From Methylotenera sp. (GTDB lineage Bacteria; Pseudomonadota; Gammaproteobacteria; Burkholderiales; Methylophilaceae), in NCBI RefSeq assembly GCF_013141425.1, contig NZ_JABFRA010000071.1, positions 1 through 46,312 of the forward strand: a DNA stretch of 46,312 bases, given 5' to 3'. The notes below the pieces were generated by a model. That model did not search any database and was not told the origin of the DNA. It saw only the letters and a list, made by a program, of their open reading frames with translations. This document shows, piece after piece, positions 1 through 46,312 of the stretch. A program made the position numbers and the translations under genes. Positions within the stretch are counted from its first letter, which is position 1, and each line of letters begins with the position of its first letter.

Positions 1-50
1 TAACTATGACATAAAGCTAATGCCTATAATGAGCGATAAGCATAGCATAG

Positions 51-89
51 GTTGTTGATTTACAAGTTCGAATCTTGCTGTCCCGACCA
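51..89 (+). tRNA. 3' half of a tRNA-like sequence (fragment)
   Basis: The stretch reads as the end of a tRNA: a T-arm with stem ACAAG (62-66), loop TTCGAAT (67-73) and stem CTTGC (74-78), then an acceptor strand TGTCCCG (79-85), discriminator A and encoded CCA (87-89). The first T-stem pair is an A-C mismatch. The matching 5' acceptor strand (CGGGACA) and a normal D-arm are absent from bases 1-50, so no complete tRNA fits in the window. It could be a tRNA 3' end duplicated as an integrase attachment site, or a decayed gene. The amino-acid identity cannot be told because no convincing anticodon loop is visible. Confidence 0.45.
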
Positions 90-118
90 AAACTTAAAAT
101 GAGTTACTTGTTGTAAAT

Positions 119-146
119 TAAAGCCTGCTGTTTAGCGGGCTTTTTA
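119..146 (+). terminator. Intrinsic terminator after the tRNA-like end
   Basis: The stem AAGCCTGC (121-128) pairs with GCGGGCTT (135-142), including one G-T pair, around a 6-base loop. It is followed by a T-run and preceded by an A-rich stretch. It would end plus-strand transcripts arriving from the tRNA side and may also stop the minus-strand operon, whose last gene ends at 166. Confidence 0.8.
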
Positions 147-165
147 ATTGAATAACTCTTTTTAA

Positions 166-792
166 TTATCTATTTCTGCGGTATTCCAAAGCCAGACTAA
201 CCAACTCATGAAGCTTTCTTACATCCATTTTCTTGAATATACTTTTTAAATATTGTCTGACAGTTTCGGTGCTGATTTCCATTACTTCGCCCACTTCCTG
301 AACGCTTCTTCGCTCTGTGAGTAAGATTACACATTCGATTTCTCTTGGTGATAAGTTGAATCCCGATTTTAAGCGGTCTGCCCAGCGTTCGTAATTTATT
401 TCTAAATCTTTAATTAAAATGAGCGCATGGTGCCCGTCACGCCGTTCATCAGTTTGTTTGGGCAGTTGGCTAATCGATAGGTAATAGGGCTTGTCTTGCT
501 GATTTCTATGTATGTATAGGCTCACTGAGTTTTCTTGGGTATGGTTTCCATTAATTGCATTTTGGATAGCTTTTTGTAATCTCTGGTTGTCTGGTATTAA
601 ATCAGCTACCAGACTATTGTTGATTATATTTAGCCCATTGTGATTTTCTAGTAATGTTTCGGCTGATATTGAAGTGAATAAGACCTCAGCGCGGCATGAA
701 ACAATAATGATAGCTTGACCAAGCTGATCTAAGCCTTGTTCTAGGATTTTGCCATGCCAAATTTGCTCTTGATTTACATTTTTTTCTTGCAT
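166..792 (-). CDS. LuxR-family transcriptional regulator with PAS-like N-terminus
   Basis: This 208-residue protein ends in a typical LuxR/FixJ helix-turn-helix (about residues 143-205), with the conserved pattern LSPREIECV..L, then the recognition-helix region ISTETVRQYLKSIFKKM and a final LHELVSLAL. The first 130 residues look like a PAS-type sensor fold (ILEQGLDQLGQAIIIVS..., LYIHRNQQDKPYYLSISQL). No receiver-domain aspartate pattern is present, so a small ligand or internal signal is more likely than phosphotransfer. It lies 17 bp after the last prepilin gene on the same strand, so it is probably the last cistron of the secretion operon and may regulate it. That role is inferred from position only. 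Confidence 0.82.
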   Translation of the reverse strand: MQEKNVNQEQIWHGKILEQGLDQLGQAIIIVSCRAEVLFTSISAETLLENHNGLNIINNSLVADLIPDNQRLQKAIQNAINGNHTQENSVSLYIHRNQQDKPYYLSISQLPKQTDERRDGHHALILIKDLEINYERWADRLKSGFNLSPREIECVILLTERRSVQEVGEVMEISTETVRQYLKSIFKKMDVRKLHELVSLALEYRRNR

Positions 793-809
793 TTACAGTT
801 TATCGCCAA

Positions 810-1367
810 TTATTCAATATTGTGAGTGAGTGAATTGTCTGGTTCGCTTTCTTCGTTATTTATTTCAGTTGTTTCATCTATTTCAGACTCTTTTTTTGGT
901 ACATCGGGTTTAAATATAAATTTAATGTTGGCATATTGTGTAATCGGCTCCGACTGGTTTTCTTGATACTCATTAATAATTTTTGTCGATAAGATGAGCG
1001 CTTGCGATTGACTAAATACACCGCTAATCTGCCCTTCTTGGTTTTTAATTAAACTCCAATCTTGCTGGTTATTTAATGGGTCATTGTATATTTTTCTTAA
1101 ATGCCGAACAGGCGCTATAAAACGTTTATCTAATATTAACTCGTCTAGTTTAGTTGGTAATGTTTTGATGCCATTGGGCGATTGATGATAATAGCTGGCA
1201 ATGGCACGTTGATATTGTTTTCCTATAAATAGCCAGTCTTGCTCTTTTTCCCGTTTAATTAATGTATCTTCATTTTGTGATACTACTGCTAGGCTTAACG
1301 AAATGGCGGCCAGCAGAAAAAGCACCCCAATATAGGCAAATCCATTCTGATCTGTTTGATTTACCAT
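810..1367 (-). CDS. Prepilin-like protein lacking the conserved Glu5
   Basis: A 185-residue protein with a prepilin-type start: a short leader ending in Gly (NQTDQNG), then FAYIGVLFLLAAISLSLAVV as the hydrophobic N-terminal helix. The residue at position +5 after the expected cleavage is Gly instead of the usual Glu. Among pseudopilins the absence of Glu5 is typical of the tip subunit GspK, but this protein is far shorter than GspK and resembles it only in that feature. The C-terminal 40 residues are very acidic and probably disordered. The start overlaps the preceding prepilin gene by 7 bp. It is likely a minor pseudopilin of the machine encoded upstream. Confidence 0.72.
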   Translation of the reverse strand: MVNQTDQNGFAYIGVLFLLAAISLSLAVVSQNEDTLIKREKEQDWLFIGKQYQRAIASYYHQSPNGIKTLPTKLDELILDKRFIAPVRHLRKIYNDPLNNQQDWSLIKNQEGQISGVFSQSQALILSTKIINEYQENQSEPITQYANIKFIFKPDVPKKESEIDETTEINNEESEPDNSLTHNIE

Positions 1368-1762
1368 GTGTTATAGGCTTCACCGCTTCGCGAGGCGGTG
1401 GTGGCGCCACTTGCTACGTCATAAACGCGATTACTATTGTCTGGAGGCGCAATAATCAACCAAGTATCCGTCATCTCGGTAATAGGGTCGGCTGGAATAA
1501 AGCGTAAATAACGCTCTGATACCAAGGTTTGTAAATTGATAGGATATTCACCTTTGTCAGTATGATAGTGATCTATCGCCTCACGCATTTCTTTCAGATT
1601 TTGTTTTAGTGCAGTTTCTTTGCCGCGCTCTAACCCGTCAAAATAGCGCGGCATTGCAATGCTAATAATCAAGGCAATGACCGCCATGACTACGGTTAGC
1701 TCGATAAATGTAAATCCTTTAGGTTTATACAAGTTGTCACCATTGGCCATAGGGAATTCCAT
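1361..1762 (-). CDS. GspG-like pseudopilin
   Basis: A 133-residue protein with leader KPKG, then FTFIELTVVMAVIALIISIAMP: a canonical class III prepilin signal with Phe1 and Glu5. The body has the GspG-like pattern of a long helix (NLKEMREAIDHYHTDKGEYP), followed by LQTLV and a small beta region with IPADPIT. It is shorter than the gspG product at 9408-9833 and lacks its C-terminal calcium-loop-like segment. The chosen start overlaps the upstream prepilin gene by 26 bp with an AGGA 4 bases upstream; an ATG at 1750 with GGAA upstream is an alternative. It is probably a minor pilin subunit. Confidence 0.8.
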   Translation of the reverse strand: MEFPMANGDNLYKPKGFTFIELTVVMAVIALIISIAMPRYFDGLERGKETALKQNLKEMREAIDHYHTDKGEYPINLQTLVSERYLRFIPADPITEMTDTWLIIAPPDNSNRVYDVASGATTASRSGEAYNTW

Positions 1763-2237
1763 TCAGTCCTATTTCACTGCTTAGTGAATATACATCAAAG
1801 ACATCATCACCCTCGCGTGGGTTGTCTGCATCGCTTGAGTAACTACGCTTACCCCAGGTGTCTGCAGGGGCCAACTCGTTTTTTAAAGCTACGCTCCTGG
1901 TGAACATTGGGTCAGCAGGTATATTTCTTAAAAATCGCAATTTTTTCTTTTGCGGATCCGTTATATCTTCTACACCGTTGACTAAATCTTCTAAATTATG
2001 TGGATAACCGCTATCGCCAATCGATTTTTTAATTTTGCCCTGGTCAGCGGAGACCTTGTATTCATCAATCGCAGCACGTATTTGTCTCAAATTCTGCTTT
2101 AATTCGCTTTCTTTTTTTCGTTGAATATTTTTTTCAAGATAAGGTACCGCAACCGAAGCCAGCACAGCGAGTATGGCAATAACGAAGACCAACTCTACAT
2201 ACGAGAAGCCATTTCGTTTAGTTGCGAAGTAAGCCAT
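1737..2237 (-). CDS. GspG-like pseudopilin
   Basis: A 166-residue protein with prepilin signal KRNG, then FSYVELVFVIAILAVLASVAVP (Phe1, Glu5 present). A helical stretch, LKQNLRQIRAAIDEYK, and the IPADPM motif follow the GspG pattern. Compared with the neighbouring 133-residue pilin it carries an insertion (about residues 60-80) and a longer, charged C-terminal part. It begins 5 bp after the secretin gene, so it is co-transcribed and presumably assembled by the same ATPase and platform. The two neighbours share IPADP, suggesting they arose by duplication from a gspG-like ancestor. Confidence 0.8.
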   Translation of the reverse strand: MAYFATKRNGFSYVELVFVIAILAVLASVAVPYLEKNIQRKKESELKQNLRQIRAAIDEYKVSADQGKIKKSIGDSGYPHNLEDLVNGVEDITDPQKKKLRFLRNIPADPMFTRSVALKNELAPADTWGKRSYSSDADNPREGDDVFDVYSLSSEIGLNGIPYGQW

Positions 2238-2242
2238 GATTA

Positions 2243-4141
2243 TTAATCCGCGGGATTGTTACTAGGCGCTGCTTTTTGATCTGAATTCAAGCCACCGCCC
2301 AAAGAGAAACCAGGCGGCAATGGCAAGTTAATATTTTTCGGGGCATCATCTCGATTTACAGGGCTAGTGGCCGCTGGTGGTTTAGGCACCATAAACGGAG
2401 ATGCGCCGTTTAAAAATGCAGGCGAAGGCGATTGACGACCTGTTTGCCCTTCAGGTCCTGTCCAAATATCTGCTTCGTGAGCTTGCTGAGGCGTGCGTTG
2501 GCGGATGATGTGCGGGGTAATGGATAATATGATTTCAGTTTTAACTTTGTCGTCGGTGTGATTTGAAAACAATCGACCCAACAACGGAATATCACCAATA
2601 CCAGGAATTTTATTGATAGTTTTTCTATCTTGATCGTCAATTAAGCCTGCCAGAATTTGTGTTTCGCCATCATGCAAACGTAATTGTGTTGTTGTCATGC
2701 GAGTACCCACACGAAACGCGATACTTTGGCTGCTTCCCGAAGTAGCAACCACTTTGTCGCCTATTGAGCCCACATTTAGATTGATTTTAATTGTGACATC
2801 ATCGGCTGCACTAATCGTAGGTTCAACTTCTAGTTTTAGTCCTGCATCAATATATTGCACCGTTTGCGAGCTTACGCCAGTGGAAGCAACATTTGCAGTA
2901 AAAACAGGGACTTTTTCGCCAATATGAATTTTTGCTGTGTCTTTATTTTTAACGCGAATACGGGGGTTGGCTAATAAATTCACATCGCCATTCGTGGCGT
3001 TAAACACCAATCCAGGAATGCCATTGACCACTAAAGTATTGCCAGTAACATTTCGTAAATCTTTTAACGTTAATATACCTCCTGCAGGTACAGGTACGCT
3101 CAGACCTGTCGGCGGCTCAACACCTAAATTCTGCAAGTAACTACGTTTAACTTCCATGACCTGTAATTCCAGCATCACTTCAGGATCTGGTTTGTCTTGG
3201 GCGTAAATGATTTTTTCAGCCAGTGCGAGAATTTCAGGGGAGTCTTTTATTAGCAAAGTGTTTAGGCGTGTGTCGATTTCTACGTTGCGCATATTGAGCA
3301 TGGTGCGCAATATCGTGCTCATTTGCTTGGCATCAGCATAATCTAAGGTGAAACTACGCACACTAAGATCTTTGTAGTCACGTTGGTGCAATATATCGTT
3401 GACATAAATAATCGCTGAATTCTCACTTAAAACTTTTTTCTCCAGCTGATTGGTTTGTAGTAATAAATCTAGAGCGTCGCTGAATGGGATGGCTTTAACG
3501 AATATGGTGGCGTTTTGATCGCTTGGCACATCTTTATCGAGGATGAAGTTGACTTTGCTAATCTTTGCCAGCGATTCAAATATCATTTTTAAATTAACAT
3601 CTCTAAATTCCATCGTCACCGGCTCATTAAAGCTTAATTTTTTCGTTAATTTTGCTTTATTAACAGCAGCTTGCTGAGCAAGTAAAGTATTGAAGAGAGG
3701 TAAGGCTTTTTTGTGTTTTGGACTTTCTAGCAACACAGAGCGCAATTTATTGAGTGCAAGCTCATTCTCATTTTTATTAATTAAATCTTCAGCTTCGGCA
3801 ATGATGCTGTCGTGTTTTTTTGCAGTTTCAATTAAGGAAAATCCCTGAATTGCGCGCAAGTTACCAGGGTCATATTGCGCTAAATCATGATATAAGACTG
3901 CGAGTGCTTCATAGTCGTTATTCTGCCAAGCTTCATTTTCATTGGCTAATAGCGCATTAATTTTTTTATCACGTTCTTTAATGTTAGCCAATTTTTCTGG
4001 CACTTGTGCTGCTAGCATCGGGTTTTGCAAACGATTATCCAAATTAGTATCTTTTTGGAGTTTTGGCGTTGGTGTTTGGCAGGCAATCAACTGCAATATC
4101 AGTAAATATAAGCCTAATTTTTTTAATTTTATATTTTTCAT
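2243..4141 (-). CDS. gspD: Secretin (GspD/PilQ/MshL-type) outer-membrane channel
   Basis: A 632-residue outer-membrane secretin lipoprotein. The N-terminus has a lipobox ending LIAC, giving lipidated Cys21. Residues 65-155 are helical and TPR-like. Residues 171-250 match a secretin N0/STN-type domain (NLKMIFESLAKISKVNFILD) and 255-330 an N-type ring domain (VRSFTLDYADAKQMSTIL). The secretin core spans about 330-550, with VPVFTANV, the conserved IPGIGDIPLLGRLF segment and IILSITPHIIR. The C-terminal tail is rich in Pro and Asn. The lipobox and TPR-like part are more reminiscent of MshL-type secretins than of classical GspD, so the symbol is family-level. The gene sits 9 bp after the PilP/GspC-like gene and 5 bp before a prepilin gene. 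Confidence 0.9.
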   Translation of the reverse strand: MKNIKLKKLGLYLLILQLIACQTPTPKLQKDTNLDNRLQNPMLAAQVPEKLANIKERDKKINALLANENEAWQNNDYEALAVLYHDLAQYDPGNLRAIQGFSLIETAKKHDSIIAEAEDLINKNENELALNKLRSVLLESPKHKKALPLFNTLLAQQAAVNKAKLTKKLSFNEPVTMEFRDVNLKMIFESLAKISKVNFILDKDVPSDQNATIFVKAIPFSDALDLLLQTNQLEKKVLSENSAIIYVNDILHQRDYKDLSVRSFTLDYADAKQMSTILRTMLNMRNVEIDTRLNTLLIKDSPEILALAEKIIYAQDKPDPEVMLELQVMEVKRSYLQNLGVEPPTGLSVPVPAGGILTLKDLRNVTGNTLVVNGIPGLVFNATNGDVNLLANPRIRVKNKDTAKIHIGEKVPVFTANVASTGVSSQTVQYIDAGLKLEVEPTISAADDVTIKINLNVGSIGDKVVATSGSSQSIAFRVGTRMTTTQLRLHDGETQILAGLIDDQDRKTINKIPGIGDIPLLGRLFSNHTDDKVKTEIILSITPHIIRQRTPQQAHEADIWTGPEGQTGRQSPSPAFLNGASPFMVPKPPAATSPVNRDDAPKNINLPLPPGFSLGGGLNSDQKAAPSNNPAD

Positions 4142-4150
4142 GGTGGCTTC

Positions 4151-4654
4151 CTAATGATCTGTCTGAGCGCTTAACGTTTGTATTTGATTGAGTGGTAAAT
4201 ATGAAAACTGAATTTTTAGGTTTCCCATATTTTCATTAATGGCTTCTACTTTATATTGACCAAGTAAAATATCACCTACTTGAATGTGCATTACCTCACC
4301 CTGAGACTCCAACATGACACCACCAGAGGCGCCAGCAAGCATGCGTCCTAAATATTTAAAGGGTAGGGCGGGTGCAACTGGAGTGGAAGCATTCGACGCT
4401 ACGTATCGTATTGGGGGCGATACTTCTTTTGCAGGGACTGAAAATAAGTTTTCCTTACTGGGAGTTAGCGCTCTTGTTTTTAGTAGCAGTTTTACTTCAT
4501 TCGCTGCTAGCGTTTGTGAGTGAATAGGGATTGAGTTCAAATTACGTGTTGGTAATGAAATCTCGCTGGTCATTTCATGCTGATAGCGATGCCATGTGAG
4601 ACCTAGCGTCACAAGCAAGGCGGACCATAGCAGTAAATTTCGTTTCGTCAGCAT
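4151..4654 (-). CDS. PilP/GspC-like inner-membrane protein
   Basis: A 167-residue protein with one N-terminal membrane anchor (LLLWSALLVTLGLTW, about residues 8-22) and a flexible linker. Residues 98-160 form a small beta domain with the pattern LPFKYLGRM..., then VMLESQGEVMHIQVGDILLG and KVEAI, which resembles the homology region of GspC and the beta domain of PilP. Proteins of this class link the inner-membrane platform to the secretin ring in the periplasm. The gene is directly upstream of the secretin in transcription order, which fits that role. No PDZ domain follows, so it is a short form. Confidence 0.72.
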   Translation of the reverse strand: MLTKRNLLLWSALLVTLGLTWHRYQHEMTSEISLPTRNLNSIPIHSQTLAANEVKLLLKTRALTPSKENLFSVPAKEVSPPIRYVASNASTPVAPALPFKYLGRMLAGASGGVMLESQGEVMHIQVGDILLGQYKVEAINENMGNLKIQFSYLPLNQIQTLSAQTDH

Positions 4655-4657
4655 AAA

Positions 4658-5209
4658 TTAAGGTCGCTTAAAATAAAACGTAAATTGAATACGCGCTTCT
4701 ACAGCTTCATCTAAAGCGTTTTCGCGGCTTAGGTTAAGTGATTCAATGGCTACAAATGGCATCGTCCGCTGTACAGTGTTTAAAAAACGATGAATCTCAG
4801 GGTAAGAGGCAAGCACACTTAATTCCACTTGGTAACGATTCAGTGGTTGATGAATATTATCTTCCGTTTTATACGTCACTTCGTTTAAAAAAAGCTGTTG
4901 GCGCTTTGCAATATCGACCAATTCATTCAGTTTGCTCGCACGCGTTCCTATGCTCGGGAAGGATGCTATATATTCATTTACTTTTGCGTCCGGCTCAGCG
5001 GTAAACTGAGCGGGCCGTTGCTGCAATGTGGCGGCTTGTTGCAAAGCGATTAATCTGTTGGCAAGTGGTTGATAAGCTAAGAAATAGGCCAGTACTGTGC
5101 TTAATAATAAAAGCAGGCTAAGCTTCCCCACTACATTCAGTGATTCGAGTGTTCTGAAAAGTTGCCATTTAGTTTGGGCAATTAAGGTGGTGATATTCAT
5201 ATACGCCAC
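4658..5209 (-). CDS. PilO/GspM-like assembly-platform protein
   Basis: A 183-residue protein with one transmembrane helix (about residues 27-45, KLSLLLLLSTVLAYFLAY), a periplasmic coiled coil (LANRLIALQQAATLQQRP) and a C-terminal ferredoxin-like domain with YRVEL-type strands (NRYQVELSVLASYPEIHRFLN). This layout matches PilO and GspM. It overlaps the GspL-like gene by 13 bp and is 3 bp from the PilP/GspC-like gene. Together these three form the usual inner-membrane alignment complex, by analogy to PilN-PilO-PilP. Confidence 0.75.
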   Translation of the reverse strand: MAYMNITTLIAQTKWQLFRTLESLNVVGKLSLLLLLSTVLAYFLAYQPLANRLIALQQAATLQQRPAQFTAEPDAKVNEYIASFPSIGTRASKLNELVDIAKRQQLFLNEVTYKTEDNIHQPLNRYQVELSVLASYPEIHRFLNTVQRTMPFVAIESLNLSRENALDEAVEARIQFTFYFKRP

Positions 5210-6558
5210 ACCAAATTAATATCAAATACATAGAGTAATTTGGCTTGATCATCTTCTAAATGTTGGCTTACCAGCACGGCATCAGAAAAATGGCTGTTCG
5301 TGCGAAGCGCATCTAAAAAATGTGTCAAATCCGAAAACTCTGCAGTTTGGCCAGTCAGTTTGATTTCTGCTCGGTTTTTGTTGGGGCTGATACTTAAGAT
5401 GGCGATCTGTGGGTTAGCTAATTTTACAGTTTCAAGTGCGGCTAACATTGGCATCCACGGTAAATCGAGTTGGCGTTGCACCTGCTGCGCCAGTTTTATT
5501 TTTTCTTCTGAAGCCGAAGTGGAACTTAAATTTGGCTTGGTGGCTAATGTCACTGGTATTTTACTTTCAGCAAGAATTATTTGTTTTGTTGTTTGCTGGT
5601 ATTGGCTGTATAAAAAGCTTGCGGCAAGTAGTGCAATAGCCAGCAAACCCCAAGCTGAAAAACTGTGATTTGTTTGAGATTTTTCAGAAAAATCCAGATT
5701 GATTTTATTGGCGCTATGCTGCAAAGGCAAGTCTGCCATCCACAAGGCATGCGCTTTTTCAGCAGTAGTCTTAAGCATAATTTTCTGCTTTTTACTTTGG
5801 GAGTTTTGCCAAGTTTTATGGAATGCGGCAGAAATGTAGCTATCAATTTGCCTAGGCTGTTCGTTGGCTACTGCCTGCAACATCTGACGGCTAATTAACT
5901 GTTCTGCTTTTTCATATTCAAGCCCTGTCGGCGGTGAGTCTACAATAATTTGTTGCCAAACATTATTGTGTGTTCGGCATAAGACCAAGCGTTCTGGCTC
6001 GGCGATAAGGGCCCAGTCATGATTTGGTTGTGGCGTGATATTAAGCAGTGTCATGAGCAATGGTTGTACAGAACCAATTGTAAAATTGAGCAATTTTGAG
6101 CTTGATTCTAGTTGTACAAGCAAACTTTCATCGACTGCAGCTGCAACGACGGTTTCACCATAAGCTCCAATGTTTAGTGACACTCTCCAGGTTTCGGCCA
6201 CTGCACCGTATTGTTTGCGAAATGCATGCTGGGCAATAGCCAGCCAGTCTTTTCTTGCAAATACTGCCTCTTGCCATGGTAAGACGAGGTAGCGAATCAT
6301 GGTATTTGAGAGCAGTACGTGCACTTGTAGATGTTCTAGTAAGGCTTGATTTTCGATTAAAACTTCGGCAAGTTGTGCCGAATTTGACCATAGAAAATTA
6401 TTCTGAGTGAGTAGCTTGGCCGGAGCATTGGCGACCTTAAAAGCAATACCATGCTTGCTGATGGCTAATGTGCCATGTTTGGTCCAGAGTCCATTTCTAG
6501 ACCACAGCCTATGTTTAGACCATAATTTAGATATGAATTTAGACCAGGGGGGCAACAC
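5197..6558 (-). CDS. GspL / PilM-PilN-like assembly-platform protein
   Basis: A 453-residue bitopic protein. About 290 cytoplasmic residues (strands such as LQVHVLLSNTMIRYLVLPW) resemble the actin-like fold of PilM/GspL. A single transmembrane helix follows (WGLLAIALLAASFLYSQY, about 304-322), then a periplasmic coiled coil and a PilN-like ferredoxin domain (IAILSISPNKNRAEIKLTGQT). It would bind the GspE ATPase inside the cell and the PilO-like partner outside. The gene overlaps gspE by 20 bp. The extreme N-terminus has a repeated tryptophan-basic pattern (KLWSK, RLWSR, GLWTK) of unknown use. Family assignment rests on architecture and position. Confidence 0.75.
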   Translation of the reverse strand: MLPPWSKFISKLWSKHRLWSRNGLWTKHGTLAISKHGIAFKVANAPAKLLTQNNFLWSNSAQLAEVLIENQALLEHLQVHVLLSNTMIRYLVLPWQEAVFARKDWLAIAQHAFRKQYGAVAETWRVSLNIGAYGETVVAAAVDESLLVQLESSSKLLNFTIGSVQPLLMTLLNITPQPNHDWALIAEPERLVLCRTHNNVWQQIIVDSPPTGLEYEKAEQLISRQMLQAVANEQPRQIDSYISAAFHKTWQNSQSKKQKIMLKTTAEKAHALWMADLPLQHSANKINLDFSEKSQTNHSFSAWGLLAIALLAASFLYSQYQQTTKQIILAESKIPVTLATKPNLSSTSASEEKIKLAQQVQRQLDLPWMPMLAALETVKLANPQIAILSISPNKNRAEIKLTGQTAEFSDLTHFLDALRTNSHFSDAVLVSQHLEDDQAKLLYVFDINLVWRI

Positions 6559-8200
6559 GTTGCACCTCCTCTAAGGTGGTTTCGCCAGCAAAGGCCATTT
6601 GTAAAGCGGCATCGTGTAAAAAGCGCGTACCTTTTTTAGAGGCTAATTCTTTAATCTGCCGTATTGAGGCGCGGCTTGCAATTAGTTCTCTTAATTCATC
6701 GTCTAAAAGTAATATTTCAGCCACCGCATGACGGCCTTTATAGCCTGTGCCACGGCATGCTCCGCAGCCCTTGCCGTGCTTAAGCGTAGCACTGGCAGGA
6801 ATGCTTAAATTTTTTACATTGGCTGACGCAATCGTGACTGGTTCTGAGCAGTGTTTGCAGACGGCACGTAATAAACGTTGGGCCACTACAATATTAAGCG
6901 CAGAAACAAAACTGTAAGGGTCTACCCCCATGTTCAAAAAACGGCCTATTACATCAAATGCGTTATTGGCATGCACCGTAGTAAATACCAAATGCCCAGT
7001 CAGTGCTGATTGCACGGCGATTTGTGCGGTTTCTGCATCGCGAATCTCCCCCACCATAATGCGGTCTGGGTCGTGCCGTAAAATGGAACGTAAGCCGCGT
7101 GCGAAAGTGAGGCCTTTTTTCTCATTAACTGGAATCTGTAAAACGCCTGCCAATTGATATTCGACAGGGTCTTCAATGGTAATGATTTTGTCATCGCCAC
7201 GATTGATTTCACTGATGGCCGCATAAAGTGTGGTGGTTTTACCACTACCCGTTGGCCCCGTAACTAACACCATGCCATACGGTAAAGCAAATTGTTCGCG
7301 CATAATTTGCATAGTCTTAGCATCAAACCCCAGCACATCCAAGCGTAGGCCAGTAGCTTGCTCGGCCAAAGTTTGTTTGTCCAATACACGTATCACTACA
7401 TCTTCGCCATGAATGCTGGGCATCACGGATACCCGAAAATCTACATCACGTCCACGGTAAATTGAACGAAACCGGCCATCTTGCGGTACGCGCTGCTCGG
7501 TAATATCAAGTTCTGAAATGACTTTGATGCGCGAAATGACTTGCTCGGCGAGTATTGAATCGTTGATGGCTCCGACTTGGCTTAATACGCCATCTAACCG
7601 GTATTTAATGACTAGGCCATTCGGTGCGGTTTCTAAGTGAATGTCGCTGGCTTCGGCTTTTAAAGCGTCATATAAGGTCGAGCGTACCAGTTTGATGACA
7701 GGGCTGGCGTCACCTTCAATCATGTTCAGTGAGAGCTCTTCAGAGGTCTCAGTATCATTATTTGCAAATGCAGCTTGCCCAATGGCGGTTTGTACGGTGC
7801 GTGTGTCCTCTTCTTGCTTGGCAAGATAGGCTGCAATGTCAGCATGGTGGGCTAGGGCGGTGCTGAACGGGGCCCCAATTCGCTCTGTAGCCCAGGTTTG
7901 AATGTCTTGGTTGTAGATGTCTGCAAATACAAAAATAAGGGCTTGATTCTCACGCAGTAACACGCATTCGCGCTGTAAAGACTCGGAAAATGAAATGCGT
8001 TCAAAAGTGGGTTGCAACATTAGCATTTGCGCAAGCGTGATGTATGGGTAGGCCAAACTATGTGCTAATTTTTGGGTGAATTCGGCAGGCGTAAGCGCGC
8101 TGATTTCTTCTAGAACTTCGATTGCACGTTGACCACTTGCTTTAGCGCCACTGGCCGCTTCTAGCAAGGTTTCACTTGAAAAGGTAAGCGTGTTGGACAT
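6539..8200 (-). CDS. gspE: Type II secretion/pilus assembly ATPase (GspE/PilB family)
   Basis: A 553-residue hexameric assembly ATPase that powers pseudopilus extension. The N-terminal domain (1-150) is GspE-N like. The ATPase core has the Walker A motif GPTGSGKTT (about 315), an Asp box, and a Walker B/His-box region with GEIRDAETAQIAVQSALTGH and TTVHAN. Two CxxC pairs (CKHC about 445, CGAC about 477) form the zinc-binding tetracysteine motif typical of GspE/PilB. The stop codon region overlaps the GspL-like gene, and the start overlaps the end of gspF by one base. All catalytic motifs appear intact. Confidence 0.95.
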   Translation of the reverse strand: MSNTLTFSSETLLEAASGAKASGQRAIEVLEEISALTPAEFTQKLAHSLAYPYITLAQMLMLQPTFERISFSESLQRECVLLRENQALIFVFADIYNQDIQTWATERIGAPFSTALAHHADIAAYLAKQEEDTRTVQTAIGQAAFANNDTETSEELSLNMIEGDASPVIKLVRSTLYDALKAEASDIHLETAPNGLVIKYRLDGVLSQVGAINDSILAEQVISRIKVISELDITEQRVPQDGRFRSIYRGRDVDFRVSVMPSIHGEDVVIRVLDKQTLAEQATGLRLDVLGFDAKTMQIMREQFALPYGMVLVTGPTGSGKTTTLYAAISEINRGDDKIITIEDPVEYQLAGVLQIPVNEKKGLTFARGLRSILRHDPDRIMVGEIRDAETAQIAVQSALTGHLVFTTVHANNAFDVIGRFLNMGVDPYSFVSALNIVVAQRLLRAVCKHCSEPVTIASANVKNLSIPASATLKHGKGCGACRGTGYKGRHAVAEILLLDDELRELIASRASIRQIKELASKKGTRFLHDAALQMAFAGETTLEEVQRVAPLV

Positions 8201-9393
8201 TATTCAATCCCACTTGCCAGCTCAAAAATTGGCAAGTACATCATTAACACAATGCCGCCAATTAAAATACCAATGACAGCCATGAGCGTGGGTTCAAAGA
8301 TTTTGGTAAATCTATCCACCCATCGAATCATTTCCTCTTCGTGAAAACTTGCTGCGCGTTCCATCATTTTATCTAGCGTACCTGTTTTTTCGCCAACGTT
8401 GAATAAGCGCATAGCCACTGGCGTGGTCAGTTCTGAATCAAATAAGGCTTGGGAAAATTGCTTTCCTTCGGCAATTTGCTTTTTGGCTTGATGCAAATTC
8501 GATTTAAGGCCAGCCCCTAGCAAACTTTCGACCATGGCTAAACTATTCATGACTGGAATACCACTTTTTAGCAGCATGGAAAATGTGCGATAAAAGCGTG
8601 AAAGATGATAGACACGCACTTTGTTACCTAAAAATGGAATTTTCCATAAGGCGTCGTAGAACTTGGCGCGAATTTCTTGGCGTGAAATCAGTATGACAAG
8701 TGTTGTAATTAAACTCACTACCAATACTAAAATAATGGCGCCATACTGTTGTGAAAATTCACCAATCTGCAATAAAAACTGGGTGCTGCTAGAAATGTTG
8801 GCTACTTGTGTGGCATAAATTCTACTGAATTTCGGAATCACAAATACGACTAAAAATGCTAATACAAGTAAACCAAAACTGGTCACAATGGCAGGATATA
8901 CGGAAGCACTGACGATACGCTTTTTGAGTAAATCAACATTTTCCAAATATTGGCTGTACCGCAGCAATGCCTCGGCTAAATCCCCCGTGGTTTCTGCCGC
9001 GCTAATAGTGGCGATAAATAATGTTGGAAACGCCGCTACATTGAGCGACATGGCTTGCGATAAAGTTTTGCCTTCCTGCACGGCGATTAAAAGTTGTTGC
9101 AAGGTAAGTTTGGTGCTGGGGTTGCTTTCTTTTTCAATCAAAGTTTGCAACACGTCCATGACAGATAAGCCAGCTTCAAACAATACGCGAAACTCTTGGC
9201 TAAATAAAATCAGTGGAAATTGTGTAGATTGTTTAGTCAGTTTTTGCAGAAGGGATGAGGTGGTTGACTTAACCTGCAAGACAATCAGGCCTTGTTGTTC
9301 AGCCTTATTGCGAGCGTCTTCAATTGATATTGCCTCTAGCTCAAATTGATAAGGAGCCTGTCCTTGTCGAAGCACGCGTAGTTGATATTGCAT
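8200..9393 (-). CDS. gspF: Type II secretion/pilus inner-membrane platform protein GspF
   Basis: A 397-residue polytopic platform protein of the GspF/PilC family. It has two repeated cytoplasmic helical domains (about 60-165 and 265-365), the first with the hallmark FSQEFRVLFEAGLSV and the second with FYRTFSMLLKSGIPV. Transmembrane helices lie near 168-190, 210-232 and 372-392. The N-terminal 50 residues are a small beta domain (YQLRVLRQGQAPYQFELEA). It rotates or shifts with the ATPase to insert pilin subunits. It follows gspG by 14 bp and shares one base with gspE. Confidence 0.95.
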   Translation of the reverse strand: MQYQLRVLRQGQAPYQFELEAISIEDARNKAEQQGLIVLQVKSTTSSLLQKLTKQSTQFPLILFSQEFRVLFEAGLSVMDVLQTLIEKESNPSTKLTLQQLLIAVQEGKTLSQAMSLNVAAFPTLFIATISAAETTGDLAEALLRYSQYLENVDLLKKRIVSASVYPAIVTSFGLLVLAFLVVFVIPKFSRIYATQVANISSSTQFLLQIGEFSQQYGAIILVLVVSLITTLVILISRQEIRAKFYDALWKIPFLGNKVRVYHLSRFYRTFSMLLKSGIPVMNSLAMVESLLGAGLKSNLHQAKKQIAEGKQFSQALFDSELTTPVAMRLFNVGEKTGTLDKMMERAASFHEEEMIRWVDRFTKIFEPTLMAVIGILIGGIVLMMYLPIFELASGIE

Positions 9394-9407
9394 AATAATC
9401 GCTCAAT

Positions 9408-9833
9408 TTAGTCGCTAATGTCTGCATTTTCATCGGTGCCGCCAGAACGGCCATCTGCGCCATAAGAGAATAGATCAAACTCGGCATTTTCTCCAGGAAT
9501 TCGATAAATGTAAGCATGATCCCAAGGATCATTGGGAACGCCTTTCTCCAAATACGGACCTTTCCATTTGCCATTGCCTTGCGGCGCATTGACCAAAGCC
9601 TCTAAACCTGATTCCTGATTAGGGTAAGCACCGTTGTCTAATCGATAAATATCCAGTGCTTTTTTTAATGCGTGTATTTGTGCCTTGGCGGTTTTTACTT
9701 CGGATTTACTGAGTTGGCTAAAATACTTTGGTCCAACATAGCTCACTAGCAAGCCAATGATAACCATGACGACTAACAGTTCAAGCAAAGTGAAGCCTTT
9801 GATTTTATTAGTAGATTGGTGATAGTTTCGCAT
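9408..9833 (-). CDS. gspG: Major pseudopilin GspG
   Basis: A 141-residue protein with a class III prepilin signal: KIKG, then FTLLELLVVMVIIGLLVSYVGP (Phe1, Glu5). The body matches the T2SS major pseudopilin closely, with ALDIYRLDNGAYP, GLEALV, GKWKGPYL and the C-terminal DLFSYGADGRSGGTDENADI segment that forms the calcium-binding loop in known GspG structures. It is the first gene of the operon; AAGG lies upstream of the ATG. The family identity is much clearer here than for the three pilins downstream. Confidence 0.96.
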   Translation of the reverse strand: MRNYHQSTNKIKGFTLLELLVVMVIIGLLVSYVGPKYFSQLSKSEVKTAKAQIHALKKALDIYRLDNGAYPNQESGLEALVNAPQGNGKWKGPYLEKGVPNDPWDHAYIYRIPGENAEFDLFSYGADGRSGGTDENADISD

Positions 9834-9899
9834 AAATCAGCCTTTTTAAAAGTAAACTAGTATTTATTATACTTTATACTTTTATTTTTATTTTTAACA

Positions 9900-9931
9900 A
9901 ATAAAAACCCCAGAAAACTGGGGTTTTTATT
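9900..9931. terminator. Bidirectional hairpin terminator
   Basis: A 14-bp perfect inverted repeat whose core is AAAAACCCCAG / CTGGGGTTTTT around a 4-base AAAA loop. A-tracts and T-tracts on both sides give U-runs in either direction. It lies 15 bp beyond the stop of the HbpS-like gene (minus strand) and upstream of gspG, so it insulates the secretion operon from its neighbour. Confidence 0.88.
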
Positions 9932-9945
9932 GAAGTTTCATATTA

Positions 9946-10677
9946 TTAAGGTGCTGAGGCTACAAAACCTGATTGGTCAGCAATTGGTGCGCCTATGCAG
10001 GTTGGATGATCACCAAGAGCGCCAAACGCGTTTGTTAGTTTTAGCTTTTCTACTTGGGTAACTGATCCAGAAGGCTCAAGTCCAAGAAGATTCCGAATTT
10101 TCCAAACAAAAGCATGGTCAGTGCATGACGTGTCGCCTGACACGCCGATGCCACCGACTTTTACGCCATTTTTGTAAACTGGAAGTCCGCCACCAAATAC
10201 ATTGATGCCGCCAACACGATTGCCTACCAACGGGTCATTTGTTTTGCCGTAGTTAGATGGTGAACCCTTGTAAGCACTTTCAGCGTTTACCGGATTACTT
10301 TCTTGCAAACCATACAAACTGCCACCTGGTTGAACTGCAGCAAATAATGCACCGCTAGAAATGGCTAATCCATCTAAGCTAAAGGCATTGCCCGTATTGG
10401 CTTTTTGAGCGGAAATAACGCGACTCCCTAACCATTGAGAGTTGCCAGCCAATGAGCCCTTAGTGCTAGTATTCACAACTGAACAAACTTTACCTGTTTC
10501 ATCTACAAAAGTAGCCCACATATTTAAAGATAAACCACCAGTGCTAGCGGATGCAAGTGCCGCATTAGCTGCACCTTGCAAGGCATTATAAGTAATATCC
10601 TTACAAGCCGCATTCGCATTGACTGCAAATACGCTGGCTAATAGAGTGAAAGTTATACCTGCTATTTTTTTGTACAT
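9946..10677 (-). CDS. Secreted HbpS/GlcG-family (haem-degrading-domain) protein
   Basis: A 243-residue protein with a clear Sec signal peptide (KKIAGITFTLLASVFAVNANA) and then a GlcG/HbpS-type domain (haem-degrading family, formerly DUF336): a helix ALQGAANAALA, MWATFVDETGKVC, ISAQKANTGNAFSLDG, and the glycine-rich GLPVYKNGVKVGGIGVSGD. The start at 10677 has GGGAG 6-7 bases upstream, which is why a further 18 codons upstream were not used. Relatives bind haem or act in redox stress, and some occur near alcohol or glycolate oxidation genes; the function here is unknown. It is a single gene with its own terminator, unrelated to the flanking clusters. Confidence 0.85.
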   Translation of the reverse strand: MYKKIAGITFTLLASVFAVNANAACKDITYNALQGAANAALASASTGGLSLNMWATFVDETGKVCSVVNTSTKGSLAGNSQWLGSRVISAQKANTGNAFSLDGLAISSGALFAAVQPGGSLYGLQESNPVNAESAYKGSPSNYGKTNDPLVGNRVGGINVFGGGLPVYKNGVKVGGIGVSGDTSCTDHAFVWKIRNLLGLEPSGSVTQVEKLKLTNAFGALGDHPTCIGAPIADQSGFVASAP

Positions 10678-10777
10678 TTTAGTCTCCCGAATTAATGAGA
10701 TATTGATTAAATTGAAAATATTTTTTTGCAAAAATATTGCAAAGACAATCTTAGTCCAAAAAAATTGAATGAAATAT

Positions 10778-10791
10778 CCCCTAAATAGGGG
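10778..10791. promoter_or_regulatory. CCCCTA-N2-TAGGGG dyad upstream of the HbpS-like gene
   Basis: A 6-bp inverted repeat separated by two bases, about 100 bp upstream of the minus-strand start at 10677. It is GC-rich in an otherwise AT-rich stretch, which suggests a dimeric operator. The binding protein is unknown. The rest of 10678-10911 contains no gene that I can support. Confidence 0.4.
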
Positions 10792-10911
10792 TATTAATGT
10801 GAATTAAAAAAAGCGGGAAACCTAAACGAAGTTAACTAGACTGAAGAATTTGTCTTGTTGATTTTAGTTTGGCTAGGTCAGAATGCAAAAAATTGAACTT
10901 GATTTTGCTTT

Positions 10912-11817
10912 TTAAATGAATTTGAACAACGATAAGCTGGTAACCTGCACAAATGATTTTTGCGCAGCTTCCATAATGGTTTGTTGCTTGGCAAGGTCGG
11001 AGAGGGCGCTTGCGTAATCGGTATCTTGTAGTTCAGAAAGCGATTTGCTGTATTGCAATGAACGGTCTGAACCTGCCGTGTCAAGTTTGTCAATTTCGTT
11101 GAGTTTTGTGCCAATATCGGCACGGACATTGAGGACATTATCTACGGCACCACGCATCTTGCCCAAGGCGGTGGCTATGCCAGTGCTAAAAGCCGCTTGT
11201 GAAGTGGCATCGGTAATAGGTGTATTTAACAGCGTTACGATGTCCTTCAGCGCTGCAAAAGCATCATTGCCGCCTGCTTGAAAAACCGCATTTCCAGTTA
11301 CATTCACCGCCATTTGCCGTTGTGAATCCACTTGCAGCAGTTGTTGGTTGCTATCGCCCGCATAAGTACCTGCGGCGTCGAAGGGTTTTGTGCTGGTTTT
11401 AAACCCCGCGTAAAGGTAATTGCCAGAGGCATCTTGCGTATTGGCCAAGCCGATTAATTGCTCGAGCGAGCCATTTAATTCTGTGCCAATAAAGCTTCTT
11501 TCTAAATTTGATAATGAGCCATTACCCGCCGCAACGAGGGATGACTGCGTTGAAATGAGTAGATTGGTGACACTGGTCAGGTTCGATTCAAGGGTGTTGA
11601 GTTTCAGTTGTGCTGTTTTACGCGTATCGGCAAATTTGTCATTTATGCCTTGCGCATGCGAAACTTCTAATGCCCTTGCAGAAGCTACTGGGTCATCTGA
11701 AGGTGAAGCAAGGCGTTTACCAGTAGAAATCTGTTGTTGTAGTTTTACTTGTTCAGTTTGCAGGTTATTGATTTTTGAAATACCTGACTGATAGATGGTG
11801 TTGGTGCTAATACGCAT
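10912..11817 (-). CDS. flgL: Flagellar hook-filament junction protein FlgL (HAP3)
   Basis: A 301-residue flagellin-like junction protein. The N-terminal helix pair is typical (MRISTNTIYQSGISKINNLQ, then LQQQISTGKRLASPSDDPVASARAL), and the C-terminus ends with the family pattern DYASALSDLAKQQTIMEAAQKSF and SLSLFKF. The middle is a variable beta region (YLYAGFKTSTKPF). AAAGGA precedes the ATG. It lies 42 bp after flgK, so the two are co-transcribed. FlgL sits between FlgK and the filament at the distal end of the hook. Confidence 0.95.
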   Translation of the reverse strand: MRISTNTIYQSGISKINNLQTEQVKLQQQISTGKRLASPSDDPVASARALEVSHAQGINDKFADTRKTAQLKLNTLESNLTSVTNLLISTQSSLVAAGNGSLSNLERSFIGTELNGSLEQLIGLANTQDASGNYLYAGFKTSTKPFDAAGTYAGDSNQQLLQVDSQRQMAVNVTGNAVFQAGGNDAFAALKDIVTLLNTPITDATSQAAFSTGIATALGKMRGAVDNVLNVRADIGTKLNEIDKLDTAGSDRSLQYSKSLSELQDTDYASALSDLAKQQTIMEAAQKSFVQVTSLSLFKFI

Positions 11818-11859
11818 GATTATTTCCTTTAATTACTCATTCCGTCTATCGTCTGCCTG

Positions 11860-13821
11860 TTATTGTCCAAGCTGCAACAATACATCAAAAAGTTGGCTGG
11901 CAATTTGCATCATTTTTCCTGCTGCCTGATATGCTTGTTGATAGCGCAACAGATTCGTTGCTTCTTCATCTAAATTAACGCCAGATTCAGACTGTACGGC
12001 AGCGGTGGCTTGCTCGAGCACTTTGGCTTCTGATGCGCCCGTTACTTTTAGTTCGCGGGTTTTATTGCCAACATTATTCACCAATTGACTAAAGGCACTG
12101 GAGTAACTTATTTTACTGTTACTGCCAATGCTAGGAATAGTACTTTCACTCTGTAGACTAGCCAGTAACAGGCCATTTCGGTTGTCGCCTGGACCATTGC
12201 TGCTATTTGGTGTGATGGTGAATTGGTCACCATTACTAGGCGTACCAGAAATAGCAAAACTTAACCCACCGACAGAAATCGTTGCGCCACTGGTATAGGT
12301 TACGGGCGAACCAGCGGGATATGTAGTACTGGTACCGCCAAAAGTCACCGTTACTGGTTGGGAAGATGGCGCGAGTGTAAGTGTGCCTGGAATTCCAGTG
12401 TTATAAGTTAGTCCGAGTGGACTCGCCATCGGGCTAGCGCTATAGCTACTAGCAGCCACAGGGGTACTAAGCGTTGCCCCACCAATATTTGCAACATTTG
12501 AGCTGGCACTTAGTGCTGGACCGCCAACCGCTAGTTTGCTGGCATCGGTAATGGCTAATTTAATGGTAGTGGCGGCATTAAGTGTCGGCCGAATCACAAA
12601 GTCATCGCCTGCATTTACGGTGCCTGAAGCTTGACTAAAACTTAAACCATCAAGGGTTTGTGGCAGACTGGTAAAGCTTTGTACGGATTTGTCCGTCAGG
12701 CGCGTAATTTTGTAATTTGTACCATCGTATTGCAGGCGATAGTCGCTACTGGTGAGTGCGCGAGCATCTACAATTTGACTGCTAATGATGGCCGTACCCG
12801 TATTGTCGCTATTGCTACTCACCGCAGGGGCTGGAAGGGTAAATAAGGCTCCACCTGGCTTGCCGTTTAAATCAAGCCCTTGTGCATGTTGTGTATTAAA
12901 GGTTTCAGCAAGTACCGCGGCAATTTGCCCTACTTGGTTTTGCACAGCATCGAGTGATTCTGCCCGAAATTGTAGTAAACCACCGATGGTGCCACCAGGC
13001 AGACTCTCAACACCTAAAACGGTGGTTTTGGTTTTACTTAAATAAGCCACCTCTAACCGACTAGGATCGGTAGGTGAACTTGTGGTTGCTAGGGCATAAG
13101 TATCTGCACCTACCACCAGCGGCAAGCCATTACCTACGAATATATTGTAGCTACCTTTATTTTGAGGCACTACCGTGGTTTTGATTTGTTTGCTGAGTTC
13201 AACAACTAATTGATCTCGTTGATCCATCAAGTCATTTGGTGGATTCCCCGTCGCGCTGACGGCTTTGTCGATTACATCATTCAGGCTGGCAATCTGTTTA
13301 GCATAAGAATTGACCAACCCAACTGTAGAAGTCAGTTGCGAGTTAACGCTATCACGAATTTCATTCAGACGATTGCTGGTACTTTGAAATCGGCTAACTA
13401 AAGATTGGGTATTGGAGAGCATTGTCTGCCGCGTTGGAATATCGCTCGGGTTGGCAGATAAGTCTTGTATGCTACCAAAAAAATCTGTTAGTGCTGGGTT
13501 TAAGCCAGCGGCAGCATCCGACAACATATTGTCGATACTACTCAGTTGTGAGCTATAAGTATCGATAGCAGTGCTAACAGACTGACTATTAATTACTTGC
13601 TTCGCTAATATCTCGTTATAAACCCGCGACACAGCAGAAACTTCTGTACCTTGTCCGACATAGCCATAGCCGAAATTTTGCGATTGTGCCGCAGACTGCA
13701 CTACGACTTGTCTAGAATACCCAGGTGTAGACGCGTTGGCGATGTTGTGACCAGTCGTACTCAGGCCAACCTGAGCGGCTGAGAGGGCGCTTTTTCCGAT
13801 ACTTAGTATATTAGAGGCCAT
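11860..13821 (-). CDS. flgK: Flagellar hook-associated protein FlgK (HAP1)
   Basis: A 653-residue axial protein. The N-terminal region has the rod/hook family pattern (ILSIGKSALSAAQVGLSTTGHNIANASTPGYSRQ), and the C-terminus has GVNLDEEATNLLRYQQAYQAAGKMMQ. A long variable Ser/Thr-rich region (about 330-560) forms the surface domains. FlgK is the first hook-filament junction protein, exported by the flagellar type III system with FlgN as chaperone; flgN is present at 22940. AAGAG lies upstream of the start, and the upstream gap of 82 bp holds a sigma-28-like site, consistent with late expression. Confidence 0.96.
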   Translation of the reverse strand: MASNILSIGKSALSAAQVGLSTTGHNIANASTPGYSRQVVVQSAAQSQNFGYGYVGQGTEVSAVSRVYNEILAKQVINSQSVSTAIDTYSSQLSSIDNMLSDAAAGLNPALTDFFGSIQDLSANPSDIPTRQTMLSNTQSLVSRFQSTSNRLNEIRDSVNSQLTSTVGLVNSYAKQIASLNDVIDKAVSATGNPPNDLMDQRDQLVVELSKQIKTTVVPQNKGSYNIFVGNGLPLVVGADTYALATTSSPTDPSRLEVAYLSKTKTTVLGVESLPGGTIGGLLQFRAESLDAVQNQVGQIAAVLAETFNTQHAQGLDLNGKPGGALFTLPAPAVSSNSDNTGTAIISSQIVDARALTSSDYRLQYDGTNYKITRLTDKSVQSFTSLPQTLDGLSFSQASGTVNAGDDFVIRPTLNAATTIKLAITDASKLAVGGPALSASSNVANIGGATLSTPVAASSYSASPMASPLGLTYNTGIPGTLTLAPSSQPVTVTFGGTSTTYPAGSPVTYTSGATISVGGLSFAISGTPSNGDQFTITPNSSNGPGDNRNGLLLASLQSESTIPSIGSNSKISYSSAFSQLVNNVGNKTRELKVTGASEAKVLEQATAAVQSESGVNLDEEATNLLRYQQAYQAAGKMMQIASQLFDVLLQLGQ

Positions 13822-13857
13822 GATATTTACTCTTTAGAAAAACAGTGTACAACTGTA

Positions 13858-13884
13858 ATGACGGTATAAATTGTTAAAACTTTA
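13858..13884 (-). promoter_or_regulatory. Sigma-28-like promoter for flgKL
   Basis: On the minus strand the sequence reads TAAAGTTT, 11 bases, ACCGTCAT. The -35 is a perfect match to the flagellar sigma-28 consensus and the spacer is right. The -10 keeps the CCG core but differs from GCCGATAA at four positions. It lies 37 bp upstream of flgK, separating flgKL from flgJ as a late transcription unit. Confidence 0.5.
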
Positions 13885-13906
13885 GGCAGTGCATCGCATT
13901 AATTTT

Positions 13907-14884
13907 TTATGGCAATACTTTCTGTATCACGCTGGCTAATTTACTTGCATAATGCGGGTCAGTTGCGTAGCCCGCTTTTTGCATCGCTTGCGCATAGCCG
14001 TTGATATCATTTAAATTTGCCATGACTTTTTCATAGCGTGGGTTATTGCTCATCAAATTGGCAAAATCTTTGAAAGAATCGGCATAGCTGTCATAAGCAC
14101 GAAATTTCTCGATACGTTTTTGTTTTACGCCATTGATGTATTCTGTGGTGGTTGCTTCAACGACTTTGCCCTCCCAGTTGCCGGTTGCTTTAATACCAAA
14201 CAGGTTGTTACTAGGCGTACCGTCTTGGCCTTTTAATTCACGTTTACCCCAGCCACTTTCAAGGGCCGCTTGACCGAGCATTAAGTGAGCAGGCACACCC
14301 GTAGCGCGGCTCGCTTCGGCGGCATGCTGTGCCATCCGTGTTTGAAACTCTGCGGCACTACCAGAGAGCGATTGCGTATTTAAGGGATTGTTGTTGGTTA
14401 ATACAGGTTTTGTTATAGCTGAATTAGCCGCAGTTACAGTTGATTTGTTGCTACTTGGCGAGAGCGGATTGCTAATTATCGGGTTAGAAAAAGCGCCATA
14501 AGATGAGCCTGAATTTAAACTTGCACCAGCATTTGGCTGCACATCGCTTACTGCTTGTTCCATACTATTTGCGGCAATGTCAGTGCCTTTAGAGAGTTGT
14601 CTGGCGAGCACATCCGCAAGACCTAGCCCTTTTGAGGCTAGGTTGCTACTCAGTTGCTGATCAAGCATCGAAGTGAATGTACGGCTTTGTTCATTGTCAA
14701 ACGGGCTGTCCTGCGAGGAGGCCTCGCGCATGCTTTTCAGCATCATGTTCATAAATATCGCCTCAAATTGCTTGGCAACGCCTTTAATTGCTTCAGGTGA
14801 ATTTTCTTTGGCGGCTTGCTTCAGGTTGTTTAAACCATTCGCATCAAAAGCCACTTTGCCAGATAAATCAGCACTATTCATCAT
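13907..14884 (-). CDS. flgJ: Flagellar rod assembly protein/muramidase FlgJ
   Basis: A 325-residue two-domain protein. Residues 20-110 are the rod-binding scaffold (KGVAKQFEAIFMNMMLKSMREA). A Ser/Asn-rich linker follows, then a glucosaminidase domain (about 175-325) with HLMLGQAALESGWGKRE, where the Glu of the ESGWG motif is the expected catalytic residue, and NLFGIKA. It digests peptidoglycan to let the rod pass. The ATG at 14884 was chosen because GCGAG lies 8 bases upstream; a GTG at 14887 and an ATG at 14881 are adjacent options. Confidence 0.95.
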   Translation of the reverse strand: MMNSADLSGKVAFDANGLNNLKQAAKENSPEAIKGVAKQFEAIFMNMMLKSMREASSQDSPFDNEQSRTFTSMLDQQLSSNLASKGLGLADVLARQLSKGTDIAANSMEQAVSDVQPNAGASLNSGSSYGAFSNPIISNPLSPSSNKSTVTAANSAITKPVLTNNNPLNTQSLSGSAAEFQTRMAQHAAEASRATGVPAHLMLGQAALESGWGKRELKGQDGTPSNNLFGIKATGNWEGKVVEATTTEYINGVKQKRIEKFRAYDSYADSFKDFANLMSNNPRYEKVMANLNDINGYAQAMQKAGYATDPHYASKLASVIQKVLP

Positions 14885-14909
14885 CACAAATTCTCGCTAT
14901 TTAGCATGA

Positions 14910-16046
14910 TTAGATGACCTCTAAGTCAGCACGCAATGAGCCGGCTGCCTTCATGGCTTGCAAGATGGCCAGTAAGTCCTGCGGTGTTGCACCAATTGCG
15001 TTAAGTGCTTTTACAACGTCCGACAGATTGGTGCCGCTATTCAGTTTTAATACCTTGCCTGGTTCTTTATTTATTTCAATTTGTGAGCGTGCGGTTGATA
15101 CCGTTTGTCCACTTGAGAGTGCGCCTGGCTGACTAATGACAGGGTCAGTATTGATAACGACCGTGAGGTTGCCGTGTGATACCGCGCAGTTTTCGAGTGT
15201 GACGGCTTGGTTCATCACCACAGAACCGGTACGTGCATTTAAAATAACTTTAGCATTGGTGGCGGCAGGGGCTACATTAATGGCTTCCAGTGCGGCTAAG
15301 AAACTAACGCGACTGCTATCGGCTGGCGCTTGCACGCGAATAACACGGCCATCTTGAGCATTGGCCGTATTAGCACCGAAGCGGCGATTAATAGCGTCTA
15401 CCACTAAGGTTGCAGTTGAAAAGTCAGACTCTTTTAACTCTAAATTAACACCATCGGTTTGACTGATGGTGTTTGGAATCGTACGTTCTACCGTTGCTCC
15501 ATCGGAGATGCGACCGACGCTGAGGTGATTGATCTGTGTTTGGCTACCATTGGCCGCAGCACCGACGCCCCCCACCACCAAGTTGCCTTGTGCCATGGCG
15601 TAAATCTGACCGTCTGCACCTTTTAACGGTGTCATTAGCAGGGTGCCACCACGCAGACTTTTTGCGCTACCCATGGATGAAACCGTCACATCTAAGGTTT
15701 GTCCAGGCTGGGCAAACGCTGGCAAAGTGCCAGTGATAATCACTGAAGCCACGTTTTTCATTTGCACACTAGTGCCTGCTGGCAAGTTAACCCCCATTTG
15801 CTGCATCATGTTAATCATGCTTTGAACGGTATACGGTGTTTGGTCGCCCGTGCCGTCTAGTCCCACTACTAAGCCATAACCCATGAGTTGGTTGCTTCTT
15901 ACGCCTTGAATCGTCGCTAAATCTTTTAGTCGCTCCGCGTGAGCAGGTTGAATAAACATTAAGCCACAAAAAAAGGCTAGGCAAGCCATATCCAAACAAT
16001 TTTTTGGTTTAATTTTTGATGCTAATTTTGCAAAACCGTTTGTCAT
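14910..16046 (-). CDS. flgI: Flagellar P-ring protein FlgI
   Basis: A 378-residue periplasmic protein with a signal peptide ending in AHA (about residue 37), then the highly conserved start of mature FlgI: ERLKDLATIQGVRSNQLMGYGLVVGLDGTGDQ. Other family blocks are PAGTSVQMKNVASV, LLMTPLKGADGQIYAMAQGN and the C-terminal LSDVVKALNAIGATPQDLLAILQAMKAAG. It forms the P ring around the rod in the peptidoglycan layer. An AAGG precedes the start. The gene lies 8 bp after flgH and 25 bp before flgJ. Confidence 0.97.
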   Translation of the reverse strand: MTNGFAKLASKIKPKNCLDMACLAFFCGLMFIQPAHAERLKDLATIQGVRSNQLMGYGLVVGLDGTGDQTPYTVQSMINMMQQMGVNLPAGTSVQMKNVASVIITGTLPAFAQPGQTLDVTVSSMGSAKSLRGGTLLMTPLKGADGQIYAMAQGNLVVGGVGAAANGSQTQINHLSVGRISDGATVERTIPNTISQTDGVNLELKESDFSTATLVVDAINRRFGANTANAQDGRVIRVQAPADSSRVSFLAALEAINVAPAATNAKVILNARTGSVVMNQAVTLENCAVSHGNLTVVINTDPVISQPGALSSGQTVSTARSQIEINKEPGKVLKLNSGTNLSDVVKALNAIGATPQDLLAILQAMKAAGSLRADLEVI

Positions 16047-16054
16047 ATCAACCT

Positions 16055-16774
16055 TTACAGTGTGGCAATGCTTAAGAAAAAGCGTGCCAATAGTGACGCC
16101 ACGCCAGCGGCATCAATTTTAGTGTTGGTTCTATATTCAATGCGTGCATCTGCTACTTTGTTGGACGGTACAAAGTTACCAACGGTAATGCTGTCTGGGT
16201 TGATTACGCCAGAGAAGCGCACAAACTCAGTGCCTTTATCTAAGGAAACCTGTTTTTCGCCGCCCACTACTAAATAGCCGTTGGCTAAAACTTCAACTAC
16301 CGTTACCGTAATTGCGCCAGTAAATACATTGCTGGCTTTTTCATCGGCTTTATCTTTATAAGAGAGTGCTGAACTGCCAGAAACCGCAGTCTTAGGCATC
16401 GGTTTGCCAAATAAACTAGTGATTACGCCTTCGGCTTTTCCATCTTTACTGGCAGAACTTTCACCAGCTTTGGTGGCTGAGGTATTTTCTACAATATTGA
16501 TGGTGACAATGTCGCCGACAAAGCGTGGACGTCTGTCTTCAAACAAAGGGCGATAAGCTGCGGAATTAAATATTGCACCACTATTGGCTTTAACCGGCGT
16601 TGTGGCTTGTGGCTTAGCGGTCATGGGTTGTTTAACAATGGTATCGGGAGTAATGGCACAGCCAGTAGCCAATAAGCTTATGGCAATCAGTAAGCTAATT
16701 TGCGCATAAACACGCGCCAATATTCGTTTGGCAAAGGCTATTTTTACGGTTCTATGATGGAGAATGTTTAACAT
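16055..16774 (-). CDS. flgH: Flagellar L-ring lipoprotein FlgH
   Basis: A 239-residue outer-membrane lipoprotein with lipobox LATGC and then the FlgH domain: YRPLFEDRRPRFVGDIVTINIVENTSA, VTVVEVLANGYLVVGGEKQ, VRFSGVINPDSI and the C-terminal LARFFLSI. The leader before the lipobox is unusually long (about 38 residues) and rich in Arg/His/Lys, and no strong ribosome binding site precedes the annotated ATG, so a shorter start is possible. A 12-base perfect palindrome, CTCAATATTGAG (16781-16792), lies just upstream in the gap to flgG. Confidence 0.95.
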   Translation of the reverse strand: MLNILHHRTVKIAFAKRILARVYAQISLLIAISLLATGCAITPDTIVKQPMTAKPQATTPVKANSGAIFNSAAYRPLFEDRRPRFVGDIVTINIVENTSATKAGESSASKDGKAEGVITSLFGKPMPKTAVSGSSALSYKDKADEKASNVFTGAITVTVVEVLANGYLVVGGEKQVSLDKGTEFVRFSGVINPDSITVGNFVPSNKVADARIEYRTNTKIDAAGVASLLARFFLSIATL

Positions 16775-16817
16775 AATCGACTCAATATTGAGAGTATAAA
16801 TTGTGAGTATTAAAAAA

Positions 16818-17600
16818 TTACATCTGAGTTAATTTTTGCAACATCTGGTCGGATGTTGTAATCGCTTTACTGTTAATTTCATATGCGCGTTGGGTTTGAA
16901 TCATGTTCACCAACTCTTCCACTACGTTAACGTTAGACGTTTCCACATAACCCTGAGTTAACAAACCAGCACCATTGGTGCCAGGTGTGTTCACAGTGGC
17001 ATTGCCAGAAGCTGTTGTTTCTACGTAAAGGTTTTCACCTTTTGCCTGTAATCCGGCGGTATTGATAAAGGTTGAAAGTTGCAAAGTGCCGACCTGTGTT
17101 GCAGCAACAGAGCCTGCCACAGTTACTGACACTGTGCCATCGCGAGCTATCGTTAGGCTTTGCGCTGTGGCTGGAATAGTAATGGCAGGTTGAACTGCAA
17201 AGCCGCTCGAAGTAACGAGCTGGCCTTGGCTGTCCACTTGGAAAGAGCCATCGCGTGTGTAGGCGGTTGTGCCATCTGGTAGTAAAACCTGAAAGAACCC
17301 TGCACCCTGAATCGCCACATCTTTATCGTTACTGGTGGCTTGCAGATTACCTTGGCTGAAAATCCGTTCTGTCGCAACGGGTCTAACCCCTGTACCTAAT
17401 TGTAAACCAGAAGGCAACTGTGTTTGTTGTGAGCTTTGCGCGCCAGGCTGACGGATGTTTTGATAGAGTAAGTCTTCAAATACCGCGCGTGAGCGCTTAA
17501 AGCCATTGGTGCTGACGTTAGCCAAGTTGTTGGCAATCACGTCCATTTGTGTTTGTTGGGCATCAAGGCCAGTTTTTGAAATCCAGAGTGAGCGTATCAT
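16818..17600 (-). CDS. flgG: Flagellar distal rod protein FlgG
   Basis: A 260-residue rod protein of standard length. The N-terminus ([33 protein letters not shown]) and C-terminus ([34 protein letters not shown]) are textbook FlgG. GGGAA lies 7 bases upstream of the ATG. The 150-bp gap to flgF is the largest inside the operon and contains an imperfect hairpin (17674-17710, 11 paired bases with one bulge), perhaps an mRNA stability or processing element. Confidence 0.97.
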
Positions 17601-17750
17601 TTTAATTTCCCTTTTAGCAAAACTTGCCAGCGGAGCTGGGTTAGTTGTGCTTATCAGTTTATCGTGTGCAAAAATCAGCCATTTGCTTGAATTATCGAAA
17701 TGCTGATTGATTTAATCTAATCCTATAAATCAATATTAACTCAGACAACA

Positions 17751-18491
17751 TCAACTCAAACTGAGGAGTTGAGCGGCTTTATTAGCGTTATTCTCAGCGC
17801 TTTGCATCAATTTCATTTGCATTTCGAATTGTCTGGCCAGGCTAATCATCGTCACCATGGCATCCACCACGTTGACATTGCTGCTTTCCAAAGCGCCGCT
17901 GACCACATGCACGTTGGCATCAACTTCAGCAGGGGTGCCGTTTTTAGTGGTGAACAAACCGTCTTCTGCCCGCACTAAATCTGCCTCTGGCGGGTTCACC
18001 AATTTTAAACGGCCTAATACATTGGTTGGGCCAGGTTTGGCGCCATTGGCAACGGTTGAAACCGTCCCGTCTTTTGCAATTGAGACGGCTACATCTGGCG
18101 GAATGCTAATAGGCCCGCCATCACCTAATATAGTTAATCCATTGGCGGTCTGTAACACGCCGTTTTCACTTACTTTGAGAGAGCCGTTGCGGGTGTAGCC
18201 TTCAGAGCCATCGGAACGCTGCACGGACAACCAACCTTTACCTTGAATCGCCACATCTAACTCGCGGTTGGTTGATTGAATCGCGCCAGCATTAAAGTCT
18301 GCACCTACGGTTGAGTCCACCACAAAGGCGCGCGTGGGCAAACCATTGCTGATCACAGGCACTGCCCGAAACGAGTCCACTTGAGCCTTAAAACCCGTCG
18401 AAGTGACATTGGCTAGGTTATGGGCGGTGGTGGCCTGTTGTTCCAGTATGTGCTTAGCGCCTGTCATGGCGGTATAAATCATGCGATCCAT
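17751..18491 (-). CDS. flgF: Flagellar proximal rod protein FlgF
   Basis: A 246-residue rod protein with MIYTAMTGAKHILEQQATTAHNLANVTSTGFKAQ at the N-terminus and SNVNVVDAMVTMISLARQFEMQMKLMQ at the C-terminus, both diagnostic of FlgF, and an internal RSDGSEGYTRNGSLKV strand block shared with FlgE/FlgG. GGAGAG lies 6 bases upstream of the ATG. It assembles in the rod between FlgC and FlgG. Confidence 0.96.
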   Translation of the reverse strand: MDRMIYTAMTGAKHILEQQATTAHNLANVTSTGFKAQVDSFRAVPVISNGLPTRAFVVDSTVGADFNAGAIQSTNRELDVAIQGKGWLSVQRSDGSEGYTRNGSLKVSENGVLQTANGLTILGDGGPISIPPDVAVSIAKDGTVSTVANGAKPGPTNVLGRLKLVNPPEADLVRAEDGLFTTKNGTPAEVDANVHVVSGALESSNVNVVDAMVTMISLARQFEMQMKLMQSAENNANKAAQLLSLS

Positions 18492-18519
18492 CGCGGCTCT
18501 CCTAAATTTTTAGATGCTA

Positions 18520-19770
18520 TTAACGAAGGTTAACCAGTGTTTGTAGCACTTGATCTTGCGTTTTAATGGTTTGGGCATTGGCCTGATATACACGTTGTGC
18601 CGTAATCATATTGACCAATTCTGCCGTCAGATCTACGTTTGAATCTTCAACCGATGATGCTTGTAAAACGCCTAAAGATCCAGTATTCGGCGTGCCTACC
18701 AACGCAGGGCCAGATGTCGCGCTCTCAGACCAGGCATTACCGCCTAAAGATTGCAAACCATTGGGATTGGTAAAGTTTGCCAATACTAATTGCCCCAATG
18801 TTTTTGATTGGCCATTCGTGTAACGTCCAACAATCGTGCCATCGGCGCCCGTATTAAAGCCTGCTAAGCGGCCCGAGGTGAAGCCATCTTGCGTTAAACT
18901 ATTTACGCTGAAGTTAGAGCCAAACTGCGTGCTACCAGAATAATCTAAAGTCATTGGTACGGGCGTGGTTGCACCAGTAGTTACAGGAAACGAAACTAAG
19001 GGTAATGATGCAGGCGCAGGGCCAGTGACTGCGCTAGTCACAGTTGGCGAAGTTCCAGTACCAGTAAATGTCATTGTGGCGGTTGGCGTTGGCATCGTCG
19101 TTGTTAACGTGCCATCTGCTGTTGTAAAGACACTCCAAGCACCAGGAGCTGTTTTTACGAAGAAGCTTTGCAAGGTGTGGGCATTGCCTAAGCTATCAAA
19201 CGCAGTAATTGCGGTTGAGTTATGATAAGTTGTCGGGTCAGCAGGATTGAATAAGGCGGCGGATAATGGGGTGTTGCGTGAATCAAGATTGATTAATCCG
19301 GTCACCGCGGCGGTGGCAGAAGGTTGCAAATCGGATGTGTTGATATTCAGCTCCGCAGGTGCACCTGTCGATAGCGTGCCACTAGCGTCGGCAGCATAGC
19401 CAGTCAAACGTTTATTAGAAGCATCGACAATATAACCAAATTTATCCATTTGGAATTGGCCATTGCGTGAATAGGTAATCGCGCCATTGTTACTCATGCG
19501 GAAAAAGCCGCCGCCGTTAATGGCGATATCCAACGAGTTATTGGTGCTGGTGATGTTACCTTGCGTGAATTGCTGGGCAACGTTAGACAGTTTGGTACCA
19601 ATACCAATTTGTGTTGCACCACCGCCTGTCAATGAATTGGCAAATACATCGGCAAACTCAGCACGCGATTGCTTAAAGCCTACCGTGTTGGCGTTGGATA
19701 CGTTATTGCCAATCACCTCTAGTTGTTTTGATGCTGCATTTAAACCGCTTAAACCTTGTTGAAAACTCAT
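18520..19770 (-). CDS. flgE: Flagellar hook protein FlgE
   Basis: A 416-residue hook subunit. The N-terminal pattern is SFQQGLSGLNAASKQLEVIGNNVSNANTVGFKQSRAEF, the C-terminal pattern is SNVDLTAELVNMITAQRVYQANAQTIKTQDQVLQTL, and a variable Thr/Pro/Ala-rich surface domain lies in between. The C-terminus carries the usual ...VNLR-type ending. AGGAGA precedes the ATG by a few bases. A tandem 15-bp repeat (19781-19810) lies in the 77-bp leader between flgD and flgE. Confidence 0.97.
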   Translation of the reverse strand: MSFQQGLSGLNAASKQLEVIGNNVSNANTVGFKQSRAEFADVFANSLTGGGATQIGIGTKLSNVAQQFTQGNITSTNNSLDIAINGGGFFRMSNNGAITYSRNGQFQMDKFGYIVDASNKRLTGYAADASGTLSTGAPAELNINTSDLQPSATAAVTGLINLDSRNTPLSAALFNPADPTTYHNSTAITAFDSLGNAHTLQSFFVKTAPGAWSVFTTADGTLTTTMPTPTATMTFTGTGTSPTVTSAVTGPAPASLPLVSFPVTTGATTPVPMTLDYSGSTQFGSNFSVNSLTQDGFTSGRLAGFNTGADGTIVGRYTNGQSKTLGQLVLANFTNPNGLQSLGGNAWSESATSGPALVGTPNTGSLGVLQASSVEDSNVDLTAELVNMITAQRVYQANAQTIKTQDQVLQTLVNLR

Positions 19771-19780
19771 GGTGTTCTCC

Positions 19781-19810
19781 TGTTGTTTCTATTGATGTTG
19801 TTTCTATTGA
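19781..19810. repeat. Tandem 15-bp direct repeat in the flgE leader
   Basis: Two perfect head-to-tail copies of TGTTGTTTCTATTGA (19781-19795 and 19796-19810) lie directly upstream of the flgE ribosome binding site on the minus strand. Copy-number change by slippage could alter the flgD-flgE spacing, but no function is known. Confidence 0.85.
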
Positions 19811-19847
19811 ATAGTGTTGATTGATGCAAATTCTAAGATTATAAAAA

Positions 19848-20528
19848 TTAGAAAATCTCTTTTACATCACTGGTGCTCACGCTGGCTAAGTTACTTAAAT
19901 TAAGTTTCACTCCGCTCGCGCCGTTTGACACACTCATGACTTCGGCATAATTCAAACCCTCTGCGGCAGCGCTTTTGCCAGAAATAGTTGCACTGACAGT
20001 GAATTTATAACTGCCGGTCTTTGCTACTGAGCCATCCTCGGCAAAGCCATCCCAATTCAATGGAATACTGCCTGCCTGCTGTGCCCCGAGGTTCAATGTT
20101 CGGATAGTTGCGCCTGCTGTATCTTGAATGGTGACGCTCAGTTTATCTGCGCCAATCGGTAGATCGACGCCAAAATAGCCGCCTGTACCAGAAGTGCTAA
20201 CGGCATTGCCCGGCACTAACACGTTATGACCAATCATGTTGGCGGCTTGATACGATTGCCCCGTTTGTACGCTACCAATGAGCGACTCCACCGTGTTGTT
20301 CAATTTGTCGATGCCGGTAACTGTTGAGAGCTGTGCCATTTGGCTAGTGACTTGCGCATTGTCCATCGGGTTTAATGGATCTTGATTTTTCATTTGCGTC
20401 ACAAGTAAAGTCATGAATCGATCTTGCGTTTCATTCACTTTAGCCGTGCTTGAATTTTTTTTGCCATTTACGCTATCCAACAGCGCTTGTGAGGCTGCGT
20501 TAGCGGTGCTTTGTACTGAGGTGGCCAT
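19848..20528 (-). CDS. flgD: Flagellar hook capping/scaffold protein FlgD
   Basis: A 226-residue hook-cap protein. The conserved N-terminal block is present (NETQDRFMTLLVTQMKNQDPLNPMDNAQVTSQMAQLSTVTGIDKLN), followed by the FlgD Ig-like/tudor region with GYFGVDLPIGADKLSVTIQD and IPLNWDGFAEDGS. It directs FlgE polymerisation and is then lost when FlgK arrives. AAGG lies upstream of the start. Confidence 0.96.
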   Translation of the reverse strand: MATSVQSTANAASQALLDSVNGKKNSSTAKVNETQDRFMTLLVTQMKNQDPLNPMDNAQVTSQMAQLSTVTGIDKLNNTVESLIGSVQTGQSYQAANMIGHNVLVPGNAVSTSGTGGYFGVDLPIGADKLSVTIQDTAGATIRTLNLGAQQAGSIPLNWDGFAEDGSVAKTGSYKFTVSATISGKSAAAEGLNYAEVMSVSNGASGVKLNLSNLASVSTSDVKEIF

Positions 20529-20584
20529 GTTATTTACCTTTACTTTTTAAATTTGAAAATCAACTTACTGTTGTAACTTTATTT

Positions 20585-20609
20585 ATAGGTCAACTTATTG
20601 TTGACCTAT
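20585..20609. repeat. Perfect 10-bp hairpin across the flgC stop codon
   Basis: ATAGGTCAAC (20585-20594) and GTTGACCTAT (20600-20609) are perfect inverted repeats around the loop TTATT, which contains the flgC stop codon (20595-20597 on the minus strand). A second copy of the motif TCAACTTAYTGTTG occurs at 20560-20573. No U-run follows on the minus strand, so this looks like an intercistronic structure and not a terminator. Confidence 0.7.
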
Positions 20610-21002
20610 GGTCAACGTTTTAAGTAGCATGGTTTTAGCGGCGTTCATGGTTTCTACGTTGTTTTGGTAGGCACGTGAGGCAGAAATCATGTTCACCATT
20701 TCTTCGGTTACATTGACATTTGGCATGGTGACGTAGCCTTTTTCATTGGCGAGCGGGTGTTTGGGGTCATACACCACTTTCGCGGGGGATGTGTCTTCCA
20801 CAACCTTCAGTACTTTCACGCCGCTGGCGTCTTGTGAGGCTGTCGGAGTGGCGCTAAATACTACCTGCTTGGCTTTATAGGGCGTGCCGTTAGCGCTGGT
20901 TGCACTGTCTGCATTGGCTAAGTTACTGGCAACCGTGTTTAAGCGCTGTGCTTGCGCACTCATGGCAGAACCAGAAATATTGAATACATTAAATAATGAC
21001 AT
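20595..21002 (-). CDS. flgC: Flagellar proximal rod protein FlgC
   Basis: A 135-residue rod protein of normal length: NVFNISGSAMSAQAQRLNTVASNLANADS at the N-terminus, VTMPNVNVTEEMVNMISASRAYQNNVETMNAAKTM at the C-terminus, and the GYV segment before it. AGGAGAG precedes the ATG. The gene lies 25 bp after flgB and 66 bp before flgD. Its 3' end lies inside a hairpin. Confidence 0.97.
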   Translation of the reverse strand: MSLFNVFNISGSAMSAQAQRLNTVASNLANADSATSANGTPYKAKQVVFSATPTASQDASGVKVLKVVEDTSPAKVVYDPKHPLANEKGYVTMPNVNVTEEMVNMISASRAYQNNVETMNAAKTMLLKTLTIGQQ

Positions 21003-21027
21003 TTTTCTCTCCTATCCAAATATCGGA

Positions 21028-21453
21028 TTATTGACCTTGTATGGCGGCAAGCATTTTTTTGAGCTGGGCGTTAATCAGCGTTAAACTGGCCTCATAGCGA
21101 ATCGCATTGTCTGCAAACTGGTTACGTTCTACATCCATATCCACCGTGTTGCCATCTACGCTACCTTGTATAATCGGTCGGAACATGGCAGAACCTGGTG
21201 CGCCACTTGAGATGCTGGAATTGGTCGGCAAGCTATCTAAATGCAATGCCGATGTTTTACTGGCTTTAAAGGCTTCAGTATTGATGCCTGCAGTAGCACT
21301 TTGCATGGCGCTTTTAAAATCAATGTCACGCGCTTTGTAATTGGGCGTGTCGGCATTGGCAATATTCGCCGCGATTAACTCCTGGCGCTGACCGCGCACC
21401 CTGAGTGCGTTTTGGTGAAAACTCAAAGCTTCGTCTAATCTATTCATTTTCAA
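21028..21453 (-). CDS. flgB: Flagellar proximal rod protein FlgB
   Basis: A 141-residue rod protein, the first gene of the flgB-J operon. It has LDEALSFHQNALRVRGQRQELIAANIANADTPNYKARDIDF at the N-terminus and VDMDVERNQFADNAIRYEASLTLINAQLKKML at the C-terminus. AAAGGA lies upstream of the ATG. The promoter must be in the 234-bp divergent region shared with flgA; no clear sigma-28 site reads toward flgB, fitting FlhDC-dependent sigma-70 control, which is an inference. Confidence 0.97.
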   Translation of the reverse strand: MKMNRLDEALSFHQNALRVRGQRQELIAANIANADTPNYKARDIDFKSAMQSATAGINTEAFKASKTSALHLDSLPTNSSISSGAPGSAMFRPIIQGSVDGNTVDMDVERNQFADNAIRYEASLTLINAQLKKMLAAIQGQ

Positions 21454-21515
21454 ATTCCTTTACTAACAGCTTGTGATTTTTTTAAGCAACTTTAAAAAAA
21501 CGTCTAAAAACCGCC

Positions 21516-21542
21516 TAAAGAAATGCCACTTTTTGCCGATAA
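21516..21542 (+). promoter_or_regulatory. Sigma-28-like promoter upstream of flgA
   Basis: TAAAGAAA, 11 bases, GCCGATAA. The -10 is a perfect consensus and the first five -35 bases match. The start point would lie about 135 bp upstream of the chosen flgA start. The spacing and orientation suit flgA(-flgMN) transcription. Confidence 0.6.
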
Positions 21543-21687
21543 CATTTATGGATGCAAGTCTAGAGTTAAAAGGATCAGATTGATTGTGAAAGTAAAAGGG
21601 TAAAACTAGCCCTTTTCTTAGTTTTACTTGTCGGTTGAATCCGTAGAATACCTAATTGAGTTTTTACCATTTGGAATGGAGTTCAAT

Positions 21688-22455
21688 ATGGACGATGAAG
21701 GCGGGCATTTTAAAATTAACATAGAAGCATTGTTATTTATGCTGGCGTGCCTATTGTTGACGTCAATATGTTTGGCAGAGCCTATGCCAGTTGCAAAACA
21801 AATTGTAGCAACGCTTGAAAAGCCAAACCTAAATCAGAATTTGGCCAGTGTAAAAATTAAGATTAATGAATTTTTAGAAACGCAAGCGATTGGTTATCCA
21901 GGCAAAGTAAAAGTACAAGTAGGCGCAATTGACCAGAATTTAAAATTGGCACAATGTCCAGAGGTGCAAGTTTTTTTGCCAGCTGGCAGCCGTGCTTGGG
22001 GTAGGACTAGTGTCGGGGTGCGTTGTAACGCGCCCAATGTTTGGACGATTTACGTGCAAGCTACCGTAAATGTGATGGCGCAATATTTGGTGGCTGCCGC
22101 GCCATTGGCGCAAGGGCAGGTGGTGACAAGTCAGGATGTACTGTTTGAAAAAGGCGATTTAACGCAGTTGCCCGCAGGTGTTTTTACCGATCAAGCTCAA
22201 GTCATTGGACGCACTGTCAATATCTCGATGGGTGCAGGCAGTGTGCTAAGACAAGAGATGTTAAAGATTGCACCTGTGGTGCAACAGGGACAAGCGGTGA
22301 TGGTTACTTCAAAAGGCACTGGCTTTAGTGTGTCAGCAGAAGGCTTGGCAATGGCTAAGGCCAATGAAGGACAAGTTGTGCAGGTAAAGGTTGCCAGCGG
22401 CCAAGTCGTAACGGGGATTGCCCGAAATGGTGGTCAGGTAGAAGTCGGGTTTTGA
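21688..22455 (+). CDS. flgA: P-ring assembly chaperone FlgA
   Basis: A 255-residue periplasmic chaperone for FlgI. A hydrophobic signal region (ALLFMLACLLLTSICLA) is followed by the helical N-domain. The C-terminal SAF domain includes VAAAPLAQGQVVTSQDVLFEKGDL, GAGSVLRQEML, GQAVMVTSKGTGFSVSAEGLAMAKANEGQVVQVK and a final VEVGF-type strand. The ATG at 21688 was chosen because GGAG lies 6 bases upstream and the signal peptide then has a normal length; in-frame starts at 21628 (TTG) and 21676 (ATG) have no ribosome binding site. Confidence 0.93.
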   Translation: MDDEGGHFKINIEALLFMLACLLLTSICLAEPMPVAKQIVATLEKPNLNQNLASVKIKINEFLETQAIGYPGKVKVQVGAIDQNLKLAQCPEVQVFLPAGSRAWGRTSVGVRCNAPNVWTIYVQATVNVMAQYLVAAAPLAQGQVVTSQDVLFEKGDLTQLPAGVFTDQAQVIGRTVNISMGAGSVLRQEMLKIAPVVQQGQAVMVTSKGTGFSVSAEGLAMAKANEGQVVQVKVASGQVVTGIARNGGQVEVGF

Positions 22456-22518
22456 ACGTGGTTTTTTAGATTATTCTCGTGAATAAAAACACAATCAATA
22501 AAAAACGCACAAAAGTAT

Positions 22519-22545
22519 TAAAGTTCGCTTAAACTATGCCGATAT
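22519..22545 (+). promoter_or_regulatory. Sigma-28 promoter for flgMN
   Basis: TAAAGTTC, 11 bases, GCCGATAT: 14 of 16 positions match the sigma-28 consensus and the spacer is exact. It lies about 58 bp upstream of flgM in the 147-bp gap after flgA. This allows FliA to drive its own anti-sigma factor, as in the known flagellar cascade. Confidence 0.85.
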
Positions 22546-22602
22546 AAGCAATATGGATGCGTTTATTAAGCATAGAAATTTAGCGAAAAAGGATGAAATA
22601 TC

Positions 22603-22932
22603 ATGAAAATCAATGACTCAATCAAGAATTCAGCAGGACTTGGTGTTGATAAAGCAGGCGCGGGAAAAGCAGATTCTGCAGCGGCTAAAAAGGCGCAAGC
22701 AGAAGTAGCTTCTACTGGAGCCAAGGCGGTTGAGAACGTGACCTTATCGCCCTTGTCTGCACAATTAAAGTCGTTAGAGCAAAAAGTAGCTTCTAGCAGT
22801 GCTTTTGATGTGCAAAAGGTCGATGCGATTAAATCCGCTATTGCCAGCGGCCAATTTAAAGTGGATGCCGAAAAAGTGGCCGATGGCCTGATTTCTTCAG
22901 TAAAAGATTTGTTGACCACCCAAAAACCATGA
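22603..22932 (+). CDS. flgM: Anti-sigma-28 factor FlgM
   Basis: A 109-residue protein with a disordered, Ala/Lys-rich N-terminal half and the FlgM C-terminal signature: VTLSPLSAQLKSLEQ, then FDVQKVDAIKSAIASGQFKVDAEKVADGLI. FlgM binds and holds FliA until the hook is finished, and is then exported. AAGGA lies upstream of the ATG. It is 7 bp ahead of flgN. The length is typical for a betaproteobacterial FlgM. Confidence 0.95.
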   Translation: MKINDSIKNSAGLGVDKAGAGKADSAAAKKAQAEVASTGAKAVENVTLSPLSAQLKSLEQKVASSSAFDVQKVDAIKSAIASGQFKVDAEKVADGLISSVKDLLTTQKP

Positions 22933-22939
22933 GGACAAT

Positions 22940-23413
22940 ATGAACATGACGACTTCTAAGCAAGCCATCTCTTTTGAGCAAGATGCAAAATTGGTGAACA
23001 GTCTGCTGGAACTACTTACGCGCGAGCAATCGAGCTTGGTGGTAGTGGATGTCGATGGAATAGAAGCGTTAATGGAAGAAAAGTCCGAGTTATTGCAACG
23101 CATTAACCTTGCTGCAAAAAGTCGTTATTCAGCCTTAGCGGTCAGTGGTTTTGAGTCAAATGAATCTGGCATGACCGCTTGGTTAAAAAGCCAATCCTAC
23201 CCCGCCCTAAATGCCGCTTGGGAAAAGTTTCAAAAATCTATCCTGCAAGCTAAAGAAATGAACCGCTTAAACGGCATTTTAATTGGCAAGCATTTCAACC
23301 GCAACCAGCAATTACTCAATCATCTGCAAGGCAATAGCAGCGCGGGTGCTGTTTATAGTAAGAGTGGTCAAGCAAAATCCAACGCTACTTCACGTTCATC
23401 TTTAACCGCCTAG
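22940..23413 (+). CDS. flgN: Flagellar export chaperone FlgN
   Basis: A 157-residue helical protein of the FlgN family, with an LLELLTREQSSLVVVDVDGIEALMEEKSELLQRI N-terminal coiled coil and a C-terminal LNGILIGKHFNRNQQLLNHLQG helix, which is the usual FlgK/FlgL-binding region. The tail is Ser/Lys-rich. GAGG lies upstream of the ATG, and the gene follows flgM by 7 bp. No clear terminator follows it. Confidence 0.9.
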   Translation: MNMTTSKQAISFEQDAKLVNSLLELLTREQSSLVVVDVDGIEALMEEKSELLQRINLAAKSRYSALAVSGFESNESGMTAWLKSQSYPALNAAWEKFQKSILQAKEMNRLNGILIGKHFNRNQQLLNHLQGNSSAGAVYSKSGQAKSNATSRSSLTA

Positions 23414-23766
23414 CTGTTTTCATAAAACAATTTATGGTATCTTAATGGCATCAAGCTTATTGCTGCCTAGACGTATGAGCCAATTTATATTTCGTGTTGA
23501 CTAACTTTAAAAAAAGTAGCACGATGGCGCCTATATGTTCAAAAATAATGAACTAGATATATAAAAATATACTAAAGGGGCGTGTCCAGTGACGTGGGCA
23601 TGTTAAAGCCAGTGGGGATACATTCTTTTTGTTTTAGTTTTCAACTAAAAGCGCAGTCACCATTGTCTCAATTGCTCTGTTGGGGCATGATTTCCCGTGA
23701 GTTGTTGAATAGTAATTCACACGCCAATTCAGTTTTAATCAGCAATTTCATTTCTAGCCAACGTCA
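23414..23766 (+). other. 353-bp gap between flgN and the PAS/GGDEF/EAL gene
   Basis: This AT-rich leader contains no recognisable gene. An AT-rich stretch around 23555-23570 (TATATAAAAATATAC) could hold a sigma-70 -10. A 62-codon open frame (GTG 23582 to TGA 23770) has GGGG one base before its GTG and ends in an ATGA overlap with the downstream start. Because the downstream ATG itself has no obvious Shine-Dalgarno, the short frame could be a coupling leader, but its predicted peptide resembles nothing I recognise. Confidence 0.35.
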
Positions 23767-26700
23767 ATGAAAAATCAGAATCAACAATTAGCACTCCTTT
23801 CTAACCAGTTAGCATACTTGCTCAAAGCCAATAATGGTGCGCTGATTAGCAGTGTGATTCTCGCTTCTATCTTGGCTTACATGATGCGTGATGCGGTTCC
23901 GCTGACCCTGATTTTCTCTTGGTGGGCTTTGCTGATTGTGGTAACAATTGGCCGAATGCTGGTTCTGTTTCGATACAAACGCCAGCCAGTGCATGATATT
24001 GCATCACTACAAGCCCGTTTGAAAGTTTTCCGTTTTGGTGTTTTGATTGGTGGTTTGCTCTGGGGCTTAGCAGGGTTGCTGATGTTCCCTGAAATCAATA
24101 GCGAGCATCGAATTTTTCTGATATTCACCTTGGTTGGCATCTCAAGTGGTGTGGTGATATCTTACGGCGTTGATCGATTTAGTGCGGCCCTCTTTGCTTT
24201 ACCCATCATTCTGCCCTTAATCATTCTGCTGTTAATGAGTGGCGATGCCTTCTCCTTAGCAATGGGCTTGGTTGGTATTGTCTATCTTGCTTATCTTTAT
24301 GTCAGTGTATCGCAATCGAATAAAAGTTTATTCGAGAACTTTAATCTGCAGTTTCAAGCGAATGAACGCGAAAAACTCATCGCATCGAATGCGGTAATGC
24401 ATCAAACCATACTCGATCGAGCAATGAATGGCTTCTGGTTAACCGATTTTCAAGGGAAGTTATTACAAGTTAACGAAGCTTACTGCCGGATGAGTGGTTA
24501 TAGCCAGCAAGAGTTACTTGAACTGCACGTGCATGATTTAGATGCGAACGAATCCTCTGAAGTAAATGTTAGGCATAAGGATGACATTCTAAGTCAGGGT
24601 GAAGGTCGCTTTGAAACCGTGCATAAACGCAAAGATGGCAGTATGTTTGAAGTAGAAGTAAGCGCACAGTTTAGTGCTGCCGATGGTGGGCAGTTTGTGG
24701 TTTTTATACAAGATATTACTGAGCGTAAAAAACTGCAAACGGTGCAGGAGGATGAGCAACTTAGACTTAAGAAAATTGCGAGTCGCTTAAGTGGTGTTGT
24801 GTATGAATTTAGGCTACGCCCTGATGGAAGTGCTTGCTTTCCATACGCGAGTGAGGCTATCAAGCAAATATATCGAGTAAGCCCTGAAGAAGTACGCGAA
24901 GATGCTTCTAAAGTATTCGATATACTTCATCCTGACGATTACGACAAAGTCGCGAAGTCAATTCAAGAATCAGCAAAAAATCTAAGCCCATGGAGCCTAG
25001 AGTATCGCGTGAAATTTGCTGATGAAAGCGTGCATTGGCTACATGGAAATGCATTGCCAGAACAAGAGTCAAGCGGCGCAATACTTTGGCATGGTTATAT
25101 TACGGATATTACCGAGCGCAAGCAGATTGAACAGGACTTAGTTGATAGTGAATATCGCTGGAAGTTCGCGATTGAAGGCTCTGGAGACGGTGTATGGGAT
25201 TGGAATATTAAGACTGATCAGGTTAAGTTTTCCAAACGCTGGAAAGAAATGTTGGGATATGCTGAAAATGATGATTTAGAAACCGGTAAGGCTTGGGTAA
25301 ATCTGATACATCCCGATGATCAGACACGGGTAGCCGAGACTCTTCAATCTTACTTGGACGGCAAATCTCCAAGTTACGTGGTTGAATTTCGCATGCAGTG
25401 TAAGGATCAAAGTTATAAGTGGATTCTTGCCCGTGGATTGGTGGTGAGTCAGAGCGAAGATGGTAAGCCGTCACGCATGCTCGGTACACATACTGATATT
25501 ACCCAACGTAAACAATCGGAAATTGAACTTAGCATCGCCGCGACTGCTTTTGAATCGCAAGAAAGCATTATGATTTGCGATGCAAATAAGGTAATGGTAC
25601 GTGTGAATGATGCCTTTATTAAAACTACGGGTTATAGCGCTCAGGAAGCGATTGGTAAAACTCCCTCAATATTGAGTTCTGGCCGTCACGATGGCGCATT
25701 TTATAAAGCGATGTGGGAGATTATTAATAGCACAGGAAAATGGAGCGGCGAAGTTTGGAATAAGCGTAAGAATGGTGAAATTTATCCAGAACAACTTACT
25801 ATTAGTACAGTGAAAGATGCCAATGGAGAAGTGGCATATTATCTAGGCTCTGTGGTTGATATTACTGAGCGCGAGAAAACAGAACAAGAGTTAATTGAAA
25901 GTGAGTATCGCTGGAAGTTTGCGATTGAGGGGGCTGGTGACGGGGTGTGGGATGTTAATGTGCAGACCAATGAAGCTAAGTATTCTAAACGTTGGGCACA
26001 AATGCTGGGTTATGAGGAAGACGATATTCTACCAAGCCGAGAAGAGTGGATAAGTCGACTCCACCCCGAAGACAAAGACCGAGTGCTGAATGCTGGGCAA
26101 GATTATCTGGATGGGAAAGCCAATAGTTATGTTGTCGAATATCGCCTGAAGTGCAAAGACGAAAGTTATAAGTGGATGCTGAGTCGCGGTATGGTGGTTA
26201 GCCATAGCGAAGACGGAAAAGCACTGCGTATGATTGGTACGCAAGAGGACATTACCGAGCGCAAACTCGCCGAAGAAAAATTAAAACGCATGCAAGTTGA
26301 ACTAATGGAATCGCATGAACGTTATGTAGACTTGTATGAATTTGCGCCGATTGGCTATTTGTCAGTCAATCAGCATGGCATGATTGCTGAAGTGAATTGG
26401 AAGGTGACTGCGCTACTTGGCTTGCCACGCAAACAGATTAATCAGCATCGCATGGAGCAATTTATCGCTGAAGATGATAAGGGCCGTTGGCGCCGTCAGT
26501 TTGCCATTATGAAAGAACTGCAAGGTGGCGAGGAATTGAGCTTAGATCTGAATATGATGAACGATGACGGCACTACGTTTAATGCCAGCCTGCATTGTCT
26601 GCGAATGGATGACGATGAAGATCAGCCCATTCTACGCATCACCATTGAAGATGTAACTCAGCTTAGACAAGCGGAACTTGCCTCAAAAATACGAGAAGGT

Positions 26701-29226
26701 TACCAGCGTTCGCTGCTAGACAATTTCCCCTTCATGGTTTGGCTGAAAGACAATAAACATCGCTACCTTGCGGTCAATCAGGCTTTTGCTAATGCCAGTG
26801 GTTTTGCATCCGAGGAGTTGCTACGCGGTAAATCAGATTTAGAAGTCTGGCCGAGAGAATTAGCAAAAAAATACCGTGAGGATGATATTGCCGTTATTAA
26901 TGATGGGCAACCAAAGGCTGCTGAAGAGATGATACAAATCAATGGTCAGTCCGTCTGGTTTGAAACTTATAAATCGCCTGTCACAATTGATGGTCAAGTA
27001 GTTGGTACGGTTGGTTTTGCACGCGACATTAATCTACGTAAACGGTTTGAAATGTTTGAGCAGTTCCGCAGTCACATTCTTGGTTTATTGATTGAAGATA
27101 TTAAGCTAGATCAGATATTGGAAGAAGTTGTGCTGGGCGTGGAAAAATGTAACCCTGGAATGATTTGTAGCATTCTTATGCTGGATTTGGATGGCAGGCA
27201 TTTGGTGAATATAGTCGCACCAAATTTACCGCCTTTCTATAATGCAGCTATTGATGGTATTGAAATTGGTTTGGGCGTCGGCTCTTGTGGCACTGCGGCG
27301 TTTACAGGAGAGCGAGTGATTGTAGAAGATATCGCCACACATCCGTATTGGGAAAATTACAAAGAGCTTGCGCTAAGCTCTGGCTTGGCCGCTTGTTGGT
27401 CTGAGCCTATTTTGGCTTCCAGCGGAAAAGTGCTCGGTACTTTTGCAATTTATCATCAAGAACCGCACGCCCCGAGTGATGCAGACATAAAAATGATTGC
27501 GCAAATTGCTAATCTGGCCAGCATCGCGATTGAACGTAAAAATGCAGAAGATGATCTTCGCATTGCCTCCATTGCGTTTGAATCGCAAGAAGGCATGATG
27601 GTGACAGACGCTAAAAACATTATTTTAAAAGTGAATAAAGCTTTCTGTGATATTACTGGCTATACAGTAGAAGAGGCCATCGGCCACACGCCGCGTTTGC
27701 TGAGTTCTAGTCAGCATACCGAAGGTTTTTATGATGCACTATGGGAATGTGTACATGCCACGGGGCATTGGGCCGGTGAAGTGTATAACCGCCGTAAAAA
27801 TGGCGAGGTATTCCCGCAACATTTAACGGTAACCGTTGTAAAAGATGCTTACGGTGTTGTGACTAACCATGTGGCGACTTTAACCGACATCACCATGAAT
27901 AAAGCCGCAGCGGAAGAAATTAAGCATCTGGCGTTTTACGATTCCCTCACAGGCTTGCCGAATCGACGTTTGATGGTGGATAGGCTTAACCAGGCCTTAG
28001 TGTTTAGTAACCGAACTGGGCGCGATGGGGCGGTGCTATTTTTGGACCTTGACCATTTTAAAACGCTGAATGATTCCTTGGGCCACGATGTAGGCGACTT
28101 GCTGCTACAGCAAGTGGCTGAACGTTTATCAGCCTGTGTACGTGAGGGTGATACTGTTGCGCGTTTAGGTGGCGATGAATATGTAGTGTTGCTAGAAGAC
28201 TTAAGTGAAGTGGCGACTGAGGCGGCCGCCCAGGTTGAGTTGATTGGCGAAAAAATTCTGGCTTCGCTTAATGCGGCCTATCAGCTTGGTCAGCACGAAT
28301 ATCATTGCACGCCAAGCGTAGGCGTGGCGCTGTTCAGCAATCATAATCAATCGCAAGAAGAGCTCTTGAAACATGCAGATATCGCCATGTATCAGGCCAA
28401 AAAAGCCGGTAGAAATACCATACGATTCTTTGATCCAAAAATGCAGGAAGTGATTAATACGCGGGTGGACCTTGAGCGCGAATTGCGCAAAGCGTTAGAA
28501 AAACATCAACTTCATTTGTATTATCAAATTCAGGTCGACGTTTCGGGCCGTGCGATGGGTGCAGAAGCGCTAATTCGCTGGTTGCATCCTGAGCATGGTT
28601 TGGTTTCGCCCTTCCACTTTATTCCATTAGCTGAAGAAACAGGTTTGATATTGCCGATTGGTCAGTGGGTGTTGGAAACCGCTTGCGCTCAGCTAAAAAG
28701 TTGGGAAAAGCATGAACTCACACGTGATTTGACGCTATCAATTAACGTCAGCGCTAAGCAATTCCGTCAAGCCGATTTCGTAAACCAAGTACAAGAAGCC
28801 ATTAAACGATACGCCATTAATCCGATGCGGCTAAAACTGGAACTTACAGAGAGCATGCTTTTGGATAACATTGAAGACACAGTCGCCACCATGAATAAAT
28901 TGAAAGAGGTGGGAATTCGCTTCTCGCTTGATGATTTTGGTACAGGCTATTCTTCTTTACAATATCTCAAGCGTTTACCTTTGTATCAGCTCAAAATTGA
29001 CCAGTCCTTTGTGCGCGATATCGCGGTCGATAGCAGTGATCAAGCGATTGTGCGTACCATCATTGCAATGGCGCATACGCTTAATTTAAACGTCATCGCC
29101 GAAGGTGTAGAAACCGAAGAGCAGCAAGGCTTATTGCTCAATAACGGCTGCACTCATTACCAAGGTTATTTCTTCGGCAGGCCTGTGCCGATTGAGCAGT
29201 TTGAAGTGCTATTAGCCAACGGCTGA
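23767..29226 (+). CDS. Membrane multi-PAS/GAF diguanylate cyclase-phosphodiesterase (GGDEF-EAL)
   Basis: A 1,819-residue c-di-GMP enzyme. Residues 1-190 hold about five or six membrane helices. Eight PAS-like domains begin near 208, 334, 460, 587, 711, 848, 976 and 1262, with a GAF domain at about 1098-1250. GGDEF runs from about 1384, with an intact RLGGDEY active site (about 1468) and an RxxD inhibitory site (REGD) five residues before it. EAL runs from about 1575 to the end, with intact EALIRW, NVSAKQF, LELTES, DDFGTGYSSL and IAEGVE motifs, so both activities may be possible. PAS3/PAS5 and PAS4/PAS8 are near-duplicates. It probably sets c-di-GMP for motility, given its place between flgMN and the motCD operon, though the signal is unknown. 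Confidence 0.93.
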   Translation: MKNQNQQLALLSNQLAYLLKANNGALISSVILASILAYMMRDAVPLTLIFSWWALLIVVTIGRMLVLFRYKRQPVHDIASLQARLKVFRFGVLIGGLLWGLAGLLMFPEINSEHRIFLIFTLVGISSGVVISYGVDRFSAALFALPIILPLIILLLMSGDAFSLAMGLVGIVYLAYLYVSVSQSNKSLFENFNLQFQANEREKLIASNAVMHQTILDRAMNGFWLTDFQGKLLQVNEAYCRMSGYSQQELLELHVHDLDANESSEVNVRHKDDILSQGEGRFETVHKRKDGSMFEVEVSAQFSAADGGQFVVFIQDITERKKLQTVQEDEQLRLKKIASRLSGVVYEFRLRPDGSACFPYASEAIKQIYRVSPEEVREDASKVFDILHPDDYDKVAKSIQESAKNLSPWSLEYRVKFADESVHWLHGNALPEQESSGAILWHGYITDITERKQIEQDLVDSEYRWKFAIEGSGDGVWDWNIKTDQVKFSKRWKEMLGYAENDDLETGKAWVNLIHPDDQTRVAETLQSYLDGKSPSYVVEFRMQCKDQSYKWILARGLVVSQSEDGKPSRMLGTHTDITQRKQSEIELSIAATAFESQESIMICDANKVMVRVNDAFIKTTGYSAQEAIGKTPSILSSGRHDGAFYKAMWEIINSTGKWSGEVWNKRKNGEIYPEQLTISTVKDANGEVAYYLGSVVDITEREKTEQELIESEYRWKFAIEGAGDGVWDVNVQTNEAKYSKRWAQMLGYEEDDILPSREEWISRLHPEDKDRVLNAGQDYLDGKANSYVVEYRLKCKDESYKWMLSRGMVVSHSEDGKALRMIGTQEDITERKLAEEKLKRMQVELMESHERYVDLYEFAPIGYLSVNQHGMIAEVNWKVTALLGLPRKQINQHRMEQFIAEDDKGRWRRQFAIMKELQGGEELSLDLNMMNDDGTTFNASLHCLRMDDDEDQPILRITIEDVTQLRQAELASKIREGYQRSLLDNFPFMVWLKDNKHRYLAVNQAFANASGFASEELLRGKSDLEVWPRELAKKYREDDIAVINDGQPKAAEEMIQINGQSVWFETYKSPVTIDGQVVGTVGFARDINLRKRFEMFEQFRSHILGLLIEDIKLDQILEEVVLGVEKCNPGMICSILMLDLDGRHLVNIVAPNLPPFYNAAIDGIEIGLGVGSCGTAAFTGERVIVEDIATHPYWENYKELALSSGLAACWSEPILASSGKVLGTFAIYHQEPHAPSDADIKMIAQIANLASIAIERKNAEDDLRIASIAFESQEGMMVTDAKNIILKVNKAFCDITGYTVEEAIGHTPRLLSSSQHTEGFYDALWECVHATGHWAGEVYNRRKNGEVFPQHLTVTVVKDAYGVVTNHVATLTDITMNKAAAEEIKHLAFYDSLTGLPNRRLMVDRLNQALVFSNRTGRDGAVLFLDLDHFKTLNDSLGHDVGDLLLQQVAERLSACVREGDTVARLGGDEYVVLLEDLSEVATEAAAQVELIGEKILASLNAAYQLGQHEYHCTPSVGVALFSNHNQSQEELLKHADIAMYQAKKAGRNTIRFFDPKMQEVINTRVDLERELRKALEKHQLHLYYQIQVDVSGRAMGAEALIRWLHPEHGLVSPFHFIPLAEETGLILPIGQWVLETACAQLKSWEKHELTRDLTLSINVSAKQFRQADFVNQVQEAIKRYAINPMRLKLELTESMLLDNIEDTVATMNKLKEVGIRFSLDDFGTGYSSLQYLKRLPLYQLKIDQSFVRDIAVDSSDQAIVRTIIAMAHTLNLNVIAEGVETEEQQGLLLNNGCTHYQGYFFGRPVPIEQFEVLLANG

Positions 29227-29243
29227 AATTAGGTGCTGTCGGT

Positions 29244-30101
29244 TTAAGGCTTAAGCGTTTTAGGTGCTTCAGCTTGTGTGGCGGGGCTTTGAGGTGTTAT
29301 TTCCAATCCAAAGCCTGTTTGATTTTGCGCTTCAGTCTGACCTTCGTACAGAATCATTATCGACACGCGACGGTTTTTGGCGCGTCCTTCTACGCTGACG
29401 TTCTCGGCAAGCGGTTGCGTTGAGCCAAAACCAAGCGCACTTAATCTTGCCTCAGCAATACCTGCATCGCTTAACATTCTCACTACGCTACTAGCGCGTA
29501 CCGCAGAGAGTTCCCAGTTTGAGAAAAAAGTCTCGTTGTGAATGGCGATATTATCGGTATGCCCTTCTACTTGTATCAAGCGTTCATTGTCTTTAATCAA
29601 TGTGGCTACTTCATTCAGCACGCCAGAGGCTGCTGACGCTAAATCAGCCGAACCTGGGCTAAATAACAGACTGTCGTTGATGTCGATACGAATGCCGCGA
29701 TTATTTTGCATCACGCGTACTTTATTCTCGTTAATCAATGGTGCGAGTTTGTTTGAGATATCAACCGCCATGCGTGTCATGGCTTCACGCTCGCGGCGCA
29801 TTTTCTCGTTGTAAAGGTGCGTTAGCGGTAAGGGTTTAACAACGGAGTAGGGTTGCCCTTTGAGTTTGTTGTTCGCACCTGAAATGGGCTTACTGTTGAT
29901 TTTGATTGGGCTTGAAATGCTGCCACCAGTAAACGCGTTGCCCATGGAAGACATTAGCTCATTGTATTTACCCTGATTGACCGAGGAAATGGAATACATC
30001 ACCACAAAAAATGCAAAGAGCAGGGTGATGAAATCGGCGTAAGAAACCAGCCAGCGGTCTGTGCTTTCTTCGTCATCGTCAAGGGGCGGTCTTCTAATCA
30101 T
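29244..30101 (-). CDS. motD: Flagellar motor stator protein MotD (MotB-like)
   Basis: A 285-residue stator subunit with one membrane helix bearing the proton-binding aspartate in SYADFITLLFAFF (Asp23), a plug-like segment, and a C-terminal OmpA-like peptidoglycan-binding domain (IQVEGHTDNIAIHN...NWELSAVRASSVVRML, then NRRVSIMIL). It differs from MotB at 40959 and pairs with the MotC gene just upstream in transcription order (24 bp gap). The name follows the Pseudomonas MotCD pattern. It converges with the GGDEF/EAL gene, with only 17 bp between the stops and no visible terminator. Confidence 0.92.
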   Translation of the reverse strand: MIRRPPLDDDEESTDRWLVSYADFITLLFAFFVVMYSISSVNQGKYNELMSSMGNAFTGGSISSPIKINSKPISGANNKLKGQPYSVVKPLPLTHLYNEKMRREREAMTRMAVDISNKLAPLINENKVRVMQNNRGIRIDINDSLLFSPGSADLASAASGVLNEVATLIKDNERLIQVEGHTDNIAIHNETFFSNWELSAVRASSVVRMLSDAGIAEARLSALGFGSTQPLAENVSVEGRAKNRRVSIMILYEGQTEAQNQTGFGLEITPQSPATQAEAPKTLKP

Positions 30102-30125
30102 ACGAGTTCTAAAATGGAAATTTGA

Positions 30126-30866
30126 TTAGCGAAGGTAAGCCAACAGACGTTCTTCAACGATTCTGGGATGATCGCCACTGGCAATCGAGACCCAGGCATT
30201 TAATAGCATTTCACGACGCATCATTTCATGTTGTATTAATGCTTTAAGTTTATTGGAAATAGGCAAGAACACTAAATTAGCTAAACCCACGCCATAGATG
30301 GTGGCAACAAACGCCACGGCAATGCCGCTACCCAGTTTGCTTGGGTCAGAAAGGTTTTCCATCACATGAATCAAACCGAGTACCGCACCTAAAATGCCAA
30401 CGGTAGGCGCATAGCCGCCAGCGGCATTCCATATTTTTGCAGCATTGCGTTGTTGAATTTCGTAAAAATGCATATCAATCGCCATGACTTGGCGTAACTT
30501 GTCTGGCGGTGTGCCGTCAATCATCAGCCTTAAGCCTTTTTGGATGAAAGGTTCAGTCTCTTTTTTCATGTACGGCTCTAACATGAAAATACCTTCTTTG
30601 CGGGCAAAGTGGCTCCATTGGTTAATGCGTTTGGCGAGTTCCTGCCTGTCATCGATAGGTGGAGAAAATACTTGGCGCACAAAAAGCAGCCCAGCAATAA
30701 AGTTTTTGGTATTGGTTTGCACTAATACCGCACCAAAGGTGCCGCACATCACAATTAAAAAGGCCGCAGGCTGAATCAGCGAGCCAATTTGCCCGCCTTC
30801 CACTGCTTGGCCGACTAATATGCCGATTAAGGCAAGGGCTAAGCCACCTAAGCTACTCCAGTCCAT
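30126..30866 (-). CDS. motC: Flagellar motor stator protein MotC (MotA-like)
   Basis: A 246-residue stator protein with four membrane helices, near 4-20, 28-45, 150-170 and 180-200. The TM3/TM4 region has the family pattern GGYAPTVGILGAVLGLIHVMENL and IAVAFVATIYGVGLANLVFLPISNKLK. The cytoplasmic loop carries charged residues (AKRINQWSHFARKEG) that contact FliG in known stators. It overlaps fliA by 19 bp and is followed by motD. It represents a second stator distinct from MotA at 40057. Confidence 0.93.
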   Translation of the reverse strand: MDWSSLGGLALALIGILVGQAVEGGQIGSLIQPAAFLIVMCGTFGAVLVQTNTKNFIAGLLFVRQVFSPPIDDRQELAKRINQWSHFARKEGIFMLEPYMKKETEPFIQKGLRLMIDGTPPDKLRQVMAIDMHFYEIQQRNAAKIWNAAGGYAPTVGILGAVLGLIHVMENLSDPSKLGSGIAVAFVATIYGVGLANLVFLPISNKLKALIQHEMMRREMLLNAWVSIASGDHPRIVEERLLAYLR

Positions 30867-31585
30867 GATCTCTCTTTTAAATTCGCGCGTAATCTTGCCA
30901 CAGCCTGGCTATGTAATTGGCATACACGTGATTCAGAAACATTCATCACCGCACCAATTTCTTTTAAATTTAGTTCCTGCTCGTAATAAAGCCCCATCAG
31001 TATTTTTTCACGTTCAGGCAGGGAGGTAATGGCATCGACTAGCGCTTCACGGAAGTCACCATCGAGTAGCACTTTAATGGGATCGCCACTGTCGCTATCG
31101 GTATTAAAACGGTCAAGAAAGTGTTCACCATTTTCAGATTCATGAAAATCTTCATAATAAATGAGCTGATGGCCGCCGCTGTCACCCAACATTTCGTAAT
31201 AATCATCGAGTGATAATTGTAATTTTTTTGCCACTTCGCTTTCTGTTGGCGGTTTACCGAGTTGTTGTTCAAGCTGGCTGATGGCACTTTCTACGTCGCG
31301 CATGTTCTTACGCACACTGCGTGGAAGCCAATCAGCACTGCGCAATTCGTCCAACATCGCACCGCGAATTCTTTGCACCGCATAGGTTTCAAACTGTGCA
31401 CCGTGGGTGTCTTCATAGCGATTAATCGCGTCTAGCAAACCCATCATGCCAGCTTGCACCAAATCATCCAGTTCTACACTAGGTGGCAGCTTGGCTTTAA
31501 GCTGATAAGCGAGTTTTTTTACCAATACGGCGTGTTTGTTCAACAGTTCGTCTTTTTGGTCTTTTTTTCCATAAACGGTATACAT
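30848..31585 (-). CDS. fliA: RNA polymerase sigma factor FliA (sigma-28)
   Basis: A 245-residue flagellar sigma factor with region 2 (ELDDLVQAGMMGLLDAINRYEDTHGAQFETYAVQRIRGAMLDELR), region 3 (SVRKNMRDVESAISQLEQQLGKPPTESEVA) and region 4 with a helix-turn-helix (LPEREKILMGLYYEQELNLKEIGAVMNVSESRVCQLHSQAVARLR). It recognises promoters of the TAAAGTTT-N11-GCCGATAA kind, several of which lie in this window. It is inhibited by FlgM (22603). It is co-transcribed with flhBAFG upstream and motCD downstream. Confidence 0.97.
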   Translation of the reverse strand: MYTVYGKKDQKDELLNKHAVLVKKLAYQLKAKLPPSVELDDLVQAGMMGLLDAINRYEDTHGAQFETYAVQRIRGAMLDELRSADWLPRSVRKNMRDVESAISQLEQQLGKPPTESEVAKKLQLSLDDYYEMLGDSGGHQLIYYEDFHESENGEHFLDRFNTDSDSGDPIKVLLDGDFREALVDAITSLPEREKILMGLYYEQELNLKEIGAVMNVSESRVCQLHSQAVARLRANLKERSWTGVA

Positions 31586-31599
31586 AGTGAACCTCTAAG

Positions 31600-32439
31600 C
31601 TAGATAAATGATGCCTGATTATTGGCGGCACTAAGTTCTTGTTTGCAATAAACGGGTTTGTAATCTAAACGTTCTGCCAGTTGTTTAAAGGCGCTAGAAG
31701 CAGCCGCCATCGGAAATGCATCAATTACCGAGCGACCAAGTTTGGCGGCACGGTTAAGGTGATCATCGTTAGGTATCGCACCAAAAAATTCCAGTTCAAT
31801 TTGCATAAAACGTCTTGCCACTTGAGCAATGTTGTTAAAAACAATTTGCGCCTGCGCATCGCTTGCATCCTCAACCACAATGCCAAAAGCTCGTCGACCT
31901 AATTGGCTGCAAATTTGTTTAATTAAGGTGTAAGCCTGCTTGATGGATTCTGGACGACGTGTGAGCTGGACGATGATTTCACCTTGGTTAAGAATTTTTA
32001 AGGGCAATAGATTATTTTCATTGAGAGTTGCATCAACCAAAACAATTTCATACTGACGCGCGAGCTCACCAAAAATAGCATTCACTTGGCTGTTTAGCTT
32101 ACTGTCTTGTGCAATATTGAATTGATTTTTCTGCATGAGCTTGCTTATGCTAAAGCCATGTGGAGTGCTGGCAATGGCCGCTTCTATTGAATGGCTTTCG
32201 TTGGCAACATCAAATAAGGATGGCAAATTATTTGCGTTATAGCTCGATTCACGGGAGTTTTCAGAAGCATGCACAATCAGTACATCGCTGCCATGGCAAC
32301 ATATAGTTGCGGCGAGGTTCGTCATCATGCGTGGCTGGTCATGGTTAGTTGCTGCGGAAATGATAGACACTACCCTAGGCTTTGGTGCCGCCATAATACG
32401 GCGTAAGCCTGCAGCTTGATCGTTTTGAAAATTAGACAT
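31600..32439 (-). CDS. flhG: FlhG-like MinD-family protein with degenerate ATPase motifs
   Basis: A 279-residue protein in the flhG slot, directly after flhF with an 8-bp overlap. The N-terminal DQAAGLRRIM matches the FlhG activation helix (normally DQA..LR). The MinD-like fold is recognisable (MMTNLAATICCHGSDVLIV, then YEIVLVDATLNEN and EFFGAIPNDDHLNRAAKLGRSVIDAFP). The deviant Walker A motif (normally KGGVGKT) is replaced by SAATNHDQPRM, and the Asp after the second strand is His (VLIVHA). It is therefore unlikely to bind or hydrolyse ATP in the usual way. It could still use its DQAAGL helix to stimulate the FlhF GTPase. Spacing to fliA is 14 bp. Confidence 0.85.
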   Translation of the reverse strand: MSNFQNDQAAGLRRIMAAPKPRVVSIISAATNHDQPRMMTNLAATICCHGSDVLIVHASENSRESSYNANNLPSLFDVANESHSIEAAIASTPHGFSISKLMQKNQFNIAQDSKLNSQVNAIFGELARQYEIVLVDATLNENNLLPLKILNQGEIIVQLTRRPESIKQAYTLIKQICSQLGRRAFGIVVEDASDAQAQIVFNNIAQVARRFMQIELEFFGAIPNDDHLNRAAKLGRSVIDAFPMAAASSAFKQLAERLDYKPVYCKQELSAANNQASFI

Positions 32440-33910
32440 GGCTCAACCCCGCTAATTGTGTTGTTAATGTATTGCCAACGGTGTTGCCCATGACAAACGG
32501 CAACTCATCTGCCAAGAACTGAAAAGCTTGATTGCAGTTTGCTTTAAGATTTAATGCATGCTGAATCAAATAGGCTTTATTGGCGAGATGGATATCTTCA
32601 GGCACACGTTGTCCATTCGCTACGTAGAATAATTTCAGTTTTTCCCGAATCACCACATCCAGGGCGTTACCTATGGTCGCGGCTTCGTCTAACTTGGTGA
32701 TAATGCATCCATCTAAACCTTTGCCTTTATAGGCTTTAATCACGTCAGCCAGTGTTTCACCTGTGCTGGTTGCATTTAGACACAACAGTTTTTTAACCGG
32801 TAAATTGGTGCTTGAAAGCATGGCAATTTGCTCGGCTACCATGCGGTCGCGCTGGCTCACACCTACTGTATCAATCAGAATAGTGTGTTTGTTTTTAAGT
32901 TCATTGAGTGCAATTTTTAAGTCAGCTTCGTCTTTCACGGCGTGAACCATTACGCCAAGAATTTTGCCGTAGATTCGGAGTTGCTCGTGACCGCCAATAC
33001 GATAAGCATCTGTGGTAATAATGCCTAAGTTTTGCGTGCCGTGCTTCATAACATAACGTGCCGCTAATTTTGCCGTGGTTGTGGTCTTGCCTACACCTGT
33101 TGGGCCAATCAAGGCAAAAATACCACCTTGGTCAAACACTTCAGTTTCATTTTCAATGGTGTTTAAGTTAATGCCGAGAATCGACTTAATCCAAGCGGTT
33201 GCTTTATCTTCCGCTAAGTTTTCAGGCATTTTTTCTGTGAGTTGTCTTGATAAAGCAGCGCTAAAACCAGCGGATAAAAGATTGCTCAATATTTTAGACT
33301 TTACCGGGTCGCGTTGCTGAATGTTGCCCCATGAAATAGCGGTGAGTTGCGATTCAATCACGCTACGCATATTGCGCATTTCGTTGAGCATTTCAGTGAT
33401 TTGTGCACTTGTTTGTGGCTGACCAAGTTTTTCAGCCATGGCAGGGCGGCTTAATGAAGCACTGCTTGGTTTCACTTGGGGAGCTGCTGGTTTAGCTGCT
33501 ACTTGCGGTTTATTCAGCGCTACGCTTCTTTTTTGTTCTGCACGTTTAATGATTTCGTCGTAATCATCCATCTCAGCTATAAACGGTTGTGTAGTAAATG
33601 GCTCTTCAAGACCGTTTTCTAGGAAGGTCGTATTTTCTAGGCTAGCATGGGAATCCGCCGCTTGTGCGCGATTATTCTTATGCAATAGCGAAAGCAGTGT
33701 TGGCGGGTCGATACTTTCCTCGCTCACTTTAAATGGGCGATTTTCATCTCTAGCCACCATGGCGTTCATGTCTTCTTCTCTGAAGGCCATGATTTCATTG
33801 CCGCCATTCATCGCTCGATTCGAGAGAATCACGGCATCGTCGCCTAACTCTTTTCGCACCATGCTCAGTGCTTCGCGTGAGTTTTTTCCGAAAAAACGTT
33901 TAATGTTCAT
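32432..33910 (-). CDS. flhF: Flagellar SRP-like GTPase FlhF
   Basis: A 492-residue GTPase. The N-terminal B-domain (MNIKRFFGKNSREALSMVRKELGDDAVILSNR) is typical, followed by a long linker and the NG domain with P-loop GPTGVGKTTTTAKLAA (about residue 268), then TTDAYRIGGHEQLRIYGKILGV, DTVGVSQRD and TKLDEAATIGNALDVV. In other bacteria it fixes the site of polar flagellum assembly. The start overlaps the flhA stop by 4 bp (ATGA), suggesting translational coupling. All GTPase motifs look intact, unlike its FlhG partner. Confidence 0.96.
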   Translation of the reverse strand: MNIKRFFGKNSREALSMVRKELGDDAVILSNRAMNGGNEIMAFREEDMNAMVARDENRPFKVSEESIDPPTLLSLLHKNNRAQAADSHASLENTTFLENGLEEPFTTQPFIAEMDDYDEIIKRAEQKRSVALNKPQVAAKPAAPQVKPSSASLSRPAMAEKLGQPQTSAQITEMLNEMRNMRSVIESQLTAISWGNIQQRDPVKSKILSNLLSAGFSAALSRQLTEKMPENLAEDKATAWIKSILGINLNTIENETEVFDQGGIFALIGPTGVGKTTTTAKLAARYVMKHGTQNLGIITTDAYRIGGHEQLRIYGKILGVMVHAVKDEADLKIALNELKNKHTILIDTVGVSQRDRMVAEQIAMLSSTNLPVKKLLCLNATSTGETLADVIKAYKGKGLDGCIITKLDEAATIGNALDVVIREKLKLFYVANGQRVPEDIHLANKAYLIQHALNLKANCNQAFQFLADELPFVMGNTVGNTLTTQLAGLSHV

Positions 33911-35991
33911 GCTGAACCTCCAATAAGACTAGTGACACGTATGGTTTTTGAATCTGGTAATTCTTCGTGAGAAAGCACACGAAGATGTGGTATGGCGCGG
34001 CGTAAGAATTTTGATAACGCTGCACGTAATGGGGCTGAAACCAATAATACGGGCGTCATACCCATTTGTTCTTGCTGTTTTGCTGCTGCTTCGGCTTGTT
34101 TAGAAAGTGTTTCTGCCATGCCAGGTTCAATCGCAGAGCCAGTTGGACTGTTGCCTTGCATGGCTTGAGTTAACAAGCGCTCCAAGTTGCTGTCTAAAGT
34201 CATCACCGTAACTTCGTTGCCAGTGGGGAATAATTGCTGCACGATAGCGCGGCCAAGCTGAACACGCACAACGGCAGTCAACTCGCTGGTATCTTGTGTT
34301 TGCGTTGCATATTCCGATAGGGTTTCAACAATCGTGCGCATATCCCGAATATGCACGCCTTCAGCTAATAAGTTTTGCAACACTTTTTGTATCACAGCAA
34401 GTGACAATAATTTAGGGGTTAAGTCTTCTACCAATTTAGGTGCATCTTTGCTGATATGGTCTAGCAGTTGTTGCACTTCTTGGCGACCCAATAATTCACC
34501 TGCATGCAGCGAGATGATGTGGTTTAGATGCGTTGCAATCACAGTACCTGCGTCTACTACGGTATAGCCCATGTTTTGAGCTTCATCGCGCACGCTGCTA
34601 TCAATCCACACCGCAGGCAAGCCAAATGCAGGGTCAGTCGTAGCAACACCAGCGAGTTGGCCGGATACCATGCCAGGGTCAATCGCCAAATATTGGCCAT
34701 AATTAGACTCGCCGCTGGCAATTTCCACGCCTTTTAGGGTAATGCGGTAGTTAGAAGGTTTAAGTTCCAAGTTGTCGCGAATATGTACTGTTGGTGCTAA
34801 GAAACCAACTTCTTGGGCAAATTTCTTACGTAAACCTTTAATGCGTTTAAGTAAATCGCCACCTTGCGCTTTATCTACTAATGGAATTAAGCGATAGCCA
34901 ACTTCAAGGCCAACCACATCCACAGGGGTAACGTCATCCCAGCTTGCTTCCTCAAGGTTAGAGATAACTTCCACTTTTTCCTCTACGATAGGCTCAGCTT
35001 CCGCCGATTTTTTCTGTTCAGCAATGATGTAAGCCATGCCAGCCAACAAGGCGGCGAGTAATAAGAATGCAAAGTGTGGCATACCAGGAATAGCGCCCAT
35101 GCCGCCGATGATGCCCGCAGTCACATAAACCACTTTTGAGTTAGAGAATAATTGTGTGACTAACTGACCTCCAATATCTTCATTATTCGCAACACGAGAA
35201 ACCACTACACCCGCGGCCACCGAGATAATGAGCGAAGGAATTTGTGCAACCAAACCATCACCAATTGCTAACATGGTGTAGTTTTTAACGGCATCGGCAA
35301 AGGCGAGATCATGTTGCACGATACCCACCACTAAACCACCAACGATATTGATGATAATCACCATAATGCCGGCAATCGCATCACCACGTACATATTTACT
35401 TGCACCGTCCATTGCGCCGTAGAATTCTGATTCCTGACCCACTTCTGCACGGCGACGGCGAGCTTCATCTTCGCCAATTAAACCAGCGTTTAAGTCTGCG
35501 TCAATCGCCATTTGTTTACCTGGCATCGCGTCTAAGGTAAAGCGTGCGCCAACTTCAGCGATACGGCCTGCACCTTTGGTTACTACGGTAAAGTTGATGA
35601 TTGTCAGAATCACAAATACCACGATACCCACAGTGTAGTTGCCGCCAATCAAGAAGTGGCCAAAAGCTTCAATCACTTTACCTGCAGCATCAGGTCCATT
35701 GTGGCCTTCTGCCAATACTACTCGGGTAGACGCCACATTTAGCGATAAGCGCAACATGGTTGTCATCAGTAACACGGTTGGAAAGGCAATAAAATCAAGC
35801 GCTTTTCTAGTTTGCAAACCAATAAGCAAGACCATGATTGAAATGGCGATATTGAAGCTGAATAACACATCCAGAACAATGGCTGGCAATGGCAAAATCA
35901 TCATTGCTAACAGCAATATAATGATTAGCGGCGCCGCTACATTGCGGCTACCTATTGTTTTCATCCAGCTTGGTAGATTAAGCGAGTTCAT
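33907..35991 (-). CDS. flhA: Flagellar type III export gate protein FlhA
   Basis: A 694-residue export gate protein. The N-terminal half has about eight membrane helices and the FHIPEP signature region (GARFTLDAMPGKQMAIDADLNAGLI, about 150-175). The cytoplasmic C-terminal half (about 350-694) forms the nonameric ring that receives chaperone-substrate complexes. The start shares one base with the flhB stop and the end overlaps flhF by 4 bp. It is full-length and shows no odd features. Confidence 0.97.
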   Translation of the reverse strand: MNSLNLPSWMKTIGSRNVAAPLIIILLLAMMILPLPAIVLDVLFSFNIAISIMVLLIGLQTRKALDFIAFPTVLLMTTMLRLSLNVASTRVVLAEGHNGPDAAGKVIEAFGHFLIGGNYTVGIVVFVILTIINFTVVTKGAGRIAEVGARFTLDAMPGKQMAIDADLNAGLIGEDEARRRRAEVGQESEFYGAMDGASKYVRGDAIAGIMVIIINIVGGLVVGIVQHDLAFADAVKNYTMLAIGDGLVAQIPSLIISVAAGVVVSRVANNEDIGGQLVTQLFSNSKVVYVTAGIIGGMGAIPGMPHFAFLLLAALLAGMAYIIAEQKKSAEAEPIVEEKVEVISNLEEASWDDVTPVDVVGLEVGYRLIPLVDKAQGGDLLKRIKGLRKKFAQEVGFLAPTVHIRDNLELKPSNYRITLKGVEIASGESNYGQYLAIDPGMVSGQLAGVATTDPAFGLPAVWIDSSVRDEAQNMGYTVVDAGTVIATHLNHIISLHAGELLGRQEVQQLLDHISKDAPKLVEDLTPKLLSLAVIQKVLQNLLAEGVHIRDMRTIVETLSEYATQTQDTSELTAVVRVQLGRAIVQQLFPTGNEVTVMTLDSNLERLLTQAMQGNSPTGSAIEPGMAETLSKQAEAAAKQQEQMGMTPVLLVSAPLRAALSKFLRRAIPHLRVLSHEELPDSKTIRVTSLIGGSA

Positions 35992-37166
35992 CAGGCGGGT
36001 ACTCCAGCATCTAGATTATTTGCCGCTGGTAATAAACTGTGCGGATCTAATTCATCTGGCACAGGTACAGCTTTCGGCACTTCTGGTTGAAAGCCGCCAG
36101 CTTTTTTGAAAATGCGCATTTGAAATACATAAGCTAAAACTTCAGCGACAGCAGAATAAAGGGCTTCAGGGATTTCGCTACCAAGTTCAGTGTGGGCATA
36201 CAGTGCACGCGCTAATTTAGGTGATTCCATAATAAGCACTTGATGTTCACCAGCAATTTCACGAATCTTCAAAGCAACAGCATCTGCACCCTTAGCAACC
36301 ACTACTGGTGCGCGCATGCCTTCGTCCTGATATTTAATGGCGACGGCATAGTGGGTTGGGTTGGTAATCACTACATCGGCATTTGGAATCTCAGCCATCA
36401 TTCTGCGTCTAGCCATTTCGCGTTGTTGCTGACGAATCTTGGCTTTGATTTCAGGATTACCTTCAGACTCTTTCGATTCTTGACGCACTTCTTCTTTGGT
36501 CATTTTTAGTTTTTGCGCGTATTGATAAAGTTGGTAGGGCACGTCAATGGCAGCAATCACTACTAAAGTGCTGACAATGGTTAAAAATCCCATCAGCATC
36601 AAATCACTGACTTGTGCAATGCCAGATTTCAGCGGCAATGAAGAAAGCGCCAGAATAGGCTCCATGTCATGAGATATAACAACGTAAGCCACAATTCCCA
36701 CCAGCATGACTTTAGCGATAGATTTAATTAGCTCTACGGCGGCACTTTTTGAAACAATATTACCCAAGCCTTTTAATGGATTCAGACGGCCAAATTGTGG
36801 TAAAAACGCTTTACCACTGAAAACCCAACCGCCAATTATGATAGGCGATGCAATTGCCACAACCACTAGTACTAAGGCTAGTGGAGCGAATGCCAGTAAT
36901 AAGTCATAGATAGAGTGGCTGATTCTCATTAGTAACACGATCGGGTCAAACGCCGCTTGGCGGTCAAAATGCAAGCCAGAACTCATGGTGGTCATTAGCG
37001 CTTGATTAAGATGGTCGCCCATCATTAAGATCGTCAAGCCAGTGGTGAAAAGCACAGTCACAGTGGCCAACTCGCGTGAGCGTGGCACATCACCTTCTTC
37101 GCGCGCTTTTTCAATGCGCTTGGAGGAAGCCTGTTCTGTTTTTTCTAAATCGCTGTCTTCAGCCAT
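35991..37166 (-). CDS. flhB: Flagellar type III export switch protein FlhB
   Basis: A 391-residue export protein that switches substrate from hook to filament proteins. After a charged start (MAEDSDLEKTEQASSKRIEKAREEG) come four membrane helices and a cytoplasmic domain with the autocleavage site NPTH in VVITNPTHYAVAIKY. The ATG at 37166 was chosen because it gives the conserved MAEDS start and has GGGAA 5-6 bases upstream; an in-frame TTG at 37178 is less likely. It is the first gene of the flhB-A-F-G-fliA-motCD operon. Confidence 0.96.
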   Translation of the reverse strand: MAEDSDLEKTEQASSKRIEKAREEGDVPRSRELATVTVLFTTGLTILMMGDHLNQALMTTMSSGLHFDRQAAFDPIVLLMRISHSIYDLLLAFAPLALVLVVVAIASPIIIGGWVFSGKAFLPQFGRLNPLKGLGNIVSKSAAVELIKSIAKVMLVGIVAYVVISHDMEPILALSSLPLKSGIAQVSDLMLMGFLTIVSTLVVIAAIDVPYQLYQYAQKLKMTKEEVRQESKESEGNPEIKAKIRQQQREMARRRMMAEIPNADVVITNPTHYAVAIKYQDEGMRAPVVVAKGADAVALKIREIAGEHQVLIMESPKLARALYAHTELGSEIPEALYSAVAEVLAYVFQMRIFKKAGGFQPEVPKAVPVPDELDPHSLLPAANNLDAGVPA

Positions 37167-37446
37167 GACGATTCCCAATGTTTAGTTCAAATAGTTAATT
37201 CAATTGTTAATTAATGCAGATTAATTCGCGACTTCTTTTATTTACTGCATAGGATGAATTATGCGTTGCGATAGTGCGATTGTATCTTTGGAATAAAAGG
37301 GTGAAAGCGGCCCATTCTTTAAGTCGATGTGACTTTTTGACTCTAAAAAGCAAGCCAAAATTAGCATATTTATAATTATTTTTAATAATTAATTTATTTA
37401 AAGTCAATTACTTAAAAAATAAATGAAAATATTTTCAAATAAACCC

Positions 37447-37473
37447 TAAAGTTTTTTAAAGTGTGGCCGATAA
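37447..37473 (+). promoter_or_regulatory. Perfect-consensus sigma-28 promoter upstream of flhDC
   Basis: TAAAGTTT, exactly 11 bases, GCCGATAA: all 16 consensus positions match. It reads toward flhD, with the expected start point roughly 405 bp before the flhD ATG. It is the best sigma-28 site in the window, better than the one before flgM. Either flhDC is under FliA control, or an untranslated RNA starts here. Confidence 0.85.
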
Positions 37474-37719
37474 AAACTTATTCGATGAAACCGAAAATGT
37501 TTTTTGTAGAAAAATTAAAGTATTTGAAAAATAGGCCATAAACAGTTTGAGTTGTTTGTATTGAAGTCAGCGAAATGCTGGCGCAGCTAGAGCTTAACGG
37601 TAAATTACTGTAAAACTTTAGAAAATTTTAGGATATTTATTTAAAATGAAATTACTGATATAAAGAAATTTTAGCAGCACTTAAAGTTGTAAGTGTTTGA
37701 AATATATAGCTTCTCATAG

Positions 37720-37756
37720 CCCATGTAGGTGTTTGTAAGACAAACACCTACATGGG
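37720..37756. repeat. 17-bp perfect hairpin with an overlapping alternative stem
   Basis: CCCATGTAGGTGTTTGT (37720-37736) and its exact reverse complement (37740-37756) are separated by only three bases (AAG). Part of the element, GTAAGACAA (37735-37743), can instead pair with TTGTCTTAC (37766-37774), so two mutually exclusive folds exist. No U-run follows on either strand, so a simple terminator is unlikely. It lies about 130 bp before the flhD start. Confidence 0.85.
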
Positions 37757-37885
37757 TCTGTCCGCTTGTCTTACTAAAAATACCGACAAACCCTAATTGT
37801 TAACTGATGTTAAGAAGTTCAAAGTACAACCCATACGCGCAACACATTATTTACAACCGAAGTAAAAATGAATGGGGAAATAAAA

Positions 37886-38206
37886 ATGAACGAATTTGAA
37901 ATGATGTCAGAAATTAAAGATGCCAATTTGAACTACTTAATGTTGGCTCAACAATTAATCCGCTCAGATAAAGCCACTGCAATTTTCCGTTTGGGTATTA
38001 GCAAAGATATCGCAGATTTATTGGAAGGTTTAAGTAACTTGCAGTTATTAAAACTCAGCAGCACAAATATGATGCTAGCACGTTTCCGTTTTGATGACAG
38101 TGCAATTTTGGGAATGCTAACCAATTACACCAAAGATCGTGCACAAGCCCACTTGCATACTGCCGTGTTAATGGCAGGCCAAAATGCCGAAGCATTGGCC
38201 CACTAA
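37886..38206 (+). CDS. flhD: Flagellar master regulator subunit FlhD
   Basis: A 106-residue protein closely following FlhD: IKDANLNYLMLAQQLIRSDKATAIFRLGISKDIADLL, then LKLSSTNMMLARFRFDD. It forms the FlhD4C2 complex that activates early flagellar promoters with sigma-70. The ATG at 37886 was chosen because GGGGA lies 7 bases upstream and the product then starts like other FlhD proteins; an ATG 18 bases earlier (37868) has no ribosome binding site. It is followed by flhC after 37 bp. Confidence 0.95.
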   Translation: MNEFEMMSEIKDANLNYLMLAQQLIRSDKATAIFRLGISKDIADLLEGLSNLQLLKLSSTNMMLARFRFDDSAILGMLTNYTKDRAQAHLHTAVLMAGQNAEALAH

Positions 38207-38243
38207 ATCAATATCAGCTTAATCGTAAGTTAAGGAGAATATA

Positions 38244-38801
38244 ATGGAAAAGAAAAGCGTAGTAAATGAATCAGAACAAATTCAATTGGCAATCAAAATG
38301 ATTAAATTAGGTGCAAGATTGCAATTGCTTGAAGCGCAAACAACATTATCACGTGAACGTTTGATTAAATTGTACAAAGAGTTAAAAGGCGTATCGCCAC
38401 CAAAAGGTATGTTGCCATTCTCAACCGATTGGTTCTTAACCTGGCAGCCAAATATTCATTCATCTATTTTCTACAATATATACAAATTCATGGTGGACTA
38501 TACCGATGAAAAAGGCATTCATGCCATCATTAAAGCCTACAGTTTGTACTTACAACAAGTTGAGCAAGAAGGCGAAGAAGAGCCCGTATTATCCATGACA
38601 CGTGCTTGGACATTAGTGCGCTTTGTTGAAAGTAAAATGTTAAAACTACAAAACTGCAATTGCTGTGGTGGTAGCTTTATTGTCAACAGCTATGACTTGA
38701 ATCATCAATATGTTTGTAACTTATGCCACGTGCCTTCACGTGCAGGCAAAACCAAAAAAGCCAAAGAATTGACTTATAAAGTAGTGGCGATGACGGCCTA
38801 A
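38244..38801 (+). CDS. flhC: Flagellar master regulator subunit FlhC
   Basis: A 185-residue DNA-binding partner of FlhD. The N-terminal part (IQLAIKMIKLGARLQLLEAQTTLSRERLIKLYKELKG) and the C-terminal zinc site with four cysteines (CNCCGG and CNLCH, about residues 138-161) match FlhC. AAGGAGA lies upstream of the ATG. It is co-transcribed with flhD and probably with the methyltransferase gene 48 bp downstream. Confidence 0.96.
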   Translation: MEKKSVVNESEQIQLAIKMIKLGARLQLLEAQTTLSRERLIKLYKELKGVSPPKGMLPFSTDWFLTWQPNIHSSIFYNIYKFMVDYTDEKGIHAIIKAYSLYLQQVEQEGEEEPVLSMTRAWTLVRFVESKMLKLQNCNCCGGSFIVNSYDLNHQYVCNLCHVPSRAGKTKKAKELTYKVVAMTA

Positions 38802-38849
38802 TTGCAAAGGCTAAAAAGTAATAATATTTAAATGCTTACATGGTATTAG

Positions 38850-39788
38850 ATGATGCAAGAAACCCTGAATAAATTGAGTTTAAACCAGACAAGGCAACAA
38901 GCGCAGTCGCTTCATTTAATTCAGTCTGAAAAGTTGGCAGTCAGTAAGCCATTCGATAAGCAGGGCATTGATAGGCAGGCAATCGAAGCAATTACAGCAA
39001 AAATACGAAAAAAAATTCGTATAGTACCCGCCGCAAAAGCTGTTTTGATACAAGGCGGGGCATTGATGACTGTGTTAGCAAGCACCCAAATGATGGGTTG
39101 GTTTGCAGCCAATTATATGGCAATTACCTTAAGCTTTTCAATTTTTAGTTTAGTGTTGATGCAAGCGTTTTTTGCTGCAACCTTGTCTAAATTCGCAGGC
39201 ATGGCAAGTTGGTGGCGTTGGATACACCTAGCTTTTCCCCTCGCTGCATGGGCTTTATTGCAATGGCATGTGCCAAGTGAATTGTATTTAATAGGCTTCA
39301 TTGTCAGCTTAAGTCTATTCTGGACGACGTTCCGCACACAAGTTCCCTTTTTTCCATCACGTCCAGTTGTCTGGCAGCAAGTAGCTAAAATTATTCCGCA
39401 AACACAAGTGGTACGGTTAGTTGACATTGGCAGTGGGCTGGGCGATATGTCGATGTACATCGCCAAGGCTAGGCCAGATAGCCAGATTGAAGGCATCGAG
39501 ATTGCACCATTACCGTGGATAATCAGTATTGTCCGAGCCAAATTCCGCCGTTCGAAAGCTGTTTTTAAATTGGGCGATTATAATGCCCTGCAGTTTGCAA
39601 ACTACGATGTAATTTTTGCCTATCTTTCCCCAGTCGCCATGCAGAATCTGTGGGAAAAGGCCAGTCAAGAAATGCTGCCAGGCAGCTTGCTGATCAGCCT
39701 TGAATTTGAAATACCAGGTATTCCCCCCACCATGCGTATTGCGGGAAATGAAAATTCACCTGCAATTTATGTGTGGAAAATCGCCTAA
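38850..39788 (+). CDS. Membrane-anchored class I SAM-dependent methyltransferase
   Basis: A 312-residue protein. A basic N-terminal tail (1-60) is followed by about four hydrophobic segments (62-82, 86-110, 124-140, 144-162), and then a class I methyltransferase domain: motif I LVDIGSGLGD (190-199), an acidic residue after strand 2 (IEGIEIAP, about 214-217), and YDVIFAYLSP (252-261) as the strand-4 region. This layout (membrane helices, a pre-core, then VD(I/L)GSG and FAYLSP-like elements) recalls the FAM173/ATPSCKMT lysine methyltransferases and their bacterial relatives, but that is a recollection of pattern. The substrate is unknown. Position after flhC suggests co-regulation with motility. 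No strong ribosome binding site precedes the start (ATG at 38850 or 38853). Confidence 0.75.
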   Translation: MMQETLNKLSLNQTRQQAQSLHLIQSEKLAVSKPFDKQGIDRQAIEAITAKIRKKIRIVPAAKAVLIQGGALMTVLASTQMMGWFAANYMAITLSFSIFSLVLMQAFFAATLSKFAGMASWWRWIHLAFPLAAWALLQWHVPSELYLIGFIVSLSLFWTTFRTQVPFFPSRPVVWQQVAKIIPQTQVVRLVDIGSGLGDMSMYIAKARPDSQIEGIEIAPLPWIISIVRAKFRRSKAVFKLGDYNALQFANYDVIFAYLSPVAMQNLWEKASQEMLPGSLLISLEFEIPGIPPTMRIAGNENSPAIYVWKIA

Positions 39789-39869
39789 CAAATTTACTGC
39801 CCCACTAGCGTTTCTTCCTTTCGAGAACGCTTTCTCCGTCCAATACAAATCCAACAGTAATTCATCTAC

Positions 39870-39890
39870 ACGCCTTATTTAAAGGCGTTT
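39870..39890 (+). terminator. Terminator-like hairpin after the flhDC-methyltransferase unit
   Basis: ACGCCTT (39870-39876) pairs with AAGGCGT (39882-39888) around a 5-base loop, followed by a short T-run broken by C. Another weaker hairpin (AGCGTT / AACGCT, 39807-39831) precedes it. Together they probably end the flhDC transcript before motA. The remaining 39891-40056 has no gene and no clear sigma-28 site. Confidence 0.55.
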
Positions 39891-40056
39891 CTAGTAATTG
39901 GGTTAATTCAATCCTTGGATACAAAACACAATATAAGCCTAAAAACACGCCTTTATTCCACAGATTGATTTACACAAGCGATTGCTATTCTGTAAGCAAT
40001 TATTAAACCCAATTATTAAACCAAAGTAATTTTTACCAAGTCTGGAGTGCTTAAAT

Positions 40057-40917
40057 ATGTTTGTCATTATTGGTTACGTTGTGATCTGCGGCACAATTTT
40101 TGGCGGCTATGCCATGGCAGGCGGCCATTTAGGCGGCTTGTGGCAACCGTTGGAAGTGCTAATGATTTTTGGTGGTGCTTTAGGTTCATTTATTGTAGGT
40201 AATGACAATAAAGCACTTAAAGCAACAGCCAAAACATTGCCTAGCATATTTAAAGGCTCCAAATTTACCAAAGCACTTTACTTGGATTTACTGGCCTTGC
40301 TATTCGAGATTCTTTCCAAAATTCGCAAAGACGGCATGATGTCGATTGAAAACGATGTGGAGAATCCAGAAGCCAGTCCGCTGTTCAGTAAATATCCAAA
40401 GTTACTGCACGATCATCACCTGACTGAGTTTATTACCGATTATTTACGCTTAATGGGTTCAGGCAACATGGATGCTTTTCAAATTGAAACTTTAATGGAA
40501 AGTGAAATCGAAACGCACCACATGGAAGGCCATGTGCCAGCGCATTGTATTGCTAAGTTGGGCGATGCTTTACCTGCCTTTGGTATCGTGGCTGCGGTGA
40601 TGGGCGTAGTACATACCATGGAAAGTTTACATTTGCCACCTAACGAATTGGGCATTTTGATTGGTCATGCGCTGGTGGGTACCTTCCTGGGGATTTTGCT
40701 GGCTTATGGGTTTGTCGGTCCGCTTTCTGGCTTGTTAGAACAAAAGCTAGAAGAGAGCACCAAAATGTATAACACGGTAAAAGTCACCTTAATTTCCAGC
40801 CTCAATGGATATGCGCCAGCAATAGCGGTGGAATTTGGCCGCAAGATTCTTTATTCAACCGAGCGTCCAGGCTTTGCCGAGCTTGAAACGCACGTTAAAC
40901 AAACCAAGAACAAATAG
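40057..40917 (+). CDS. motA: Flagellar motor stator protein MotA
   Basis: A 286-residue protein with four membrane helices (about 3-22, 33-50, 168-190, 200-222). It has the conserved TM3/TM4 text AHCIAKLGDALPAFGIVAAVMGVVHTMES and GILIGHALVGTFLGILLAYGFVGPLSGLLEQ, including the functional prolines. The cytoplasmic loop carries the charged residues that contact FliG. CTGGAG lies upstream of the ATG. It is the classic long MotA form, clearly different from the 246-residue MotC. motB follows after 41 bp. Confidence 0.96.
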   Translation: MFVIIGYVVICGTIFGGYAMAGGHLGGLWQPLEVLMIFGGALGSFIVGNDNKALKATAKTLPSIFKGSKFTKALYLDLLALLFEILSKIRKDGMMSIENDVENPEASPLFSKYPKLLHDHHLTEFITDYLRLMGSGNMDAFQIETLMESEIETHHMEGHVPAHCIAKLGDALPAFGIVAAVMGVVHTMESLHLPPNELGILIGHALVGTFLGILLAYGFVGPLSGLLEQKLEESTKMYNTVKVTLISSLNGYAPAIAVEFGRKILYSTERPGFAELETHVKQTKNK

Positions 40918-40958
40918 CAAATTGTTACGCAACGCAATGACTGAATACGGAGCATGTA

Positions 40959-41894
40959 ATGGCTGAAGAACGCGTAAGACCGATTATCGTAAAGAAGATT
41001 AAAAAAGGCGGTGGTGGCCACCACGGCGGGGCTTGGAAGATTGCCTACGCCGACTTTGTGACCGCTATGATGGCCTTCTTCTTGCTGATGTGGTTGTTAG
41101 GCTCAACTTCAAAAGCACAAAAAGAAGGTATTTCGGATTACTTTAAAACACCATTAAAAGTGGCCATGATGGGCGGTACTTCGGTGGGTGCCAGTGATAC
41201 CTTGATTAAAGGTGGTGGTGGTAAAGATTTTACTAAAAAGTCAGGCCAAGTAAAAAAAGTAGACGGCCCTGATGGTAAGAAAACCGCGATTGATGCTGAA
41301 ACCGCCAAAAAAGCTTTAGAGAAAGAAGAAAAAGTTAAGTTAGAAGAGCTGAAAAATAAAATCGAGAAGGCGATTGAAGATAGTCCAAATTTGAGTAAGT
41401 TTAAAAACCAATTATTGCTGGATATTACCTCTGAAGGTTTACGCGTGCAGATTGTCGATGAACAAAATCGTGCCATGTTTAACTCTTCTAAAGCCGAGTT
41501 ACAGCCTTATGCCAAGCAGATTTTGCAGGAACTTGGCCAGATGTTCAATGGTGTGACCAATAAAATCAGCTTGTCTGGTCATACCGACGCAACGCCATAC
41601 CCTAATGGTGAAAAATCCTACAGCAATTGGGAGCTTTCTTCAGACCGGGCGAATGCCTCTCGGCGAGAACTGGTGGCAGGCGGTATGGATGAAACCAAAT
41701 TACTGCGTGTAGTTGGCCTGTCGTCAGCTAGCTTGTTTAATAAAGAGAACCCGTTTGATGCAACCAATCGCCGCATCAGCATCATTATCATGAATAAGCA
41801 AGCCGAAGAAAATGCCTTAAAAGATGGTGCGTCTATTGATGTTCCAGCCGATTCTGCGGCTTCGGATGTAAGTAAGGCCATGCTTACGCCCTAA
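40959..41894 (+). CDS. motB: Flagellar motor stator protein MotB
   Basis: A 311-residue protein. The N-terminus (RPIIVKKIKKGGGGHHGGAWKIAYADFVTAMMAFFLLMWLL) contains the proton-accepting Asp32. A plug-like segment and a Lys/Glu coiled linker follow, then the OmpA/MotB peptidoglycan-binding domain (ISLSGHTDATPY...NWELSSDRANASRREL, NRRISIIIM). GGAG lies upstream of the ATG. The stop lies inside a hairpin (CCTAAACA 41890-41897 with TGTTTAGG 41907-41914) that may reduce read-through, though the T-run is displaced. Confidence 0.96.
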   Translation: MAEERVRPIIVKKIKKGGGGHHGGAWKIAYADFVTAMMAFFLLMWLLGSTSKAQKEGISDYFKTPLKVAMMGGTSVGASDTLIKGGGGKDFTKKSGQVKKVDGPDGKKTAIDAETAKKALEKEEKVKLEELKNKIEKAIEDSPNLSKFKNQLLLDITSEGLRVQIVDEQNRAMFNSSKAELQPYAKQILQELGQMFNGVTNKISLSGHTDATPYPNGEKSYSNWELSSDRANASRRELVAGGMDETKLLRVVGLSSASLFNKENPFDATNRRISIIIMNKQAEENALKDGASIDVPADSAASDVSKAMLTP

Positions 41895-42014
41895 ACAAGC
41901 GCTACCTGTTTAGGCCCAACTAGGCTTTTGTAAATTTAAGCAATAAAAGTAAAAAATAGAATTGATTAGTTTAACTGGTCGTATTCGCTAAATTGAAATG
42001 CAGCACTTTGGAAC

Positions 42015-42569
42015 ATGATTATGAACATGAAAACATTACCAACAACCGAATTAAGAAGCTTGCTCGCTGCGGTATCAGACCACGGCAAACAACATTTGGT
42101 GGAAGTAGAAGCCGATTTACTGCAAACCACCTTTTTGCTGAGCGAGGCAATCGAGAAGTTAGGTGCAAGCTTTATGGCGGTTCACGAAGCCGTTACCGAG
42201 CAACAGCAAGTGCTGAATGCCTTGTTAGAAGCGCACAAGTTTGATGTGGCCGAGACCAAAAAGCTGGAAGAGTTTAAGCAAAAGATTGGTCAAGAAGTAA
42301 ATGCGGCGGTGACTGGCTTGCAGTTTCAAGACCTTACTAGCCAATTGCTCAACCGCACCATTCGGCGGGTAAATGGCTTAAAAGACTTGCTGCACGAGTT
42401 GGGTAACCACAGCAATGATATTGATCCAGACCACGAGCATGAAGAAATTGCCAAGTTTTTAGACGAAATGAGTCATAGCTTGCATGAAGGAAGCCGCACC
42501 TTGTCGGGCGGCTTAAGACGTTCCGTTGACCAGCAAAATATGACAACAGGCGACATTGACCTTTTTTAA
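42015..42569 (+). CDS. CheZ-like chemotaxis protein (putative CheY-P phosphatase)
   Basis: A 184-residue helical protein. Residues 20-120 form a long helical hairpin. It contains LQFQDLTSQLLNRTIRRV (103-119), matching the CheZ active-site helix QDFQDLTGQVIKR: the D-x-x-x-Q pair (Asp106 and Gln110) corresponds to E. coli CheZ Asp143 and Gln147. The C-terminus ends TGDIDLF after a linker, reminiscent of the CheY-binding tail of CheZ. The gene is next to cheY. The rest of the sequence is quite unlike E. coli CheZ, so I call it CheZ-like. Start choice among three nearby ATGs (42015, 42021, 42027) is uncertain. Confidence 0.72.
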   Translation: MIMNMKTLPTTELRSLLAAVSDHGKQHLVEVEADLLQTTFLLSEAIEKLGASFMAVHEAVTEQQQVLNALLEAHKFDVAETKKLEEFKQKIGQEVNAAVTGLQFQDLTSQLLNRTIRRVNGLKDLLHELGNHSNDIDPDHEHEEIAKFLDEMSHSLHEGSRTLSGGLRRSVDQQNMTTGDIDLF

Positions 42570-42602
42570 TATCGATTTTTGAAACTATTTACCAGTAATG
42601 GC

Positions 42603-42629
42603 TAAAAATAAAGCGATCGCAACCGTTAA
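42603..42629 (+). promoter_or_regulatory. Sigma-28-like promoter for cheYAW
   Basis: TAAAAATA, 11 bases, ACCGTTAA. TAAA at the -35, a 15-base distance to the -10 and CCGTTAA fit the broader betaproteobacterial sigma-28 pattern. It lies about 85 bp upstream of cheY, in the 144-bp gap after the CheZ-like gene. Confidence 0.5.
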
Positions 42630-42713
42630 GTAGTAGGTGATGACCGGAAAAGTATTGAAGTTTTTGAATTATTAACTATTAGTAAGTTTAACAACGAAAA
42701 GTGAGTGTATGAA

Positions 42714-43082
42714 ATGGCAAAAACAATTCTAGCAGTAGATGACTCAGGTTCTCTTCGTCAGATGGTGGCATTTAGCTTAAAAGCCGCTGGTTACGATGTG
42801 GTGCAGGCGGTCGATGGTCAGGATGGCCTAGATAAAGCTAAGCAAAAGACTGTAGACCTCGTGTTGACAGACCAAAACATGCCAATCATGGATGGTTTGA
42901 CGCTCATTAAAAATCTGCGTGAATTAGGTTCGTATCAAAAAGTGCCAATTTTGATGCTCACAACAGAATCTAGCGATGAAATGAAAGCAAAAGGCAAAGC
43001 CGCTGGTGCCAATGGTTGGTTGGTGAAACCGTTTGATCCAAAACGCTTGATTGAAGTAGTTCAGAAAGTCATCGGGTCGTAA
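42714..43082 (+). CDS. cheY: Chemotaxis response regulator CheY
   Basis: A 122-residue single-domain receiver. Acidic pocket Asp9-Asp10 (AVDDSG), phospho-acceptor Asp53 (DLVLTDQNMPIMDG), the conserved Thr pair (LMLTTES, about 83-84) and Lys105 (LVKPF) are all present. The ATG at 42714 gives the MAKTILAVDDS start of related CheY proteins; a GTG nine bases earlier is possible. It is phosphorylated by CheA (next gene) and binds the motor switch. Confidence 0.95.
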   Translation: MAKTILAVDDSGSLRQMVAFSLKAAGYDVVQAVDGQDGLDKAKQKTVDLVLTDQNMPIMDGLTLIKNLRELGSYQKVPILMLTTESSDEMKAKGKAAGANGWLVKPFDPKRLIEVVQKVIGS

Positions 43083-43141
43083 AGATCACTCCTACAAAAT
43101 AATAGTTGTCGGAAGAGTAAATAGATAAATGGAGTACAGCA

Positions 43142-45559
43142 ATGACAATTGATATGAGTCAGTTTTACGAGGTCTTTTTTGATGAGGCAGAGGAGTTGCT
43201 CGCTGAAGCGGAGCGATTGTTGCTAGACATCGACATAGAAAATCCTGACGTTGAAGATTTAAACGCCATCTTTCGCGCCGCGCACTCCATCAAAGGTGGC
43301 GCTGCGACGTTTGGCTTTATGGACATGACCGAAATTACCCATGTGCTGGAAAATCTGCTGGATAAAATTCGTAAAAATGAAATGGCGCTGACCGCAGAAC
43401 ATGTGGACGCCTTTTTGGCTGCTAAAGATGTGCTGAAAATGGAAGTTGATGGTCATCGATTAGCTACCGAAGTGGATCAAGAGCAAGTGGCCGATGTGAA
43501 AATGATGCTGAAGTCACTCTCTGAAGCAGGTGGTTTAGTAGCTAAGCCAGCACCCGCTGCGTCAGTGGTTGAAGCAAAACCTGCCGAACCTGAAATTGCA
43601 AAACCAGTTATTGAAACGCCAGTCGTTGCACCGCAAGCTGCCGATGGCTTAACGCATTTTCATATATTCTTGCCTGAAATATCCGATAAAGATGCAAGTA
43701 ATCTGCAAGAAGAATTGAGCTTATTAGGCGCAGTAGAAGCGACCAAGAATGCGCATGGGCGCCATGTGTTTGTCTTAGCCACTGACTCAACGCAAGACGA
43801 CATTATTTCTATCTGCTCGTTTGTTCTTGACCCGAATGATTTAGTCATTTCTTTGGCACCACATGCCACAGCAACACCAGTGCCTGCACCTTTAGCATCT
43901 GCCTCTGCTGCGCCAAGTGCACAGGCGGCACCAGTTGAAGATCCTGGCTATGGTTTATTTGACGATAATGATGTGGTTGAAACGAAGGTTAGTTCTTCCC
44001 AGACAAACACTATAGAAAAAGTAAAAATTGAAGAAGAGGTCGGTTACGGTCTATTTGCCGTGGATGGTAAAGAAAACGAAGAAGAAGGTTACGGTTTCTT
44101 TGCACCCTTTAAGCCGCATGCAGACGCTGCAGTTGCCACTTTGATTGGTGACGATACCGTAGCCACCGAAGAAAACTCAGGCAAAGCAGAAGTTGAAAAG
44201 CAAGCGGAAGTCAGCAAAGCTGAAAATACTGCTGCAACAAATACCGCAACCGCCAGCGCCGCTGAACAAGCCGACCGCAGAAACCAAGGCCGCCGTGAAT
44301 CAGACAAAGCGCCTGCCAGTGCAGAAACTTCATCGATTCGTGTTGGCATTGAAAAAGTCGACCAACTGATTAACCTCGTTGGCGAATTGGTGATTACGCA
44401 AGCCATGATTGAGCAGCGCATTAGCAATTTAGACCCCGTACAACATGAGCCACTTATTAACAGTGTTGGACAGCTCACACGTAACACGCGCGATTTGCAA
44501 GAATCTGTCATGTCGATTCGTATGATGCCGATGGACTTTGTATTTTCACGCTTCCCGCGCATGGTGCGCGATTTAGCTGCCAAATTAGGCAAAAAAGTAG
44601 AGTTCGTTACTGTGGGTGCAACTACGGAGTTAGACAAAGGTTTAATCGAGCGCATTGTTGACCCCTTAACCCATTTGGTGCGTAACAGTGTAGACCACGG
44701 CATTGAATTGCCCGCAGGCCGTAAAGCGGCGGGTAAGAACGAAACTGGCACGCTTACACTTTCTGCCGCACACAAAGGCGGCAGTATTGTAATTGAAGTG
44801 ACGGATGATGGCGCAGGGCTGAACCGCGATAAATTACTCGCTAAAGCCAAAGCCAACGGCTTAACCGTTAGCGAAAACATGAGTGACAGCGATGTGTTTA
44901 ACTTAATCTTTGCACCAGGCTTTTCAACTGCCGAAGTCGTTACCGATGTTTCAGGTCGCGGTGTGGGCATGGACGTGGTGAAACGTAATATTGCCGCCAT
45001 GAATGGCGTGGTGGAGATTCGTTCCGCACTCGGTTACGGCACCACAATATCCATTTCATTACCACTCACCTTAGCGATTCTGGATGGTATGTCCGTTTCT
45101 CTGGGCAACAGCATCTACGTGATTCCGCTCAACCTCATTGTAGAAACCTTGCAACCGCGTGCTGAAGACATTAAAACCGTGACAGGTGAAGGCCGCATGG
45201 TGCATGTGCGTGGCGAGTATTTGCCAATTATCGCGCTGCACAGCTTGTTTAATCACCGCACTGACATTACCGACCCAACCGAAGGCGTGCTGGTGTTGCT
45301 GGAATCCGACGGTAAAAAATCCGCTTTGTTTGTTGATCGCTTAGTCGGCCAGCAACAAGTGGTGATTAAGAGCCTAGAAACCAATTACAGAAAAGTGCCA
45401 GGCGTATCGGGTGCCACCATCATGGGTGATGGCGGAGTGGCACTTATTCTGGACGTTTCAGCCATTATTCAAATGGGACAAACCACTAATTATCTGACTG
45501 GCGCTTTGCCATTCGCACACTATGCAAATCAAGCAATTCCTAAGGAGCTTACAAAATGA
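43142..45559 (+). CDS. cheA: Chemotaxis histidine kinase CheA
   Basis: An 805-residue kinase. P1 Hpt domain (1-105) has phospho-accepting His48 in AAHSIKGGAATFGF. A CheY-binding-like P2 region (about 170-245) follows. The linker (250-390) contains three GYG(L/F)F motifs near 269, 300 and 316 and acidic and Ala-rich stretches. P3 dimerisation (about 395-460) has VDQLINLVGELVITQAMIEQR. The ATPase has the N box HLVRNSVDHGIE (about 510), DDGAGL, and FAPGFSTAEVVTDVSGRGVGMDVV. A CheW-like P5 domain ends the protein. GGAG lies upstream of the ATG. It overlaps cheW by 4 bp (ATGA). Confidence 0.96.
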   Translation: MTIDMSQFYEVFFDEAEELLAEAERLLLDIDIENPDVEDLNAIFRAAHSIKGGAATFGFMDMTEITHVLENLLDKIRKNEMALTAEHVDAFLAAKDVLKMEVDGHRLATEVDQEQVADVKMMLKSLSEAGGLVAKPAPAASVVEAKPAEPEIAKPVIETPVVAPQAADGLTHFHIFLPEISDKDASNLQEELSLLGAVEATKNAHGRHVFVLATDSTQDDIISICSFVLDPNDLVISLAPHATATPVPAPLASASAAPSAQAAPVEDPGYGLFDDNDVVETKVSSSQTNTIEKVKIEEEVGYGLFAVDGKENEEEGYGFFAPFKPHADAAVATLIGDDTVATEENSGKAEVEKQAEVSKAENTAATNTATASAAEQADRRNQGRRESDKAPASAETSSIRVGIEKVDQLINLVGELVITQAMIEQRISNLDPVQHEPLINSVGQLTRNTRDLQESVMSIRMMPMDFVFSRFPRMVRDLAAKLGKKVEFVTVGATTELDKGLIERIVDPLTHLVRNSVDHGIELPAGRKAAGKNETGTLTLSAAHKGGSIVIEVTDDGAGLNRDKLLAKAKANGLTVSENMSDSDVFNLIFAPGFSTAEVVTDVSGRGVGMDVVKRNIAAMNGVVEIRSALGYGTTISISLPLTLAILDGMSVSLGNSIYVIPLNLIVETLQPRAEDIKTVTGEGRMVHVRGEYLPIIALHSLFNHRTDITDPTEGVLVLLESDGKKSALFVDRLVGQQQVVIKSLETNYRKVPGVSGATIMGDGGVALILDVSAIIQMGQTTNYLTGALPFAHYANQAIPKELTK

Positions 45560-46071
45560 GTACAGAAAATATTAGCAGTGCCAATACAAAAAGCACTTCT
45601 GTTAAATCCACAAGTGCCGCAGGCGAATATTTGACGTTTGTATTAGGTGAAGAACAATACGGCCTGGAGATTTTAAAAGTGCAAGAGATTCGTGGTTATG
45701 ACGCCGTGACGCAAATCGCTAACACGCCAGATTTTATCAAAGGTGTAGTTAATCTACGCGGCAAAATCGTGCCGATTGTAGACCTGCGCATCAAGTTTAA
45801 CTTAGGCAAAGTGGAATACGACGAATTTACCGTGGTGATTATTTTAAATCTCAATGGCCGCGTAGTCGGCATTGTGGTGGATGGCGTATCCGACGTGATG
45901 GCGCTGAAAGAAGAACAAATCCGCGATGTGCCATCGCTGGTATCAAACATTGATACCAAATATATCGTCGGCCTTGCCACGGTAGAAGAGCAAATGTTTA
46001 TTTTAGTGGATATTGAACAGCTGATGAACAGCCAGGAAATGGCATTGATTGAAGCGGTGGCCGTGCATTAA
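45556..46071 (+). CDS. cheW: Chemotaxis coupling protein CheW
   Basis: A 171-residue SH3-like coupling protein: EYLTFVLGEEQYGLEILKVQEIRGYDAVTQIANTPDFIKGVVNLRGKIVPIVDLRIKF is near-canonical CheW, and IVVDGVSDVM follows. It links receptors to CheA. AAGGAG lies upstream, and the start overlaps the cheA stop (ATGA). A poorly conserved Ser/Thr-rich N-terminal extension of about 24 residues precedes the domain. Confidence 0.97.
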   Translation: MSTENISSANTKSTSVKSTSAAGEYLTFVLGEEQYGLEILKVQEIRGYDAVTQIANTPDFIKGVVNLRGKIVPIVDLRIKFNLGKVEYDEFTVVIILNLNGRVVGIVVDGVSDVMALKEEQIRDVPSLVSNIDTKYIVGLATVEEQMFILVDIEQLMNSQEMALIEAVAVH

Positions 46072-46079
46072 GTTGCATC

Positions 46080-46185
46080 TGTCATTCTGACGCAGGTCAG
46101 AATCGCGTGAATAGGAATTAAAAGTAAGAGCAATAGAACGGATGCGCTAGTAAGCACTAGATGCTGAAACAAGTTCAGCATGACA
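46080..46185. repeat. 106-bp palindromic element with paired hairpins between cheW and the receptor gene
   Basis: The element starts TGTCAT and ends ATGACA (terminal inverted repeats). Just inside lie two perfect 8-bp hairpins: ATTCTGAC/GTCAGAAT (46084-46103, 4-base loop) and ATGCTGAA/TTCAGCAT (46161-46181, 5-base loop). This looks like a short interspersed palindromic or MITE-type repeat. It carries no gene. It may also act as a transcript-stabilising or attenuating structure after cheW. Confidence 0.65.
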
Positions 46186-46257
46186 GTAAAAAGTAAGCAA
46201 ATTTAAATTTGAAATAAATATTCCTAGTATTTTAAAAAAGTTAGAAAGAAGCGAATC

Positions 46258-46312
46258 ATGAAAATTAACATGCCAGTCACCAACAATGAAATCACTTTTG
46301 ATGATGCTCAAT
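46258..46312 (+). CDS. Start of a probable PAS-containing methyl-accepting chemotaxis protein (truncated by window end)
   Basis: Only 18 codons are visible: MKINMPVTNNEITFDDAQ. The (N/D)xPVTxxE pattern at the N-terminus is typical of Aer-type receptors that begin with a PAS domain. AGAAAGAAG lies upstream of the ATG. Its position directly after cheW supports a chemoreceptor. The identification rests on a short stretch and context. Confidence 0.6.
   Translation, partial: MKINMPVTNNEITFDDAQ

Follow-up and report, generated by a model that had tools for sequence, protein, structure and literature searches.

A predicted sigma-28 (FliA) promoter upstream of flhDC in Methylotenera and its possible role in feedback onto the flagellar master operon

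In Methylotenera sp., an assignment that agrees with the relatives of its FlhC, the flagellar master operon flhDC is preceded by a full-consensus sigma-28 (FliA) promoter sequence that points toward flhD. It lies in the 46,312-nucleotide stretch of DNA analysed here (contig NZ_JABFRA010000071.1, referred to as the window). The promoter itself is well supported by sequence comparison. Probably, the site is a functional FliA promoter through which a positive loop onto flhDC, gated by the flagellar assembly checkpoint, is closed; we infer its transcription, its dependence on FliA and its positive sign, i.e., that it raises FlhDC, from the sequence. The features of the region are listed in Table 1.

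Table 1. Positions in the window of the predicted promoter and of the surrounding flagellar features.
Feature	Position	Strand	Remarks
fliA (sigma-28)	30848..31585	-	NF005413 and TIGR02479; sole FliA over cut-off in the genome
flhB	35991..37166	-	Leading gene of the divergent cluster flhB-flhA-flhF-flhG-fliA; TIGR00328 over cut-off
Predicted sigma-28 (FliA) promoter	37447..37473	+	16/16; TAAAGTTT 37447-37454, N11, GCCGATAA 37466-37473
Second, weaker sigma-28-like site	37594..37620	-	14/16; faces flhB-flhA-flhF-flhG-fliA; convergent with 37447-37473
Perfect 17-bp inverted repeat	37720..37756	.	Between promoter and flhD; block 37721-37756, mean information content (IC) 1.57
flhD (106 aa)	37886..38206	+	NF002783 over cut-off, NCBIfam FlhD equivalog
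flhC (185 aa)	38244..38801	+	NF009365 over cut-off
Conserved 312-aa ORF	38850..39788	+	Between flhC and motA; methyltransferase-domain match below cut-off
motA, motB	40057..41894	+	Downstream of flhDC and the 312-aa ORF

The pattern that was scored consists of the -35 box TAAAGTTT, an 11-bp spacer and the -10 box GCCGATAA, and thus has 16 scored positions. All of them are present in TAAAGTTTTTTAAAGTGTGGCCGATAA (37447-37473, plus strand), as the original prediction had stated, and this is the sole exact match in the window. With up to three mismatches, the window contains four matches, compared to 0.79 expected from shuffles. The genome of the organism (2.48 Mb) holds one exact match, which is this site, no match with one mismatch and nine with two. 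When up to three mismatches are allowed genome-wide, 30+44 matches are found vs. 34+31 for a reversed-pattern control; since these counts are close, lone weak matches mean nothing. Among the nine two-mismatch matches, one precedes flgM, two precede flagellin and one is the minus-strand site in the flhB-flhD intergenic region, while no tie to flagellar genes was found for the other five. The site had also been described as a better match than those before flgM, flgA, cheY and flgK. This is borne out, as the flgM site (22519; flgM is encoded in the window) reaches 14/16, like the flagellin sites, and the flgA site (21516) reaches 13/16, while a scan of 41801-43200 for cheY gives nothing at 12/16 or above and a scan of the whole window at 13/16 or above gives no site before flgK.

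The promoter ends 412 bases before the flhD start codon (ATG at 37886). The transcript is expected to start around 37480, which predicts a leader of approximately 406 nt and agrees with the distance of about 405 bp to flhD that had been proposed. No intrinsic terminator was detected in 37170-37890, hence none between promoter and flhD, and the site therefore faces flhDC over terminator-free DNA, as a positive feedback loop would need. A sigma-70 scan gives four matches vs. 3.9 expected and is thus uninformative, and the phage records contain nothing that matches the flhB-flhD intergenic region.

The conservation of the promoter was determined in an alignment of 26 flhB-flhD intergenic regions from Methylotenera and close Methylophilaceae. 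They comprise loci up to L061 for which over 500 bases, counting 30 of flhD, were available; L009 (runs of N), L053 (FlhD match away from the flhC locus) and the short L013, L014, L059 and L061 were left out, L061 carrying a 13/16 site, and L010 and L054 are without flhD. The mean information is 1.78 bits in the boxes, 0.93 in the spacer, 1.17 in the 50 bp upstream and 0.66 in the 50 bp downstream, with an intergenic mean of 0.86. Among 692 offsets, the gapped 16-mer formed by the two boxes ranks first in conservation, while the spacer drifts in sequence. The promoter scores 16 in 11 of the 26 regions, 15 in nine, 14 in three and 13 in three. Poor conservation relative to the surroundings would have spoken against the promoter, and the opposite was clearly found.

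The exact pattern occurs in 15 of 52 genomes of the genus, once in each, and the reversed pattern in none. In 11 of these 15 genomes it lies before flhDC (in G014 as judged from flhB, the contig ending after the site); in the remaining four it precedes two CheY-like genes, a flagellin gene and an unassigned ORF. Allowing one mismatch in ten genomes, which were picked among known carriers of a site of at least 13/16, gives 24 places: 11 before flhDC, six before flgM, two before flagellin, two before flgK and three elsewhere. As exact and near-exact matches thus lie mostly before flhDC, flgM, flagellin and flgK, the pattern is taken to mark real FliA promoters. Altogether, both boxes are present at the proper spacing and conserved at constant spacing, FliA and FlgM are encoded, and the pattern recurs at known FliA targets.

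The site is also found outside the genus. In a survey of the order, FlhC was matched in 128 of 349 genomes, from which 80 loci were taken (79 genomes, G639 giving two). They were chosen before the upstream DNA was seen, leaving out repeats of common families and weak FlhC matches; FlhD was located in all 80, and the 700 bp before it were scanned. A site of at least 13/16 occurs 24 times on the plus strand and three times on the minus strand, compared to zero for the reversed motif and a mean of 0.35 (maximum one) in 20 rounds of shuffling; at 14/16 or above, the counts are 18 on the plus strand and zero on the minus strand, for the reversed motif and in shuffles. Two of the three minus-strand matches (L141, L142) represent the convergent site of the organism's own family. 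Sites of at least 14/16 are present in GTDB families f1 (3/6 loci), f8 (2/5), f25 (3/4), f199 (7/8) and f207 (3/3), and in none of the other 16 sampled families. A chance origin of the site was considered and is ruled out by the shuffles, the strand bias and the first-rank conservation. As 56 of the 80 loci have no site of at least 13/16, and as the Burkholderiaceae-type and two Methylobacillus-type loci described below lack one, flhDC does not need such a site in general. Sampling at class level, where FlhC was matched in 20 of 370 genomes and in 13 of these weakly, was not used further.

A set of named loci, scanned over 800 bp with four short loci and L053 left out, gives a similar picture, although it overlaps with the order sample (L065 and L144 carry the same sites) and the two are not independent. 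Its group labels come from record titles and locus order, and some titles are vague, e.g., uncultured proteobacterium. Sites of at least 13/16 are found in 32 of 35 Methylophilaceae-type loci (33 with L009, whose 14/16 site, counted by eye, falls just past the scanned 800 bp owing to runs of N), in 18 of 18 Oxalobacteraceae-type loci, all reaching 14, and in six of 10 Nitrosomonadaceae-type loci, one of which reaches 14. The Methylobacillus-type loci L067 and L068 reach 12/16 at best, and none of the 13 Burkholderiaceae-type loci (in the wide sense) has a site of at least 13/16. Nine loci tallied apart (L022-L030) have one plus-strand and one minus-strand site, both at 14. While flhB is divergent from flhD in most Methylotenera loci with enough sequence and in one f207 locus, it was not matched at any of the 18 Oxalobacteraceae-type loci. 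Because the flhB neighbour differs between groups in this way, the site seems to go with flhDC rather than with flhB.

In every one of the 18 Oxalobacteraceae-type loci, between two and four sites scoring 12/16 or higher are directed toward flhD, in steps of 73-106 bp. In L070 and L092, a unit of 49-58 bp, which consists of an A/T tract and then ACCCTAAAGTT, is present in four copies at spacings of 78, 75 and 76 bp. By their sequence, these arrays look like the tandem duplication of one promoter. The arrays suggest that selection has tuned the gain of the loop. Two Methylovorus loci have three sites that are 167-189 bp apart. Separately, contig C67 of the organism's own genome has two sigma-28-like sites (L115, L116; both 14/16) before a flagellin gene; they are 86 bp apart, nearly the spacing seen in the flhDC arrays of Oxalobacteraceae-type loci.

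The inverted repeat that lies between the promoter and flhD is located approximately 250 bp downstream of the promoter. Its arms CCCATGTAGGTGTTTGT and ACAAACACCTACATGGG, followed by TTGTCTTAC (37720-37777), are strongly conserved before flhD, and its block has the highest mean IC among seven conserved blocks listed for the intergenic region. The repeat is probably a regulator site or a leader hairpin. Its half sites seem to resemble response-regulator boxes of the RcsB/BvgA/GacA type. Repeats resembling TGTAGGA...TCCTACA also occur ahead of flhD, in a comparable position, at loci of approximately ten further families. Just before flhD, in 37773-37834, are two more conserved blocks, ACTAAAAATACCGACAAACCC and AAGAAGTTCAAAGTACAACCCAT, which are possibly the proximal flhD promoter. 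Near flhB, the conserved block GCGATTGTATCTTTGGAATAAAAGGGTGAAAGCGG (37276-37310, mean IC 1.45) is perhaps an FlhDC-dependent flhB promoter region.

The second sigma-28-like site faces the flhB cluster, in which flhG is the label given to the MinD-like ORF between flhF and fliA. A minus-strand match of at least 13/16 is present in 16 of the 26 aligned intergenic regions, 85-158 bp past the start of the plus-strand site, and the match stays below 13/16 in the other 10. For comparison, the best secondary match on the same strand as the promoter reaches 13/16 in none of the 26, and the mean best scores are 12.4 for the minus strand, 10.2 for the same strand and 9.6 for shuffled sequence.

The system is comparable to the three-class FlhDC-FliA-FlgM cascade of E. 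coli and Salmonella, with which it shares the genes, the sigma-28 consensus and the gating of FliA by FlgM. In the textbook temporal order of the enteric cascade, flhDC comes first and sigma-28 last. Kutsukake reportedly studied the autogenous control of flhD in Salmonella in 1997. Unlike the 16/16 site of Methylotenera, the best FliA-like match in the 700 bp upstream of flhD in E. coli K-12 is 10/16; because an IS1 element begins approximately 305 bp upstream of flhD, only the near part of this scanned region is native. In the consulted part of one E. coli study, flhDC is presented as the only class-1 unit, and its FliA ChIP-seq table gives a motA site inside flhC, then otsA, and none upstream of flhDC (PMC4183435). 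Feedback of FliA onto FlhDC activity does occur in Salmonella, where FliZ represses ydiV and FliA activity raises FlhD4C2 activity as part of a bistable motility switch (PMC4173784, in part). That FliA-FliZ-YdiV loop is indirect, through FliZ, whereas the Methylotenera site would act directly at flhDC. FliZ was not found in the organism's own genome nor in any of 61 relatives (mostly Methylotenera, f199 and f207 not among them), with a positive E. coli control. The arrangement also resembles the hybrid class-2/class-3 operons such as Salmonella fliAZ, in which a sigma-28 promoter is added to an operon with another promoter; the hybrid cases named in the consulted part of PMC5809477 are fliA, fliZ, flgM, fliD and fliT, and not the master operon.

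These elements can be assembled into a mechanism. In Salmonella, completion of the hook is followed by export of FlgM, which frees FliA (PMC5809477, in part). Likewise, once assembly of the hook-basal body is finished and FlgM, the anti-sigma factor, has been exported, FliA-RNA polymerase would become free, start at approximately 37480 and transcribe through the leader into flhDC, perhaps continuing into the 312-aa ORF and motAB. The extra FlhDC would increase class-2 transcription, that of the divergent fliA-containing cluster included, and the weaker convergent site may feed this cluster, and hence sigma-28, directly. Such a positive loop would open only past the assembly checkpoint and would lock in the motile state. 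A point against this explanation is that, with the promoter so far upstream of the inverted repeat, the long transcript might be poorly translated or might interfere with a nearer promoter.

Other explanations were weighed against the positive loop. The best of these, still rather unlikely, is that the site is the class-3 promoter of the downstream motAB and che genes, moved ahead of a flhDC-ORF-motAB operon, with feedback as a side effect. E. coli motAB-cheAW has its FliA promoter within flhC (PMC4183435, in part). In the window, no sigma-28-like site of at least 12/16 is present between flhC and motA, and none of the 10 sampled loci combining the 312-aa ORF, motA and a 14/16 flhDC site has a site of at least 14/16 before motA. 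The promoter may therefore act for motAB as well, or even chiefly. Moreover, five sampled loci show the reverse arrangement, in which motA has a site of at least 13/16 and flhDC has none. However, the lack of a site before motA says little, given that 47 of the 64 loci having motA are without a 14/16 site before either flhDC or motA. In addition, two of the 10 loci (G583 and G736, both f199) do have a 13/16 motA site, and in f25 and f207 a motA site of at least 13/16 accompanies the flhDC site (15/16 in all four cases) at four of seven loci, with the motA site at 14/16 in three of the seven, from which it follows that the flhDC site is not merely that of motA. In total, flhDC and motA are each preceded by a site of at least 13/16 at six sampled loci (two in f199, three in f25, one in f207), three of them at 14/16. 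The absence of a motA site wherever flhDC has one, expected if the promoter served motAB only, is thus seen in the window but not in the sample, and a simple move of the promoter from motA to flhDC is weakened by the loci carrying both. Finally, motA in the window is preceded by 268 non-coding bases with a hairpin-like stretch (by eye), which suggests a start of its own.

The 312-aa ORF has a weak methyltransferase-domain match (E 1.5e-4, 22.8 bits vs. a cut-off of 27), and its homologues occupy the same place between flhC and motA in several families. The flagellar cluster contains two MotA/MotB-type stator pairs, one after fliA (29244-30866) and one after flhDC (40057-41894). Adjoining flgM-flgN, 23767-29226 encodes a protein of 1819 aa with many PAS domains as well as GAF, GGDEF and EAL domains.

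Slightly less likely than a service to motAB is that the FliA transcript dampens flhDC, either as a poorly translated RNA with a long leader that runs over the nearer promoter and regulator site, or by collision with the convergent FliA promoter, so that the feedback would be negative. The long leader and its hairpin could also render the transcript inert. The length of the predicted leader, its perfect 17-bp hairpin and the folding of 37480-37900, which beats 100 of 100 shuffles (z -2.99), are compatible with this, as are the two converging FliA-like sites and the inefficient translation of the class-3 fliA transcript in Salmonella (PMC4173784, in part). Yet the DNA right after the site is conserved below the intergenic average, the tandem arrangement at Oxalobacteraceae-type loci suggests selection for a higher output, and the convergent match falls below 13/16 in the 10 aligned regions that nevertheless keep the plus-strand site.

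That the product of the promoter is a small regulatory RNA of the 5′ region and not flhDC mRNA is improbable, although sigma-28-dependent small RNAs are known in E. coli (PMC10578931, in part) and a strong hairpin lies approximately 250 nt downstream. Such an RNA would call for a conserved transcript followed by an intrinsic terminator, and neither was found: 37170-37890 is without a terminator-like site, and the 50 bases after the promoter have an IC of 0.66 vs. the intergenic mean of 0.86. Rfam likewise gives no family at curated score, only three weak matches (E 0.19-0.39). From the two options that had been offered originally, a FliA promoter that closes a positive loop therefore stands as the best supported, while the untranslated 5′ RNA is disfavoured. 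The convergent site that faces the fliA operon, the tandem arrays of relatives and the possible role for motAB go beyond what had been offered originally. Lastly, it is very improbable that the pattern serves as an operator bound by another protein or arose by chance, despite its distance from flhD and its absence from most sampled loci, given the full consensus at a constant 11-bp spacing with an unconstrained spacer, the recurrence of the pattern at flgM, flagellin and flgK in this genome or in those of relatives, and a strand bias of 18 to 0 at 14/16.

Extending the positive FliA loop beyond Methylotenera, it is conceivable, as a tentative proposal, that in several betaproteobacterial families sigma-28, freed at hook completion, directly re-fires the master operon. 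Methylotenera would in addition re-fire its own sigma-28 operon head-to-head, resulting in a double checkpoint-gated loop without FliZ, and in Oxalobacteraceae the loop would be strengthened by tandem duplication, in arrays of up to four promoters that are often approximately 75 bp apart. This loop would be a new wiring of known parts, and searches of the open-licence literature gave no description of a FliA promoter ahead of flhDC in betaproteobacteria. If true, the flagellar cascade in these bacteria would be a loop and not a one-way hierarchy, and a finished flagellum may keep the programme on. Motility would then be predicted to be switch-like and heritable, in a manner that depends on hook completion, and caution is warranted in carrying the enteric class-1 logic over to betaproteobacteria.
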